In this document: positions 1 through 64,000 of the stretch, piece after piece
Layout: each line of letters begins with the position of its first letter
Position numbering within the stretch: position 1 is the stretch's first letter
DNA from: Rhizophagus irregularis
Taxonomy: Eukaryota > Glomeromycota > Glomeromycetes > Glomerales > Glomeraceae
Direction: 5' to 3'
NCBI RefSeq assembly: GCF_026210795.1
Contig: NC_089450.1
Span: 310,001 to 374,000, forward strand
DNA length: 64,000 nt
The notes under the pieces: model-generated
What the model was told of the DNA's origin: nothing
The model's input: only the letters and a program-made list of their open reading frames with translations
Database searches by the model: none
Position numbers and translations under genes: made by a program

Positions 1-18
1 TTATCAAGATTCGTCAAT

Positions 19-2590
19 ATCTTTTGAAAGATTAATTTAGCAGTGTTTTATTTCAGTAATGTGTGATAGGTATATAAATTCAACATATACATATACCTTC
101 CGAATCGATCTTGGATTGAGGAAGATTTATTTTTTGCGTGTTACATCACACCACTATTAATAAACTTGGCAAAAAGTGTGAGAATTTTCTTCACGGGGTG
201 GGATCACATGATTTTATTTTCACGAAATAGTGCAATTTTATTCAAATAAAATAAATTCATCATTAGAATGGATCATATTATATGTACTACATTAAATGGG
301 TAAAAACAAGAAATTTAACAAGAATTGGGTTAATAATAGAGAAAATTGTTTGAAAAAAGAACAATAGTAGTAATTGTATTTTTTTCATGATTTTATGTGC
401 TATGCAGTAAATACCTCCTTTCAGAAGGAATATGAAAAATAAACAAATCTGAAAAAAAATTATATGTGCACATGTGTGCACATGTGCGCATAAAGCATTT
501 TTTTTTTTGTGCACAATCAAAAAATTTGTCATATTTTTATTAATAATTTTTTAAGGCAAATAAAAATTAAAATGTGCACATGAATTTTATACGATTCAGT
601 TTACTACGAAACTGTAATGCAAGTGTTGATTTTGTTTACTTATGGCTTTTACGACTTTTAATGCTTATATTGTGCTTTACATGGAGCAGTTTTGCTATTT
701 TTAAAAAAGTTTTAATGAATAAAATACCCAATAAGAGCTTATATAACTCCTGACTCATAAAACCAAGTCATCTAGACCATATGTGACGATTGTGACGCAT
801 CAAATATGTAAATTTTAATCGACTTGCCCTTAATTAAATAATAATGGATTTTTAAAAAACGCTTGTTCCTTCAGATGTTTCTTTAAGTTCTCTAATAAAT
901 CAGCTTTTAAATATATATAATCCTCTCAAAAAATATCTTTTGAAAGATTAATTTAGCAGTGTTTTATTTCAGTAATGTGTGATAGGTTTATAAATTCAAC
1001 ATATACATGTACCTTCCGAAATCTTGGATTGAGGAAGATTTATTTTTTGCGTGTTACTATTAATAAACTTGGCAAAAAGTGTGAGAATTTTCTTTACGGG
1101 GTGGGATCACATGATTTTATTTTCACGAAATAGTACAATTTTATTAAACAAAATACAAATAAAATAAATTCATCATTAGAATGGATCATATTATATGTAC
1201 CATTAAATGGGTAAAAACAAGAAATTTAACAAGAATTGGGTTAATAATAGAGAAAATTGTTTGAAAAAAGAACAATAGTACAGTGCGGTACCTCTATAAT
1301 AGGTACTCCTTATATCTTGTGATCTAATGGTCAGAATTTTATAAAATTTTAAAATTAGATAGCTTTTAAAAAGATAAATACATTAAGCAAATAAAAAAAT
1401 TTTCTCAATTTTTTTTTGCTGACATAATACAAAATCACATGACTTAAAATAAATTTGATTGGCTAATGCAATACCTAATGTTAATTAGAATTATGCATAA
1501 TTTTTTATATATAATTTATTATTCATTATAATTATTTAAAGTAATTTGATTAAGTATATTATCAGGAACTTTTCTATGGGATTTATATTTTTTTTAGCAA
1601 GTTTTCCCATGATTCCTTTTTGAGAAATAGATATAATATAATTTGTAATAAATAAAAACTACTAAAATTTTTTTTGAATTTTTTTTCAAAATTTTTTTAA
1701 CAAAGCATGGGTAAGTTTATAAGCTAAAATGATTTATTTGAATAAGCACTATCAAATGATTATTTTTTTTTTATGTTACATAAAAATCACTTATTCTCAA
1801 ATTTTTTCCATCATAATAAATTACCCGAACTTCAAACTTATGTAGCACTAGCAAAATTTATTATTTTTTAATCTAACCCGATAAGTTTAAAAGCTTTTGA
1901 TATGCTTTATTAAAATTATCGGTTAGAATTTTAAAATATTATTTTTTGCTAATGTGACATCTTTTTGAAAATGTCACATTATGACTATAAAATTGGGTTG
2001 GTTATAGAGGTACCGCACTGTAGTAATTGTATTTTTTTCATGATTTTATGTGCTATGCAGTAAATACCCCCTTTCAGAAAAATAAACAAATCTGAAAAAA
2101 AATTATATGTGCACATGTGTGCACATGCGCGCATAAAGCATTTTTTTTTTGTGCACAATCAAAAAATTTGTCATATTTTTATTAATATTTTTTTTAAGGC
2201 ACATAAAAATTAAAATGTGCACATGAATTTTATACACTGTGACAGGTTCAGTTTACTACGAAACTGTAATGCAAGTGTTGACTTTGTTTACTTATGGCTT
2301 TTACGACTTTTAATGCTCATATTGTGCTTTACATGGAGCAGTTTTGCTATTTTTAAAAAAGTTTTAATGAATAAAATACCCAATAAGAGCTTATATAACT
2401 CCTGACTTTTAAAAGAATTATTATCCCTATTAAGTCATCTAGACCATATGTGACGCATCAAATATGTAAAATTTAATCGACTTGCCCTTAATTAAATAAT
2501 AATGGATTTTTAAAAAACGCTTGTTCCTTCAGATGTTTCTTTAAGTTCTCTAATAAATCAGCTTTTAAATATATATAATCCTCTCAAAAA
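19..2590. repeat. Tandem duplication, unit about 915 bp
   Basis: The sequence starting near 19 (ATCTTTTGAAAGATTAATTT) starts again near 933 and runs collinearly to about 2590 once the 740-bp MITE at 1281-2020 is removed. Both units contain the GTGCACATGTG-rich stretch, the CCAAT/TATATAA promoter-like block and the start of the pentapeptide gene (near 844 and 2502). The first unit stops just after the first exon begins; only the second continues into a gene. The open frames across this stretch are not conserved between units. Confidence 0.8.
1281..2020. mobile_element. Tc1/mariner-type MITE, 740 bp, TA target duplication
   Basis: Perfect 19-bp terminal inverted repeats CAGTGCGGTACCTCTATAA lie at 1281-1299 and, inverted, at 2002-2020, with TA on each side (1279-1280 and 2021-2022). 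The tandem-repeat partner near 361-380 reads straight through the target without the insert, so the boundaries are defined by an empty site. TA duplication and a CAGT start are characteristic of the Tc1/mariner/pogo superfamily (family knowledge). I see no transposase, so this is a non-autonomous element. Confidence 0.9.
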
Positions 2591-4728
2591 TAATCCTCTC
2601 AATATAATCCCCTCAAAAATAATTCTCTTAAATATAATCCTCTCGAATTTAATCCTCTCGAATACAACCTAATGAACAAAAATAGAGACAAAAACAAAGC
2701 CCAAGGTTTGTAGAGTATGTATTAGTTTTTCAATCTGATCAAGTCTACTAACGACCAGTATTATTATTTAAAAACGCAGGAGATACGGAGGATGAGATTA
2801 CAGAGATCGTAGCGCAAAAGAATGGTTTGTCTTAGCAAAACATTAGTTTATCCGGTCTATTATGTTAATAAAAAAAAACACTTTCTCTACTTTTTCAATG
2901 AAAAAAAAAATAACTGGCCACTTAAATCTCTACTGTTACATATATACTGTATAATGTATAATAATATAAAATATTGTGAAATCCCCCCGTAAGATGCACT
3001 AAGTTTACTAACGACCAGCACTCTTATTTCAGTTATTAATGTTGAAGAAGAAATTGCTGGTCCGAAAGCTGATCTGAAGTTGAGTCCAGAAAAAGTATTA
3101 TTATACAATGGTTTAGATGATGCAGGAAAAGTTATGTTTTTGGATATACTTAGGAGATTGGAAGAAGAAAAGAAAGAAGGAAGAGAGGAAGGAAGAGAGG
3201 AAGGAAGGAAGGAAGAGCGTAAAAGAGGCGTATGTATATATTTATTATCGTGACTTTACTATGCTTTGTATGCTTTGCTAAAATTATAATAGTTTTTTCG
3301 ACGTTTTTTTTCATCTTTAAAATAGATATTCTACGTAAACTTAGTTATTAGTCTTGAAGGAAGTTACTCAACCATCTTGATAAAAAATATTAACCATAAT
3401 TGCTGCTGCGCTGATCAATGTGCTTAATGCGAAGACACAAGACGCAAATATAATTAAATATGGAACTTTAGTATTAAATTCACTTGTTCATGGAGTTCAA
3501 CTTTTTTGGAGCCGTAAGAGAGAGTTCTAATAAGAACTTAATATATTATGGTTGTACACTCCTGCCCTTATTGCCTTATTTATATTGGTAAGCAATTAGA
3601 AGACGGACGTACCTTGTCAGATTATCGTATCCACAAAGAGTACACACTTCATCTTGTACTTAGACTACGTGGAGGAATGTTTGTAGAAACCAGTGGCCGC
3701 AAAGAATTTGATGCATTGCCAGCACTCACGCACTATATGTTAACACCTGAAGAACGTCTACAAAATGGAATCCATGCCGGGATTACTTGTAATTATTGTG
3801 GTAAAAGTGAATGGAAAGGGACGAGGTTAATATAAAATTTATTTTAATAAGCTTTGAATGTCCTTTTTCCTCATTAATACTTAATTTTTAATTTTTTACA
3901 GATTTAAATGTTCGGAATGTCCTGATTATGACTTGTGCTTTGATTGTATTAAAACGCCCAACTTGCTTCATAATGTGCAACATCATTTTCTGAAAATCTT
4001 GAATCCCTTAGACCCAAAGGAATTTCCAAAAGGTCCCCCTGTTGCCTCTGTTACTATCTCCCCAATACTACCAGACACAAAAGAGAAATTGTTAACTCTT
4101 CTACGTGAAGAAGAGCGTCGGAGGTTATCACCTGAAATACAAAAAAATATTATGAAGTTGGGAATGATCCAACGTGTGGCAAAGACTGGATGGATGTTAC
4201 TGATGAGATGCAGCATGAATTAGTTCGAGAGTTTGGATACTCAGATGAGGCAGTACAATTATTGCGACGTGCACCACAACTTTATCCAGGTAAAAAAGTT
4301 TTCTCATCTTTCTTCCTCAACTTTTTTTTTACAATAGTTGATCTTATGTATTTACCATCGTCTAGATGATCCTGAATTCCGTACAACTCAAGTATATGTT
4401 CGCAACAATATTGCTAATGCAGCGAACTTATTTGAACTTTATTCAAATAATCATAATTTATTATACGTAATTATACTTTAATAGTAACTTACATTTTATA
4501 TTAGGGTATAAAATTTAAACGTACCCCCATGGCGTAAGTCAAAAATGAAGTTTTATACCCTTTTTTCCATAATAAATAAAGTTGTAGAGGAGGCAAAAAT
4601 ACACATTCGGTACTCCAGCCACAATATTTTTAGGAACATTTCTTGTTACTATTCCTCCAACTGTCTCATTAGCGTGGCAGGAGTTGGTGCATTAATTTCT
4701 AATCTTTCAAGAGATTTTTTTTTAGCTG
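2502..4728 (+). pseudogene. Pentapeptide/coiled-coil/membrane repeat gene, copy 1, interrupted
   Basis: First and most diverged copy of the unrecognised gene family seen again near 6.9, 14.0 and 40.9 kb. It has an exon start near 2502, an intron with the family donor GTTTGTAGAG and CTAAC branch point, an exon opening V-I-N-V-E-E-E and leading into L-S-P-E-K-V-L-L-Y-N-G-L-D-D-A-G, and a Glu/Arg-rich coiled coil ending near 3230. The hydrophobic last exon begins near 3330 but is split: family sequence stops near 3572 and resumes near 4605, with a foreign ubiquitin/ZZ segment between. Extra bases in exon 1, an AT-rich insertion in an intron (about 2850-2990) and a one-base loss near 4676 make it non-coding as a whole. 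Confidence 0.7.
3573..4605 (+). pseudogene. Captured ubiquitin-ZZ zinc finger host gene fragment
   Basis: The reading frame enters at the last 30 residues of ubiquitin ([13 protein letters not shown] ... L-R-L-R-G-G), then M-F-V-E-T-S-G-R and a ZZ-type zinc finger with paired cysteines (C-N-Y-C, C-S-E-C, C-F-D-C) and a downstream histidine pair. The ZZ domain is split by an intron at 3826-3901 (GT...ACAG, frame kept). A second intron lies at 4290-4365 and joins L-Y-P to D-D-P-E-F-R-T-T. A one-base frameshift near 4160 separates the Lys/Glu-rich linker from N-D-P-T-C-G-K-D-W. The copy lacks the ubiquitin N-terminus and ends abruptly near 4460. ZZ domains bind peptide tails and ubiquitin fusions are cleaved after Gly-Gly (family knowledge). 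Retained introns mean it was copied as DNA, not from mRNA. Confidence 0.75.
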
Positions 4729-4779
4729 AATTACACATGTACTATGAGTGCCATAATAAGCAAAAAATTAATTAATACC

Positions 4780-6455
4780 CGACTATACTGGGCAGATATT
4801 TTTACAATATTGTAAAATTGTTAAAGCATGTTCACGGTATTCTAAATACATTTTTTATATACAATTATTTTTTAAAAGATAAAATACTTTTACGCCATAC
4901 AATTAGAAAAAAATAATTTTTTTTTGCAATTATTTATTAATAAATATCAATATAATTCAGCTTTTAATTACAAATACATATATATTTATTGCATAAAAAA
5001 TTTTTTTAGACAAATGTAAAGAGTTGATACTGTGTTCCAAATAAATATTTATTAACTACATTGAATCATTCCGAATTGAATGACATTTCATATTTATTCT
5101 TCCAAATTTTCTCACCAAAATTTTACGTCTTTAAATAAATATATAATTTTTTTTTATCAAAATAATGGTCTGAAGTATAAAAAATTCGGTATAACTGTAC
5201 ATTGCATTATAGTTGTGTAATAATCTTTCGTGAATAAAAAATAAAGAAAAATAAAAGAATGCCATACCGTTTAAGATAGTCCGATCCGAATACCTGGGTT
5301 TTAAAAATTGTATAATACTTCCGTTCTGACAGTATTAGAAGGATTAAATATATGAAAATTTAAAATATGTTGATTTTATGAAATTAAATAATTCTACATA
5401 TTACAAATTTGATATATTATTAAGTTGAGTACTTTAAGTCAAAAAGGGTATCTTAAGCAGTGCGGTACTGTAATAAAAATAAATTATGATAATTTTAGTA
5501 CAAAAATATTTCAAGTCGATGAATAATTGAACAGAGTTGATAATTTTTGAACCATTAGAGGGAAAGTAAGTATAACGATAATTTTGACCCCAGAAATTTC
5601 AAATGTAAAGATTTCAGAGGGTTAATTTGAGAATATTGAGTGTATTGAGTGAGTTAAATAGTGAAGAATTGTTTGAAAAAATTGCGTTGCATTCTGATCA
5701 TTATATTGCGGAGGATACTAGGAGGCAGTAGGATAAGATTGAGATAAATCAGAAATAATAACATTGCCAGGTGTATCGGGTGTCGTTCATCGCAGGATAT
5801 CCATTATTGTAACGCGAGGAGTATTTGCATTATGGTAATTAATATCTAAATTTTCTGAGCGAATATCAGTTGTTTACGATTGCAAATCACTATAAATTAC
5901 TATTATCCATTTTTAATAGAGTTTATAAATTATGTCTATTATTTATGAATTAAATATCTTAGTTGCGATGAGATATCGGAAAAATGAAGAAATAGTCACC
6001 TGACTTAACTAAAATCGAAATAAACAATCTCTTACAGGTTCGATGTTTCGGTAATTGGGTTATATAGAATGTGAGAGGGGATATGTTTTTCAGAAATTAT
6101 AGAAAAGCGAAGTATCTAAAAGGAACTCGAGTATCTGTTATATATGACTCGTCCCTTTAACGAACATCCATTACTAAAGGTTGAAATTCATTGAAACATA
6201 ATTAATTTTACTGAATTATTTGATTTATTATAAACACAGTGTATAAAAAAAAAACTATAATTTTTTAACGAAGAATTCGCTGATCATCAAAGTCACTACG
6301 CCACAAAAAAATTAAAAATCGATTCTGGTAAAAAAATTTGAGAGATGACCATTGCTTTCCAAAAAATATATATATATTTTTTTTCTTTCATAAAATGAAA
6401 TATTAAAAAGAAAAATAGTTTTTTCTTTTGAGAAATAATTTACCTAAATTTGATT
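4780..6455. repeat. Non-coding 3' part of long repeat, copy 1
   Basis: Collinear with 8,810-10,127 and 42,890-44,250, including the block ending TCTTTTGAGAAATAATTT. At about 6,455 it jumps to sequence equivalent to the start of copy 2, so copy 1 and copy 2 are head-to-tail. About 230 bp near 5,700-5,930 is absent from the other copies. CAGTGCGGTACTG at 5458 resembles one terminus of the MITE at 1281 but has no partner. No gene seen. Confidence 0.6.
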
Positions 6456-6753
6456 TGTAGTAATTGTATTTTTTCATGATTTTATGTGCTAAACAGTAAA
6501 TACCCCCTTTCGGAAGGAAGATGAAAAACAAACAAAAGTGTAAAAAATTATATGTGCACATGTGCACATAGAGCACTTTTTTTGTGCACAATCAAAAAAT
6601 TTGTCACATGTTTATTAATATTTTTTTAAGAAATTTTGTGCACATTAAATTGTGCACATAAATATTAAAATGTGCACATGAATTTTATACACTGTGACGA
6701 TTTGTTTACTTATGGCTTTTACGGCTTTTAATACTCAAATCGTAGCAGTTTAC

Positions 6754-6772
6754 CCAATAAGAGCCTATATAA
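6754..6772 (+). promoter_or_regulatory. CCAAT and TATATAA promoter-like block, copy 2
   Basis: CCAAT at 6754-6758 and TATATAA at 6766-6772 lie about 85 bp upstream of the ATG at 6856. The same pair at similar spacing precedes the gene in every other copy, which supports a real core promoter. Confidence 0.5.
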
Positions 6773-6855
6773 CTCCCGACTGTGTCAGACCACATGTGAC
6801 GCATCAAATATGTATGACAAGATCATGACTGATATATTGATATATTTAAATAACA

Positions 6856-8068
6856 ATGGATTTTTTTTTAAATAAAAAAAACTCTTGTTCCTTCAGATGT
6901 TTCTTTAAATTCTCTAATAAATCAGCTTCTAATATAATCCTCTCAAAAATAATCCTCTCAAAAATAATTCTCTTAAATATAATCCACTCGAATATAATCC
7001 TAATTCTCTCGAATTTACTACTGAAATTGGTCTTCCAAGTAAAAAAAGTCCTCTCGAATTTAATCCTCTCGAATACAACCTAATGAACGCAAATAGAGGC
7101 AAAAGCAGAGCCCAAGGTTTGTAGAGTATGTATTAGTTTATCAATCTGATCAAGTCTACTAACGACCAGTATTATTATTTTAGAAACCGCTGGAAATACA
7201 GAAGATGAGATTACAGAAATCGGAGCGCAAAAGAATGGTTTGTCTTAGCAAACATTAGTTTATCCGGTCTAACCAAGTTTACTAACGACCAGCACCTTAT
7301 TTCAGTTATTAATATTGATGAAGAAGAAATTGTTCCGAAGTTGAGTCCAGCCCAAGGTTTGTAGAGTATGTATTAGTTTTTCAATCTGATCAAGTCTACT
7401 AACGACCAGTATTATTATTTTAAAAACCACAGGAGGTACAAAAGATGGTTTGTCTTAGCAAACATTAGTTTATCCGGTCTAATCAAGTTTACTAACGACA
7501 GCACTCTTATTTCAGTTATTAATGATAAAGATGATCTGAAATTGAGTCCAGAACAAGGATTATTATACAATAGTTTAGATGACGCAGGAAGAGTTGCATT
7601 ATTGGATATACTTAAGAAAGAAAGAAACGAAGGAAAGGAAGAAGGCAGGGAAGAAGGCAGGGAAGCAGGAAGGGAAGAAGGAATGAGGGTAGAGCGTAGA
7701 AGAGGAGTATGTTTATTTTCTATTTTATTATCGTGACTTTACTATGCTTTACTAAATTATAATAGTTTTTTCGACGTTTTTTTTCATCTTTAAAATAGAG
7801 ATTTTACGTAAACTTAGTTATTGGTTTTTTAACCATAGTTGCTGCTGCACTGATCCAAGACGAAACTATAATTAAATATAAAACTTTATTATTAAATACA
7901 CTTGTTCATGGAGTTCAACTTTTTTGGGCAGGAGTGGAAGCCATAAGAGAGAGTTCTAATAAGAACTTAAAATATTATATTTGTACACTCCTGCCCTTAT
8001 TATCCGGAATATTCGTTGTTACTATTCTTTCAACTACCTCTAATCTTTTAAGAGATTATTTTTTGTAG
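6856..8068 (+). CDS. Unrecognised pentapeptide/coiled-coil/two-TM protein, copy 2
   Basis: I do not recognise the family. Inferred exons are 6856-7116, 7184-7237, 7306-7356, (7424-7447), 7516-7706 and 7799-8068; the introns share GTTTGT donors and CTAACGAC branch points. The product would start M-D-F-F-L-N-K-K and carry N-P-L-K/N-P-L-E repeats, acidic exons, S-P-E-Q-G-L-L-Y-N-S-L-D-D-A-G, a Lys/Glu/Gly-Arg-rich coiled coil, and a hydrophobic tail ending L-L-R-D-Y-F-L. A one-base loss in exon 1 puts the repeats out of frame with the later exons. The acceptor of the 24-nt exon has mutated from TAG to TAA, though skipping that exon keeps the frame. The hydrophobic exon is shorter than in copy 3. 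Confidence 0.5.
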
Positions 8069-11000
8069 CCGCAGGTGATCAAATAAACTTCTCAGACGCC
8101 CCAAAAAAAATTCTGCGTAAATCATGTGACCATCACATATCACATGATTGTGATTAAAGAGTTACGTAATTTACATAAATAATAATTTATTAAACTTTTA
8201 TTAAAGTTTCGCTTTTCCACTTTCAATATGAATATTGTAACTACTAGTAATTTACAAAGATGTAAAAATGTCGAAAAAATTTACCTCTAGAATTTGCAAT
8301 GCTTTCTTTTATTATGTAATAAATTGATTACCAATTGAATTCTTTTTATCGATCGTATTAAAAGTGACTTAGATTTAATTGAAGGTAGAGCTTAGGGTTA
8401 GGTTAGGGTTAGTTGCATAGGGAGTTTTAAAATTTGCAAGTAATCATATTGTAAATATCACGTGTTATATCAATCATGTGATTGCGATGATGATGCGCAA
8501 TTATATAAATTAGCATGTAAATTAGTTAGAAAAAGTGTAAAGAATTAACTTAATTTCCTATTTGCGTCATCAATATAAATTATTTCGTCATTAAATTTTA
8601 TAATATTTATTATTTAATTAGGCTCTTTACAAAAACTAATTGCTTCATTGCAGAAACTTGAAATTTTTTAATGTATCATTAAGCTACTTTAACTATGAAT
8701 CTTAAAAGTAACGTGACGGTCAAATTTTTTTAGTATATCTTCCCAATGATGAAATGACATTTGGATGATATCGATGTGGTCATGTAACGTTAATTTGCAT
8801 GACATTTTAATTATACTGGGCAAATATTTTTACAATATTGTGTACGGTGTTCTAAATACATTTTTTATATACAATTATTTTTACAATTAGAAAAAAATAA
8901 TTCTTTTTGCAATTATTTATTAATATAATTCAGCTTTTAATTACAAATACATATTTATTGCATAAAAAAAATTTTTAGACAAATGTAAAGAGTTGATACT
9001 GTGGTTCCAAATAAATATTTATTCACTACATTGAATCATTCCGAATTTTTTGGTTGTAGAATGACATTTCATACCACCAAAATTTTACGTCTTTAAATAA
9101 ATATATATTTTTTTTAATCAAAATATTATAAAAAATTCAGTATAACTGTACATTGCATTATAGACATAGTTGTGTTTTCGTGAATAAAAAATAAAAGAAT
9201 GCCATACCGGATAGTCCGATCCGGGTATAATACAAAATACTCGGTTTTATAAATTGTATAATACTCGGGGTACATCACTCACGGCGGGCGTACATGACAG
9301 TATTAGAAGGATTTAATATATGAAAATTTTAAATTTGATTTATAATAACCATTAAAATATGCTGATTTTATGAAATTAAATAATCTACATATTACAAATT
9401 TGATATATTATTAGTTCGAGTATTTTTTGGATCCGGGAATATCAAAAGTAAATATTTCAGAATGGTTCGTTTGAGAAGAGGAAGCCATTGGAGAGAAAGT
9501 AGGTATAATGATAATTTTGACCCCAGGAATTTCAAATGTAAAGATTTCAGAGGGGTTAATTTGAAGAATTGTTTTGAAAAAATTACGTTGCATACTGATG
9601 TTTGTTATTATATATCTATTATTTATGAATTAAATATATTAGTTGCGATGAGATATCGGAAAAATGAAGAAATAGTCACCTGACTTAACTGGATCTTACA
9701 TAAACAATCTCTTATAGGTTCGATGTTTCGGTAATTGGGTTATATAGAATGTGAGAGAGGATATGTTTTTCAGAAATTATATAAAAGCGAAGTATCTAAA
9801 AGGAACTCGAGTATCTGTTATATATGATTCGTCTCTTTAACGAACATCCATTACTAAAGGTTGAAATTCATTAAACATAATTAATTTTACTGAATTATTT
9901 GTTTTATTATAAACACAGTGTATAAAATAATTAATTTTTAACGAAAAGAATTCGCTGATCATCAAAGTCACTACGCCATAAAAAATTAAAAATTGATTCT
10001 GGTAAAAAAATTGAAGATATGACCATGCTTTCCAAAAAAAAAAAATATTTTTTTTTCATTCATAAAATGAAAATATTAAAAAGAAAAATAGTTTTTCTTT
10101 TGAGAAATAATTTACCTAAATTTGGTTTTGTATTGATAATTTATTTTCTTTGATAAGATTGATAATGAGAGACCCATACTTCATTTGGGTTGATTTGATA
10201 TCTTTAATTTTTTTTATCTATATAAAAGATCATGTTCCTGAAATGTAAACATTCTCATTATTTTTATATTAATGAAATTGTCATTTAGAACCTGCTAGAA
10301 TCATCAAAGAGATTGATGAGATTTTTTGATAGTTTGCCTTTTTGTTTATGTTGAAAAAAAAAATTTTAGTCATTTTTTTAGTAAAATCAAAAAAAAAATT
10401 TCTTGGCATGTTTCACACGACTTAAAAATTTAAAATTCTTTACAGTAACGACACAAAAATAGTTACTTTGATCCCTATTAATTGTTCCTTTTACAGAATT
10501 TAATTACCCAAATAAGTTGCATTCAATGCGACTTCAATGGTCATTTGTTATTCTTGTGTTCGATTTGGAATTCTATTTAGAAGCCTAAAATAAACTAATG
10601 AAACCTCTTTTCCATACTTCGTTTAAAAACGAAAAAGGAAATCAGAATTTAATTTACACGTGACTTCCTGGCCGGAATTATGCATTAATGCATTATTAAG
10701 TGATAGATGATTAACGCGACACTCGTGATGATCGCATCATGGGTTCAGAACTATATAAATAAAATTATTTTACTGTAAAAAAATCGGTATCTTGCAATGT
10801 TTACGTGAGAGAATGTTTCATGATAATCTATTTTATGAGATAATACTTTTGGGGGAGAACCGGGGAGATCGTATATTGTGTCGCGTGACAAATTTTTTTG
10901 AAATTATTTCCTCCAATTTGGTTTTATATTACTAAAAAGATTATTCTTTTATAATTTTTATATTATAAATTATAATGATTATAAAAGTTTTCTTTATTAT

Positions 11001-11280
11001 ATAAGTAATTTTTATTTTATGCGCGCAAAAAATATTTTAATCGATACATCCCATTTTTCTTTCGAATTCCGCATATGAATAAATTACTAATTTTGGACCA
11101 GCACAAACTTTTTTTTAATAGATTCTTACACGTAAAAAATGTGTGAGTAAAAATATTTTGATCATTTATCAATTTTTAATGAGTCCATTTAAAGTATAAT
11201 TAATGAGTTGATAACAAGGTGTTTTTTTTTTTGTGTAAATTAGATAGATATTTCATCGATAATACTTGTTTCATTTTATT
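8069..11280. repeat. Non-coding body of long repeat, copy 2
   Basis: Collinear with 42,152-45,180, with small indels. It contains a short telomere-like tract, poly-A/T stretches and duplicated blocks shared with copy 1. Open frames here (for example 9462-9683) are not conserved between copies and I see no gene. Confidence 0.7.
8392..8412 (+). repeat. Short interstitial telomere-like tract
   Basis: TTAGGGTTAGGTTAGGGTTA-type sequence, about three and a half units of the common fungal telomere repeat TTAGGG with one shortened unit. The equivalent position in copy 4 (42,475-42,495) has the same tract with one substitution, so it predates the duplication. Confidence 0.6.
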
Positions 11281-11299
11281 ATAAATAGACAAAGAATAA

Positions 11300-11502
11300 T
11301 CTTTCGACCCAAGGGCTCTTTCTCGGTATTGGTTCACAAACTTTCATATTTAATCGCGGAGGGACCTCAGGTGTAATAGATACATCATAATGTATAATAT
11401 TGTTTTCGGCATTGTTTTTACTTCAAATAAGTTTGTTCAAACTTTAATCGGTCTTCCTTCACGGCCAATGCTTGGTCTTCTCACAAACGGTGCAATTTCC
11501 AT
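11300..11502 (-). pseudogene. Argonaute N-terminal fragment, decayed (copy 2)
   Basis: Minus-strand sequence collinear with the better preserved Argonaute fragment at 45,212-45,427. It keeps the region encoding G-R-E-G-R-P-I-K-V and H-Y-D-V-S-I-T-P-E-V-P-P, but a deletion of about 10 bp near 11,340 and other indels break the frame. It cannot encode a product. Confidence 0.6.
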
Positions 11503-12575
11503 GATTGATGAAGAAAAAAAAATTAATTTTTATGAGATTTGGAAAGAAAAATCAATTTTCCTAATTCCTTAACACTTGGACTAAAAACTTGAAGGCGGAA
11601 CTGGTTAAACCTTGGGAACAATAATTTGAAATAACTGCTCGATAGCTCCCGGATATTCGACAGCTGCCAAAACCAAAGACAACTACGGCTGGACCGGGTT
11701 ACGGATTATGGAAAGAATCCCTATATTACAGATTCACAGTATATTAAGAAAATTTATAATTTATGAGGGCTTGCAAAAAAATTCATGAGGGTTTTTAAAA
11801 AACAATTAAGCTTGTTAATCCACAATTTTTTTATGGGGGTACTTTGGAAGGTCTCTTTCTTTCTCTTGTAAGGGTTTCTCTCAATAGTACTTTAAGGAAT
11901 CTTTTATTTTAAGAAAGCGAAACTTAATAAAGTTTTTTTAATATATGAATGATTTACTTTTATTTATATACAATGTATTACTTTTGTTCTTTACTTTAAA
12001 CTTTGATGTGAAATTTGCTAATCTTCAATTTCAGAATGTTCTGACCCTGCTTTATTGAGTGAGTACTGAGTAGCATATTGGGCAATGTAAAATAAAAAAA
12101 AAAGTTGTTTCGTTTTATATTCCAATATCTGCGTAACATATACATGGTATAAGAGCGTGGTACCTGATGGTATAAGAACGATACATTTGCTCTCAAATAT
12201 CGTTTTAAAAGATTTGTACGCGACAGAACCCTACAAATTCACCTTATTAATCTAACAGAAAAAATTTTAATAATGAAACATTTCAATCCAGAACTTACCT
12301 TACTACATGACTATTTCGTTCCCTTTTTATTGATATTAGGGTTGTGTTGCTTGACAAACCAAAATCGATGTCTATAAAAATTTTAAACCAATTTAAAGTA
12401 AATCTCAGGATTTATCACTCATTTCTTCTTTCAATTGGTCTTTTTTTTAACGAGATTTATGAATGGAATTGGATTTGCGTGTATAATTTTTTTGATAAAG
12501 TAGTTTATATGGGAAAATGTAAAAAAAAGTCGAGATAGGAAAATAAGTTATATCAATATCGGATTTTTTGAATAT
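11503..12575. repeat. Right end of long repeat, copy 2
   Basis: Collinear with 45,545-46,452; similarity fades after about 12,575 (near TTTTTTGAATATTGTA). Nothing coding is supported; the frames at 11,996-12,196 and 12,344-12,538 are not kept in the partner copy. Confidence 0.6.
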
Positions 12576-12724
12576 TGTAATCATTAAATTATAAACATTA
12601 TTCTAGGCCGAATTAATCCAAAAGTTATGGGAAATGTTAAATGTAGGATACTTTTAATTTGGTCAAATCTTGATTATTCTATTACTCGGAAAGCTTCGTT
12701 TCTTAATTCAGGGACCACAGGGAC

Positions 12725-12901
12725 CACCGTCAAAACATTCTTCATCTGGTAGGTCAAATTCTGGTCCATCATTCGGTACGAATAAATGCATATCAAAGTC
12801 ATTTCTGTTATTCTCGTAAAGGTTGTACAAGGACTTTTAAAACAATTGACGATATGAACAAATATCATAGTCGTCATAATGGCCGCAATAGGCGCAGATA
12901 A
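12725..12901 (+). pseudogene. Possible C2H2 zinc finger C-terminal remnant
   Basis: A plus-strand frame ending at the TAA at 12,899-12,901 reads C-Y-S-R-K-G-C-T-R-T-F-K, then 11 residues on H-S-R-H and a basic tail. This resembles a C-x4-C ... H-x2-H finger with Phe in the expected place, although the spacing (13 residues between C and H) is slightly off the classical pattern. A Gly/Ser/Pro-rich frame upstream is in a different phase. It looks like the broken end of a gene; weak call. Confidence 0.3.
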
Positions 12902-13660
12902 AAAATAACTATGGTTTTGTTGCGAGTTATGATAAATTTTATATTATAATGAGAACCTTGTATTTATTGTATTTATATTGTATCCAAAGAAATTATTCAA
13001 ATAAAAACTTGTACATATATATTACGAAATTTAATGAATCACGTGTTTAAATTTAATTAAGCTTTTGTCAATTCTATTACAATTTTTATTATAGTGTTTT
13101 TGAACAAAGAATTATGCAGTATCTAGAGATTGAGTGCTCGATTATTTTTGACAAAATCCGATTTGTGAGGTTGTGTGATTTTTCTTATTGAAAATGACAA
13201 AATGTTTTTACACGAATTTTTAGCAGAATTTTTTTTTTTTGAATCATCAAAATTATCAAGAGTTTTCAATACGTATTATATATTGGAAAATCAATTTTTC
13301 TACAAAATTATTGAGGCTGCATCGTCTATTGATCAAAGCTCATCGAATGGTAGTACACGAGCACCGCAGTCAGTTTTACTACTAATCACGTGCTTATGAA
13401 ATACCGCAGTCATTAATCAATTACCATCACCCCTTACTCTAAAGCTAATATATTCGGCGTAACCTGGCACAGATAGACGAGACATCGGGATATAAGCAAT
13501 GAAATATCATTAAAAACTATTAAATTATCAGAGTCTGATATATAAGTATAATATGTAATATATAAACTGATGTAACCAATTTGCGCCAAACAGCAAAACC
13601 ATATACCGGTATCTCATCAATCATCATTATCATCATTTGAGTGGCTATTTATTTATATGT
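12902..13660. other. No gene recognised
   Basis: AT-rich sequence between the right end of repeat copy 2 and the start of copy 3. A 74-codon frame (13,175-13,399) has no recognisable motif. Repeat copy 3 begins abruptly near 13,670. Confidence 0.4.
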
Positions 13661-13901
13661 GGTAAAACGGTTAATAATAGAGAAAATTGTTTTGAAAAAA
13701 GAACAATAGTAGTAATTGTATTTTTTTTTCATGATTTTATGTGCTATGCAGTAAATACCCCCTTTCGGAAGGAAGATGAAAAACAAACAAAAGGTTCAGA
13801 AGCGTACATAAAAATTAAAATGTGCACATGAATTTTACGGCTTTTAATACTCAAATCGTGTTCAGTTTTGCTATTTTAAAAGTTTTTAATGAACAAAATA
13901 C

Positions 13902-13920
13902 CCAATAAGAGCCTATATAA
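13902..13920 (+). promoter_or_regulatory. CCAAT and TATATAA promoter-like block, copy 3
   Basis: CCAAT at 13,902-13,906 and TATATAA at 13,914-13,920, upstream of the ATG at 14,033, in the same arrangement as the other copies. Confidence 0.5.
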
Positions 13921-14032
13921 CTCCCGACTGTGTCAGACCACATGTGACGCATCAAATATGTATGACAATAAAAATTTAATTGACTCGCCCTGACAAGATC
14001 ATGATGCTGATGATATATTTAATTAAATAACA

Positions 14033-15334
14033 ATGGATTTTTTTTTAATAAAAAAACTCTTGTTCCTTCAGATGTTTCTTTAAATTCTCTAATAAATCAG
14101 CTTTTAAATATAATCCTCTCAAAAATAATCCTCTCAAAAATAATCCTCTCAAAAATAATTCTCTTAAATATAATCCACTCGAATATAATCCTAATTCTCT
14201 CGAATTTACTACTGAAATTGATCTTCCAAGTAAAAAAAGTCCTCTCGAATTTAATCCTCTCGAATACAACCTAATGAACGCAAATAGAAGCAAAAGCAGA
14301 GCCCAAGGTTTGTAGAGTATGTATTAGTTTATCAATCTGATCAAGTCTACTAACGACCAGTATTATTATTTTAGAAACCGCTGGAAATACAGAAGATGAG
14401 ATTACAGAAATCGGAGCGCAAAAGAATGGTTTGTCTTAGCAAACATTAGTTTATCCGGTCTAACCAAGTTTACTAACGACCAGCACCTTATTTCAGTTAT
14501 TAATATTGATGAAGAAGAAATTGTTCCGAAGTTGAGTCCAGCCCAAGGTTTGTAGAGTATGTATTAGTTTTTCAATCTGATCAAGTCTACTAACGACCAG
14601 TATTATTATTTTAAAAACCACAGGAGGTACAAAAGATGGTTTGTCTTAGCAAACATTAGTTTATCCGGTCTAATCAAGTTTACTAACGACAGCACTCTTA
14701 TTTCAGTTATTAATGATAAAGATGATCTGAAATTGAGTCCAGAACAAGGATTATTATACAATAGTTTAGATGACGCAGGAAGAGTTGCATTATTGGATAT
14801 ACTTAAGAAAGAAAGAAACGAAGGAAAGGAAGAAGGCAGGGAAGAAGGCAGGGAAGCAGGAAGGGAAGAAGGAATGAGGGTAGAGCGTAGAAGAGGAGTA
14901 TGTTTATTTTCTATTTTATTATCGTGACTTTACTATGCTTTACTAAATTATAATAGTTTTTTCGACGTTTTTTTTCATCTTTAAAATAGAGATTTTACGT
15001 AAACTTGCTTATTTGTTTTTTAACCATAGCTGCTGCTATACTGATCAATGTACTTTATGCAGACACACAAGAAGGAATAATTAAATATGGAACTTTTATA
15101 TCAAATACACTTGTTCATGGAGTTCAATTATTTTGGGCAGGAGTGGAAAGCATAAGAGAGAGTTCTAATAAGAACTTAAAATATTATATATGTACACTCC
15201 TGCCCTTATTATCCGGTGTCCTAGCTGCAATATTTTCAGGAATATTCGCTGTTACTACTCCTCTAGCTACCTCAGTAGCGTGGGCAGGGATTGGAGCAGT
15301 AGTTTCTAATCTTTTAAGAGATATTTTTTTGTAG
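14033..15334 (+). CDS. Unrecognised pentapeptide/coiled-coil/two-TM protein, copy 3 (best preserved C-terminus)
   Basis: Same exon layout as copy 2. From about 14,083 the exon-1 repeat frame is open as F-K-Y-N-P-L-K, N-N-P-L-K (repeated) and N-P-L-E, and it stays in phase with the later exons. The coiled-coil exon ends at 14,897 (donor GTATGT), and the last exon 14,990-15,334 encodes the fullest membrane part: a first segment around F-L-T-I-A-A-A-I-L-I-N-V-L, a hydrophilic loop with H-G-V-Q-L-F-W-A-G-V-E, and a long Gly/Ala-rich hydrophobic stretch before L-L-R-D-I-F-L. Only the first codons after the ATG are out of phase (one A fewer than copies 2 and 4). The topology suggests a membrane-anchored coiled-coil protein; function unknown. 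The copy ends near 15,357. Confidence 0.5.
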
Positions 15335-15357
15335 CCGCAGGTGATCAATAAACTTCC

Positions 15358-17150
15358 AGAAAAATGTCTAAAAGAACACCCGGTTACATCAGGAGTTTAA
15401 AAAGGGTGTAGATTTGCAAAATTACACGTATGTAAAAAATCACGCAAATCCATGACACCTACGTGGGTATACGGGCGTGTAAAATCACAAATATTCTTAA
15501 TAATGAGAATTCCTATATTAATTTAATAAAAAAATTTTTGTATTTTTAAATATAAGGGAATACACAATAAAATTCTTCTTTTCCTTTCTTTTTCTTCTTG
15601 TTCCCTTTATTTCTCTCTCACCTCTCTCCTTTCCTTCATTTGTTATTTCTTTCCTTAATATTTTTATTTACTCGGCATAATTTTTTTATATTTATTTATT
15701 TATTTTTTTTTTGCTTACCTTAAGGAATCGAACTGATTACCTTGAGTTATTTTATTATATATCATATCTCGCAACTTAACCACTATGCTATTTAACTTTT
15801 TTTATAATTTACAGTATTATATTTTATATTTATCTTAAAAATCATACTTTTTGAGTAAGTTACGCAAAATTGCATATTTACATGTTTTTTTATATCATAA
15901 AATGGCGTAACTATCTATTTATATAAATCCACACTACTTTTTTAAACACAAATTTATCAAAATATTTCGAATTGTCAGATTTGATGTACGGATTGCGTTA
16001 AAATCATACGTTTGTACAATTTTTTAAAGATGCGAATATCCGAAACTACTTGTTTACGTAAATTTACACAATTTTTTTTTAGATGGAAATTTGTTGAAAT
16101 ATTTTAGACTGTGATTTTATATATAGAATACTCAAAATTATGTATTTATACAATTTTTCAGAATATAGATTTTTGAAACTATCTGTTTATAAAAAATCTA
16201 TGCAATTATTTTAGACACGAATTATCAAATACTATATTTTAAGTGTAAATTAAACAATATCGCGTATTTACGAGTTTTTTCAAGGTGTAAATTTTCGGGA
16301 TTACCCATATTTGATAAATCTACATTAATATACACATAATTTAATCTCCTGATAGTAGGTTTCTTATCTTAGACCCTCCTTAAATATGATTGGTTTAATC
16401 AGCCACCGAAATCCATTGGACAAGACTTACATTTATCTTAGAAAATTTTTCACAATCGTAACAAACATTACATTTATCTTAGAAAATTTTTTTTTATAAT
16501 ATATACATTAATATACGTGTAACATTTTTATCTATGAAAATTTTCATAAAATTTTTTTATAATACATTATACGCTAATACGCGTGTAACATTTATAGAAA
16601 TTTATCAAGATTTTAAATTAATTTTTTTATTAAAGAAATATTTCACAATAAGATACAAAGTATGAGCATTTTATTGGAATATTTTATGACAAAAAATTAA
16701 ACTAAACCAAATATTAGAAATGTTTATCAAATATTTTACAATTGAGTAAAGAATTATCTATTATGTTATTATTTTTATTCTCTCCTTACAAAAATAACCT
16801 TATATTAAAAAAAAATACCATTATTAAAGTGAAAATACTTCACAAATTTCCATTGAAATTTTGTAAATATGAGTGAGTATTCAAACAATTTTATTTTTCA
16901 GAATACCAACCAAAGCAAAATTGTGCGATTTTCAAATTTGAGGAGTGGTCAATAAAAAAAATTTTGAATTTCAAAATTTGTGTACCATCGTGATCTGACC
17001 AATAAAATTTTAAAATAAAAATTAACGAGTTTTTTGACACGTAAAAAATCTATATTTTGCGTATAAAGGATATAAAGATGCATCAGGAGTTTAAAAAGGC
17101 GTAAATTTGCAAAATTTCACATGTATAAAAAATCACGCTAAACTGCGCCC
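15358..17150. repeat. AT-rich region with degenerate repeated blocks
   Basis: A block starting TCAGGAGTTTAAAAAGG, with TTTGCAAAATT and TAAAAAATCACGC further on, occurs at about 15,388-15,465 and again at about 17,082-17,150. Weaker versions (a TTTACG / AAATTTACACAATT pattern) lie between. No gene seen apart from the tRNA-like block listed separately. Confidence 0.45.
15716..15795 (-). mobile_element. tRNA-like block, possible SINE head or tRNA relic
   Basis: On the minus strand TAGCATAGTGG (15,782-15,792) fits a polymerase III A box, and AGTTCGATTCC about 50 bases on (15,724-15,734) fits a B box. The intervening arms do not fold into a convincing cloverleaf and an A-rich run follows. This is more like a SINE head or dead tRNA than a working tRNA gene. 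Confidence 0.4.
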
Positions 17151-17184
17151 TGCACAGGGATCCACGGGACATGCAATACTATGA

Positions 17185-17480
17185 GTTTACTTAATAATGA
17201 GAATCTTTGAAATTATCTTCGTAGTGAAAAATATCAAATTTATTGTAATAGTAAGAATTTTTGAGTTTATTTAATAGTAAAAAATTTCAAGTTTATTTTA
17301 ATAATAAGAAGTTTTGAAGTTATTTTGATGGTAAAAAAGTTTGAAATTTTTTGATAGCAAGAATTCTTAAATTTATTTAGTAGTAAAAAAATTCCGAATT
17401 TCTTTGATAATAAAAATTTTCATATTTATTCAGCAATAAAAATTTACATTTTTTAAATAAAAGAATTTTCATTATTTATA
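17185..17480. repeat. Degenerate short tandem repeat
   Basis: About nine imperfect units of roughly 30-33 bp built around AATAGTAAAAATTT and GAATTTATTT. Non-coding. Confidence 0.5.
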
Positions 17481-17578
17481 ATAAAATTTTCGAGTTATAA
17501 TAAACTGCCATTGCAAATAAAAGATTATACTTTAAATCTACTTCGTAATAAATTGTTTTGCATTCTGCAAAAAAAAAT

Positions 17579-17710
17579 CTACTCAAATAATCTTGAATCA
17601 TCATTATCTTCAGAACTTTCATCAGTACTATCAAGACTTGATTTTTCTTTTTCATTTGAATCATCTGCGATGTCAGATTCTTTTGGTATTTTATTTTCTT
17701 TTAATAACAT
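17579..17710 (-). CDS. Small acidic Ser/Asp/Glu-rich ORF (43 codons)
   Basis: A minus-strand frame opens M-L-L-K-E-N-K-I-P-K and becomes rich in Ser, Asp and Glu before a TAG. The composition (S-S-E-D-N-D-D-S) is not what random AT-rich DNA gives, and it resembles the acidic last exon of a longer protein. No homologue recognised and no upstream exon found. Confidence 0.25.
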   Translation of the reverse strand: MLLKENKIPKESDIADDSNEKEKSSLDSTDESSEDNDDSRLFE

Positions 17711-17719
17711 CTATTTTTA

Positions 17720-18540
17720 AAGAAAACAGTTAGTATATGTTTTACAATTTTACTTATTATAATAAACACGTGTATTACGCGAATTTTTGCGCATGTGATT
17801 TCTGATCTTGCATGATGATCCGATGGAATTTCGGTATATTTGTGTATATGTCGATTTCTGGTGTTATGAGACGATTTACGCCGATGTTGATAGTTGCTGA
17901 TTTGTGTATATCGGTTAACTATATTAAAGATATTGATTTTATTTGATAGATTTACTTATATATCATTTTTATAGTTATTTCAATTTATTTAATTTATTTA
18001 TTTATTATTATTTATTTTCTTTATTTGTATTATTTATATGTATACAATTTTATTGAATTTAATTAGAAGCTATTGTAGGGAAATTAGCTCAATAGTAATT
18101 AACCGTCTAAAATTATCATTTGTACTTTATTAAAAGTGGCTTATAATCGGATTGTATAATCATATTGATATATTACGAAATCAATAACCCATCAATAGAC
18201 ATCTATAGATTAGATTTTGCCTTAATGACAGGAAAAAGAGATGACAGTTGGATAAAATAAGATATAAATATACCTTCTGCCAACTCTTTGATAGAGTAAT
18301 TATCTCATAGCTATTTTTCTGTAGTTATTTTGTTGCTAAATATTTTTAAGATATATTTCCTATCCCTTTCTGTCGCTTTTTATCACTTTGTTGTAAAGAC
18401 CCGAATTTACACTTATTTAATAAAATCGTTATATTTGGTCAATATTACACGTTGCTTCTAACAGTTATATAATAGTTGTTGTTATAACTATTGCGTAATT
18501 CTATTTATCGTATTTTATAGTGTTTACCTTGACGATTCTT
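17720..18540. other. No gene recognised
   Basis: AT-rich sequence without convincing open frames or repeats. It ends just before the GGGTC-rich block. Confidence 0.4.
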
Positions 18541-18561
18541 AACGAACAATACCAGAAGTAG

Positions 18562-18722
18562 TGTTCTGAACGGGTCGGGTCAATTTGGGTGACCCGTCGG
18601 GTTGACCCGAAAATTTCGGGTCGGGTCATCAAATTTATGACCCGACCTCGGGTCAGGTCACAGTTTGACCTGACCCATTGACCCGTTTGACCCGACATAA
18701 TATTTCTGGTCAGATGGGTCAA
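18562..18722. repeat. GGGTC/GACCC palindromic block
   Basis: Alternating GGGTC and GACCC words in a locally GC-rich stretch that can pair with itself many ways. It begins AGTGTTCTGAACGGGTCGGG, which resembles termini of some hAT elements (inference); no matching opposite terminus was found in the window. Confidence 0.6.
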
Positions 18723-18729
18723 ATATGTA

Positions 18730-19386
18730 AAAAAAAATGCTGAAACGTTTTTTTTTGTATTATTATTAAGAAAAAACGTTTCGGCGTTTTTTCATATAAA
18801 ATTATTAAAAAAAAATGCCGAAACGTTTTTTTATATTAATTATTATAGAAAAAACGTTTCGGCGTTTTTTCATATAAAATTATTAGAAAAAAATGCCGAA
18901 ACGTTTTTTTGCATGATTATTAAGAAAAAATGTTTCGGTGTTTTTTCATATAAAATTTAAAAAAAAAACGCCGAAACATTTTTTTTTGCATTATTATTAA
19001 GAAAAAACGTTTCGGCGTTTTTTCATGTAAATTATATTTAAAAAAAATGCCAAAAACGTTTTTTTTTTGTATTAGTTGTTAAGAAAAAACGTTTTGGCGT
19101 TTTTTCATATAAAATTATTAGAAAAAAACGCCGAAACGTTTTTTTTTGTATTAGTTGTTAATAAAAAACGTTTTGGCATTTTTTCATATAAAATTATTAA
19201 AAAAAAAACGCCGAAACGTTTTTTTTTATATTAATTATTATAGAAAAAACGTTTCGGTGTTTTTTCATATAAAATTATTAGAAAAAAACGCAAAACGTTT
19301 TTTTTGCATGATTATTAAGAAAAAACGTTTCAGCGTTTTTTCATATAAAATTATTAAAAAAAAATGCTGAAACGTTTTTTTTTTTG
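18730..19386. repeat. Hairpin satellite, about nine units of 78 bp
   Basis: Each unit holds both arms of a perfect or near-perfect inverted repeat, GCCGAAACGTTTTTT and AAAAAACGTTTCGGC. A short loop (TATTATTATTAAG type) and a spacer (CATATAAAATTATTA type) alternate between them. Arms begin near 18,739, 18,817, 18,895, 18,970, 19,049, 19,131, 19,209, 19,290 and 19,366. The array stops at the left end of the DDE transposon. The open frame inside it is a by-product of the repeat. Confidence 0.85.
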
Positions 19387-19389
19387 TCA

Positions 19390-22300
19390 TTAGGCTGAAC
19401 CAATTTGATTATCTGTTTTACATTAGTTGTTTATAAAAATTCAGGTGAGGGGGGGAGGTCAAATAAAAAAAAAATTTTATGAAACCACGTGACTTTTATA
19501 TATAAGTCACATGCAACCAATTTATTATTATTATTATTATTGTATAACGAAAAAAAAACTAATCAACATGATTGACCTTTTGCTTTTTCCTACTATTAAC
19601 CTTATTTTCCAACCGTTTATAAAATGTTTTCCCATTTTCATTACAACTACTACATAATGGATATACTAACTTAAAATTTTCTTGTAAATTTTGAGGCACA
19701 GTTACAAAGTCATTATTCGCACCACACCAATAGCAGATAGGAATATTTCCTGCTTTTTTTGAGGTATAATAAAGCAATTCAATAGGCGAATCACAGGAAA
19801 TTTGAACTCTAACAAAAACCTTTTGTGCTAAACTATGATCATCCGGAAAAATTGGGGATCCACAGGAATATGTGTAAGTTTGTAGCGCAGATTCTAAATC
19901 TTGTTTTTCTTGTTCTGTTAATTTTAATTCACTATAAAGGCATCGCGTTTTTCCACATGACTTACATTTTATATAACCCCTGATTTTGGCAGAAATGAGG
20001 ATATTACTTGGTGCCAGCTCAGCTTTAGAATTTAAATTAATTAAAGAAGGACGGAATTTTTCTGTTGTAAATTTGCCATATAAATTTGCAAATGTTTCAT
20101 AACGATCAGGATTATCTATTTAAAAAGTAATATTTTAATAATATTTTAGTAATATTTTATTGTTGAATATAAAATATCACAAAGAATACCTCGTGATGGT
20201 ACTGGATCAGGCAAAAAATATAAATTCTGAAAGACATCAATTGGCATTCTGATGGGATAACAAACTTCGCAGGAAGGTTGATTACATTTTTTAATCTAAA
20301 AAATCTGAAAATATAAATATTTAAAATAAAACATTTTACATAAGGTAATTTTAATATTACCTGAAATGAATATGCTCTTTCTTGACAATGAGTTTTAATA
20401 AATTCTACTAGAGGCTTATGTTTTCGCAATTGTTGTTGAGTAGTTTCATCTTTAGTCAATGTGGAATCAATTCGCAATATGTTCTTAGTTTATGTAATAA
20501 ATAAATTAAAAGTTATTAAAATAAAATATAAAATATCAGCCTGATTTAATTTATAAAAAAAATATTACCTTAAACATCTCGTCAATTTCCAAATTAGATG
20601 CAGGATTTTCTGTTTCAAATGCTTCATTTTTCCAAACCAAATGTTCTGTACGTTTACAAAGCAATTTTTGAACTGTTACAATACATTTTTCTAATTCTGA
20701 TTTTAAGCATGGATTCTCTTTTGCTTTTCCTCGTATATCTTCTAATGTCTTTAGAGTTTCAAATTCATCTTCATATTCCTCGGGCATTTGTTCTCTCTTT
20801 ATAGCAACACCTTGAAGCCCATAATTTATTACACTCATAATTCTTTCTGCGGGATTACACCAGCTGTGATGTGGAGCTGTTCTAACTGCAATTAGCATAT
20901 CAAAATTACCTGCTAAAAACAAACATATTAGCGCTACTTGAACTGATCCAAAGGTACATCTGTGATCAGGACCCCGTCAGTATAAAGTGATAATATTGAA
21001 GGCAAGGGTTGGTTATGATACTGATGATTTATGAGATTAAAAAATTCTGTTGAATGCCTTAATGCGCTACTTGGTTGAAATACGGCATCTTTAAAGCTGA
21101 CACACACTTTTCCATCATAAAAAGATTCAGATATATCACATGGTATATTAATAAATAAAGTAACAGATGGCGTTAATGACAACTTTGTGAAGTCATGATC
21201 TGCGGCTGTGATTTCTCCTTCGGCTAGTGCTAAAGTCTTTTTATTACGAACACCTGTAGATACTGGTACACTCTCGCCAATAGGCACTTTATGTTTATCG
21301 TCTGCTGAGATAAAACATGCATAATCTCGATATTTGATATTGAATTCATGTTCATATTTAAATAAAGTGCGACAATAATGTTCATCTTCACTGGATTTTC
21401 ATAATAATCGTGATTGCACCTTGTATTTTACATTAAAATGCCCAGTATATTGTAAAGCCTTGGTAGTATATGCGTTAGATGGTGCAAAATTCAATCTTAT
21501 CCACTCTTCTGATGGAATAAAGATATCACTTGGTAGAGGAGGTCCTTGATATATTGCATTTAAGCGAGTAATGATTCTATCTCGCAACTCTCGAATAGAT
21601 ATAGCATATGGAATATATAGAGTAGCACCTGTCTGACGTTCATTAACAACTGTATTATTGTGCTAAAATATAAATAAAAAAATAATTAATTTTATTATTA
21701 GGAATATTAGAATTTAGAAATACAAATTGGAAATTATTTAATAACCTCATTAAAATATCTGTTAAGTTCATCCCAAAATATATCAAATTTTGATCCTTGA
21801 AATCCATTATTAGTCCTTAAATCGATTATTATAGAAGGATCTTCCAATAACATCATAAGACGCAATCTTTCTTCCATCTCTTTGCTTATTTTATCATTTG
21901 CCAATGAAGCATCACCAGTTAGATCATGATATAGCATTCTAAGTACTGGATTTGAAAGATTGCGAACTAGAGAATACTAAAAAAAATTTTGTTGAGTTTT
22001 TAATTAACAAAAAATTTTATTGTAAATTGATCATGTTTACCATACCTTTTGAAATACGTTTTTTCTCATTTGTCTTGTACAATATACTGGTATTATATCA
22101 TTAATGCGAATGATCATCTGCGCTTTAAGAGTTTCATAATCTTCATTAATTTCGTTGGTATCAGGTTCTCTCCATATAAAATTTAGTGTCCCAAGATAAT
22201 TACCATGAGGATATCTAAAAAATAATATTTTTAGTAAAATAATTTTTTGTAATATAAATTATTCACACGCCAACATGCAATTCTTAAATTATAATTTTCT

Positions 22301-23612
22301 TAAATTTTTAAAAATAAATAAACTTTACCTATATAATCCCGTAAGTACAGATAATTGAATATTACGAATAAAATCATGCTTTTTTATAGGATCATCTGGT
22401 ACATATAAATTGAGATCAATAAAATCAAATAATTCTCTGTTCGTGAGATCAGAATCTAAACTATGATATCTTGAATCAATCTCCCTTTCATCACATTTAG
22501 AAATAAGCTGAACATTACAGTTAGTAGATGGTTCACGTGCTGGATTTTCGCTTTCATGAAGGGCTTTCATATTGTTATTAGTATTATCAAGATGATCAAA
22601 ATATTTCTTCATCATGGATGTGAGTTCGAAAACATTTAATACAACTTCTTGCCAAGAATCTTTAGATGCCCAAGGTTCAGCTAAAGAAAGCTCTATAGAA
22701 TTAGCTAATTGAAAAAGTTCTAGGCGTGTAAGTTGTGATTTTTTTTTCTTCATTCTTTGATAGTATTCATTATAAACTCCATTTTGCTGATATACTGGAA
22801 GAGAGCTAAATAATAATGGAAGATGGCATCCTCTTGAACGTAATTTTTCTAAGTGTGGGTCTATATACCATATAGCCTTAGTTAAACGTTCAATAAATTT
22901 TTTTCCACAAGTGTTGTGATCATTTCCAGGCCAACTAACACACATACTCTGAAAAAGTTGAATAATATGATTATATAATAATATATTGCGTGTATCTTCA
23001 CGTTTTTGTGCTGGAAGTTGATATCTAAAATCCATTAACCTTGTAAAGGCATTAGGGTATGTATTTGTGATAAAGGTACAACAAAATCACACAGAAGAAG
23101 GATATACTTGAGATATATAAATCCCAATGTTTTCATTAGTAAAAGTTTACCTTGTAACCCTTCTTGCACTGGTACCCAAGGCCCAGTTTCTGTTTTTCTA
23201 ACTTCCACACGCACATTTTGGTGAAAGTAGTTTCCAGAAAAAACTGAATCAAATAAGGTTGAAAATAAACTGCTTTCTTCTACTTCTTTTACTAAAGGTC
23301 CAGTTATAATTTTAGCACCCTCATTTACTTGAACAATTATAAACATTTTTTTATACAATGTTGTGTCATGTAAAACAAAATGCCAAGTGGATATTTTGAA
23401 AAACGCGACGTGCATCTTTGCATTTTTTGCATTTTCGTTAACAAAGAAAATTAAAGTTTAAGCAATATGAAGATCAATGAATATATCATATGATATTACA
23501 AATGCTTTTTATTGGCTGAAATTTTTGATCACGTGAGTATTTTTTTTTCAATTTTTTAAGAATTCGGGGAGGGGGGAAATGTAAAACAGGTAATTAAATT
23601 GGTTTAGCCTAA
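19390..23612 (-). mobile_element. 4.2-kb DDE transposon with 35-bp terminal inverted repeats
   Basis: The left end TTAGGCTGAACCAATTTGAT and the inverse of the right end TTAGGCTAAACCAATTTAAT continue to match through CTGTTTTACATT, giving about 35 bp with three mismatches. G-rich tracts (GGTGAGGGGGGGAGG; GGGGAGGGGGG) follow inside both ends. A single degenerate minus-strand transposase gene fills the interior. The flanks (TGTCA on the left, GTATA on the right) show no clear target duplication; TTA and TAA at the tips could be part of the terminus. I cannot place the superfamily from memory. Confidence 0.8.
19559..23415 (-). pseudogene. DDE-superfamily transposase with C-terminal cysteine clusters, inactivated
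   Basis: A multi-exon minus-strand gene starting M-H-V-A-F-F-K at 23,415. The N-terminal half is helical and charged (22,325-23,035). The catalytic part reads S-A-D-D-K-H-K-V-P-I-G-E (first Asp, near 21,280-21,320), then Y-T-D-G (second Asp, near 20,980) and H-H-S-W-C-N-P-A-E-R-I-M-S (Glu, near 20,850), a D..D..E pattern known from uncharacterised eukaryotic transposases. The C-terminus has four cysteine clusters (C-N-Q-P-S-C-E-V-C; C-K-S-C; C-Y-W-C; C-S-S-C), likely zinc-binding. Short introns with GTAA donors separate the blocks. Two lesions are visible: TGA at 21,399-21,401, and a one-base loss in the C run at 20,972-20,975, so D-G is followed by the wrong frame. Confidence 0.7.
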
Positions 23613-23668
23613 GTATAAATGATACACCTTTGAATAACGGAACGGAATAACGTAAAACAATCAATATA

Positions 23669-23875
23669 TCAACTTTTTTTGGGGGTAGAAGTTTGTCCGG
23701 TATTAGGAGTAGTTGAAGTTTGTCCGGTATTAGGAGTAGTTGAAGTTTGTCCGGTACTAGGAGTAGTTGAAGTTTGTCCGATATTAGGAGTAGTTGAAGT
23801 TCAGTTCCGGTTCACTTTCTTAGATGCTTTGTGAAGTTTTCTTTTATTTAACGATTTTTTCTTGTTTCGGCTCAT
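23669..23875 (-). pseudogene. Small repetitive ORF, probable first exon of CACTA-A tnpA-like gene
   Basis: The minus strand from ATG at 23,875 reads M-S-R-N-K-K-K-S-L-N-K-R, meets one in-frame TGA, then runs through four T-T-P-N-T-G-Q-T-S repeats (27 bp each) to a TGA at 23,669-23,671. Position and orientation relative to the plus-strand TNP2 gene match the tnpA-like gene of element B, which also starts M-S-N-N-S-N-N-K-K and then has coding repeats. The rest of the gene is missing, cut near the right end of the DDE transposon. Could also be an unrelated repeat. Confidence 0.4.
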
Positions 23876-24181
23876 TTCTATGTATCAATAAATTTTCTTA
23901 CAGTTAAAATAGGAAATTGCAAATCAAAAGTAATTATATATCATATGGTCGAAAGTTACAAATTACCAGTTATTATGAAAATGAAATAAAATTATCTTAA
24001 ATTTCAATGAGATGAGAAGAAAAGAGAAAGAGAACGTACGAGTTAATGATCAGACGAGTTTTTATAGAATTTATAAGTTTATTATTAAGTTTTTGACAAA
24101 CTTTCACAAGCTGATTTGATAAATAAAAGTTTATTTATCATGTCTTCCGAACCGAAATGATCATCGATTTTAATTTTTCAA

Positions 24182-24405
24182 CAAAAATGATTTATCAAGT
24201 ACAATATACTTTGCAAATTTTAGTCGATTTAATTTATCGAATTGATATCAAAATATTCGATTTAGTACGACCGCAGTTAAATCAATTAATTAATTAAAAA
24301 TGATTTATCGAGTACAATATACTTTTGCAAATTTTAACCGATTTAATTTATCGAATTGATATCAAAATATTCGATTTAGTATGACCGCAGTTAAATTAAT
24401 TAATT
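24182..24405. repeat. Two tandem copies of a 113-bp AT-rich unit
   Basis: AAAATGATTTATC ... CGACCGCAGTTAAATCAATT occurs twice (24,182-24,293 and 24,296-24,405). It lies between the divergent starts of the putative tnpA exon and TNP2 of element A, the same place as the 14-unit array in element B. Confidence 0.6.
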
Positions 24406-24501
24406 AATCGAATTGACGTTAAATTTTTACAAATTGTAGTAAAGTTTTAAACGATTATTTGATTTATTGAAGCGATTAACTTCAAAACTCGTCAATTGAA
24501 A

Positions 24502-26790
24502 ATGACAAGAAGGAGATCGGTTTCAAGCATTCTTGGCAATCAAAAAAAAAATGAATGTAGACGTTCGTTCCAAAAACCTCGCAAAAGGAAGAAAGTTCCT
24601 TGTTATTGCAATAATTGTAATAGAAAATTGGTATTGGAACGAACAAAGCTTCTACACGAGACAGGAGGTGAAACGAATGATTCGAATAAAGACGAATCAA
24701 GTGAGGACGAAGCTCTTTCGATAATTCAAGAAACTAGTGAACAAGACATTACCGAAAATATTGAATTACCTCAAGTAAATGTTGACGTTCATCAGACTTC
24801 AACATCAGGGTCGGATTTCGGGGGATACACCGAAAGTCAAAGGTTACAAATACCCGGGGACATAGATGTTAATTGTTCTTTTTTACCTCGGAGGCGCGTA
24901 AGATATACAAGCCATCCTATGCCTCAATCAACAAGTTTGAATATCGAATCGGACGTATATAATACTAGCGAACAAAACACTGAAATGTCTTTGGGTAGCG
25001 AATCAAATAATGAATCTTACAACGAAATTTTTGAAGATTATTCACCTCTTCTGTATCAAGCCAACATGGATGCCAAAGAAAATCCGATCGACGATAAATT
25101 TTCATGGATTTTATTGTGGATAATGAACTACCGTATAACATACAATATCCCAGAAATGGCAACCGAATCTTTAATAAAGTTCATGAAAATAGTTCTAAAC
25201 GAAATCGGTGGTAAAAATTTTAGAACTTTTCCAGATTCTCTTTACCTAGCGAAAAAAGTACTTGGCCTAAAAGACCGATTTCAGAGATTTGTTCCATGTA
25301 CAAAATGCCACAAACTCTATAATAAACAGGATGTAGAAAACTTTCGTCAAAATGAGAGTTTATCAGTTATGAAATGCCACCATATCGAGTTCCCAAACTC
25401 GTCTCACCGAGGTACACGCACTTGCGACACACCTTTATCACGACAAATCGATATTTCAAGAGTTCAAGCCGAATCAATATACCCATTTGCTGGATTTCGA
25501 CAACAACTTTCTGATATGTTTTGTCGACCTGAATTCGAGAAATCCCTCTGACATTGGGCAAATCGATCAAATTCAGATAATATTTTATCCGATATTTATG
25601 ATGGACGAATATGGAAAGAATTCAAAGATACAAACAACGATGATTCGTTAAATTTTTTCCGAAATGAGGTTGCCGACTCGCATCTTGGCCTCATGTTGAA
25701 TGTTGACTAGTTTCAGCCATTCAATGGAACTAATCATAGTACCGGAGCCATTTATGCAGTTATCTGTAATTTGCCGCGTAACATACGATTTAAGTGAGAA
25801 AACTTGCTGCTCCTTGGAATGCTACCGGGTCTGAACGAAGTGAGTCTACATAAAATTAATCATTACCTTGCACCAATCGTTAATGAGCTGACATCCCTCT
25901 GGGCGGATTATTCTAAATCGAACATACGAGCATCAGTTAGGAAAAAAAATTTGTGCAGCGTTGATAATGGTATCGTGCGATATACCCGCTGCGAGAAAAA
26001 TTTGTGGGCACGTTTCTGCATTGGTTTCTTGCCACCGATGCCAGAAAAAGGCAAATTATGAAAATCATCAGCATAATTTTGCTGGAATGGGAGATATGGA
26101 GGATTGGTTTGTTGCCAGGGATTCAAATGAACATCTCCAAAACGCACTTGGCTGGCGACGGTGTAATTCGGACGCATCAAGAAAGAGATTCGTTAAACAG
26201 ACTGGAGTAAGATGGTCAGAACTACTTCGCTTGCCTTATTTCGACCCAATTTGTTTCACTATCGTTGATCCAATGCATTGTCTATTTTTAGGCATTGCAA
26301 AATGGATTGTGAAGCGAATTTGGGTCGATCAGGGAATCTTAACTTCAAGTATACTCAATGAAGTTCAAAAACAAATGAATCGATTTCAAGTTCCGGTCAA
26401 TTTGGGTCAAATTCCTGGCAAAATCGACGATGTGGAAAGGATTTTCTAACTTCACTGCTGACCAGTGGCGAAATTTTTTCACAATTTATGCCACAGTATC
26501 GCTTAAATCCATCTCTCAGCTGAAGATAGAAAAATTCTGACTCATTTTGTCAGAATTTGTTCGATATTGGTAAGTCGGATTATAGAATCCGACATGTTGC
26601 AGGAAGCCCATAGACGACTTGTTAAAATAATAAAGCTCATTGAGGTACAATACGGCAGGAATAAAATTACGCCGAATCTACATCTCTCGCTTCATTTGTC
26701 CGAATGTTGTCATGATTTCAGCCCATTGTATGCGTTCTGGTGTTTTTCATTCGAACGCATGAATGGAATACTCGGTAAGATACACTGGCC

Positions 26791-26856
<66 letters not shown>

Positions 26857-27740
26857 GGTTTTAAATTTTCTTTTAAATACAACCCTTAGGATCATTACTG
26901 AACAGTAACAGAAAAATTGAACCAGAACTAATGCGTCGATTAATGAATGATAACCGAATCAGAGATATCATTACTTCTAGCGCTCAGATGAAAGGTCTTG
27001 AATTACTCGAAAATCATTCTACCGTTGGATCACTATCAGAAAATGACCAATTCGCTTCAGATGAAATGGAAAGGTTTTGGCTAAATTCAAAAAATATCCA
27101 GGAATCTACTGTTACTGGATGCGAAGCATTTCCTGGTGAAATGTTAAGACCTACTTCCGAAAATGTAGTATTATCACAATCGATGCTCGATTTAATGATC
27201 GATTATTATATTGCTACATATGAAATGTATAATTTCCAAAAACCATCTGATGCTATAGAGCAAGATGCGATAACTATTCATGTAAAAATGGATAAATTTG
27301 GGAGATGTCGTATTGGATCTGAGGTGTTTGGCTCCGCGTTATCATTTCGACACATAAAAAGTTCATATATATTAGCCAAATTCATAACGACTGATGGAGA
27401 AGTCGATCGTTATCCTGGACAAGTCCAGTATTATTTCAAGCATGAAATTGACTTGCCAAATGGACCTACTGAGCATTATTTGGCTTTTATTAGGTGGTAC
27501 CGACCAGCAAACGCAGCAAATATTCGGTATCATTTTAGTATTGATGATACCGAAGAAACGGAAACATGCAATGTTGAATTATGGAAAACAGATTTTTTTC
27601 CTGAAAGTAGGGATTGTATTATTCCAGTACACAACATTCTTTGCCGATTTGTGCCCGCTAAATATAAAATTTCTTCTAACCGCAACGCAACTGAATATTT
27701 AGCGATAAATCCATTAAATCGCAAGTTTCACATTCGGTAA
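24502..27740 (+). pseudogene. TNP2-type transposase of CACTA element A, decayed
   Basis: Collinear with the TNP2 gene at 34,440-37,695, from M-T-R-R-R-S-V-S-S-I-L to the C-terminal domain. Visible parts are an N-terminal C-Y-C-N-N-C zinc-like pair, the D-I-P-A-A-R-K-I-C-G-H block, D-P-M-H-C-L-F-L-G-I-A-K-W, S-F-E-R-M-N-G-I-L and the C-terminal G-R-C-R-I-G-S-E-V-F-G block. In-frame stops occur at 25,549 (CGA to TGA against the paralogue), 25,708 (TGG to TAG directly after the first catalytic Asp) and 25,795. Frameshifts follow near 25,920 and 26,430. The single intron is 26,775-26,889 and has been filled with a TTA microsatellite. Chosen start ATG 24,502 matches the paralogue. Confidence 0.85.
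26791..26857. repeat. (TTA)n microsatellite, about 22 units
   Basis: Uninterrupted TTA/ATT repeat inside the intron of the decayed TNP2 gene; the paralogue's intron lacks it. The poly-Asn and poly-Leu frames across it are artefacts. Confidence 0.9.
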
Positions 27741-28187
27741 TTTACTAAAAGCTACAGAATTTTTCTTTACAATAATTGTTTAACGAATTTTATGGAATTG
27801 GTTATTTAATAATAAATAATACGAATAAATTGATTTACAATAAAATTTGACGAATCTTTAACTTCAGTGTTTTCTTATTTTACTTATATGTCATTATTAT
27901 TTATTGATATTAATTAAAATTAATTAAAAAATCGGTTAAAAATTGTCAAAAAAGTTTTAAGTCGATCGTTGTTATTAATAAAAATCGATAAAAAAGAAGT
28001 ATTGGTCGATTTATGGTTTTTTTTTATGTTACAGCTCAACCAAAAATCGACCAAAAATCGACCAGTTGATTTATGCCGAAATTTTTCTGAATTTTGTAAT
28101 TAGCCGAATGTGTGACGAATCACGTGACGACGATGACGAACTTTTGATGAAAGGTATTAATGCCGAAAGAAATGATTTCGACCAGTG

Positions 28188-28790
28188 GATACTCTAGAGC
28201 AATCAATGACACATCACCACCAAACTCGATTTAAAGCAGCAGCAGCATCAACTATTCAGCTGGCACAAGATATTCTTAAAATAATGAAACAGACTATTTA
28301 TAATTCCTTGTTTGTCTATTAGAATAAACCCATAATAATTGGTCTTTTAGCATTTCTTTTAGATCCGTGTCTAAAAATACTCTCTAACTAGGATGAAGAA
28401 ACACGCAACAAGGCAAAAACAGAATTAATGCATCAATTTAAAAAATTAATTGATTTAAATTTGGTACAATCATCACCATCTGGTAGCTTAAGCCAACAAC
28501 AACACCATAGTCGATTGCACTCTTCTATTTTTGGTGTGTAGGTGACAGCAAATCCCTTTTCTGAATTAGAAAGTTATTTGGATCCTATTCGTACACTAAT
28601 AGCTGATCATAACGTGAATCCTTTTGAGTGGTGAGCAATTCGGAAAACTCAATTCCCTAATGTTGCTAAATTAGCTAGAAAATATTTAACTATTCCCGGT
28701 TCATCAGTACCCAGTGAAAGATTATTTTCTGATACGGGTAACTAAATTACTGCAAAACGTACACGTTTAGATTCAAAACTGGGCGGGTAA
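28188..28790 (+). pseudogene. hAT transposase C-terminal part, dead
   Basis: A single frame of 201 codons ends at the TAA at 28,788-28,790. It contains I-I-G-L-L-A-F-L-L-D-P-C-L-K and the hAT dimerisation signature [12 protein letters not shown], with [13 protein letters not shown] and A-K-R-T-R-L just downstream. There are five internal stops (for example TAG at 28,320). Several sit where hAT proteins usually have Trp, such as before N-K-P and after L-S-N. The N-terminal two thirds, including the catalytic domain start, are absent because the CACTA element A right end abuts the fragment. Confidence 0.8.
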
Positions 28791-29104
28791 AATGATATTT
28801 TTAAAGAGAAATTCAAATGCAATTCATATATTTTAGTTGGAGTATTTTTCACAATTGTAAATTGAAATTTAAATAAAAACTCCTTAAATCTGTTCCAAAT
28901 TACAATTTACTGTATATAATATTGTATGATAATGTATGTAAATCAAATTACTAAAATAATTAATTAAAATATTAAATACATAATAATATGCAATAATTTT
29001 ATTAATTTAATTTAATAATTACGAAATAAATACATATTAAATTTTGTTCGTTAACAACAAATCCATTTCAAATACTGCGCCAATAAACCATCTGATTTCA
29101 ACCA
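28791..29104. other. AT-rich flank, no gene
   Basis: Probably the 3' flank of the hAT fragment. It ends with the CCA target duplication of element B (29,102-29,104). Confidence 0.4.
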
Positions 29105-29299
29105 CACTGGTCGAAATAGTTCAAATCGGCTAGAAATTGGATGTCCGATTTTAGGCTGAATTTGGTGATAAAGATGGCCGATTTATTAATTTAGGCAAAG
29201 TTCCGATTGGCAGGCCGATCGATGCTGATCAGAATATCCAAATTGTATCTGAATTGCTTAGTATTTTTGATCCGAATTGTTTAAAAAAATATATTCATA

Positions 29300-29960
29300 A
29301 ATTTACTGAATTGCAGTGAATTTATTCTGAATTATGATAAATTTTGATAAATTGCGATAAATTTTAATCTGAATTGCAGTAAATTTTAATCTGAATTGCA
29401 GTAAATTTTAATCTGAATTGCAGTAAATTTTCTATTCTGAATTGCGGTAAATTTTATTCTGAATTGCGGTAAATTTTCTATTCTGAATTGCGGTAAATTT
29501 ATTCTGAATTGCGGTAAATTTTATTCTGAATTGCAGTAAATTTTAATCTGAATTGCAGTAAATTTTCTATTCTGAATTGCGGTAAATTTTCTATTCTGAA
29601 TTGCGGTAAATTTTATTCTGAATTGCAGTAAATTTTAATCTGAATTGCAGTAAATTTAATCTGAATTGCAGTAAATTTTAATCTGAATTGCAGTAAATTT
29701 TCTATTCTGAATTGCGGTAAATTTTATTCTGAATTGCGGTAAATTTATTCTGAATTGCGGTAAAAATTTAATGAATTGCGGTTAATTTATTCTGAATTGC
29801 GGTAAAAATTTAATGAATTGCGGTTAATTTTATTCTGAATTGCGTCTGAATTGCAGTAAATTTTATTCTGAATTATGGTATATTTGCAGTAAATTTTATT
29901 CTGAATTGCGGTAAATTTGCAGTAAATTTATTTCGAATTGTAATTAATTTTTTTCTGATT
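29300..29960. repeat. Left subterminal array of CACTA B, unit about 22 bp
   Basis: Roughly 28 units of CTGAATTGCGGTAAATTTTA with G/A variation at the GCG/GCA position. CACTA transposases bind short subterminal repeats (family knowledge), so this is a candidate binding array. Confidence 0.8.
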
Positions 29961-30083
29961 TAAGACAAATTTATTTTGAATTATGGAAAATTCTAATACT
30001 AATAATTTGGAATATTAATTACATATATATATAGATTTTTGACGAAAAAAAGAAAGTTTTTTACCAAATTAATTCAGATTCGT

Positions 30084-32613
30084 TCATTGCGCGTCGTCCA
30101 TATATAAATCAGAATCTGAATTATTATGATTGTCGCTGACCGTTGATTTTGATGGTTTTTCTTCTCCTTCCTTGTTATGGTCTTCATCATTTTCGGTGGT
30201 GTTGCCAGTTGCTGGTGTTATCCCTCTACTAACTTCTTCTTCTTCTTCATCATATTCAGTGATTAAACCCTGATCGATATTAGTATCGAATATTAAATCT
30301 TGTTGTTGTACGATATAAGACCATTCAGGAGCATTCGACGAATGTGGTCGGTCGTATTTTTGTACCTCGTCGTCGTATCTACGTTCGCGTATTAATTTTG
30401 ACTTATTTGACGAGTGTACATCGAGTACATTTCGTAGCAAATTTTTAAGCTGAAGAAACAATAAAATATAAAAATTAAATCCAGCGATTCGTCTGAAAAA
30501 TCAAGATTCAGAAGTTCTAATAACCTCATCAGATCTCCACGAATAGTCGTAAATAGCGATTATGGACTTTGTTGGGTCTTCTTCGTCTGTCTCGCTTATT
30601 TCTGGAGAATGAAATAAGCGATTGGATAACATCTTTAGTAATCTACGCTTATCATATTTTGTTATCCGTTCATCGTCAAAACTATATAATCTCTTTGCCG
30701 CCTTAATTCGGCGGATTTTCTTCTAAAATACGTTATAATTTGAATAAAATTCAATACATAATCGGAATAAAATTCAGCATAATAATTATAAATCATTACT
30801 AACGTCGTGTACTCGATTGTTTGAGTGCACCTGGTGTTTATTTTCATCGGCTTTTCCCCTATCCATTAATCTTTGATGAGAACGACGAGACTTGTGGAGA
30901 CAACCCAACCATTTTGTAAGTTGCTTATTCGAAGCAGGAAAACACGGAGCAAGGGCTGAACGCAATTCAAGGACTAGCTTACGACGAATCTTAAGATTTT
31001 TCGCGCTATTGAACGTTTCATTGTAATCTAGTTCTCGAGTTTCATCGATGGTTTTCAAAATAGACTTCATTTCAGCCTAAATATAACAATCAAATAATGA
31101 TAACTGGTACTTAATTACTCAATACTGCAATTTTAAATAACTGAATCAGACAAATAAAATTAATATACCCTAGCTTCTTTTTCGTCGTACTCATCATTAT
31201 TGTTAGAACCAGACCGTTCTTCCTCCGATTCTTCCTCGTATCGCTCGGACTTTTTTGTCTTAATTCTTTTTTGACGTTTTGCCGGCTGTTTGAGATCCGT
31301 CTGCCTATGAATGGCTTTAGGCAGACGGATTCTCGAATACCTGTTTAAGCTTTCACGTAGATTGTCATTCTCGTCTGCAAAGGCCTCGTTTATTCGAGTC
31401 AAAAAACGATTTTTGTCGAATAATCGGTTATTTTCGCGTTGAAGCTTTGCATTCTCTACTTGTACTTCTTCAATTTGTTTCTTTAATTTTAGATTTTCTA
31501 AATAAAGAATTTTATTAATAGTAATATTTTTTTACGAATAATTCTGAATTTATACGAATGAAGTCAAAATCGTACCTGCTTCTAAATCAGTATCGTCGTC
31601 ATCGATCATCCTTTCATTACCTTGATCGTCTTTAACCACTAATACGAATTTTTGTGGAATTCGAATATTCCCATATCGTTTTTTCATTTCCGATAACATC
31701 TCTTGTTGATCTATAAAAATTATTAATTATCGTACATGTCAATCAGCAATTTTCCAAAATTCAATTACCTTTAGGAATATTTGGCGGTTCAATTTCTATA
31801 ACCTCATCGTCAGACTCTTCTTGAGTCGGCTTAGTCGACTTTGCAGATTTGAGGATCGACTTGATGGGTGACGATTTGCTAGTCGACTTATTGGTTTTGT
31901 CACTCGTCTCATTTGGATCACTTTCTTCTTCCGCTCTTCCCCATTGACGATTAGATCCTTCGCTCGGTGTTTCTTCTTGAAACCTTTGCTGCTTTTGTTT
32001 GTTTGACTTGATGAGTGACGATTTACTAGTCGACTTATTGGTTTTGTCACTCGTCTCATTCAGATTACTTTCTTCTTCCACTCTTCTCCGTTGACGATTA
32101 GATCCTTCGCTCGGTGTTTCTTCTTGAAACCTTTGCTGCTTTTGTTTGTTTGACTTGGTGGGTGACGATTTGCTAGTCGACTTATTGGTTTTGTCACTCG
32201 TCTCATTCGGATTACTTTCTTCTTCCGTTCTTCCCTGTTGACGATTAAATCCTTCGTCAGGTGTTTCTTCTTGAAACCTTTGCTGCTTTTGTTTGTTTGA
32301 CTTGGTGGGTGACGATTTGCTAGTCAACTTATTGGTCTTTTCACTCATCTCATTCAGATTACTTTCTTCTTCCGTTCTTTCCCGTCAGGTGTTTCTTCTT
32401 GAAACCTTTGCTGCTTTTGTTTGTTTGACTTGGTGGGTGACGATTTGCTAGTCAACTTATTGAGTATCGCTCATATTCATTCAGATTACTTTCTTCTTCC
32501 GTTCTTTCCCGTTGACGATTAGATCCTTCGTCAGGTGTTTCTTCTTGAAACCTCTGTTGCTTTTGTTTGTTATTTTTTTTATTGTTTTTTTTATTATTGC
32601 TATTATTTGACAT
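30084..32613 (-). CDS. tnpA-like second gene of CACTA B: repetitive, highly charged, coiled coil
   Basis: Inferred minus-strand exons are 32,613-31,769, 31,710-31,576, 31,497-31,169, 31,076-30,804, 30,722-30,525 and 30,449-30,084, all with GT-AG ends that keep the frame from exon 2 on. Exon 1 opens M-S-N-N-S-N-N-K-K and carries five Lys/Ser/Gln/Glu-rich repeats around K-S-T-S-K-S-S-P-T-K and Q-R-F-Q-E-E-T-P. The middle has a coiled coil (E-N-L-K-L-K-K-Q-I-E-E-V-Q) and basic/acidic blocks. Exon 4 has a conserved-looking P-C-F-P-A-S-N-K-Q-L-T-K-W-L. The end is acidic and closes D-L-Y-M-D-D-A-Q. The first repeat has lost about 18 bp and gained a frameshift near 32,390-32,490, so the copy may need a later ATG (32,348). 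A role in binding element ends is inferred from position only. Confidence 0.6.
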
Positions 32614-32689
32614 TTTATATTCACTCAATATTCATTTAAAAAATCGAAGCGGGTTCAATATCGTCATATCGTCCTATTTATAAATTTAA

Positions 32690-33905
32690 AAATCATCAAT
32701 TAATTAATAAGAAAATCATTAGCGTTCTACTGCGTTGATTTCTCAATTGAAAAATCAACTATAAATCATAATTAAAAAATCAAATAAATTAATTAATAAG
32801 AAAATCGTTAGTGTCCTATTGCGTTGATTTCTCGATTGAAAAATCAACTATAAATCATAATTAAAAAAGACAAATCAATTAATTAATAAGAAAATCGTTA
32901 GCGTTCTACTGCGTTGATTTCTCGATTGAAAAATCAACTATAAATCATAATTAAAAAATCAAATAAATTAATTAATAAGAAAATCGTTAGCGTCCTATTG
33001 CGTTGAATTCTCAATTGGAAAATCAACTATAAATCATAATTAAAAAATCAAATAAATTAATTAATAAGAAAATCGTTAGCGTTCTACTGCGTTGATTTCT
33101 CGATTGAAAAATCAACTATAAATCATAATTAAAAAATCAAATCAATTAATTAAAATTAAGAAAATCGTTAGCGTCCTACTGCGTTGAATTCTTTATTGGA
33201 AAATCAACTATAAATCATAATTAAAAAAAACAAATCAATTAATTAAAATTAAGAAAATCGTTAGCGTCCTACTGCGTTGAATTCTTTATTGGAAAATCAA
33301 CTATAAATCATAATTAAAAAAAACAAATCAATTAATTAAAATTAAGAAAATCGTTAGCGTCCTACTGCGTTGATTTCTCAATTGACAAATCAACTATAAA
33401 TCATAATTAAAAAAGACAAATAAATTAAAATTACGAAAATCGTTAGCGTTCTACTGCGTTGATTTCTCGATTGAAAAATCAACTATAAATCATAATTAAA
33501 AAAGACAAATCAATTAATTAATAAGAAAATCGTTAGCGTCCTGCGTTGATTTCTCGATTGAAAAATCAATTATAAATCATAATTAAAAAAGACAAATAAA
33601 TTAAAATTACGAAAATCGTTAGCGTTCTACTGCGTTTAATTCTCAATTGAAAAATCAACTATAAATCATAATTAAAAAATCAAATAAATTAATTAATAAG
33701 AAAATCGTTAGCGTCCTATTGCGTTGATTTCTCGATTGAAAAATCAACTATAAATCATAATTAAAAAGACAAATCAATTAATTAATAAGAAAATCGTTAG
33801 CGTCCTGCGTTGATTTCTCAATTGAAAAATCAATTATAAATCATAATTAAAAAGACAAATAAATTAAAATTACGAAAATTGTTAGCGTTCTACTGCGTTA
33901 AAATT
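32690..33905. repeat. Array of about 14 units of 86-93 bp between the divergent CACTA B genes
   Basis: Each unit contains AAAATCGTTAGCGTCCTACT, GCGTTGATTTCTC and ATCAACTATAAATCATAATT. It separates the starts of the minus-strand gene (32,613) and TNP2 (34,440), so it is probably part of a shared regulatory region or a transposase-binding array. Confidence 0.85.
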
Positions 33906-34439
33906 TGATATATTTTAATGCGGCAAGTTATACTTTGTCGAAATTTGCAGTAAAATTGAAAATATATTGTTATTATAGCAATACCACTTCGATTAATACA
34001 AAATTGTTACTTTTCAACTTTCGCTAAAATTTACAGTTTCTTTTGATAAGGTTTGTTTGGCATCCGAAAATGATAAAGGGATGATAAAGTGATTATCTTG
34101 TAAATAAAAGTTATTTTAAAATAAAATAAGCTTTTTATTTTAAAAATAAGCTTTTTATTAAAAATAAGCTTTTTATTGTAAAATAAGCTTAAATCATATT
34201 GCAATTTTTAAAAGTATATTAATTAGAAAATTCGCAAATTTATTATATAAAATTGCCAAATTTGCAAAAAAAAAATATTAAATCCTAAAAAATTATTGAA
34301 ATAATCATAGAAGCCAGGATTACATTAATTATACATACAAATTATACAAATTTTGTGTTATTCCAAATTTTATAAAAATCAGCTTTTTTACAAATTTGGA
34401 TTTTGCCAAACTTATTAAACTTATTCAAATACTAAACAA

Positions 34440-37400
34440 ATGAGCAGAAAAAGGTCAGTCTCTAGTATACTTGACTATCTTGATGATGAAGAATCACCTT
34501 CAAATCAGCCATCTTCTACTCGTAGAAATAGATCAATTTCTGGTATAATAAACGAAGAAATAGTATCTTCTGCTAGACCAACAAGTAATAAAAGAAAACT
34601 AGTAGTTTGTAATTGTCCTGATTGTGATGGCAACTTGGTGGATTCTCGCACAAAAGAAATTCACGATTCTAGACATCAAGAATACCAAGATTTGCAAGGT
34701 ACAATTTCGTCTCAAGTTCGTCAACTTGAAATAGGTGAAACATCAATACCCGCTTCAGCTGGACGAATGATTGACGAATCTATTAGACAAGAATCGGAAA
34801 AATCAGATAACAGTAATCAAGATGATGTTGATGATGAACATCAAGATGTCGAATTTAACTTCTTACCTCGACAACGTGCAAGAAAGTATACAAATCGTCC
34901 GGAAATTTCAGAAGATCCAGAAGATTCATCATCATCCGAATATATTACAGAGGAAGATATCTACAGTGATATATTGTCTATAGGCAGTGAATCAGATAAT
35001 GATCCAATTTCTGGAATTTCTGAAATTTTTGAAGACTATTCACCACCTAGTTATGAACCATTTCAAAACTCACCATATTTAGAATCGAATTATGATTGAT
35101 TTTTATGGATTTTACTTTGGATAATGAACTTTCGAACAAGATTCAATATCGCAGAGACAGCTACTGAGACTCTAATAAAATTTATGAAATTGGCCCTGTG
35201 CGAGTTCAGTAGTGACGATTTTAATGATTTCCCAGATTCGCTTTACTTAACAAGAAAGAAGCTTGGATTAAATGACCAATTTCATAGTTTTGTACCTTGT
35301 CCGAAATGTCACAAATTGTATAAAAAAGAGGAAGTGGTAGATTTCAAACAAGAGGACAATCCTGCTATAATGAAATGTCAACACATAGAATTTCCCAATT
35401 CTTCAGTTCGCAGATCATGTCTTTGCAATACGGCATTGTCTGAAAAAATTAGCGCATCAACAAATCGAACAATAATACGACCTAATTTAATGTATCCGTT
35501 TGCTGGAATCAATCAACAACTTGCCACTATGTTTTGTCGGCCTGGGTTTGAAAATTCTCTCCGACATTGGGCTAATCGGTCGAATTTTGATAATATTTTG
35601 ACCGATATATATGATGGGCAAGTGTGGAAGAATTTTAAAGAATCGGACAATGAAGATTCGCCAAATTTTTTCAGAAGCGAAGTAGCCGATTCTCATCTTG
35701 GCTTGATGCTGAATCTTGATTGGTTTCAGCCATATGATAGTACCATTTATAGTATCAGTGTCATATACGCCGCTATATGCAATTTGCCACGCGATATCCG
35801 ATTTAGACGTGAAAATTTATTGACTCTCGGCATTTTACCTGGGCCAAAGGAGGTCAGCCTACATAAAGTGAACCACTATTTAGCACCAATAGTTAACGAA
35901 TTGGAAACACTCTGGGCTGGGTTAACACTAAATCGTACTTATGAATGCGAAAATGGAAAGAGAGTTTGTGGCGCTTTAATCTTAGTATCATGTGACATTC
36001 CCGCCGCAAGAAAAATTTGCGGTCATATTTCTGCCTTAGTTTCATGTCACAGGTGTGAGAAAAAAGCAAATTATGAAAATGGGCAGCATAATTTTGCTGG
36101 AATGGATGATATAGGGTATTCTGCTCGAGATTCGAATGAGCACCGGCAAAACGCATTAGGTTGGCGAAGATGCAACTCAGACGCTGCTAGAAAGCGCTTC
36201 GTCAAAGAAACTGGCGTTAGATGGTCCGAATTGTTGCGTCTATCATATTTTGACCCTATTAGATTTATTACAGTCGATCCAATGCATTGCTTATTTCTGG
36301 GCATTGCGAAGTGGATAGTAAAACGAATTTGGATCGATGGGGGTATTTTGACACCAAATTCTTTGAACAAAATTCAGAAAAAGATGGACGAGTTTCAGAT
36401 ACCATCCGATTTAGGTCGAATTCCAGGAAAAATTCATAGTGGAGAGGGATTCACCAATTTTACGGCCGATCAGTGGCGAATATTCTTTACAATTTATTCA
36501 ACTGTATCACTTTGGGAACACCTTTCAGACGTAGATAGAAGAATCCTGAATCATTTTGTCAGGGTTTGTTCGATTTTGGTAAATCGGATTCTAGAATCTA
36601 ATTTGGTGAATGAAGCCCATAGAAGTCTTATCGAAATAGTCAAGCTCATTGAGAATCACCACGGCAGAGATAAGATCACACCGAATCTTCATCTTTCTCT
36701 GCATTTGCGTGATTGCTCATCTGATTATGGACCATTATATGCGTTCTGGTGTTTCTCTTTTGAACGTATGAACGGTATTTTAGGTAAATATCCGTTAACG
36801 ATTTTTTAACGATTTTAACGATTTCAATATTAGCTTATAATTTATTGATTTCGCACTTTTAGGTTCGTTACCAAACAGCAACAGGAAAATTGAGTCTGAA
36901 CTTATGCGTCGATTAATGTTTGATAAACAAATCGAAAATATCATAAGTTCAGGTATCGAAGTAAAAGGTCTTGAATTGCTAAACAGTCAGCGTACTATCA
37001 GGTCCCTTTCAGTTACTGATGAATTTTCGTCAGATGAGATGCATCGATTTTGGCTGAATTCACAAAATATTAAAGATTCACAGATTTCTGGCAAAGAAGG
37101 CTTCCCAGGTGAATTTCTTAAGCCGGTATCTCATAATATACTACTTTCAAGTGAAATGTTAAATTTAATGGTCGAATATTACAATGCGACTTACGAATCA
37201 TTTGGATTTCGGAGGCCTCTTGTAGAAGGTTTAGATAACGATATAATAATTAGGGTCAAAATTAACCAATTCGGAAGGTGTCGGATTGGTTCAGAAGTCT
37301 TTGGATCGTCATTATCGTTAAGACATGTAAAAAGTTCGTACGTCTTAGCGAAATTTATTACGGATGATGAAGATGTCGACACCTACCCAGGTCAAATTCA

Positions 37401-37695
37401 GTATTATTTTACTCACGTAGTAGACTTTCCGGATGGTCCTGTCGAACATTTTCTAGCATACGTTCATTGGTATAAACACGCAAATTCAACCAATATTCGA
37501 TACTATTTCAGCAGTGATGAAATTTGTAATGTTGAGTTGTGGAATACCGAATTTTATCCAATAAGTCGTGATTGTATAATACCTGTGCATCATATTTTAG
37601 GTAGATTTGTACCAGTAAGTTACCAAATCTCAAACCAGCAAAATGCAAGAGAGTATTTAGCCGTAAATCCAATTAGTAGAAAATACCAATTATAA
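34440..37695 (+). CDS. TNP2-type DDE transposase of CACTA B, one in-frame stop
   Basis: One frame runs from ATG 34,440 to 36,783, then an intron (36,784-36,862; GTAAAT...TTTTAG), then 36,863-37,695, 1,059 codons in all. It shows an N-terminal C-N-C-P-D-C pair, an acidic region, a second cysteine pair (C-P-K-C-H-K-L-Y), and L-G-L-M-L-N-L-D-W-F-Q-P with the first catalytic Asp. D-I-P-A-A-R-K-I-C-G-H and S-C-H-R-C-E-K-K-A follow, then D-P-M-H-C-L-F-L-G-I-A-K-W, S-F-E-R-M-N-G-I-L and a C-terminal domain with G-R-C-R-I-G-S-E-V-F-G. These are hallmarks of the Tnp2 family that moves CACTA elements. The only lesion is TGA at 35,097-35,099 (codon 220), just before F-L-W-I-L-L-W-I-M-N. An alternative start at M (35,124) would leave 561 residues upstream of the intron. 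Confidence 0.9.
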
Positions 37696-37779
37696 ACTTA
37701 TAAGTTTTAGACATAAATTTATAATAAATTGAGTAATTGACTATAAATTTGGTGTTGATTTTTCCGAATTTCTGAATTT

Positions 37780-38400
37780 TAATGACAAATCATGTTTTTC
37801 AAAAGTTAATTTTGATGACTTTTTTTGTATCAATCAGCCGTCAATCAAATATAATGATTTTTTGCCGAATTTTTATCGAATTTTTATTGAATTTTTATTG
37901 AATTATCAATTTTCCATAAATCGGAAGTACATATTTGAATATTGGGTAAATTTTAGGTTGATTTGTCATTTTGTCTGATTTTTTTTTTGATTTCAACCAG
38001 CATCAATCAGCCGTCAATCAAATATAATGATTTTTTGCCGAATTTTTATTGAATTTTTATTGAATTTTTATTGAATTGTCAATTTTCCATAAATTGGAAG
38101 TACATATTTGAATATTGGGCAAATTTTAGGTTGATTTGCCATTTGTCTGATTTTTTTTTGATTTCAACCAGCATCAATCAGCCGTCAATCAAATATAATG
38201 ATTTTTTTCTGGATTTTTATTGAATTTTTATTGAATTTTTATTGAATTGTCAATTTTCCATAAATTGGAAGTACATATTTGAATATTGGGCAAATTTTAG
38301 GTTGATTTGCCATTTGTCTGATTTTTTTTTTGATTTCAACTAGCATCAATCAGCCGTCAATCAAATATAATGATTTTTTTCTGGATTTTCATTAAATTGT
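37780..38400. repeat. Right subterminal array of CACTA B, four units of about 172 bp
   Basis: CAATCAGCCGTCAATCAAAT recurs near 37,831, 38,004, 38,174 and 38,346, each followed by runs of TTTTTATTGAA and a GGTTGATTTG block. Together with the left array it gives the element large, non-identical subterminal repeats. Confidence 0.8.
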
Positions 38401-38506
38401 CCGATTGGCATCAATCAGATGTGCCGATTTGTAATGTCAGTCGATTTTGGTCTGATTTTTAGCTGATTTTCCATATGTCCGATTTTTTTGATTTCGACCA
38501 GTGCCA

Positions 38507-40260
38507 GGTACCCGATTTCAAAAATTATACGGATATCTGGGTAACCATTTATAATACGGTTCTAATCTCTAGCTTGAACTGCAGCTTTTACTTATCTGTT
38601 AACCCCAACTTCGCAACTGTTCAACCATGATAATGGATCTGAGATCTAGAATTTGTAGTGACTTATTTTTTTTCTTTTTTGTTTATATTTTAATTTCCAT
38701 TGTTTGTAGTAGTGTTTTATGGTGCTATGTTCTTTGTTTTATTTTTCATTTGTAATTTGATTTATAGTTTTTCTTTTGTGTTTGTTTTTATCTCTTTTGA
38801 ATTTCATCTTTACTCAATTAGATTTTATCTATGAGTATTTTATCTTTTTTTTAATAGTTATTCTTTATAGTTTAACTTTATGTCTACTCCCCTTACAAAT
38901 TTTTATGTAAGAATTAATGGCACGTTTAGATTTACTGGTTGTCCAATCCTGTTTGACGTTCTTTATGAAGGTTAAGTGGAAAGTAAGTTTTACGTACAGT
39001 AGCATTTACTTGGTTTGAAATATAGCTTTAGAAATGATGCTTTGGGTTGTTTAGTTTATAGTCTTTAGTTTTACTTTAGTTTATTCTCTGAATAGTCTGT
39101 AGTGATACTGTTATGTTGCTCTTACTTTTGTGTCGTGCTGTTTTAATGTTTGTTTGTTTAATATTGAAATTCACTTAAATAAAATTTGCGGCTATTATGC
39201 CACGTTTGCCTAGTTTTTAACCAGTATACATTAACAATTACTACTCTCTTTTTAGAAATATTTGTTAATAAATTTTATAGAATTATTTGGCAACCACGTT
39301 GCAACTTAATAATAGAATGGAAATACATAAAAGGAATCAGAAGCAAAATTTAAGAAAGAAGATACCAGTACATCAACGTATTGCATATAAACGAATTCTA
39401 ACTCAACAAATAGAAGGTAATACATATGATCTAGAGAGAAGAAAAATTCTTAAACATAATGAACAATGGTTCAATTGCTCTTGGGAAAACAAGACAATAT
39501 ATAGATCAGTTTATCAGAAAAGGAAATAGGGTGATTTGGAAGGTATATAATAATATCAAGATGTACAAATACAAATATAATTTTTCTTTTTGTTTAGAGG
39601 GTAGTGAAAGCACATACTGAAGCCATATGAAATAATAATCCTATATAATCTGATAGCTACTATAGAAGGATATAGGTGAATTTTATATTGGTGATGGTAG
39701 GGCACAGGAGCAATCTATAAGATGGGGAACTGGTTCAGAGTTTTAATAGATTAGTTATACATAACAGATACTTCTGTACTTTCACATAACTAATAAACTC
39801 ATGAATTGCACTACCTTGCAAAAAAAAAAATTTAAATAAAAATTGGTTTTGTTTTAAGTAAATTACATGCATTTTTGTAATTTGAACCATTATTAGCTAG
39901 CATTTTTTACTATATACCAAAATTGTGATAACTTGAAGAATAAAATTCCCATCATTTTACCATAAATGTTTCTTTACTGCAGATTTTTTGATATTTATTT
40001 TTTGGCATTATTCTTAACAATATTTGAGTATTTTAAATTAAATCTAATCCACCAATGTTTCATAAATTTAATTTAATTTTCTGTTATATTTTTACTTTGA
40101 AGTAAATAATTATTGCTAATTTTTTAAAAGATAATGTAAGTGTTTATAACTTCAAAAAATATAATGTAAGTTGCGTTTATTTTGAGCGTATAACATGCAT
40201 TTTTATCACGTGAATAATTTTCCAGTTTTTTTTGTAACACACTGTATATGTAACTGATAT
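38507..40260. other. No recognised gene; T-rich flank of CACTA B
   Basis: T-rich sequence with no convincing exon structure. An 80-codon basic frame at 39,287-39,529 has no motif I recognise. The last hundred bases before 40,246 (GTAACACACTGT) look like a Tc1-type terminus in reverse, but I found no left partner. Confidence 0.4.
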
Positions 40261-40264
40261 GTAA

Positions 40265-40431
40265 GGGCAATGACAGATATTACCTAATATCAGCTTATTA
40301 TAAGAGCTTACCCCCCCTCCCCCAGGTAAGATATATTATATATGTAATTTCCTTATATAGTATATATGTAACCTAAGATTTTCAATTACTCCCCCTCCCC
40401 CTAGAATATTAGGTAATATCTGTCACTGCCC
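40265..40431. mobile_element. PIF/Harbinger-type MITE, 167 bp, TAA target duplication
   Basis: A terminal inverted repeat of 26 bp with one mismatch (GGGCAATGACAGATATTACC and inverse of GGTAATATCTGTCACTGCCC). It is flanked by TAA at 40,262-40,264 and 40,432-40,434. TTA/TAA duplications and G-rich tips are typical of Harbinger/Tourist elements (family knowledge). The interior has C-rich CCCCCCCTCCCCC-type tracts. No coding capacity. Confidence 0.85.
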
Positions 40432-40821
40432 TAACCAAGCATATGAAATCCTGACAATCGATTAATAGAGAAAATTGGTTTGAAAAAAGAACAATATTAG
40501 TAATTGTATTTTTTCATGATTTTATGTGCTAAACAGTAAATACCCCTTTCGGAAGGAAGATGAAAAACAAACAAAAGTGTAAAAAATTATATGTGCACAT
40601 GTGCACATAGAGCATTTTTTTTGTGCACAATCAAAAAATTTGTCACATGTTTATTAATATTTTTTTAAGAAATTTAAAATTTAAAAATTGTGCACATAAT
40701 GTGCACATGAATTTTATACACTGTCGATTTGTTTACTTATGACTTTTACGGCTTTTAATACTCAAATCGTGTTACATGGAGCAGTTTTGCTATTTTTAAA
40801 AGTTTTTAATGAACAAAATAC

Positions 40822-40840
40822 CCAATAAGAGCCTATATAA
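40822..40840 (+). promoter_or_regulatory. CCAAT and TATATAA promoter-like block, copy 4
   Basis: CCAAT at 40,822-40,826 and TATATAA at 40,834-40,840, upstream of the ATG at 40,924 as in the other copies. Confidence 0.5.
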
Positions 40841-40923
40841 CTCCCGACTGTGTCAGACCACATGTGACGCATCAAATATGTATGACAAGATCATGACTGA
40901 TATATTGATATATTTAAATAACA

Positions 40924-42151
40924 ATGGATTTTTTTTTAAATAAAAAAAACTCTTGTTCCTTCAGATGTTTCTTTAAATTCTCTAATAAATCAGCTTCTAA
41001 TATAATCCTCTCAAAAATAATCCTCTCAAAAATAATTCTCTTAAATATAATCCACTCGAATATAATCCTAATTCTTTCGAATTTACTACTGAAATTGGTC
41101 TTCCAAGTAAAAAAAGTCCTCTCGAATTTAATCCTCTCGAATACAACCTAATGAACGCAAATAGAGGCAAAAGCAGAGCCCAAGGTTTGTAGAGTATGTA
41201 TTAGTTTATCAATCTGATCAAGTCTACTAACGACCAGTATTATTATTTTAGAAACCGCTGGAAATACAGAAGATGAGATTACAGAAATCGGAGCGCAAAA
41301 GAATGGTTTGTCTTAGCAAACATTAGTTTATCCGTCCTAACCAAGTTTACTAACGACCAGCACCTTATTTCAGTTATTAATATTGATGAAGAAGAAATTG
41401 TTCCGAAGTTGAGTCCAGCCCAAGGTTTGTAGAGTATATATTAGTTTTTCAATCTGATCAAGTCTACTAACGACCAGTATTATTATTTTAAAAACCACAG
41501 GAGGTACAAAAGATGGTTTGTCTTAGCAAACATTAGTTTATCCAGTCTAATCAAGTTTACTAACGACAGCACTCTTATTTCAGTTATTAATGATAAAGAT
41601 GATCTGAAATTGAGTCCAGAACAAGGATTATTATACAATAGTTTAGATGACGCAGGAAGAGTTGCATTATTGGATATACTTAAGAAAGGAAGGGAAGAAG
41701 CAAAGAAAGAAAGAAACGAAGGAAAGGAAGAAGGCAGGGAAGCAGGAAGGGAAGAAGGAATGAGGGTAGAGCGTAGAAGAGGAGTATGTTTATTTTCTAT
41801 TTTATTATGACTTTACTATGCTTTACTAAATTATAATAGTTTTTTCAACGTTTTTTTTCATCTTTAAAATAGAGATTTTACGTAAACTTAGTTATTGGTT
41901 TTTTAACCATAGTTGCTGCTGCACTGATCCAAGACGAAACTATAATTAAATATGAAACTTTATTATTAAATACACTTGTTCATGAAGTTCAACTTTTTTG
42001 GGCAGGAGTGGAAGCCATAAGAGAGAGTTCTAATAAGAACTTAAAATATTATATTTGTACACTCCTGCACTTATTATCCGGAATATTCGTTGTTACTATT
42101 CCTTCAACTACCTCTAATCTTTTAAGAGATTTTTTTTGTAGCCGCAGGTGA
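40924..42151 (+). CDS. Unrecognised pentapeptide/coiled-coil/two-TM protein, copy 4
   Basis: Same exon structure as copy 2 and the same start M-D-F-F-L-N-K-K. The coiled-coil exon carries an extra Gly/Arg/Glu/Ala-Lys segment compared with copies 2 and 3 and ends at 41,783; the last exon starts at 41,873. One T is missing near the end, so the frame runs past the family stop through C-S-R-R to the TGA at 42,149-42,151. Exon 1 has the same one-base loss as copy 2, and the small exon's acceptor is likewise mutated to TAA. Function unknown. Confidence 0.45.
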
Positions 42152-45100
42152 TCAAATAAACTTCTCAGACGCCCCAAAAAAAATTCTGCGTAAATCATGT
42201 GACCATCACATATCACATGATTGTGATTAAAGAGTTACGTAATTTACATAAATAATAATTTATTAAACTTTTATTAAAGTTTCGCTTTTCCACTTTCAAT
42301 ATGAATATTGTAACTACTAGTAATTTACAAAGATGTAAAAATGTCGAAAAAATTTACCTCTAGAATTTGCAATGCTTTCTTTTATTATGTAATAAATTGA
42401 TTACCAATTGAATTCTTTTTATCGATCGTATTAAAAGTGACTTGGATTTAATTGTGTTGCGTTGAAGGTAGAACTTAGGATTAGGTTAGGGTTAGTTGCA
42501 TAGGGAGTTTTAAAATTTGCAAGCAATCATATTGTAAATATCACGTGTTATATCAATCATGTGATTGCGATGATGATGCGCAATTAGTAATATAGATTAG
42601 CATGTAAATTTGTTAGAAAAAGTGTAAAGAATTAACTTAATTTCTTATTTGCGTCATCATTATAAATTATTTCGTCATTAAATTTTATAATATTTATTAT
42701 TTTAATTAGGCTCTTTACAAATACCTGATATCTTTTTGTTTGCTTCATTGCAGAAACTTGAAATTTTTTAAGGTATCATTAAGCTACTTTAACTATGAAT
42801 CTTAAAAAGTAACGTGACGGTCAAATTTTTTTAGTATATCTTCCCAATTTATGAAATGACATTTGGATGATATGTAACGTTAATTTAATTAATTATACTG
42901 GGCAGATATTTTTACAATATTGTATATGGTGTTTTATATACAATTATTTTTACAATTAGAAAAAAATAATTCTTTTTGCAATTATTTATTAATATAATTC
43001 AGCTTTTAATTACAAATACATATTTATTGCATAAAAAAATTTTTTTAGACAAATGTAAAGAGTTGATACTGTGGTTCCAAATTAATATTTATTAATTACA
43101 TTGAATCATTCCATATTTATTCTTCCAAATTTTCTCACCAAAATTTTACGTCTTTAAATAAATATATATAATTTGTTTTTTTTAAAATGGTCTGAAGTTC
43201 AGTATAACTGTACATTGCATTATAGTTGTGTAATAATCTTTCGTGAATAAAAAATAAAGAAAAATAAAAGAATGCCATACCGCACCGCTTAAGATAGTCA
43301 TGTCCGGGTATAATACGGTTTAAAAATCGTATAATACCGAGGTACATCACTCACGGCGGGCATCCATCTTCCATTCTGACAGTATTAGAAGGATTTAATA
43401 TATGAAAATTTTAAATTTGATTTATAATAACCATTAAAATATGCTGATTTTATGAGATTAAATAAATCTACATATTACAAATTTGATATATTATTAAGTC
43501 GAGTATTTTTTGGAACCGGGAATATCAAAAGTAAATATTTCAGAATGGTTCGTTTGAGAAGAGGAAGCCATTGAAGGGAAAGTAGGTATAACGATAATTT
43601 TGACCCCAGGAATTTCCAATGTAAAAATTTCAGAGGGGTTAATTTGAGAATAATTAGTCATATTGAGTGAGTTAAATAGTGAAGAATTGTTTTGAAAAAA
43701 TTGCGTTGCATTCTGATGTTTGTTATTATATCTATTATTTATGAATTAAATATATTAGTTGCGATGAGATATCGGAAAAATGAAGAAATAGTCACCTGAC
43801 TTAACTGGATCTTACAAAAATCGAAATAAACAATCTCTTATAGGTTCGATGTTTCGGTAATTGGGTTATATAGAATGTGAGAGAGGATATGTTTTTCAGA
43901 AATTATAGAAAAGCGAAGTATCTAAAAGGAACTCGAGTATCTGTTATATATGACTCGTCTCTTTAACGAACGTCCATTACTAAAGGTTGAAATTCATTGA
44001 AACATAATTAATTTTACTGAATTATTTGATTTATTATAAACACTGTGTATAAAATAATTAATTTTTAACGAAAAGAATTCGCTGATCATCAAAGTCACTA
44101 CGCCATAAAAAATTAAAAATTGATTCTGATAAAAAAAATTGAAGATATGACCATTGCTTTTCAAAAAAAAAAATATTTTTTTTTCTTTCATAAAATGAAA
44201 ATATTAAAAAGAAAAATAGTTTTTCTTTTGAGAAATAATTTGGTTTTGTATTGATTATTTATTTTCTTTGATAAGATTGATAATGAGAGACCCATACTTC
44301 ATTTGGGTTGATTTGATATCTTTAATTTTTTTTTATCTATATAAAAAGATCATGTCAAATGATCAATTCTGAAACGCCAATATTCCTGAAATGTAAACAT
44401 TCTCATTATTTTTATATTAATAAAATTGTCATTTAGAACCTGCCAGAATCATCAAATGATGAGATTGATGAGATTTTTTGATAGTTTGCTTTTTTGTTTA
44501 TGTTGAAAAAAAAAAATTTAGTCATTTTTTTTAGTAAAATCAAAAAAAAAAATTTCTTGGCATGTTTCACACGACTTAAAAATTTAAAATTCTTTACAAT
44601 AACGACACAAAAATAGTTACCTTGATCCCTATTAATTGTTCCTTTTACAGAATTTAATTACCCAAATAAGTTGCATTCAATGCGACTTCAATGGTCATTT
44701 GTTATTCTTGTGTTCGATTTGGAATTCTATTTAGAAGCCTAGAATAAACTAATGGAACCTCTTTACCATACTTCGTTTAAAAACGAAAAAGGAAATCAGA
44801 ATTTAATTTACACGTGACTTCCTGGCCGGAATTATACATTAATGCATTATGATTAACGCGACGGTGATGATGATCGCATCATGGGTTCATATAATTTTTC
44901 TTTATTATATAAGTCCAATATACATGTATTTAATATTATTTTTATTTTATGCGCGCAAAAAATATATTTTAATTGATACATCCCCATTTTTCTTTCTTTC
45001 ATTCCGCATATAAATAAATTACTAATTTTAGACTAGACAAACTTTTTTTCATAGATTCTTACACATGTGAAAAAATGTGAGAGTAAAAATATTTTGATCA

Positions 45101-45180
45101 TTTATCAATTTTAATGAGTCCATTTAAAGTATAATTAACAAAGTGTTTTTTTTTTTTATAGATATTTCATCGATAAGACT
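42152..45180. repeat. Non-coding body of long repeat, copy 4
   Basis: Counterpart of 8,069-11,280. Contains the telomere-like tract at 42,475-42,495. No conserved open frame. Confidence 0.6.
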
Positions 45181-45184
45181 TGTT

Positions 45185-45544
45185 TCATTTTATTATAAAT
45201 AGACAAAGAATAATCTTTCGACCCAAGGGCTCTTCTCGGTATTGGTTCACAAAACTTTCAAATATTTTCATATTTAATCGCGGAGGGACCTCAGGTGTAA
45301 TAGATACATCATAATGTATAATATTATTTGTTGGCATTGTAATTACTTCAAATAAGTTTGTTCGAACTTTAATCGGTCTTCCTTCACGGCCAACGCTTGG
45401 TCTTCTCACAAACGGTGTAATTTCCATGATTGATGAAGAAAAAAAAAAATTTTTATGAGATTTGGAAAGAAAAATCAATTTTTCTAATTCCTTAACACTT
45501 GGACTAAAAACTTGAAGGCGGAACTTGTTGAACCTTGGGAACAA
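45185..45544 (-). pseudogene. Argonaute N-terminal domain fragment inside the long repeat
   Basis: From the in-frame ATG at 45,427 the minus strand reads M-E-I-T-P-F-V-R-R-P, G-R-E-G-R-P-I-K-V-R-T-N-L-F, H-Y-D-V-S-I-T-P-E-V-P-P and I-F-E-S-F-V-N-Q-Y. This is the conserved N domain entry of Argonaute proteins, small-RNA-guided silencing factors. The fragment stops near 45,212, well before the linker and PAZ domains, and no PAZ, MID or PIWI sequence occurs nearby. The frame upstream of the ATG (to 45,544) is not Argonaute-like. It therefore looks like a captured first exon. The partner in copy 2 is frame-broken. Confidence 0.7.
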
Positions 45545-46452
45545 TAATTCGAAATAACTGGTAAACTACCGCTCGATTAACTCCCGGATATTCGACAAGC
45601 TGCCAAAACCAATGACAACTACGGCTGGACCCGGGTTACGGATTATGGAAAGACTCCCTACATCACAAATTCACAGTATATTAAGAAACAATTATAATTT
45701 ATGAGGGCTTGTAAAAAAAATTCATGAGGGCTTTTAAAAAACAATAAAGCTTTTTAATCCACTCTCAAATCTTTTATTTTAAGAAAGCGAAACTTAATAA
45801 AGATTTTTTAATATATGAATGATTTATTATTTATAAAAAATAATATATACAATGTATTACTTTGTTCTTTGCTTTAAACTTTGATGTAATCTACAATAGT
45901 CGACTTGAACCGTTCAACAGCGAGCTTTTCTGACCCTGCTTTATTGAGTGAGTACTGAGTAGTATATTGGGCAATGTAAAATAAAAAAAAAATTGTTGTT
46001 TCGTTTTATATTCCAATATTTACGTAACATATACATCGTGGTACTTGATGGTATAAGAACGATACATTTGCTCTCAAATATCGGTAGAAACTTTAAAAGA
46101 TTTGTACACGACAGAACCCTATAAATTTACCTTATTAATCTAACAGAAAAAATTCTAATAACGAAACAAAAATCAAAATTTCAATCCAGAACTTACCTTA
46201 CTACATGACTATTTCGTTCCCTTTTTATTGATATAAGGTAAGTTGTGTTGTTTGACAAAACCAAAATCGATGTCTATAAAAATTTTAAACCAATTAAAAG
46301 CAAATCTCATGATCTCAGAGTTATCACTCATTTCTTCTTTCAATTGGTCGAGATTTATGAATGGAATTGGATTTGCGTGTATAATTTTTTTGATAAAGTA
46401 GTTTATAGAGATAGGAAAATAAGTGATATCAATATCGAATTTTTTGAATGTT

Positions 46453-47254
46453 GTATATAATATTATTCTAAAATATCGTTCCCTTTTACATGTACTAAAT
46501 TTTTTAAAAAAAATACAGATTCATGTGCGCATTATTCACATTTTGATTTCATTTATCTTTTATAAACAAGTTGTAGAAGATTTTAATTTTTTAAAACAAC
46601 CATCGGCTCAAAATTTATTGTCTCTTAAAAAAGACACTAAATCTCTTCAATAAAAATATGATTCTAATCATAATGTTACAGTGGCGTGCTTAAATATCAA
46701 AGCGAACGAATTGATCCGATTTATTGTCACACAATAACATTAAACTAACCGCAAAAATAAAACGATATTATAAATCTAATTATTTGGAAACTAACAATCT
46801 TTTATAAACATACCTTTGGACCGGATAATTTTTTTAGCGATCTTTATTGTCCCGTTAAATTCTTGTGCAGCCTTATTGTAATACTATTACGGTTAATTGG
46901 CGTTTTAAGTAAAGAATTCGCCACCTGGAAATTCGATATTTAAAATTTTTAAAATCGAAAAGTTTTCGATCATGTAATGATTAATCTCTTTCGTGTTAGT
47001 TATACAAATTATACAAAAATATAATAGTAAGAAATGTGATTTTAAATAAGTTTAAATTTCTATATTTCTATCATTATATTTTTTTTTGCAAAATCATTAT
47101 CATTTGATGTCGTAATATTTAATCATTAAATGAAATGAGGTTATCAAATTAGACTTTCATTTTTATTATTAATATTTTTTTTTCATTTTTATTTTAATTT
47201 TTTTTTTTTTTTTGATTTACACTCTCACTCTTCTCTTTAACGCTTAAAAAAAAA
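46453..47254. other. No gene recognised; upstream region of the kinase-like gene
   Basis: AT-rich sequence. A 76-codon frame (46,423-46,653) has no motif. Long T runs (47,150-47,215) just upstream of the ATG could be part of a promoter; no TATA box stands out. Confidence 0.35.
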
Positions 47255-50189
47255 ATGACTAAAATTATTGATCGAGTAAACTGGTTTCTTAATCGTAACT
47301 TGCCTTCGAATACTATTTTAACCAAAGATGATATTCCTTGGATCGACGAAAGATTTAGATCACGTGTTGTTATTTCTATTATGACCATGCAAATGTTTTC
47401 TATTATAGCTGTTATGGCGCTTTTCTTTTGGAGAACGAATGAATTATTTTCGGATATATACTTTAATTATTCCATTGCAATTGGTCTCATTTATGCTGGT
47501 ATATTTTTGTTCTTTTTATGCAATATAGTAATCTTTTTTTTTTGCTAATGAATAATGAATGTAATGAATGTACAAAATTTTCTCTTAGTTCAAATATACT
47601 GCTTGTATACTTCACGTGTTTCTGCAATCTTTTGTGTAAAGATTTTAGTACTCAGCTTATTGGCCACTTTCTGCTTGATTTTCTTGGATCCTAAAATGCA
47701 AGGTTATATTATCGCCAATTATTCGGTTAACGTCTATATTTTGTAAATAATGCACGTATAAATGATGAATTATTTATTCATTTTCTTTAGAAACTTTACT
47801 AATGAGTCGCAGTAGAATTTTCCTACTTCCACCTTTCAGGTATATATCATCTTAGATCGTTAATATGTGAATTTATATCTTTACTTATCAATTGTATATT
47901 TGTAGCTATATTTTTGCTGGTCGTAAATTTGGAATCTTGACCGCAACAATCACTTTTATGATCTATATTTTCAGTGTATTTTTGTGGTAGGTTTATATTT
48001 AATTTAAAATAGTACTATGATAATCAATCTTACAATTTATTTAAATAGGCAATCCATTCATACTATCCAAACCACTTTGTTCGGTATTTTTCATTTCTTA
48101 TTGGATCTAATTGTACCTATATTAATACTCGAGCGTGTTCTTGATACTGAGAGCGGGGATAAACAATCAGAGGAGGTAATACAAATTAAAGAGACTCAAA
48201 TTTTATGACGATTTTAATGTTAATAATACAATTATTTATATATAGGTTCAAGGTAGATCTGTATTTCTGAGAATCGTTAGCCATGGTGAATATGCTGCGC
48301 CTCACGTGTTTACTTAATAATAATAATAATAATTTTTTTTCGTCTTAATTATTCAAATTATAAGAGTTGAGAACGCCTATACATGGAATTTTAGCTAGTA
48401 CTGAAATTCTCCGTGGATCACAATTGACTTCAGCACAACGCTCGCTTATTTCTGCCATTCAAAGTGCCGGAACAAACGTTATTCACATTGCTGATCACAT
48501 TTTACGTATTTCCAACACGGTGAGTCAAATTCTTGTAAATTTAAAATCTATCAGATATTTATAAATTATTGATTGTGTTAATTTTAATTTTTATTAATAA
48601 ACAGAGAGGTTTTGGTAAATATCATTTGTTATTTATATTATTATATGGCGTTTTAAATATCACATTTAGATAATATAAGGTTTGTTTTATGTAGAACAAC
48701 GATCAGAACAGTTTGATTTATATCTTGCATGTGAACAAATTAGTGAAGGTAATTTCGAATAATTTTAATTGCGGGGGTTTTTTTTTAAAAAAAATAAAAT
48801 AAACTATATTGTATTCACGAAAAATAGGAATGTCCCCATTTCTTGAAAGTCAAAATTTTGATTTTGATTTTGATTATAAAGTACCATTTTCTCAATCTTT
48901 ATTAATTGGTGACATTGGACTTCTCAAACAAATTATTATAAACGTAAGTCTTTATTATGCATGATATTAATATGTGTTGTAATATCATCATTTAACAACT
49001 AACTATTTTATTCTTATTTTATATAAAGTCGATGAATAATATGGTACGTTAAACTGTTTAAAGCTCTTCAATTAAAATTACTTATGGGTTAATCGTTTAT
49101 GGTTAAAATTTTACCAGTTAAATATCGCTCGAGATGGCAAAGTAATGTTTACCGTCAAAGCCAAGGATGAAGGTGCAACACCTGAACGAACTGATAAACT
49201 TACAAATTTATTTACTGTCGAATTTAATCTTACTGGAATTGGTCAAATCCTAGATAATGTTGAATCTTACATTAAGGTAAAATTTTCTTTTGCAATAAAG
49301 GTGGTTTATGGAAGTTATTCATTTTATCTTTTATGATCATTATTTTAGAGATCGGATATTACAGAAACTTGTTCCGAACTTTATGATGGGATTAATGGAA
49401 TTAGGTATATTTAATAACCTTCATTATTTTTTATAATTTGAATTAAATCATTATATATTGAATTATTCATTTTTATAGATTCACTCAGTCACTTGTCGAT
49501 TCGATTGGTGGCAATTTCGAAATAAAGAAATCACCTGAGGATCCGAATTCTCATGAATCCTCATATACTTTTATTATTACTATTGACTTACAAAAGGCTG
49601 CGGAAGAAAATGATCGAATCAGCGTTACGAAACCATTTCCATTGCGTTACGTCACCGAAGTTGGGGCTGATCCAAGAATTTCACTTCGCGTTGGTATTAT
49701 TCGAACTCATAAAGAAGATTCTTTTATTATGAAAGAGATTGAGTCTATACTCAAAACAGATTTTGAAATGGAAACAGTTCAACGTATTTCCATTGAAGAC
49801 ATTGACAATGAGCGAGTCAATACTATTATTTTTGATACATCCGAAATTGAAGAACAAGTCATTGAAGAAGTATGTCAAAAAGCTAAGAGTGCTAATGTCC
49901 CGATTATTTTAATCACCAAATTGATGAGGACCAGCCTAGTCAGTGAAACGGTATCAAAATCCGGTATTAAAGAAGAAAAGGTTTATTTTATCGTCAAGGT
50001 AAGTATTTAATAAAAAAAAATATATTAAATTTATTAATAGTTTATATTTACATGAATGCATTTTTTTTTTATGTTAAAATGAATAAGCCTTTTACTCAAG
50101 TCAAGCTATGGAACGGATTGATTGCTGCGACAAACAAAATTAAGAAGACTGAATCTGATGAAGTTATTCAGAAAGAAGAAAAGTATTAA
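47255..50189 (+). CDS. Membrane-anchored histidine-kinase-like protein with degenerate ATP site and pseudo-receiver
   Basis: Fifteen inferred exons (47,255-47,498; 47,589-47,702; 47,791-47,839; 47,906-47,986; 48,049-48,175; 48,246-48,285; 48,365-48,519; 48,605-48,614; 48,695-48,748; 48,828-48,943; 49,029-49,043; 49,118-49,276; 49,349-49,404; 49,479-49,998; 50,088-50,189) join in one frame of 613 codons. Residues 1-200 hold about six hydrophobic segments. The H box V-S-H-E-L-R-T-P-I-H-G-I-L is made by splicing, with His218 intact. The kinase ATP domain is poor: the G1 box reads N-L-T-G-I-G-Q, with Leu373 where Asp is expected, and no G-x-G-x-G G2 box follows (I-N-G-I-R). The C-terminal receiver-like fold keeps K580-P-F but lacks the N-terminal acidic pair. 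It probably signals or scaffolds without normal kinase activity; this is inference. The exon 1 donor (GGTATATTT) and exon 2 donor (GGTTATATT) are the least certain. Confidence 0.8.
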
Positions 50190-51090
50190 AGTGTCGTTAT
50201 AATATGATGTAGAAACAGTACTTAGCTTTAAATTTATGAGAAGACGCAGAATTTACATTGTTCTAAAAATGGAAAAACTGAAAAAAGTAATCTTAAAATA
50301 ATTGCTATATAAATCCAAATAATAAAGAAGTATTTTTTTCCTGCAAATAATACAGTCTATAACGAAATTTTTTTTATAACGAATTTTTTAAATATAAATT
50401 CTCTATAAAGGAGTATTTTAATTAATATTGGCTATAACGAGTTAGAATTTCTATGGAACATAAATAATTAACCCTTAAGTATTTGCTTTTATGAGAATGT
50501 TTCAGCGAATTCGTTGAATAATATTGTTATGATAAACAAGTAATTTTTTTTCCTGCAAATAATATACTGTGATAGTACCCTTACGCATTTGCTTTTATGA
50601 GAATATTTCAACGATTTTTTTTTTTTGAATGATATTGCTATAAATAATAACGAGTAATTTTTTTTCTGTAAATAATTCTCCTTAATTACAATTTCTATTA
50701 TGACCTAGCTCCGCAGTACACAACAAACAAGCCACACTGTTAATAACTCTGAGCTTCACCTGCCACAGAGCCGGAACAATGTTATCACTACGAAGGAAGT
50801 GTTGTATAATGGTAACGATAGATCTGTTAACATAATGCTCGATACCATATTATAATTCGTATTTTACAGATCTATGTTTCACAGAATAGTAATAGTAACG
50901 TTTGTATTCGGATAACACATCTCATCGCCGCTTAATTTGCGTAGAAGTGGCGAAGCAATCAGTCCAACTGGCAGTATATCACGTGATCTTCTGATTCTGG
51001 TATCGACCACTTATATTCTTCTCCGCAGTCGATATGTGAATTTCATCACACGTATGACGTAATCACAAATATATAAGTGACAAAGATTCG
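50190..51090. repeat. Intergenic, with diverged tandem repeat
   Basis: From about 50,330 to 50,700 a unit of roughly 95 bp recurs (CTGCAAATAATATACTGTGA, GCATTTGCTTTTATGAGAAT, TTTCAACGATTT). The same unit reappears at 55,740-55,960. A block ending CTTATATTCTTCTCCGCAGT (51,010) also recurs near 55,520 and 55,590. No gene. Confidence 0.5.
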
Positions 51091-51093
51091 CGT

Positions 51094-51172
51094 TGGGAAG
51101 TTTGTTTTGGACAGATTTTGGGCAGCCTTTAATGTCCAAAACTTGTCCAAACTTTAAAACCCAACACTGGGC
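51094..51172. mobile_element. Inverted-repeat fragment ending CAACACTGG
   Basis: GTTGGGAAGTTTGTTTTGGA and the inverse of TCCAAACTTTAAAACCCAAC pair imperfectly around a TTGGACA/TGTCCAA core. This resembles one terminus or a short MITE with a CAGTGTTGGG end. A second terminus was not found. Confidence 0.4.
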
Positions 51173-51742
51173 CGGACGAAAGAAATTATTGGACAGTATA
51201 AAAAAGGATCTACAAAAAGTTGTAAATTCAGAAGATATATTTGACAAAACGCGAAAAAGAAAGGCTAGAGAAATCTGGAGGGTATGTTTGTTAATAATTT
51301 AACGAGTAAAAGAAAGCTGAACTCTTGGTCACATTATGAACTCTTAGTTCCTTTTCAAGCGCAATTACTTAGTTTGATGCTTGTGATGAACTCACGATTT
51401 GACGCAATCTGTTATTTTTTTTAGCACTGGGCTGGGTTAGGATTCTGACCTGAAATTTTGCAAAATAAAAATAATACTGAGTTATATTTTTTTCATCAAA
51501 TTAGGTAGACCACCAGATTTTAACAGCCGGAAACTCTGGAATCCAAAATATTGATAGCCGTCAAAGAAAACATCATCGAGAAGATGAAGAACCGGAAAAG
51601 GTACAAAAGAATTGCTGTGATTTGTCTCGATACCTTGCAACAATGGTTAGTAAGATGTTTCATTAAATTTATTTTTTTTCTTAACATATAGGTCGATGAT
51701 GATTCCACGTTTAGCTCCAAAATTGGGAATAGTCGTACGTAG
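51173..51742 (+). pseudogene. Three-exon gene fragment, unrecognised
   Basis: Exons 51,173-51,281, 51,505-51,600 and 51,692-51,742 splice in frame (donors GTATGT and GTACAA; acceptors TTAG and ATAG). The product would be a charged peptide (K-K-L-L-D-S-I-K-K-D-L, R-K-R-K-A-R-E-I-W-R, then D-D-D-S-T-F-S-S) ending at TAG 51,740-51,742. No start codon or domain is visible because the 5' side abuts the inverted-repeat fragment. A further Lys-rich open frame at about 51,960-52,092 may be part of the same debris. Confidence 0.4.
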
Positions 51743-52092
51743 GACCAAGAGTAGGAGAATTATACTGGATTATAATGAAGATTCCTTGGATGTTGCAAAA
51801 TATAAAAAGATTAATATTACTATATGTTAACTTATCATTATCTAATAATTACCTTACCTGTCAGCATATCTCAAAGTATTTAATGTGTGTCTAATATTCG
51901 AAATGTTTGGTGTTGTCGCGATCATGCAAATTCTTGAATTTTCGACGAAGGAATCTGTTGTTGAAAGCATTGAAATTGCCTAAAGATGAAAAAAGAATCA
52001 TAAAAAGTAATCCTGGACATGAGTCATCGATATCGTTAAGACAAAATGATGTCAAAGTTGATGATATAGATATGACATTGTCAAAAGTCTGA

Positions 52093-52696
52093 TATCTTGC
52101 GCATATTGCTTTTATTCACAAGGTTCATCACTTAATAAATTCTTTTATATATATCCTTATAGGATCACACTGTACTTTTTTACATTTATTAATAAAATTA
52201 TTTTTTTATACAATAAAATTTTGAATAGACTATAAATTAACTCGTGACTGATTTAATAATGTGATTATACGAGTCTATATAATAAAACACTTATTGTATA
52301 TAGTCTGTCGTAGAATCCAATCCTTGAAAGATTGATAGGAGTCGGTGGAATTGGTCGATATAAGATAGTCTTCTTTCCGGAAGAAAACGATTGTGATGTA
52401 ATCAAGTCAATATTCAATAAAATGAGTGGTCGAAACTAGAAAGTATAGTTTCGCCAAATGATCGGCGACACATGATCGATAATTTTTTAATAAAACGTTA
52501 AACTTTATTTGTTGATTAAGATGAAGAACTTAACTACATTCCTCCACATCAAAATTCTAAAATTAAAAATGTGTTTCCCGTTATACCACATCTTTGTTAT
52601 TCGTCCCAACTACGAAAAAAGTTAATCGACCCTCAGCAAAAAACCCACGTACGCGAAAACTATCCTAATATTTATCCTAAAAAAACCTACCCTTGA
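52093..52696. other. No gene recognised
   Basis: AT-rich spacer with no open frame or repeat that I can support. Confidence 0.35.
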
Positions 52697-53045
52697 TTAA
52701 AACAACAATACTATTCCTTGATTCCTTCCCCTTCCTCCTATATCCTCCGTACTTACTCCCTTCATCTTATCATCTTTAGCAAGATGAGTCACCACCTTCC
52801 TATCGTTAGCGTCAAATTCTTCAACCGCTTCTCTTGTTGGAATCCTGTTTGAATTATAAGGATGATAAGTAGGAATTAACTTTTTATCCACTTTAATATC
52901 CTTCTTTAATTGATTTGTTAACAGATCCCAAGCAATTAACATCTGATTCGGTATATTTCACTTCCTTGAACTTAAACAATTCGTCTCTACATTCATTAAT
53001 ATAGTCAAACCACGTCTTAACGTCTTGTTGAGAAGTCTTACAAGT
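52697..53045 (-). pseudogene. Unrecognised gene fragment, frame-shifted
   Basis: The minus strand reads Q-Q-D-V-K-T-W-F-D-Y-I-N-E-C-R-D-E-L, then shifts by one base near 52,940 into M-L-I-A-W-D-L-L-T-N-Q-L-K-K, a Lys/Asp-rich stretch and a stop at 52,697. Composition is protein-like in both parts. No family recognised. Confidence 0.35.
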
Positions 53046-53098
53046 GGTTTTTCATTACACCATATTCCTAATAAATGACAGATCCACGAGATATGCAA

Positions 53099-53130
<32 letters not shown>

Positions 53131-53920
53131 CGTACGGTACTATGACATTTCTTTGTTGTATTTATTTCTAAACAACAATATACCCTATCAATATTTAATA
53201 TTTACTTAATGTTGTCAATATAATGTACTTTTTTTCTTATAGAATTGTGTTTGTCTTTGCTGAGCAAAAATTGTATGTATTATTTACTTAACACCATGCC
53301 TGCCAGTGCTAATACCGATGCCAGTATTCAAGTTTTTTTTTGCCAGGCATTGGTGCCTAATGCAATACCTGCACCTGTGCCCAAATATTTTTTTTTAGGG
53401 CATGGGCATATGCCGGGTTGCAGAACCCTATTTTAAACAATACTGTCAGGCTGAGAAGAAAATGGTACCTTCCAGTAGTGGGATGAACGAGAATGTTAAT
53501 ACGTTATTACAAAAGTACAGTAATAACATCAATTATGCGACGCTAGGATACGATGTGGATTATCCGTTTTATTTGATGAGACTTCAATTGTAAATCGTGA
53601 CGCATATGATTTTATTCAATAGCCTACGCAATGGTCAAATCAGGTTTTAACGCATTGTAAATACAGTATAATTTTGGTTTGTTTATTCTATTATAGTTTA
53701 CTGTGTTTCCAATTATCAAACCTGCTTCACGATCGTAAGTTCGTGACCTATCTGAATATTCCTACAGAGATAGGATTGTTAATCGTTTTATGGATGTTTC
53801 TCTAGACACATGTTAGGACGTAGGTTTTGTTTTCTCTTGCGATCTCTCATCTCTTGAAAATATTTATCACGTTCTAATATAAGTTTTATTGCTAACAAAA
53901 AGGTGAAGTTGAAAACACAG
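53046..53920. other. Microsatellite and unassigned sequence
   Basis: A (TA)n run of about 16 units lies at 53,100-53,132. Around 53,290-53,440 a locally GC-richer patch holds repeated TGCC/GGCA words (GCCAGGCATTGGTGCC), possibly a transposon end. A short open stretch (53,460-53,593) ending in a stop looks like a gene scrap. Nothing assigned. Confidence 0.35.
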
Positions 53921-53929
53921 ATTGTAAAC

Positions 53930-54105
53930 ATAAGATCAGAAAAATTCTGGGCAACGACGTTCCGTTGAATGGGATCATGACGCTATATTAATTATGAAGG
54001 CAAACAATGTTGATTATCAAATAGAATTCTGTGAGGTTGTAGGTAACGCCTGCATACATGACGATCAAGGGGATCGAAAGAAATTTTTAAACTGTAAGTA
54101 GAGAC
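53930..54105 (+). pseudogene. Unrecognised protein fragment
   Basis: A plus-strand frame reads V-E-W-D-H-D-A-I-L-I-M-K-A-N-N-V-D-Y, then F-C-E-V-V-G-N-A-C and ends near 54,103 at a stop. The composition is protein-like and not repetitive. It may belong with the nuclease-like fragment downstream, but no splice path was established. Confidence 0.3.
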
Positions 54106-54287
54106 ACATTCAGTCCCTTAGTCCTATAGCCCATCTAAGATTATGGTAGAAATCCTTTCCCCGATTCATATAATGAGAATGAAAGCAAGGATCTTTATAG
54201 TGAAAATTCGTCTATCACTTAAACACTGGATATAGTGTTAGACCTAATATCCATATTTGGTATTATTGTTTAAGCAACATGAATTTT

Positions 54288-54826
54288 TGTAGATAACATT
54301 GTTAATATAAGAGATGACCATAATATAAAAAATTACTCCATGGATGGCGGAATTGATTTGATTGGAGAGCATAGGGGTGTAAAATTCGTTGTGCAGTGCA
54401 AGAATTTTACAGAAGACAAAGTAAATGCCTCCCTCGTTAGAGATTTTATTGTATGAATATTTATAATTTATATTTGAAATTAAAACCTTATATGACCTCA
54501 ACTAACGTCATTAATTATTCAGGGAGGATTATCAATTTATCCTCCTGATACATCAAAGGTAATATTAAACTTTATTTAATCAATAACATTTATGCCATAA
54601 ACCCATCGGATTATTAATAATTATTTTTTTCTTATCCCCACATAATAATAGATGTGTTAATAACAATTTCGAACACCAAGATCAAGATATGGGTAAAAGG
54701 AAAAACCTGCTCAGTAAACAATATTCTCTTTCGGCATTGTACGCCAACATTTAATACTGAGTCATTAGATGATAATAGAAGAGTTATGTTAACGTGTTTG
54801 GACATTTTTGGTCACAAATAGTTTTC
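54288..54826 (+). pseudogene. Mrr-type (PD-D/ExK) nuclease domain fragment
   Basis: The exon read from near 54,300 contains M-D-G-G-I-D-L-I-G-E-H-R-G and V-K-F-V-V-Q-C-K-N-F, the two strands of the Mrr/type IV restriction-like fold. The catalytic Asp is in D-x-G-I-D and the Q-C-K supplies the Q-x-K motif. The next exon (from about 54,523) gives G-G-L-S-I-Y-P-P-D-T-S-K, and a third (from about 54,652) gives V-L-I-T-I-S-N-T-K-I-K before a stop near 54,825. The catalytic residues look intact, but no start codon or full N-terminus is visible. Related domains in fungi are thought to be of bacterial origin or domesticated nucleases (general knowledge, low certainty). Confidence 0.5.
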
Positions 54827-54977
54827 TTATAGTAGAATAGATGATGTGATTTCTGGGACTGGCTGTCTCGAAATGCCTGGAGAATATCATGCTAGTTCTG
54901 GTGTAAGCGGCTAAGATCCATTAATAATACATGATGAGCTCTATGTACTACTACGTTCAAGAATCTTTTCTATTATT

Positions 54978-55155
54978 CTGATTTACACATGGACGACGCG
55001 CAATGAACAAATCTGAATTAATTCGGTAGAAAAACGGTCGGCGACAATGATAATAATTCAGATTCTGATTTACATATGGACGACGCGCAATGAACAAATC
55101 TGAATTAATTTGGTAGAAAACTTTCTTTTTTTGTCAAAAATCTATATATATTTTC
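54978..55155 (+). mobile_element. Relic of the CACTA tnpA-like gene 3' end, duplicated
   Basis: From about 55,033 to 55,155 the sequence is nearly identical to the inverted last codons and 3' flank of the tnpA-like gene of element B (30,104-30,030). It includes codons for D-S-D-L-H-M-D-D-A-Q and the stop. A shorter copy of the same piece precedes it (54,978-55,030). No terminus or other part of the element is present. Confidence 0.7.
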
Positions 55156-56420
55156 TGTTCATCTCTTTCATTGACCGCCTGATTGTATAGTGCAATTAAT
55201 CCCGATTTGCCATATATTGCAATAATTTTTCTTTCGAGTTCGGACAAGCGATCTCCATTCTATATAAGTGTTTTCATCAATATTTACAACTGAAGGAGTC
55301 CACTTGTTATTTGTACTATTATAAACAATATGTCTAACCTAAATAAATCCACAACCGAACTTAGAAAAAAATATTCTCATATTGCCGTAAAAAGATTGTC
55401 TGGTGGAAATACATTTTTGATAATTATTTCGAAGTGTAGTTTATCAAAAATTAATATTATTCTAATAGGATATGTGAAATAACATACAGTTTTTGCGTTA
55501 TCGATATTGGCTGTCCACTTATATTCTTCCCCGCAGTTGTTCACGTTATCTTCTTCCTAGTGATATCAGTCGATATTGGTCGTCCACTAATATTCTCCTC
55601 CGCAGTTGATAGTCGTTGTTAGGGCTCGACTACTTACTACAGTTGACCAATCCTTTTTTGGTACCGAATTATGTGCTCGTGCAAACCAGTGATGCGAAAT
55701 GAAAATACTACCATTGAAAAAGTTGATTCAACGATTTCTTCGAATGGTAATGTAATTTTTTTCCTGTAAATAATATACCGTGATAATACACCCTTACGCA
55801 TTTGCTTTTATGAGAATATATTTTAACGATTTCTTCGAATGATAATGCCAATAATAAACAAGTAATTTTTTTTTCCTGCAAATAATGTACCGTTATTAAA
55901 CCTTTAAATATTTGCTTTTTTATGAGAATATTTCAACGATTTATACTGAATTAATTTTGGATACGTAATACTTATGAAATGTTTCATTTATAAACCGTTC
56001 AAGGTGGTCAAATGTCAAAAGTCTCATATTGTTTATGGAATCGTAGAAATACTGTATCTATACGTCTACATGTCAACTTAACGTAAATTATTAATTTTTA
56101 TTCAAATTTCAAAAGTCATAAATATTTTACATGTCAACATAACGTAAATTATTAATTTTTATTCAAATTTCAAAAATCACATAAATTTGTCTAAAAAGAA
56201 AATGAAATTTATTTTTTTTTTAAAAAAAAACAATAACTATAACAATTAAAAAATCATATATATATATATCTACATATCAAACAATATTCAAACATAACAT
56301 AAAGTACATATACAAAAATACAAAAAATACAAATACAATAAATCTTTTTTTTTAAAAAAAATAAATAAATAAATAAAAAACCATAAACGATATAATAAAC
56401 AATACATGATTTTTTTTTTT
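55156..56420. repeat. Intergenic with shared and tandem repeats
   Basis: It repeats the CTTATATTCTTCCCCGCAGT block (55,520; variant 55,590) and the 95-bp tandem unit (55,740-55,960) also seen near 50.3-51.0 kb. A 65-bp direct duplication (TAACGTAAATTATTAATTTT) lies near 56,070-56,180. No gene. Confidence 0.5.
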
Positions 56421-59252
56421 TTACGGTTGAATAGATAAATTATTATTATTACGATTTTTTCGATTTAAAGAAGATTGTTGACTTAAAGAATGTTGACTAT
56501 AATTATTACCAAATTGTGAAATTGAATTATTTGAAGGTCTTGAAGGTCCTTCACTAAAATCAAATATTTCAATTTCATTATTATTTTGATTATTATTATA
56601 ATAATTATTATTGTTGTTATAATTATTATTATTATTATTGTTGTTGTTGTTGTTATAATTATCATTATAATTATTATTATAATTATTATTAACAATAATA
56701 TTGTTGTTATTATTATTATTTAAAATAATTTCTTCATTTGATTTTTCTTGATTAAATTTTTTATAATCATCATCAAAACTTTTAAATTCATCATCTTTAT
56801 CAACATCATCTTTATCGTCTTTTTCATTTTTATCATAATTATTATGATCATCAAAATCTCTAACATCAAGTTCCAAATTTTTTTCTGATTCAAAAGATAA
56901 TTTTCTACTTTTTTCTCTTTTATAAGTATTCCACCAATAATATAAGAAATACCAAAATGTTATAGCAATAAAAAAGAATCCATAACTCATAAGTATAGGA
57001 GATAATTTTTGTATCCTTTGCTTTTTTGAATAATCATCGCATGAAGTTGTAGTATCAAGTTGAATTTCTATAGGACATTTATCATTAACAACGAAAGAAA
57101 ATGTTAAAATAAATAATCCTGCTAAAATAAATATTATTGCTACAAATAATGGTACTTTATAAAGTTTATCATTATTATTATTATTTGTATTTAATGAACT
57201 TTCTTCATCATGATATCCTTTGTTTTTACTATTTCTTCTTCGAATCAACTAGGAGAATTAAATTTTGATATATTATGTTAATTAAAAAAGTTAATTATGA
57301 TTAGATTAATAATAGTAATAACGGTAATACATACCAATAAACCTATACCAGTAGCGAAATAAAAAATCCAATAACTATACATTGAAAAAGTTGAAAATAA
57401 AGTAAAACTTGTTAAAGTAAAACTACTACCAACAAAGAATATAATTAATGTACACCAAACAAATTGAGCCAATAAAGCATTAATAGGAGTATTAAAATAA
57501 TAATTCCAACTTCTTAATTCATAAGAATAAATAGGAAAAAAATTAGATTTTGCAGCAGCAACAATAACTCTTGAACCACTCCAAATATCAGCTGCTGCAG
57601 TACCCATTACAGATAATACAATTAAACCTGTAAAAATTCTTGCAACAGTATTGTTAGAAGTTTCAATTGATTCCCCAAATAATATACTAAAAAATGTTGC
57701 TGCTATAGTTTCATTTATCTTATTCTTTACTATATAATCTTCTGGTACAACGGAAATAAATGCTATATTTACAAGAATGTCTGGATTAGAATTGAGGTGG
57801 GATTAAGGTTTTGGGTTAAATCGATAAAATGGGTTAAATCGATAAAACGAGTTAAATCGTTAAATGTGTTAAATCGAGAATGGGTTAAATCGAATTGGAT
57901 TAAATCGATAAATCGTTGAATCGATATCGAGAATCGGATTAAATCGAGGAATAGAAAATTAAAAATTAATAATTTGTTATAAACTTGTTATAAACTTGTT
58001 AAAAACTTGTTAAAAACATATTATAACTTATTACATACAAACAACTATAACAATTCCAACACTGATACTATTACTAAAAATAAGTTTCTTCTCCGTCTTT
58101 CTAAATTCATCAAGAGAATCTATTATTTAAATATAATTTGATTAATACATTAATAACATACAACGAATAAAAATTATGAATTATTTCAATTAAAAATCAC
58201 TTACAATTTAAACTATTCCATCCATTATAACTAAACATAATCTAAAAAAAATAAATAAAAATCTTTTTTAAGTTAAACAAGTTAAACGTAAAAAAAATCA
58301 TAATATCATCATATTTACCAATAAAATTGAAGTAGAATAATCTTTAACATCGGTAGTTCCAGTTATTGGAGTTTGCCAATTTCTTTTACTTTCAGGCCAA
58401 TTTGAAATCAATTTAACAATTCCAGCTAATGCAATAATTGAATAAGTAGTTAATTTTATGACAGCAAGAGTTTGATTTATATAATTTGCCCATTTATTAC
58501 TGAGCATATGATATAAAGTTATAATAAATAATAAAGCAACAGCCATTAATTTTATAGACCTAAGAGAGAGACGAAAATTATGAATTAAATCTATTAAACC
58601 TATTAAATCTATTTAATAATAAAATTAAATTATAATTACCAAAATGGAGAAAAAGGAAGATTCCAACCACTAGTATCTTGCTCTAATATATCTTGATCAT
58701 AACGATAACCTTTAATAGTAAACCAAAAATATTGAGCAGCAGATTGTAAAACAGCACTTATAAGACCAGGTCGAATTGCACTATAAAAAAGAAAAAAATA
58801 TAATCAGATTATAATAATCAAACAAATATTATATAAATTTATACTTACAAAATAAACATAAAACTAAAAAGATAACTCATCATATTTTTTGGAGTTGGAT
58901 AAGCAGTTTGTAAATATTTCGTTTCACCACCACTTATTTTATGAATAACACCAAGTTCAACATAAGATAAAGAACCAGACATGCTAACAATTCCACCAAT
59001 TATCCATAATAATAATACGATCCCAGGAGATTTTACAGCTTTCCAAATAATACCGGGAGAAGTGACGATCCCCGAACCGATTACATTATTTACATTCATA
59101 CCAATACCATAAACTACACCTAAAAGTTCATTCTGACTGTTCAGTTGATCATCTATCAATGATAATTTTGAAGGAGATGATAATGATGGTTCTATCACTT
59201 GATTCGTTTCCCTCTCCATTTGAGCCATATTTTCTTGTGTAGGTATAGACAT
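56421..59252 (-). CDS. LAT-type amino-acid permease (APC superfamily) with poly-Asn tail
   Basis: Inferred minus-strand exons are 59,252-58,849, 58,780-58,640, 58,559-58,319, 58,241-58,205, 58,119-58,039, 57,780-57,335 and 57,248-56,421; they join in one frame of 726 codons. After a hydrophilic N-terminus come the APC signatures: G-V-V-Y-G-I-G-M-N-V-N-N-V-I-G-S-G-I with P-G-I-I-W (first helix), F-S-Y-N-G-W-N-S-L-N-Y, and T-A-A-A-D-I-W-S-G-S-R-V. About 12 hydrophobic segments follow the LeuT-fold pattern, so it should move amino acids across a membrane. The last exon adds two membrane segments and a cytoplasmic Asp/Lys and Asn-rich tail of about 140 residues, which makes it longer than typical family members (about 500-560). 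Intron 5 contains a tandem array. A paralogue lies just to the right in the same orientation. Confidence 0.85.
57800..57950. repeat. GGGTTAAATCGAT tandem array within a permease intron
   Basis: About ten degenerate 13-18 bp units of GGGTTAAATCGATAAA in the intron between 58,038 and 57,781. Not coding. Confidence 0.7.
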
Positions 59253-59386
59253 TTTTTCGTTTCGCTTAAAAAATTCTTATAATAAACATAAAAAGAAATT
59301 TCGTTGAAATAAGAAGCTTTTTTTTTTCTAAGAAAAAAAAGAAACGATTTTTTTTTTGAAAAAAAAAATACAACAAATAAACAACA

Positions 59387-59417
<31 letters not shown>

Positions 59418-60440
59418 TAGGCTATCATTACAAGTATCAATAATGTATATATTTTATTGTTAAAAAATCTCTAGTAACGTATGACTTGACTTTTACAAAA
59501 AAATGTAAAACATTTAAATAAACAAATCAAATGAAATTAACAAATTTAAATATTCATTGTTTTTTTTTACGTTTTCCCCTTTCAAAACTAGGTTAAAAGG
59601 GTTAAACAAAAAAATTCTATATGTACATTTACGGGAGTAAAAAAGCATTTGTTAAATTGATTTAATAGGTAATTGAATCCTTTTCATATTAACCTTAATA
59701 ATCTAAATTATCCTGATATCTTTACACAATGAAAAAATTGTACGACAAATACGAACAAAAATATCATTTTTTTTTTAATCTAATCTTTAAATTAACTTTT
59801 TTACTTTTTTTACTTTTTATTCTTTTGATTTTTTTTTTATTTTAAATATTGTTAAAAAAAGTTTTGATATTGTTTTAAAAAAAGAAAGAAAAAAAATATT
59901 TTTTTTTCTTTCTCTTTTTTTTTTATATTGATATAAGAATAATAATAATTTTCTCTATAAAAAACCAAATAAGGTTAATTAATTATTTATTTACTATTAT
60001 TAATATTGTTGCCTTACTTTGTACTTTAAATACTTGTTTAATGTGTTAAATTCAAATATTATGTATATACAATATATATAAATTTTTAATAATGCAGTGT
60101 TTTTTCAATCGAATCAAATCTTTTTCAATATCAATATCCGGATTTCGAAATTACCATTTTTGGTTCACAATAAAATTATTTTAATTAAAGTAATAAAATG
60201 TGAAACTTGAGAAAAAAAAAAAATTAGGTTTAAATATTTTTATTTCGGACTTTCGTTTCCAATAAGTAAAATTACCATTAAAAAATGACTAACCGCTGAC
60301 TAAACCAAATGTAAAATAAATTTAAACAAACAAACAATTCCCTGATCGACGACAATCCCATGATTATCATCCCACTCTAATATAGTAAAGCGTAAATATG
60401 TAAATGATTACCAATTTACTTTATAATAATAATACTTTAT
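59253..60440. other. Upstream region of the permease gene
   Basis: Very AT-rich, with (TA)n near 59,387-59,420 and long A and T runs. No gene; presumably promoter. Confidence 0.35.
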
Positions 60441-60465
60441 CGAGGGTAACCATTTTTTTTACTAG

Positions 60466-60600
60466 AGTCAACAGAGTTAAATAAAGCTTATCAGAGTTAA
60501 ATAAAGCTTATCAGAGTTAAATAGAGCTTATCAGAGTTAAATAGAGCTTATCAGAGTTAAATAGAGCTTAGCAGAGTTAAATAGAGTTAACAGAGTTTCA
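60466..60600. repeat. 20-bp minisatellite
   Basis: About six to seven units of AGAGTTAAATAGAGCTTATC with small changes. Confidence 0.75.
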
Positions 60601-60624
60601 TAGTATTGTAAAAATATCAGAGTA

Positions 60625-60810
60625 CAGTTCACCCTCGCTATAGTGAAGCTCATGGGCTGAAGGTTAAGATTCACTATAGTAAGGGATTCACTATAGCGAA
60701 GGTGAACTGTATTAAGAATTATTATTTATATAGAAAATCCGTACCTGAGCTTTTCTTTACTATAGCAAATTATTCACTATATAAAAATTCACTATAGCGA
60801 GGGTGAACTG
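60625..60810. mobile_element. Tc1/mariner-type MITE, 186 bp, TA target duplication, with internal terminus
   Basis: The left end CAGTTCACCCTCGCTATAGT (60,625) is matched by the inverse ACTATAGCGAGGGTGAACTG ending at 60,810. TA is present on both sides (60,623-60,624; 60,811-60,812). A second right-type terminus, with one substitution, ends at 60,709 and is also followed by TA. CAGT tips and TA duplication fit Tc1/mariner/pogo-like elements. Confidence 0.8.
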
Positions 60811-60812
60811 TA

Positions 60813-62220
60813 TTGTAAAAAAAATTGATTATTTTTGTTGTAAAATGTAGAAAAATGAAAGTGAAATATTGAAAAAAAATAAAATCCTTATCAAATCTTG
60901 ACCAGCTTTTTGATGATCAATTTGACCACATCATTTTAAAATTTTAAAACGAACAGTAATAATACAATTACTAACTTGTGATCGAGGTGTCAACTCTTAT
61001 TAAGGAAAAGGACAATCATATTTCCACGCGGTACACAAAATAAACAACAATAATTTCTTTTGTACGACTGTTCACTCATTTAAAAATGAAAAACCAAATC
61101 TTTAAATGAGTTTTCATGAAAAGGTTAGGTTATTAGGTCATTAAACACTTGGAATAACGAACTTATATATATGCGTTCATATCTTTAGCATTTACGCATT
61201 TATGATTTTTCTAATAATTAAATTTCCAATTATTCTAAATATAATTCATAGAAATTGCGTTACGTGTTAAAATTTAAGTGTGATACAAAATATAAATTAA
61301 AAAGTCCGTCCCCGAACCAGTGAAAACTAATACATTTCAGGTAATCATTTTTGCAGATTAATTATCCCTTAAATGGCTTTTGAGCTAAATTGTCCGGATT
61401 TATTTTTTAAAAAAAAGTTATAGAATAACGTTCTTGAATGATAAATTTGCGTCATCATATAATAGTTTCACGATGTTATACAAATTGGTGATATTGCCTA
61501 GAAAGTAACTAGCCAAATTTGTATTACAGCTGAAAAATAGTGAAACCAATTGCTTAAAACTGGGATTCGTTTATATTGTATGACTAGTTTTCTTTAGCGC
61601 CTTTAAAAATGCTATATTATTCAATTACAAGTAGTTTACCAATCACAAAGTTAATATTTTTTATTAAAATATTATTTATATGCGGTATATCATTGTGGAT
61701 ACTTTTGGAATGTCAATTTCTTCTAAACTACCTTTCTTTACTAATTTCATAAGTCTATATCTGCTACTCTTGTCTAAATTTCTTGTTAATTAATTTGTAA
61801 AAATATTTGTAAAAATAATTCCCGAAATGTATTACTGGTTTGGAGACGGATCACCAATTAATATTGAAGTCAAGCGGTATTTATCCGAAATTTAAATTCA
61901 GACATGCGAAATTTTAAATGTGGTATATTTGCGGGTAAACAGTACAAAGTACCCCTCCCCTGTGTACAAGTTAAATACCTAAATACCCCTTAAATTTCAT
62001 TCTTTGACGATCTTACTGTATAATCGAGAAACCGTTACAATGGTAACGATACCCAAATACCCCGATCATAAATCACGTAATAAGGGGTACATGGCAGTTA
62101 AGATACACGAAGGTACTATGCTCCGCGTTCTACGGAAATTTCAATACTAACTGAATTTGAATTATTCAATAATTTCAATTTCTTAGGCGACACAAAGTAA
62201 TAAAATTTGGTTTTGGTTTT
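60813..62220. other. No gene recognised
   Basis: AT-rich spacer. I see no supported coding region. Weak inverted GTACCCC/GGGGTAC words lie at 61,950 and 62,085. Confidence 0.35.
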
Positions 62221-62234
62221 CATATCCCAGACGG

Positions 62235-62660
62235 GTCAGTGGGGTCAGTGAGAAATTCTTTAAAAAAATTTTATATGAATTTTACATATAAGATTAGGAA
62301 CTCTTTAAAAAAAAAATTCACAAATTTTATATGAATTTTACATATAAAATTAGAACTCTTTAAATAAAAAAAATTCATATGAATTTTTACATATAAAATT
62401 AAATAAATTTCATATGAATTTTACATATAAGATTAGGACTTTAAAAAAAAAATTTCACATGAATTTCTCATATGAATTTTACATGTAAAAATTAGAATTC
62501 TTTACAAAAAATTCATATGAATTTTTTACATGTAAAATTAGAATTCTTTTAAGAAAATTTCATATGGATTTTACATATAAAATTTAGAACTCTTTAAAAA
62601 AAAATTTTATATGAATTTTTTATATATAAAATTTAGAACTCTTTAAAAAAAAAAAAATTA
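62235..62660. repeat. Tandem array of about 45-bp units
   Basis: Roughly nine units of TTCATATGAATTTTACATAT, AAATTAGAACTCTTTAAA and an A run, with length changes in the A run. Confidence 0.75.
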
Positions 62661-62877
62661 AAAGCAGAGTCAAATCACCGGGTCATTTTTACATTATGAA
62701 ACCCAAAAAAAATCAAGTTTGTATGGCCTTAATGAATTTTAAATCAAGGATAATTTTTTTCAACATATTAAAATTTCAGAATTTCAGAATTTCAGATTAA
62801 AGATTCTAAAATTTTTTCAATAATCTGAATTTTAAATTCGGAGATAGGACAAAAATATACCCAAAAAAAGGTTACAG

Positions 62878-62990
62878 TACATTTCGCCGAAAGGACGTTT
62901 CGCCGAAAAATAGGGCCAACATTATGCAGAATTATAAATAACTCAGGCCGGGGATTATTTTTCGGCGAAATGGCTTTCGGCGAAATGTCC
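62878..62990. mobile_element. Short MITE with ACATTTCGCCGAAA termini
   Basis: ACATTTCGCCGAAAGGACGT on the left and the inverse GCTTTCGGCGAAATGT on the right form a compound inverted repeat of about 35 bp in which the CATTTCGCCGAAA motif occurs twice. The target duplication is unclear. Confidence 0.65.
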
Positions 62991-63254
62991 CGATACCGAC
63001 AAAAATTACCTTAAATTCTTAAATTCTTAAAATTTCTTTGATTTTGCAGATTATTTACCTTAGATTTTGCGGATTTAGGATTTAGGAATTATAAATTATA
63101 CAGTGTAATCCATCCTATTTGGATAACCAAATTATATATGAGGGATATATAAAATAATAAATAAAATTAGCATAAAAGTTATAAATATTATAACATACAA
63201 AAACATCAAATTAATATAATAAAATGAAATTACCTTTTTTGTATTATAGATAAA

Positions 63255-63410
63255 TTTGTTTCAAAAGTTGAAATAGTTGAAATAATTGAAATTTGAAATA
63301 GTCGAAATAGTCGAAATAATTGAAATAGTTGAAATAGTTGAAATATTCGAAATAGTCGAAATAGTTGAAACAGTTGAAATAGTTGAAATAATCGAAAAAT
63401 TCAAATATTT
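63255..63410. repeat. 9-bp minisatellite TTGAAATAG
   Basis: About 16 units of GTTGAAATA with C/T and A/T variants (GTCGAAATA, ATTGAAATA). Confidence 0.8.
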
Positions 63411-63840
63411 ATTTAACCGATTTTTTTAACCTAATGTAAAGAGAACGCATCAAAAAAAAACTTTCGTGAAAAAAATAAATAAATAAAATCGATCAAAAGA
63501 TCTTTTTTTTTAATGATTACTTTTTTTCTTTTTTTTTCTTTTTTTAAAAAAAAAAGATTATTACAATAAAAAAATAATAATAAGAATAAAATACATAAAA
63601 AAAAAACAATAATCTATTTACTATTATACATTAAATAATTAAAATAATTATATAACACTGAATTAACCTTTTTGGCGTACCCTAATATAAAACAACCCAT
63701 AAAACACACCATATAATATATAAAAATACCTATGTAATAAAATCTTCCATATATATATATATATCTAGTAAATTCTTCTGATACCCCAGGTAAATTCGGG
63801 GTATTTTTTTTTTTTAGCAGTGCTAATAGTGCTAATGTTG
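63411..63840. other. Intergenic, 3' flank of the second permease
   Basis: A- and T-run-rich sequence with a (TA)n stretch near 63,752. The segment ACCCCAGGTAAATTCGGGGT (63,783-63,802) can pair as a small hairpin followed by a T run just downstream of the permease stop. No gene. Confidence 0.35.
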
Positions 63841-64000
63841 CTATACGGTAATTTCTATTTTATCATTATCTTCATCAGCTGGTATTCTAATAATTCTTTT
63901 AGCTTTCTTTGATTCCCACCAAACATATAATATATACCAACATATTACTGCTATTAAAAGGAATCCATAACTAATTAATATAGGTGATAATTGTTGAATT
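63841..64000 (-). CDS. C-terminal end of a second LAT-type permease (partial)
   Basis: The minus strand from the window edge to the stop at 63,841-63,843 reads I-Q-Q-L-S-P-I-L-I-S-Y-G-F, W-Y-I-L-Y-V-W-W-E-S-K-K and a short acidic tail ending K-I-E-I-T-V. It aligns with the last membrane segment of the permease at 56,421-59,252 (L-S-P-I-L-M-S-Y-G-F and Y-F-L-Y-Y-W-W) but has no poly-Asn tail. It is therefore a tandem paralogue in the same orientation, cut by the window. Confidence 0.7.
   Translation of the reverse strand, partial: IQQLSPILISYGFLLIAVICWYILYVWWESKKAKRIIRIPADEDNDKIEITV

Follow-up and report, generated by a model that had tools for sequence, protein, structure and literature searches.

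A mosaic insert with an intron-bearing ubiquitin-ZZ gene fragment in a local array of Rhizophagus irregularis, probably a product of double-strand-break repair

In yeast, breaks can be closed with templated insertions which originate from distant sites by copy-paste and are sometimes composed of several fragments (PMC11724301). That report gives two or more fragments for 5-7% of the events in named mutants and two fragments for about 12% of the events after 16 days in stationary phase (PMC11724301). Mosaic filler DNA, 1-131 bp long and originating close to the break, has been described for the tandemly duplicated p2/p1 locus of maize (PMC2686159), and in wheat gene-bearing filler formed via synthesis-dependent strand annealing accompanies transposon insertion (PMC3445842). 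For R. irregularis, the element orders listed in a further report include Helitrons, and MITEs are defined there as a class (PMC11075540); the term 'captur' does not occur in the main text of this paper. Among the open-access papers listed for the topic, we found none on gene-fragment filler in arbuscular mycorrhizal fungi.

The stretch of DNA analysed here, in the following called the window, comprises 64,000 nucleotides (C22:310001-374000), and the genome searched amounts to 146.7 Mb in 32 contigs. Positions without a contig name are those of the window. Self-comparison revealed four units of a direct array inside the window, all on the forward strand and with approximate ends: copy 1 (367..6441), copy 2 (6456..12579), copy 3 (13669..15360) and copy 4 (40463..46455). 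Across 4.5 kb, the identity between copies 2 and 4 is about 91%. Copy 1 shows 69-75% identity to the other copies along most of its length and 91-92% in its last ~510 bp (5929-6441). The hydrophobic exon of the unit, which lies in a 114-aa stop-to-stop frame in copy 3, was found at only four places in the genome, all of them inside the window (C22:313316-352152), when the copy 3 exon was used as query at DNA level (7 rows, 4/4 candidates scored) and at protein level (4 rows, 5/5 candidates scored). With positions 6430-8060 of copy 2 as query, 22 rows were obtained (18/18 scored). The long matches were confined to the array, and on other contigs the 13 rows span no more than 168 bases, all within the first 277 bases of the query. 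DNA and protein searches of the genome thus did not place the gene-bearing core of the unit at many unlinked sites but gave the local array alone. As its long matches lie only in the array, the core appears, as far as these searches show, to be a local duplication rather than a mobile family.

Further repeats were noticed in and between the array copies. Copy 1 contains near its start, inside a tandem duplication with an offset of 916 bp, a ~740-bp insertion (1281-2020) with the inverted ends CAGTGCGGTACCTCTATAA...TTATAGAGGTACCGCACTG, which looks like a non-autonomous DNA transposon. Two related open-frame blocks, 24463-27740 and 34419-37695, are about 68% identical in the self-comparison. The second one carries a Transposase_21 (tnp2) domain, indicating a DNA transposon between array copies 3 and 4, which we take to be CACTA-like. 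Between 18748 and 19382, short repeats of a AAAAACGTTTCGGCGTTTTT-type unit form an array in which direct and inverted orientations alternate.

In copy 1, the left part of the hydrophobic exon (3326..3572, forward strand) breaks off after CCCTTATT, and the exon resumes with ATTCGG at about 4605 (4605..4723, forward strand). The 1,032 bp in between (3573-4604) are the insert dealt with in this study. A reading made earlier from the letters of the window alone (sequence-only reading) had described an exon cut cleanly and resumed about 1 kb later, and this description was confirmed. Copies 2-4 do not contain the insert. They are unbroken at the insertion point, where they read TTATTATCCGG; the exon sequence of the empty site is CCTGCCCTTATTATCCGG in copies 2 and 3 and CCTGCACTTATTATCCGG in copy 4, and copy 1 has CCTGCCCTTATT, then the insert, then ATTCGG. 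On the left side copy 1 is 71-73% identical to copies 2-4 over 3001-3572, and on the right side 82% identical to copy 3 over 4622-4723 (self-comparison). On the right flank BLAST detects similarity from 4622 onwards, and the bases 4605-4621 were aligned to copy 3 by eye, with 10 of 17 bases identical and every mismatch being a transition. Judged against copies 2-4, no target bases are missing or duplicated in copy 1. The triplet ATT stands at the junction in both flanks, at the end of the left one and at the start of the right one. To interpret it as a 3-bp target-site duplication would be the less economical reading, because both triplets are present in the unbroken copies and the ancestor would have to be shorter than all three of them. 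About 24 bp which copy 3 has immediately to the right of the insertion site are absent from copies 2 and 4, indicating that this neighbourhood was altered more than once. A scan for exact matches around the junctions (about 30-75 bp) gave a direct repeat of at most 6 bp, located away from the junctions, and an inverted repeat of at most 8 bp, consisting of A/T only.

Most of the insert (846 of 1,032 bp) is derived from a gene. This piece A (3573..4418, forward strand) is a fragment of a polyubiquitin-ZZ-deiodinase-like gene in sense orientation, with Pfam matches to ubiquitin and ZZ. It is truncated at both ends, starting inside the last ubiquitin domain and stopping inside an exon, and comprises the tail of this domain, the ZZ region and part of the linker. 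The sequence-only reading had taken the insert for part of a ubiquitin fusion gene with both introns kept; this holds for 3573-4418, whereas the other about 186 bp are unrelated to the gene. Both retained introns (GT...AG; 3826..3901 and 4290..4365, forward strand) could be aligned to the same introns of a related gene on contig C11, in agreement with the earlier view that the capture took place at DNA level and not by retroposition.

A genome search with the insert yielded 40 rows, the window itself included, as the best 40 of 86 candidates. These comprise one row on C11, one short ubiquitin-type row on C5, two rows for the low-copy part and at least 30 rows for the MITE part of the insert described below. 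The C11 row (C11:2708926-2709775, 95% identity to piece A, E = 0) exceeds chance similarity by far and is the closest relative outside the window among these best 40 of 86 candidates. At least five further gene relatives with 72-77% identity to piece A, again among the best 40 of 86, are located on C21, C26, C18 and C25 (two). The ZZ-region exon of the C11 gene, used as protein query, retrieved the same loci plus one weak row on C3 (9 rows, 18/18 scored). The C11 gene (C11:2707587-2710249) encodes six ubiquitin domains, a ZZ zinc finger and a T4 / iodothyronine-deiodinase-like domain and is uninterrupted across the region matching piece A. Near its 3' end, outside this region, the deiodinase-like frame departs from all five relatives, so that the gene may be damaged, or misassembled, there. 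We found no relevant paper on a ubiquitin-ZZ-deiodinase fusion in the open-access literature.

In the exons after 3660, piece A and the C11 gene differ at 17 positions. Of these, 15 fall on third codon positions, an outcome with a probability of 4.5e-6 if the rates were equal. Within the initial 88 bp of piece A this applies to 3 of 11 differences, and the third-position share is not the same in the two parts (Fisher P = 0.003). A cluster of three differences, at 3582-3585, lies near the left junction. The pattern of the first 88 bp and this cluster may be due to relaxed constraint or to error-prone synthesis. The codon positions are most simply explained if the two sequences diverged mainly during a time when both were still coding and if the capture came later. 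Because the differences are mostly at third positions, piece A probably stems from a functional relative of the C11 gene which is not seen in the assembly. The C11 gene itself, which persists in the genome at 95% identity, is probably not the direct donor. The donor search proposed with the sequence-only reading, including a comparison of the introns, provided a close relative with both introns aligned but probably not the source itself.

The remainder of the insert, about 186-187 bp, is unrelated to the gene and consists of a low-copy stretch followed by the truncated start of a MITE, giving the insert a mosaic make-up. The low-copy, non-coding stretch (piece B, 4418..4501, forward strand) is clearly matched up to 4491 and shows a weaker similarity up to about 4501. 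Elsewhere in the genome piece B has two matches, C30:2454437 (87%) and C11:1399462 (82%; 3/3 candidates scored). These two relatives resemble each other far past B on both sides, which marks piece B as an internal cut-out, and its left cut falls within the longer stretch common to both.

Piece C (4502..4604, forward strand) represents the 5' terminal ~103 bp of a MITE, here called X, and is cut off inside the element. X was matched by at least 30 rows among the best 40 of 86 candidates. All 19 of these loci that were inspected continue into X beyond the point where the window copy stops, two of them irregularly (L014 past a gap and L016 past an inserted stretch). The full length of X is ~285 bp. 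Both ends were recognised in 7 of 8 copies tested, 264-286 bp apart, and 5 of the 7 two-ended copies have, as judged by eye, a flanking A+T-rich direct repeat of about 8 bp. Variable starts of X had suggested a retroelement 3' end with 5' truncation, an interpretation that was dropped since the flanks show 4502 to be the 5' start of the element. This outer end points into the insert and the inner part of X is missing; X was therefore rejected as carrier of pieces A and B. DNA of the type of piece B appears to reach the start of the MITE (weak similarity after 4491), and pieces B and C may thus come from a single locus.

At the left join, between exon and piece A, there is no overlap at all. 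At the A/B join a T is compatible with A as well as with one of the two relatives of B, and at the right join, between piece C and the exon, AT (4605-4606) fits both sides, so that the overlaps across the joins are 0-2 bp. In the genome search no second A-B junction (3/3 candidates scored) and no second B-C junction (13 rows, 13/13 scored) was detected outside the window, although a missing match is no proof of absence. We consider a mosaic filler (templated) insertion, resulting from double-strand-break repair, the likely origin of the insert. This reading is based on the presence of three sequence classes in one clean insertion, on the arbitrary ends of the pieces and the retained introns, on an empty site without duplication or deletion, on the position of the host exon in a local four-copy array and on the lack of second A-B and B-C junctions. 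The insert has two features expected of filler DNA: it resembles sequences elsewhere in the genome (piece A a gene on C11, piece B two low-copy loci, piece C the MITE X), and it shows 0-2 bp of homology at the joins and neither a clear target-site duplication nor transposon ends. A double-strand break would have occurred in the hydrophobic exon of copy 1 at CCCTTATT^ATTCGG. End joining would then have closed it by copying or ligating in at least two unrelated stretches, the first being 846 bp of the ubiquitin-ZZ-deiodinase-like gene and the second about 187 bp of non-coding DNA ending inside a MITE. We infer the break itself, the copying rather than a ligation of loose fragments, and a single event for all pieces.

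Compared with the known systems, the kind of event is ordinary, and the insert is unusual mainly in its length and in that two captures occurred within one array. As in the templated insertions described in the yeast study (PMC11724301), DNA from elsewhere, there sometimes in two or more fragments, would have been joined at a break. Unlike the yeast events (PMC11724301), the insert is old, is seen only in an assembly, and its exact donors were not found. With the maize p2/p1 filler (PMC2686159) it shares the mosaic composition and the location in a tandemly duplicated gene locus. The maize filler is 1-131 bp long and from near the break (PMC2686159), whereas our insert of ~1 kb, long by that standard, combines at least two unrelated sources. 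In wheat gene fragments patch breaks, too, but there the filler is coupled to transposon insertion (PMC3445842). The MITE could accordingly have triggered the break in our case. Besides the length of the insert, further points speak against break-repair filler. The closest relatives reach only 95% (A) and 82-87% (B), which leaves no present-day donor from which copying could be demonstrated; such a donor may be hidden in missing sequence. Another captured gene piece of the array, discussed below, could hint at something more systematic.

Alternatively it might be that A, B and the MITE already adjoined at a locus that was lost later, e.g. a decayed ubiquitin-ZZ paralogue, and were captured as one piece, or that the pieces arrived separately over time. 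The B-type DNA which seems to extend to the MITE start (weak after 4491), as if the MITE had inserted there, would fit a single source, as would the exact donor of piece A not being seen in the assembly. However, no locus of the assembly besides the window joins A to B or B to C, piece A stops inside an exon and piece B contains only part of a longer shared stretch, which makes this explanation unlikely, though still worth keeping in mind. The reverse process, insertion of the repeat into a resident ubiquitin-ZZ gene, is the case by which the sequence-only reading would have been overturned. Not a single point in its favour was found; the insert is bordered on either side by array sequence, in the same order as in the unbroken copies, and the related C11 gene is uninterrupted over the match. 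We regard its probability as negligible.

Transposon capture deserves more attention, since the sequence-only reading had ascribed the fragment to a Helitron-like or Mutator-like transduplication. In this case, the gene fragment would have reached copy 1 inside such an element, whose ends would have decayed or been lost. Helitron and Pack-MULE cargo keeps introns, and the insert resembles such transduplications in being an intron-bearing gene fragment moved as DNA, but the defining ends, the target-site duplication and multi-copy cargo were not found for it. Helitrons are defined by a 5' TC, a 3' hairpin with CTRR and insertion between A and T, Mutator-like elements and Pack-MULEs by long terminal inverted repeats and a target-site duplication of ~9 bp. 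The insert begins with GCCTTATT, ends with ...AATACAC (or ...ACACAT) and lies between T and A; its ends show neither a TC start nor a CTRR terminus, and neither a long terminal inverted repeat nor a clear target-site duplication, the best exact matches being the inverted 8 bp of A/T and the direct 6 bp off the junction mentioned above. No further copies of such a cargo element were revealed by the genome searches for the A-B and B-C junctions, again without proof of absence. A MITE fragment at the right end of the insert and the Helitrons reported for R. irregularis (PMC11075540) would be in favour of transposon capture. Yet the right end of the insert lies inside a truncated MITE with its outer end directed inward, and the cargo is not flanked by the element. 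The transposon as carrier was rejected because no ends, no clear duplication and no second copy were found, and we consider it improbable. Even less probable is a retrotransposed unspliced precursor RNA with template jumping between RNAs. Chimeric retrocopies do join sequences without long homology, as is the case for piece A and its neighbour, but retrocopies are marked by removed introns, a poly(A) tract and a target-site duplication. The insert has both introns of piece A, no poly(A) tract at its 3' end, no clear target-site duplication and no recognisable retroelement end.

The filler insertion, which we prefer, most likely left a pseudogene fragment without function in copy 1. Between the hydrophobic exon and the ubiquitin part of piece A the reading frame is not maintained, and from 3326 to the insert stop codons occur in each of the three frames (three-frame translation). 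In addition, the alignment with the C11 gene shows a 1-bp deletion in piece A at 4147/4148. For these three reasons a working chimeric gene was rejected and a working chimeric protein appears unlikely. An ATG at 3548 is in frame with the ubiquitin part but was given no weight.

The downstream part of the array unit, about 43820-46015 in copy 4, corresponds to a dispersed element, here called E. Elsewhere in the genome E has at least two long relatives, on C26 and C11, besides shorter, weaker pieces (among the best 40 of 116 and the best 40 of 67 candidates). There is no inverted repeat between its two ends. Inside E we detected a 260-bp piece consisting of an Argonaute 5' exon and leader, located at 45223..45482 on the reverse strand in copy 4 and at 11309-11559 in copy 2. 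It is 94% (copy 4) and 89% (copy 2) identical to C17:4287479-4287742, contains the start of the ArgoN domain and is absent at this place from the two other E elements compared (C26 and C11). With one Argonaute fragment common to copies 2 and 4 inside the dispersed E, the array contains two separate captures. The Argonaute capture looks independent of the ubiquitin-ZZ event and seems to predate the split of copies 2 and 4.

This piece is the main point favouring a region that gathers gene pieces. The suggestion of the sequence-only reading that the repeat family collects them is weakened by the core, which was found only as a local four-copy array and lacks the insert in copies 2-4; the dispersed downstream part with its Argonaute fragment in copies 2 and 4 speaks in its favour. 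Different inserts in other repeat copies, which that reading had proposed to look for, exist in the form of the Argonaute piece, while the site of the ubiquitin-ZZ insertion is empty in these copies. The Argonaute piece also underlies a broader interpretation, namely that gene pieces are taken up recurrently by end joining at this array, with break repair and not transposons supplying intron-bearing pieces to young duplicates. We regard this as quite doubtful. If true, the two clean captures, ubiquitin-ZZ and Argonaute, which resemble genes of other chromosomes, would represent an ongoing supply by break repair to young duplicated genes. An intron-bearing gene fragment inside a repeat need not be Helitron or Mutator cargo, and if such events are common here, chimeric gene sequence would also arise from end joining and escape the annotation of transposons.

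At the Argonaute locus on C17, an additional 66-bp match with 76% identity to E (44536-44601) was observed; E and Argonaute loci could share more than the 260-bp piece. The part of E at about 44570-44800 has many matches of 67-79% on C1, C6, C13 and other contigs (among the best 40 of 67 candidates), and the matches over 44536-44800 may mark a further shared gene or element piece.
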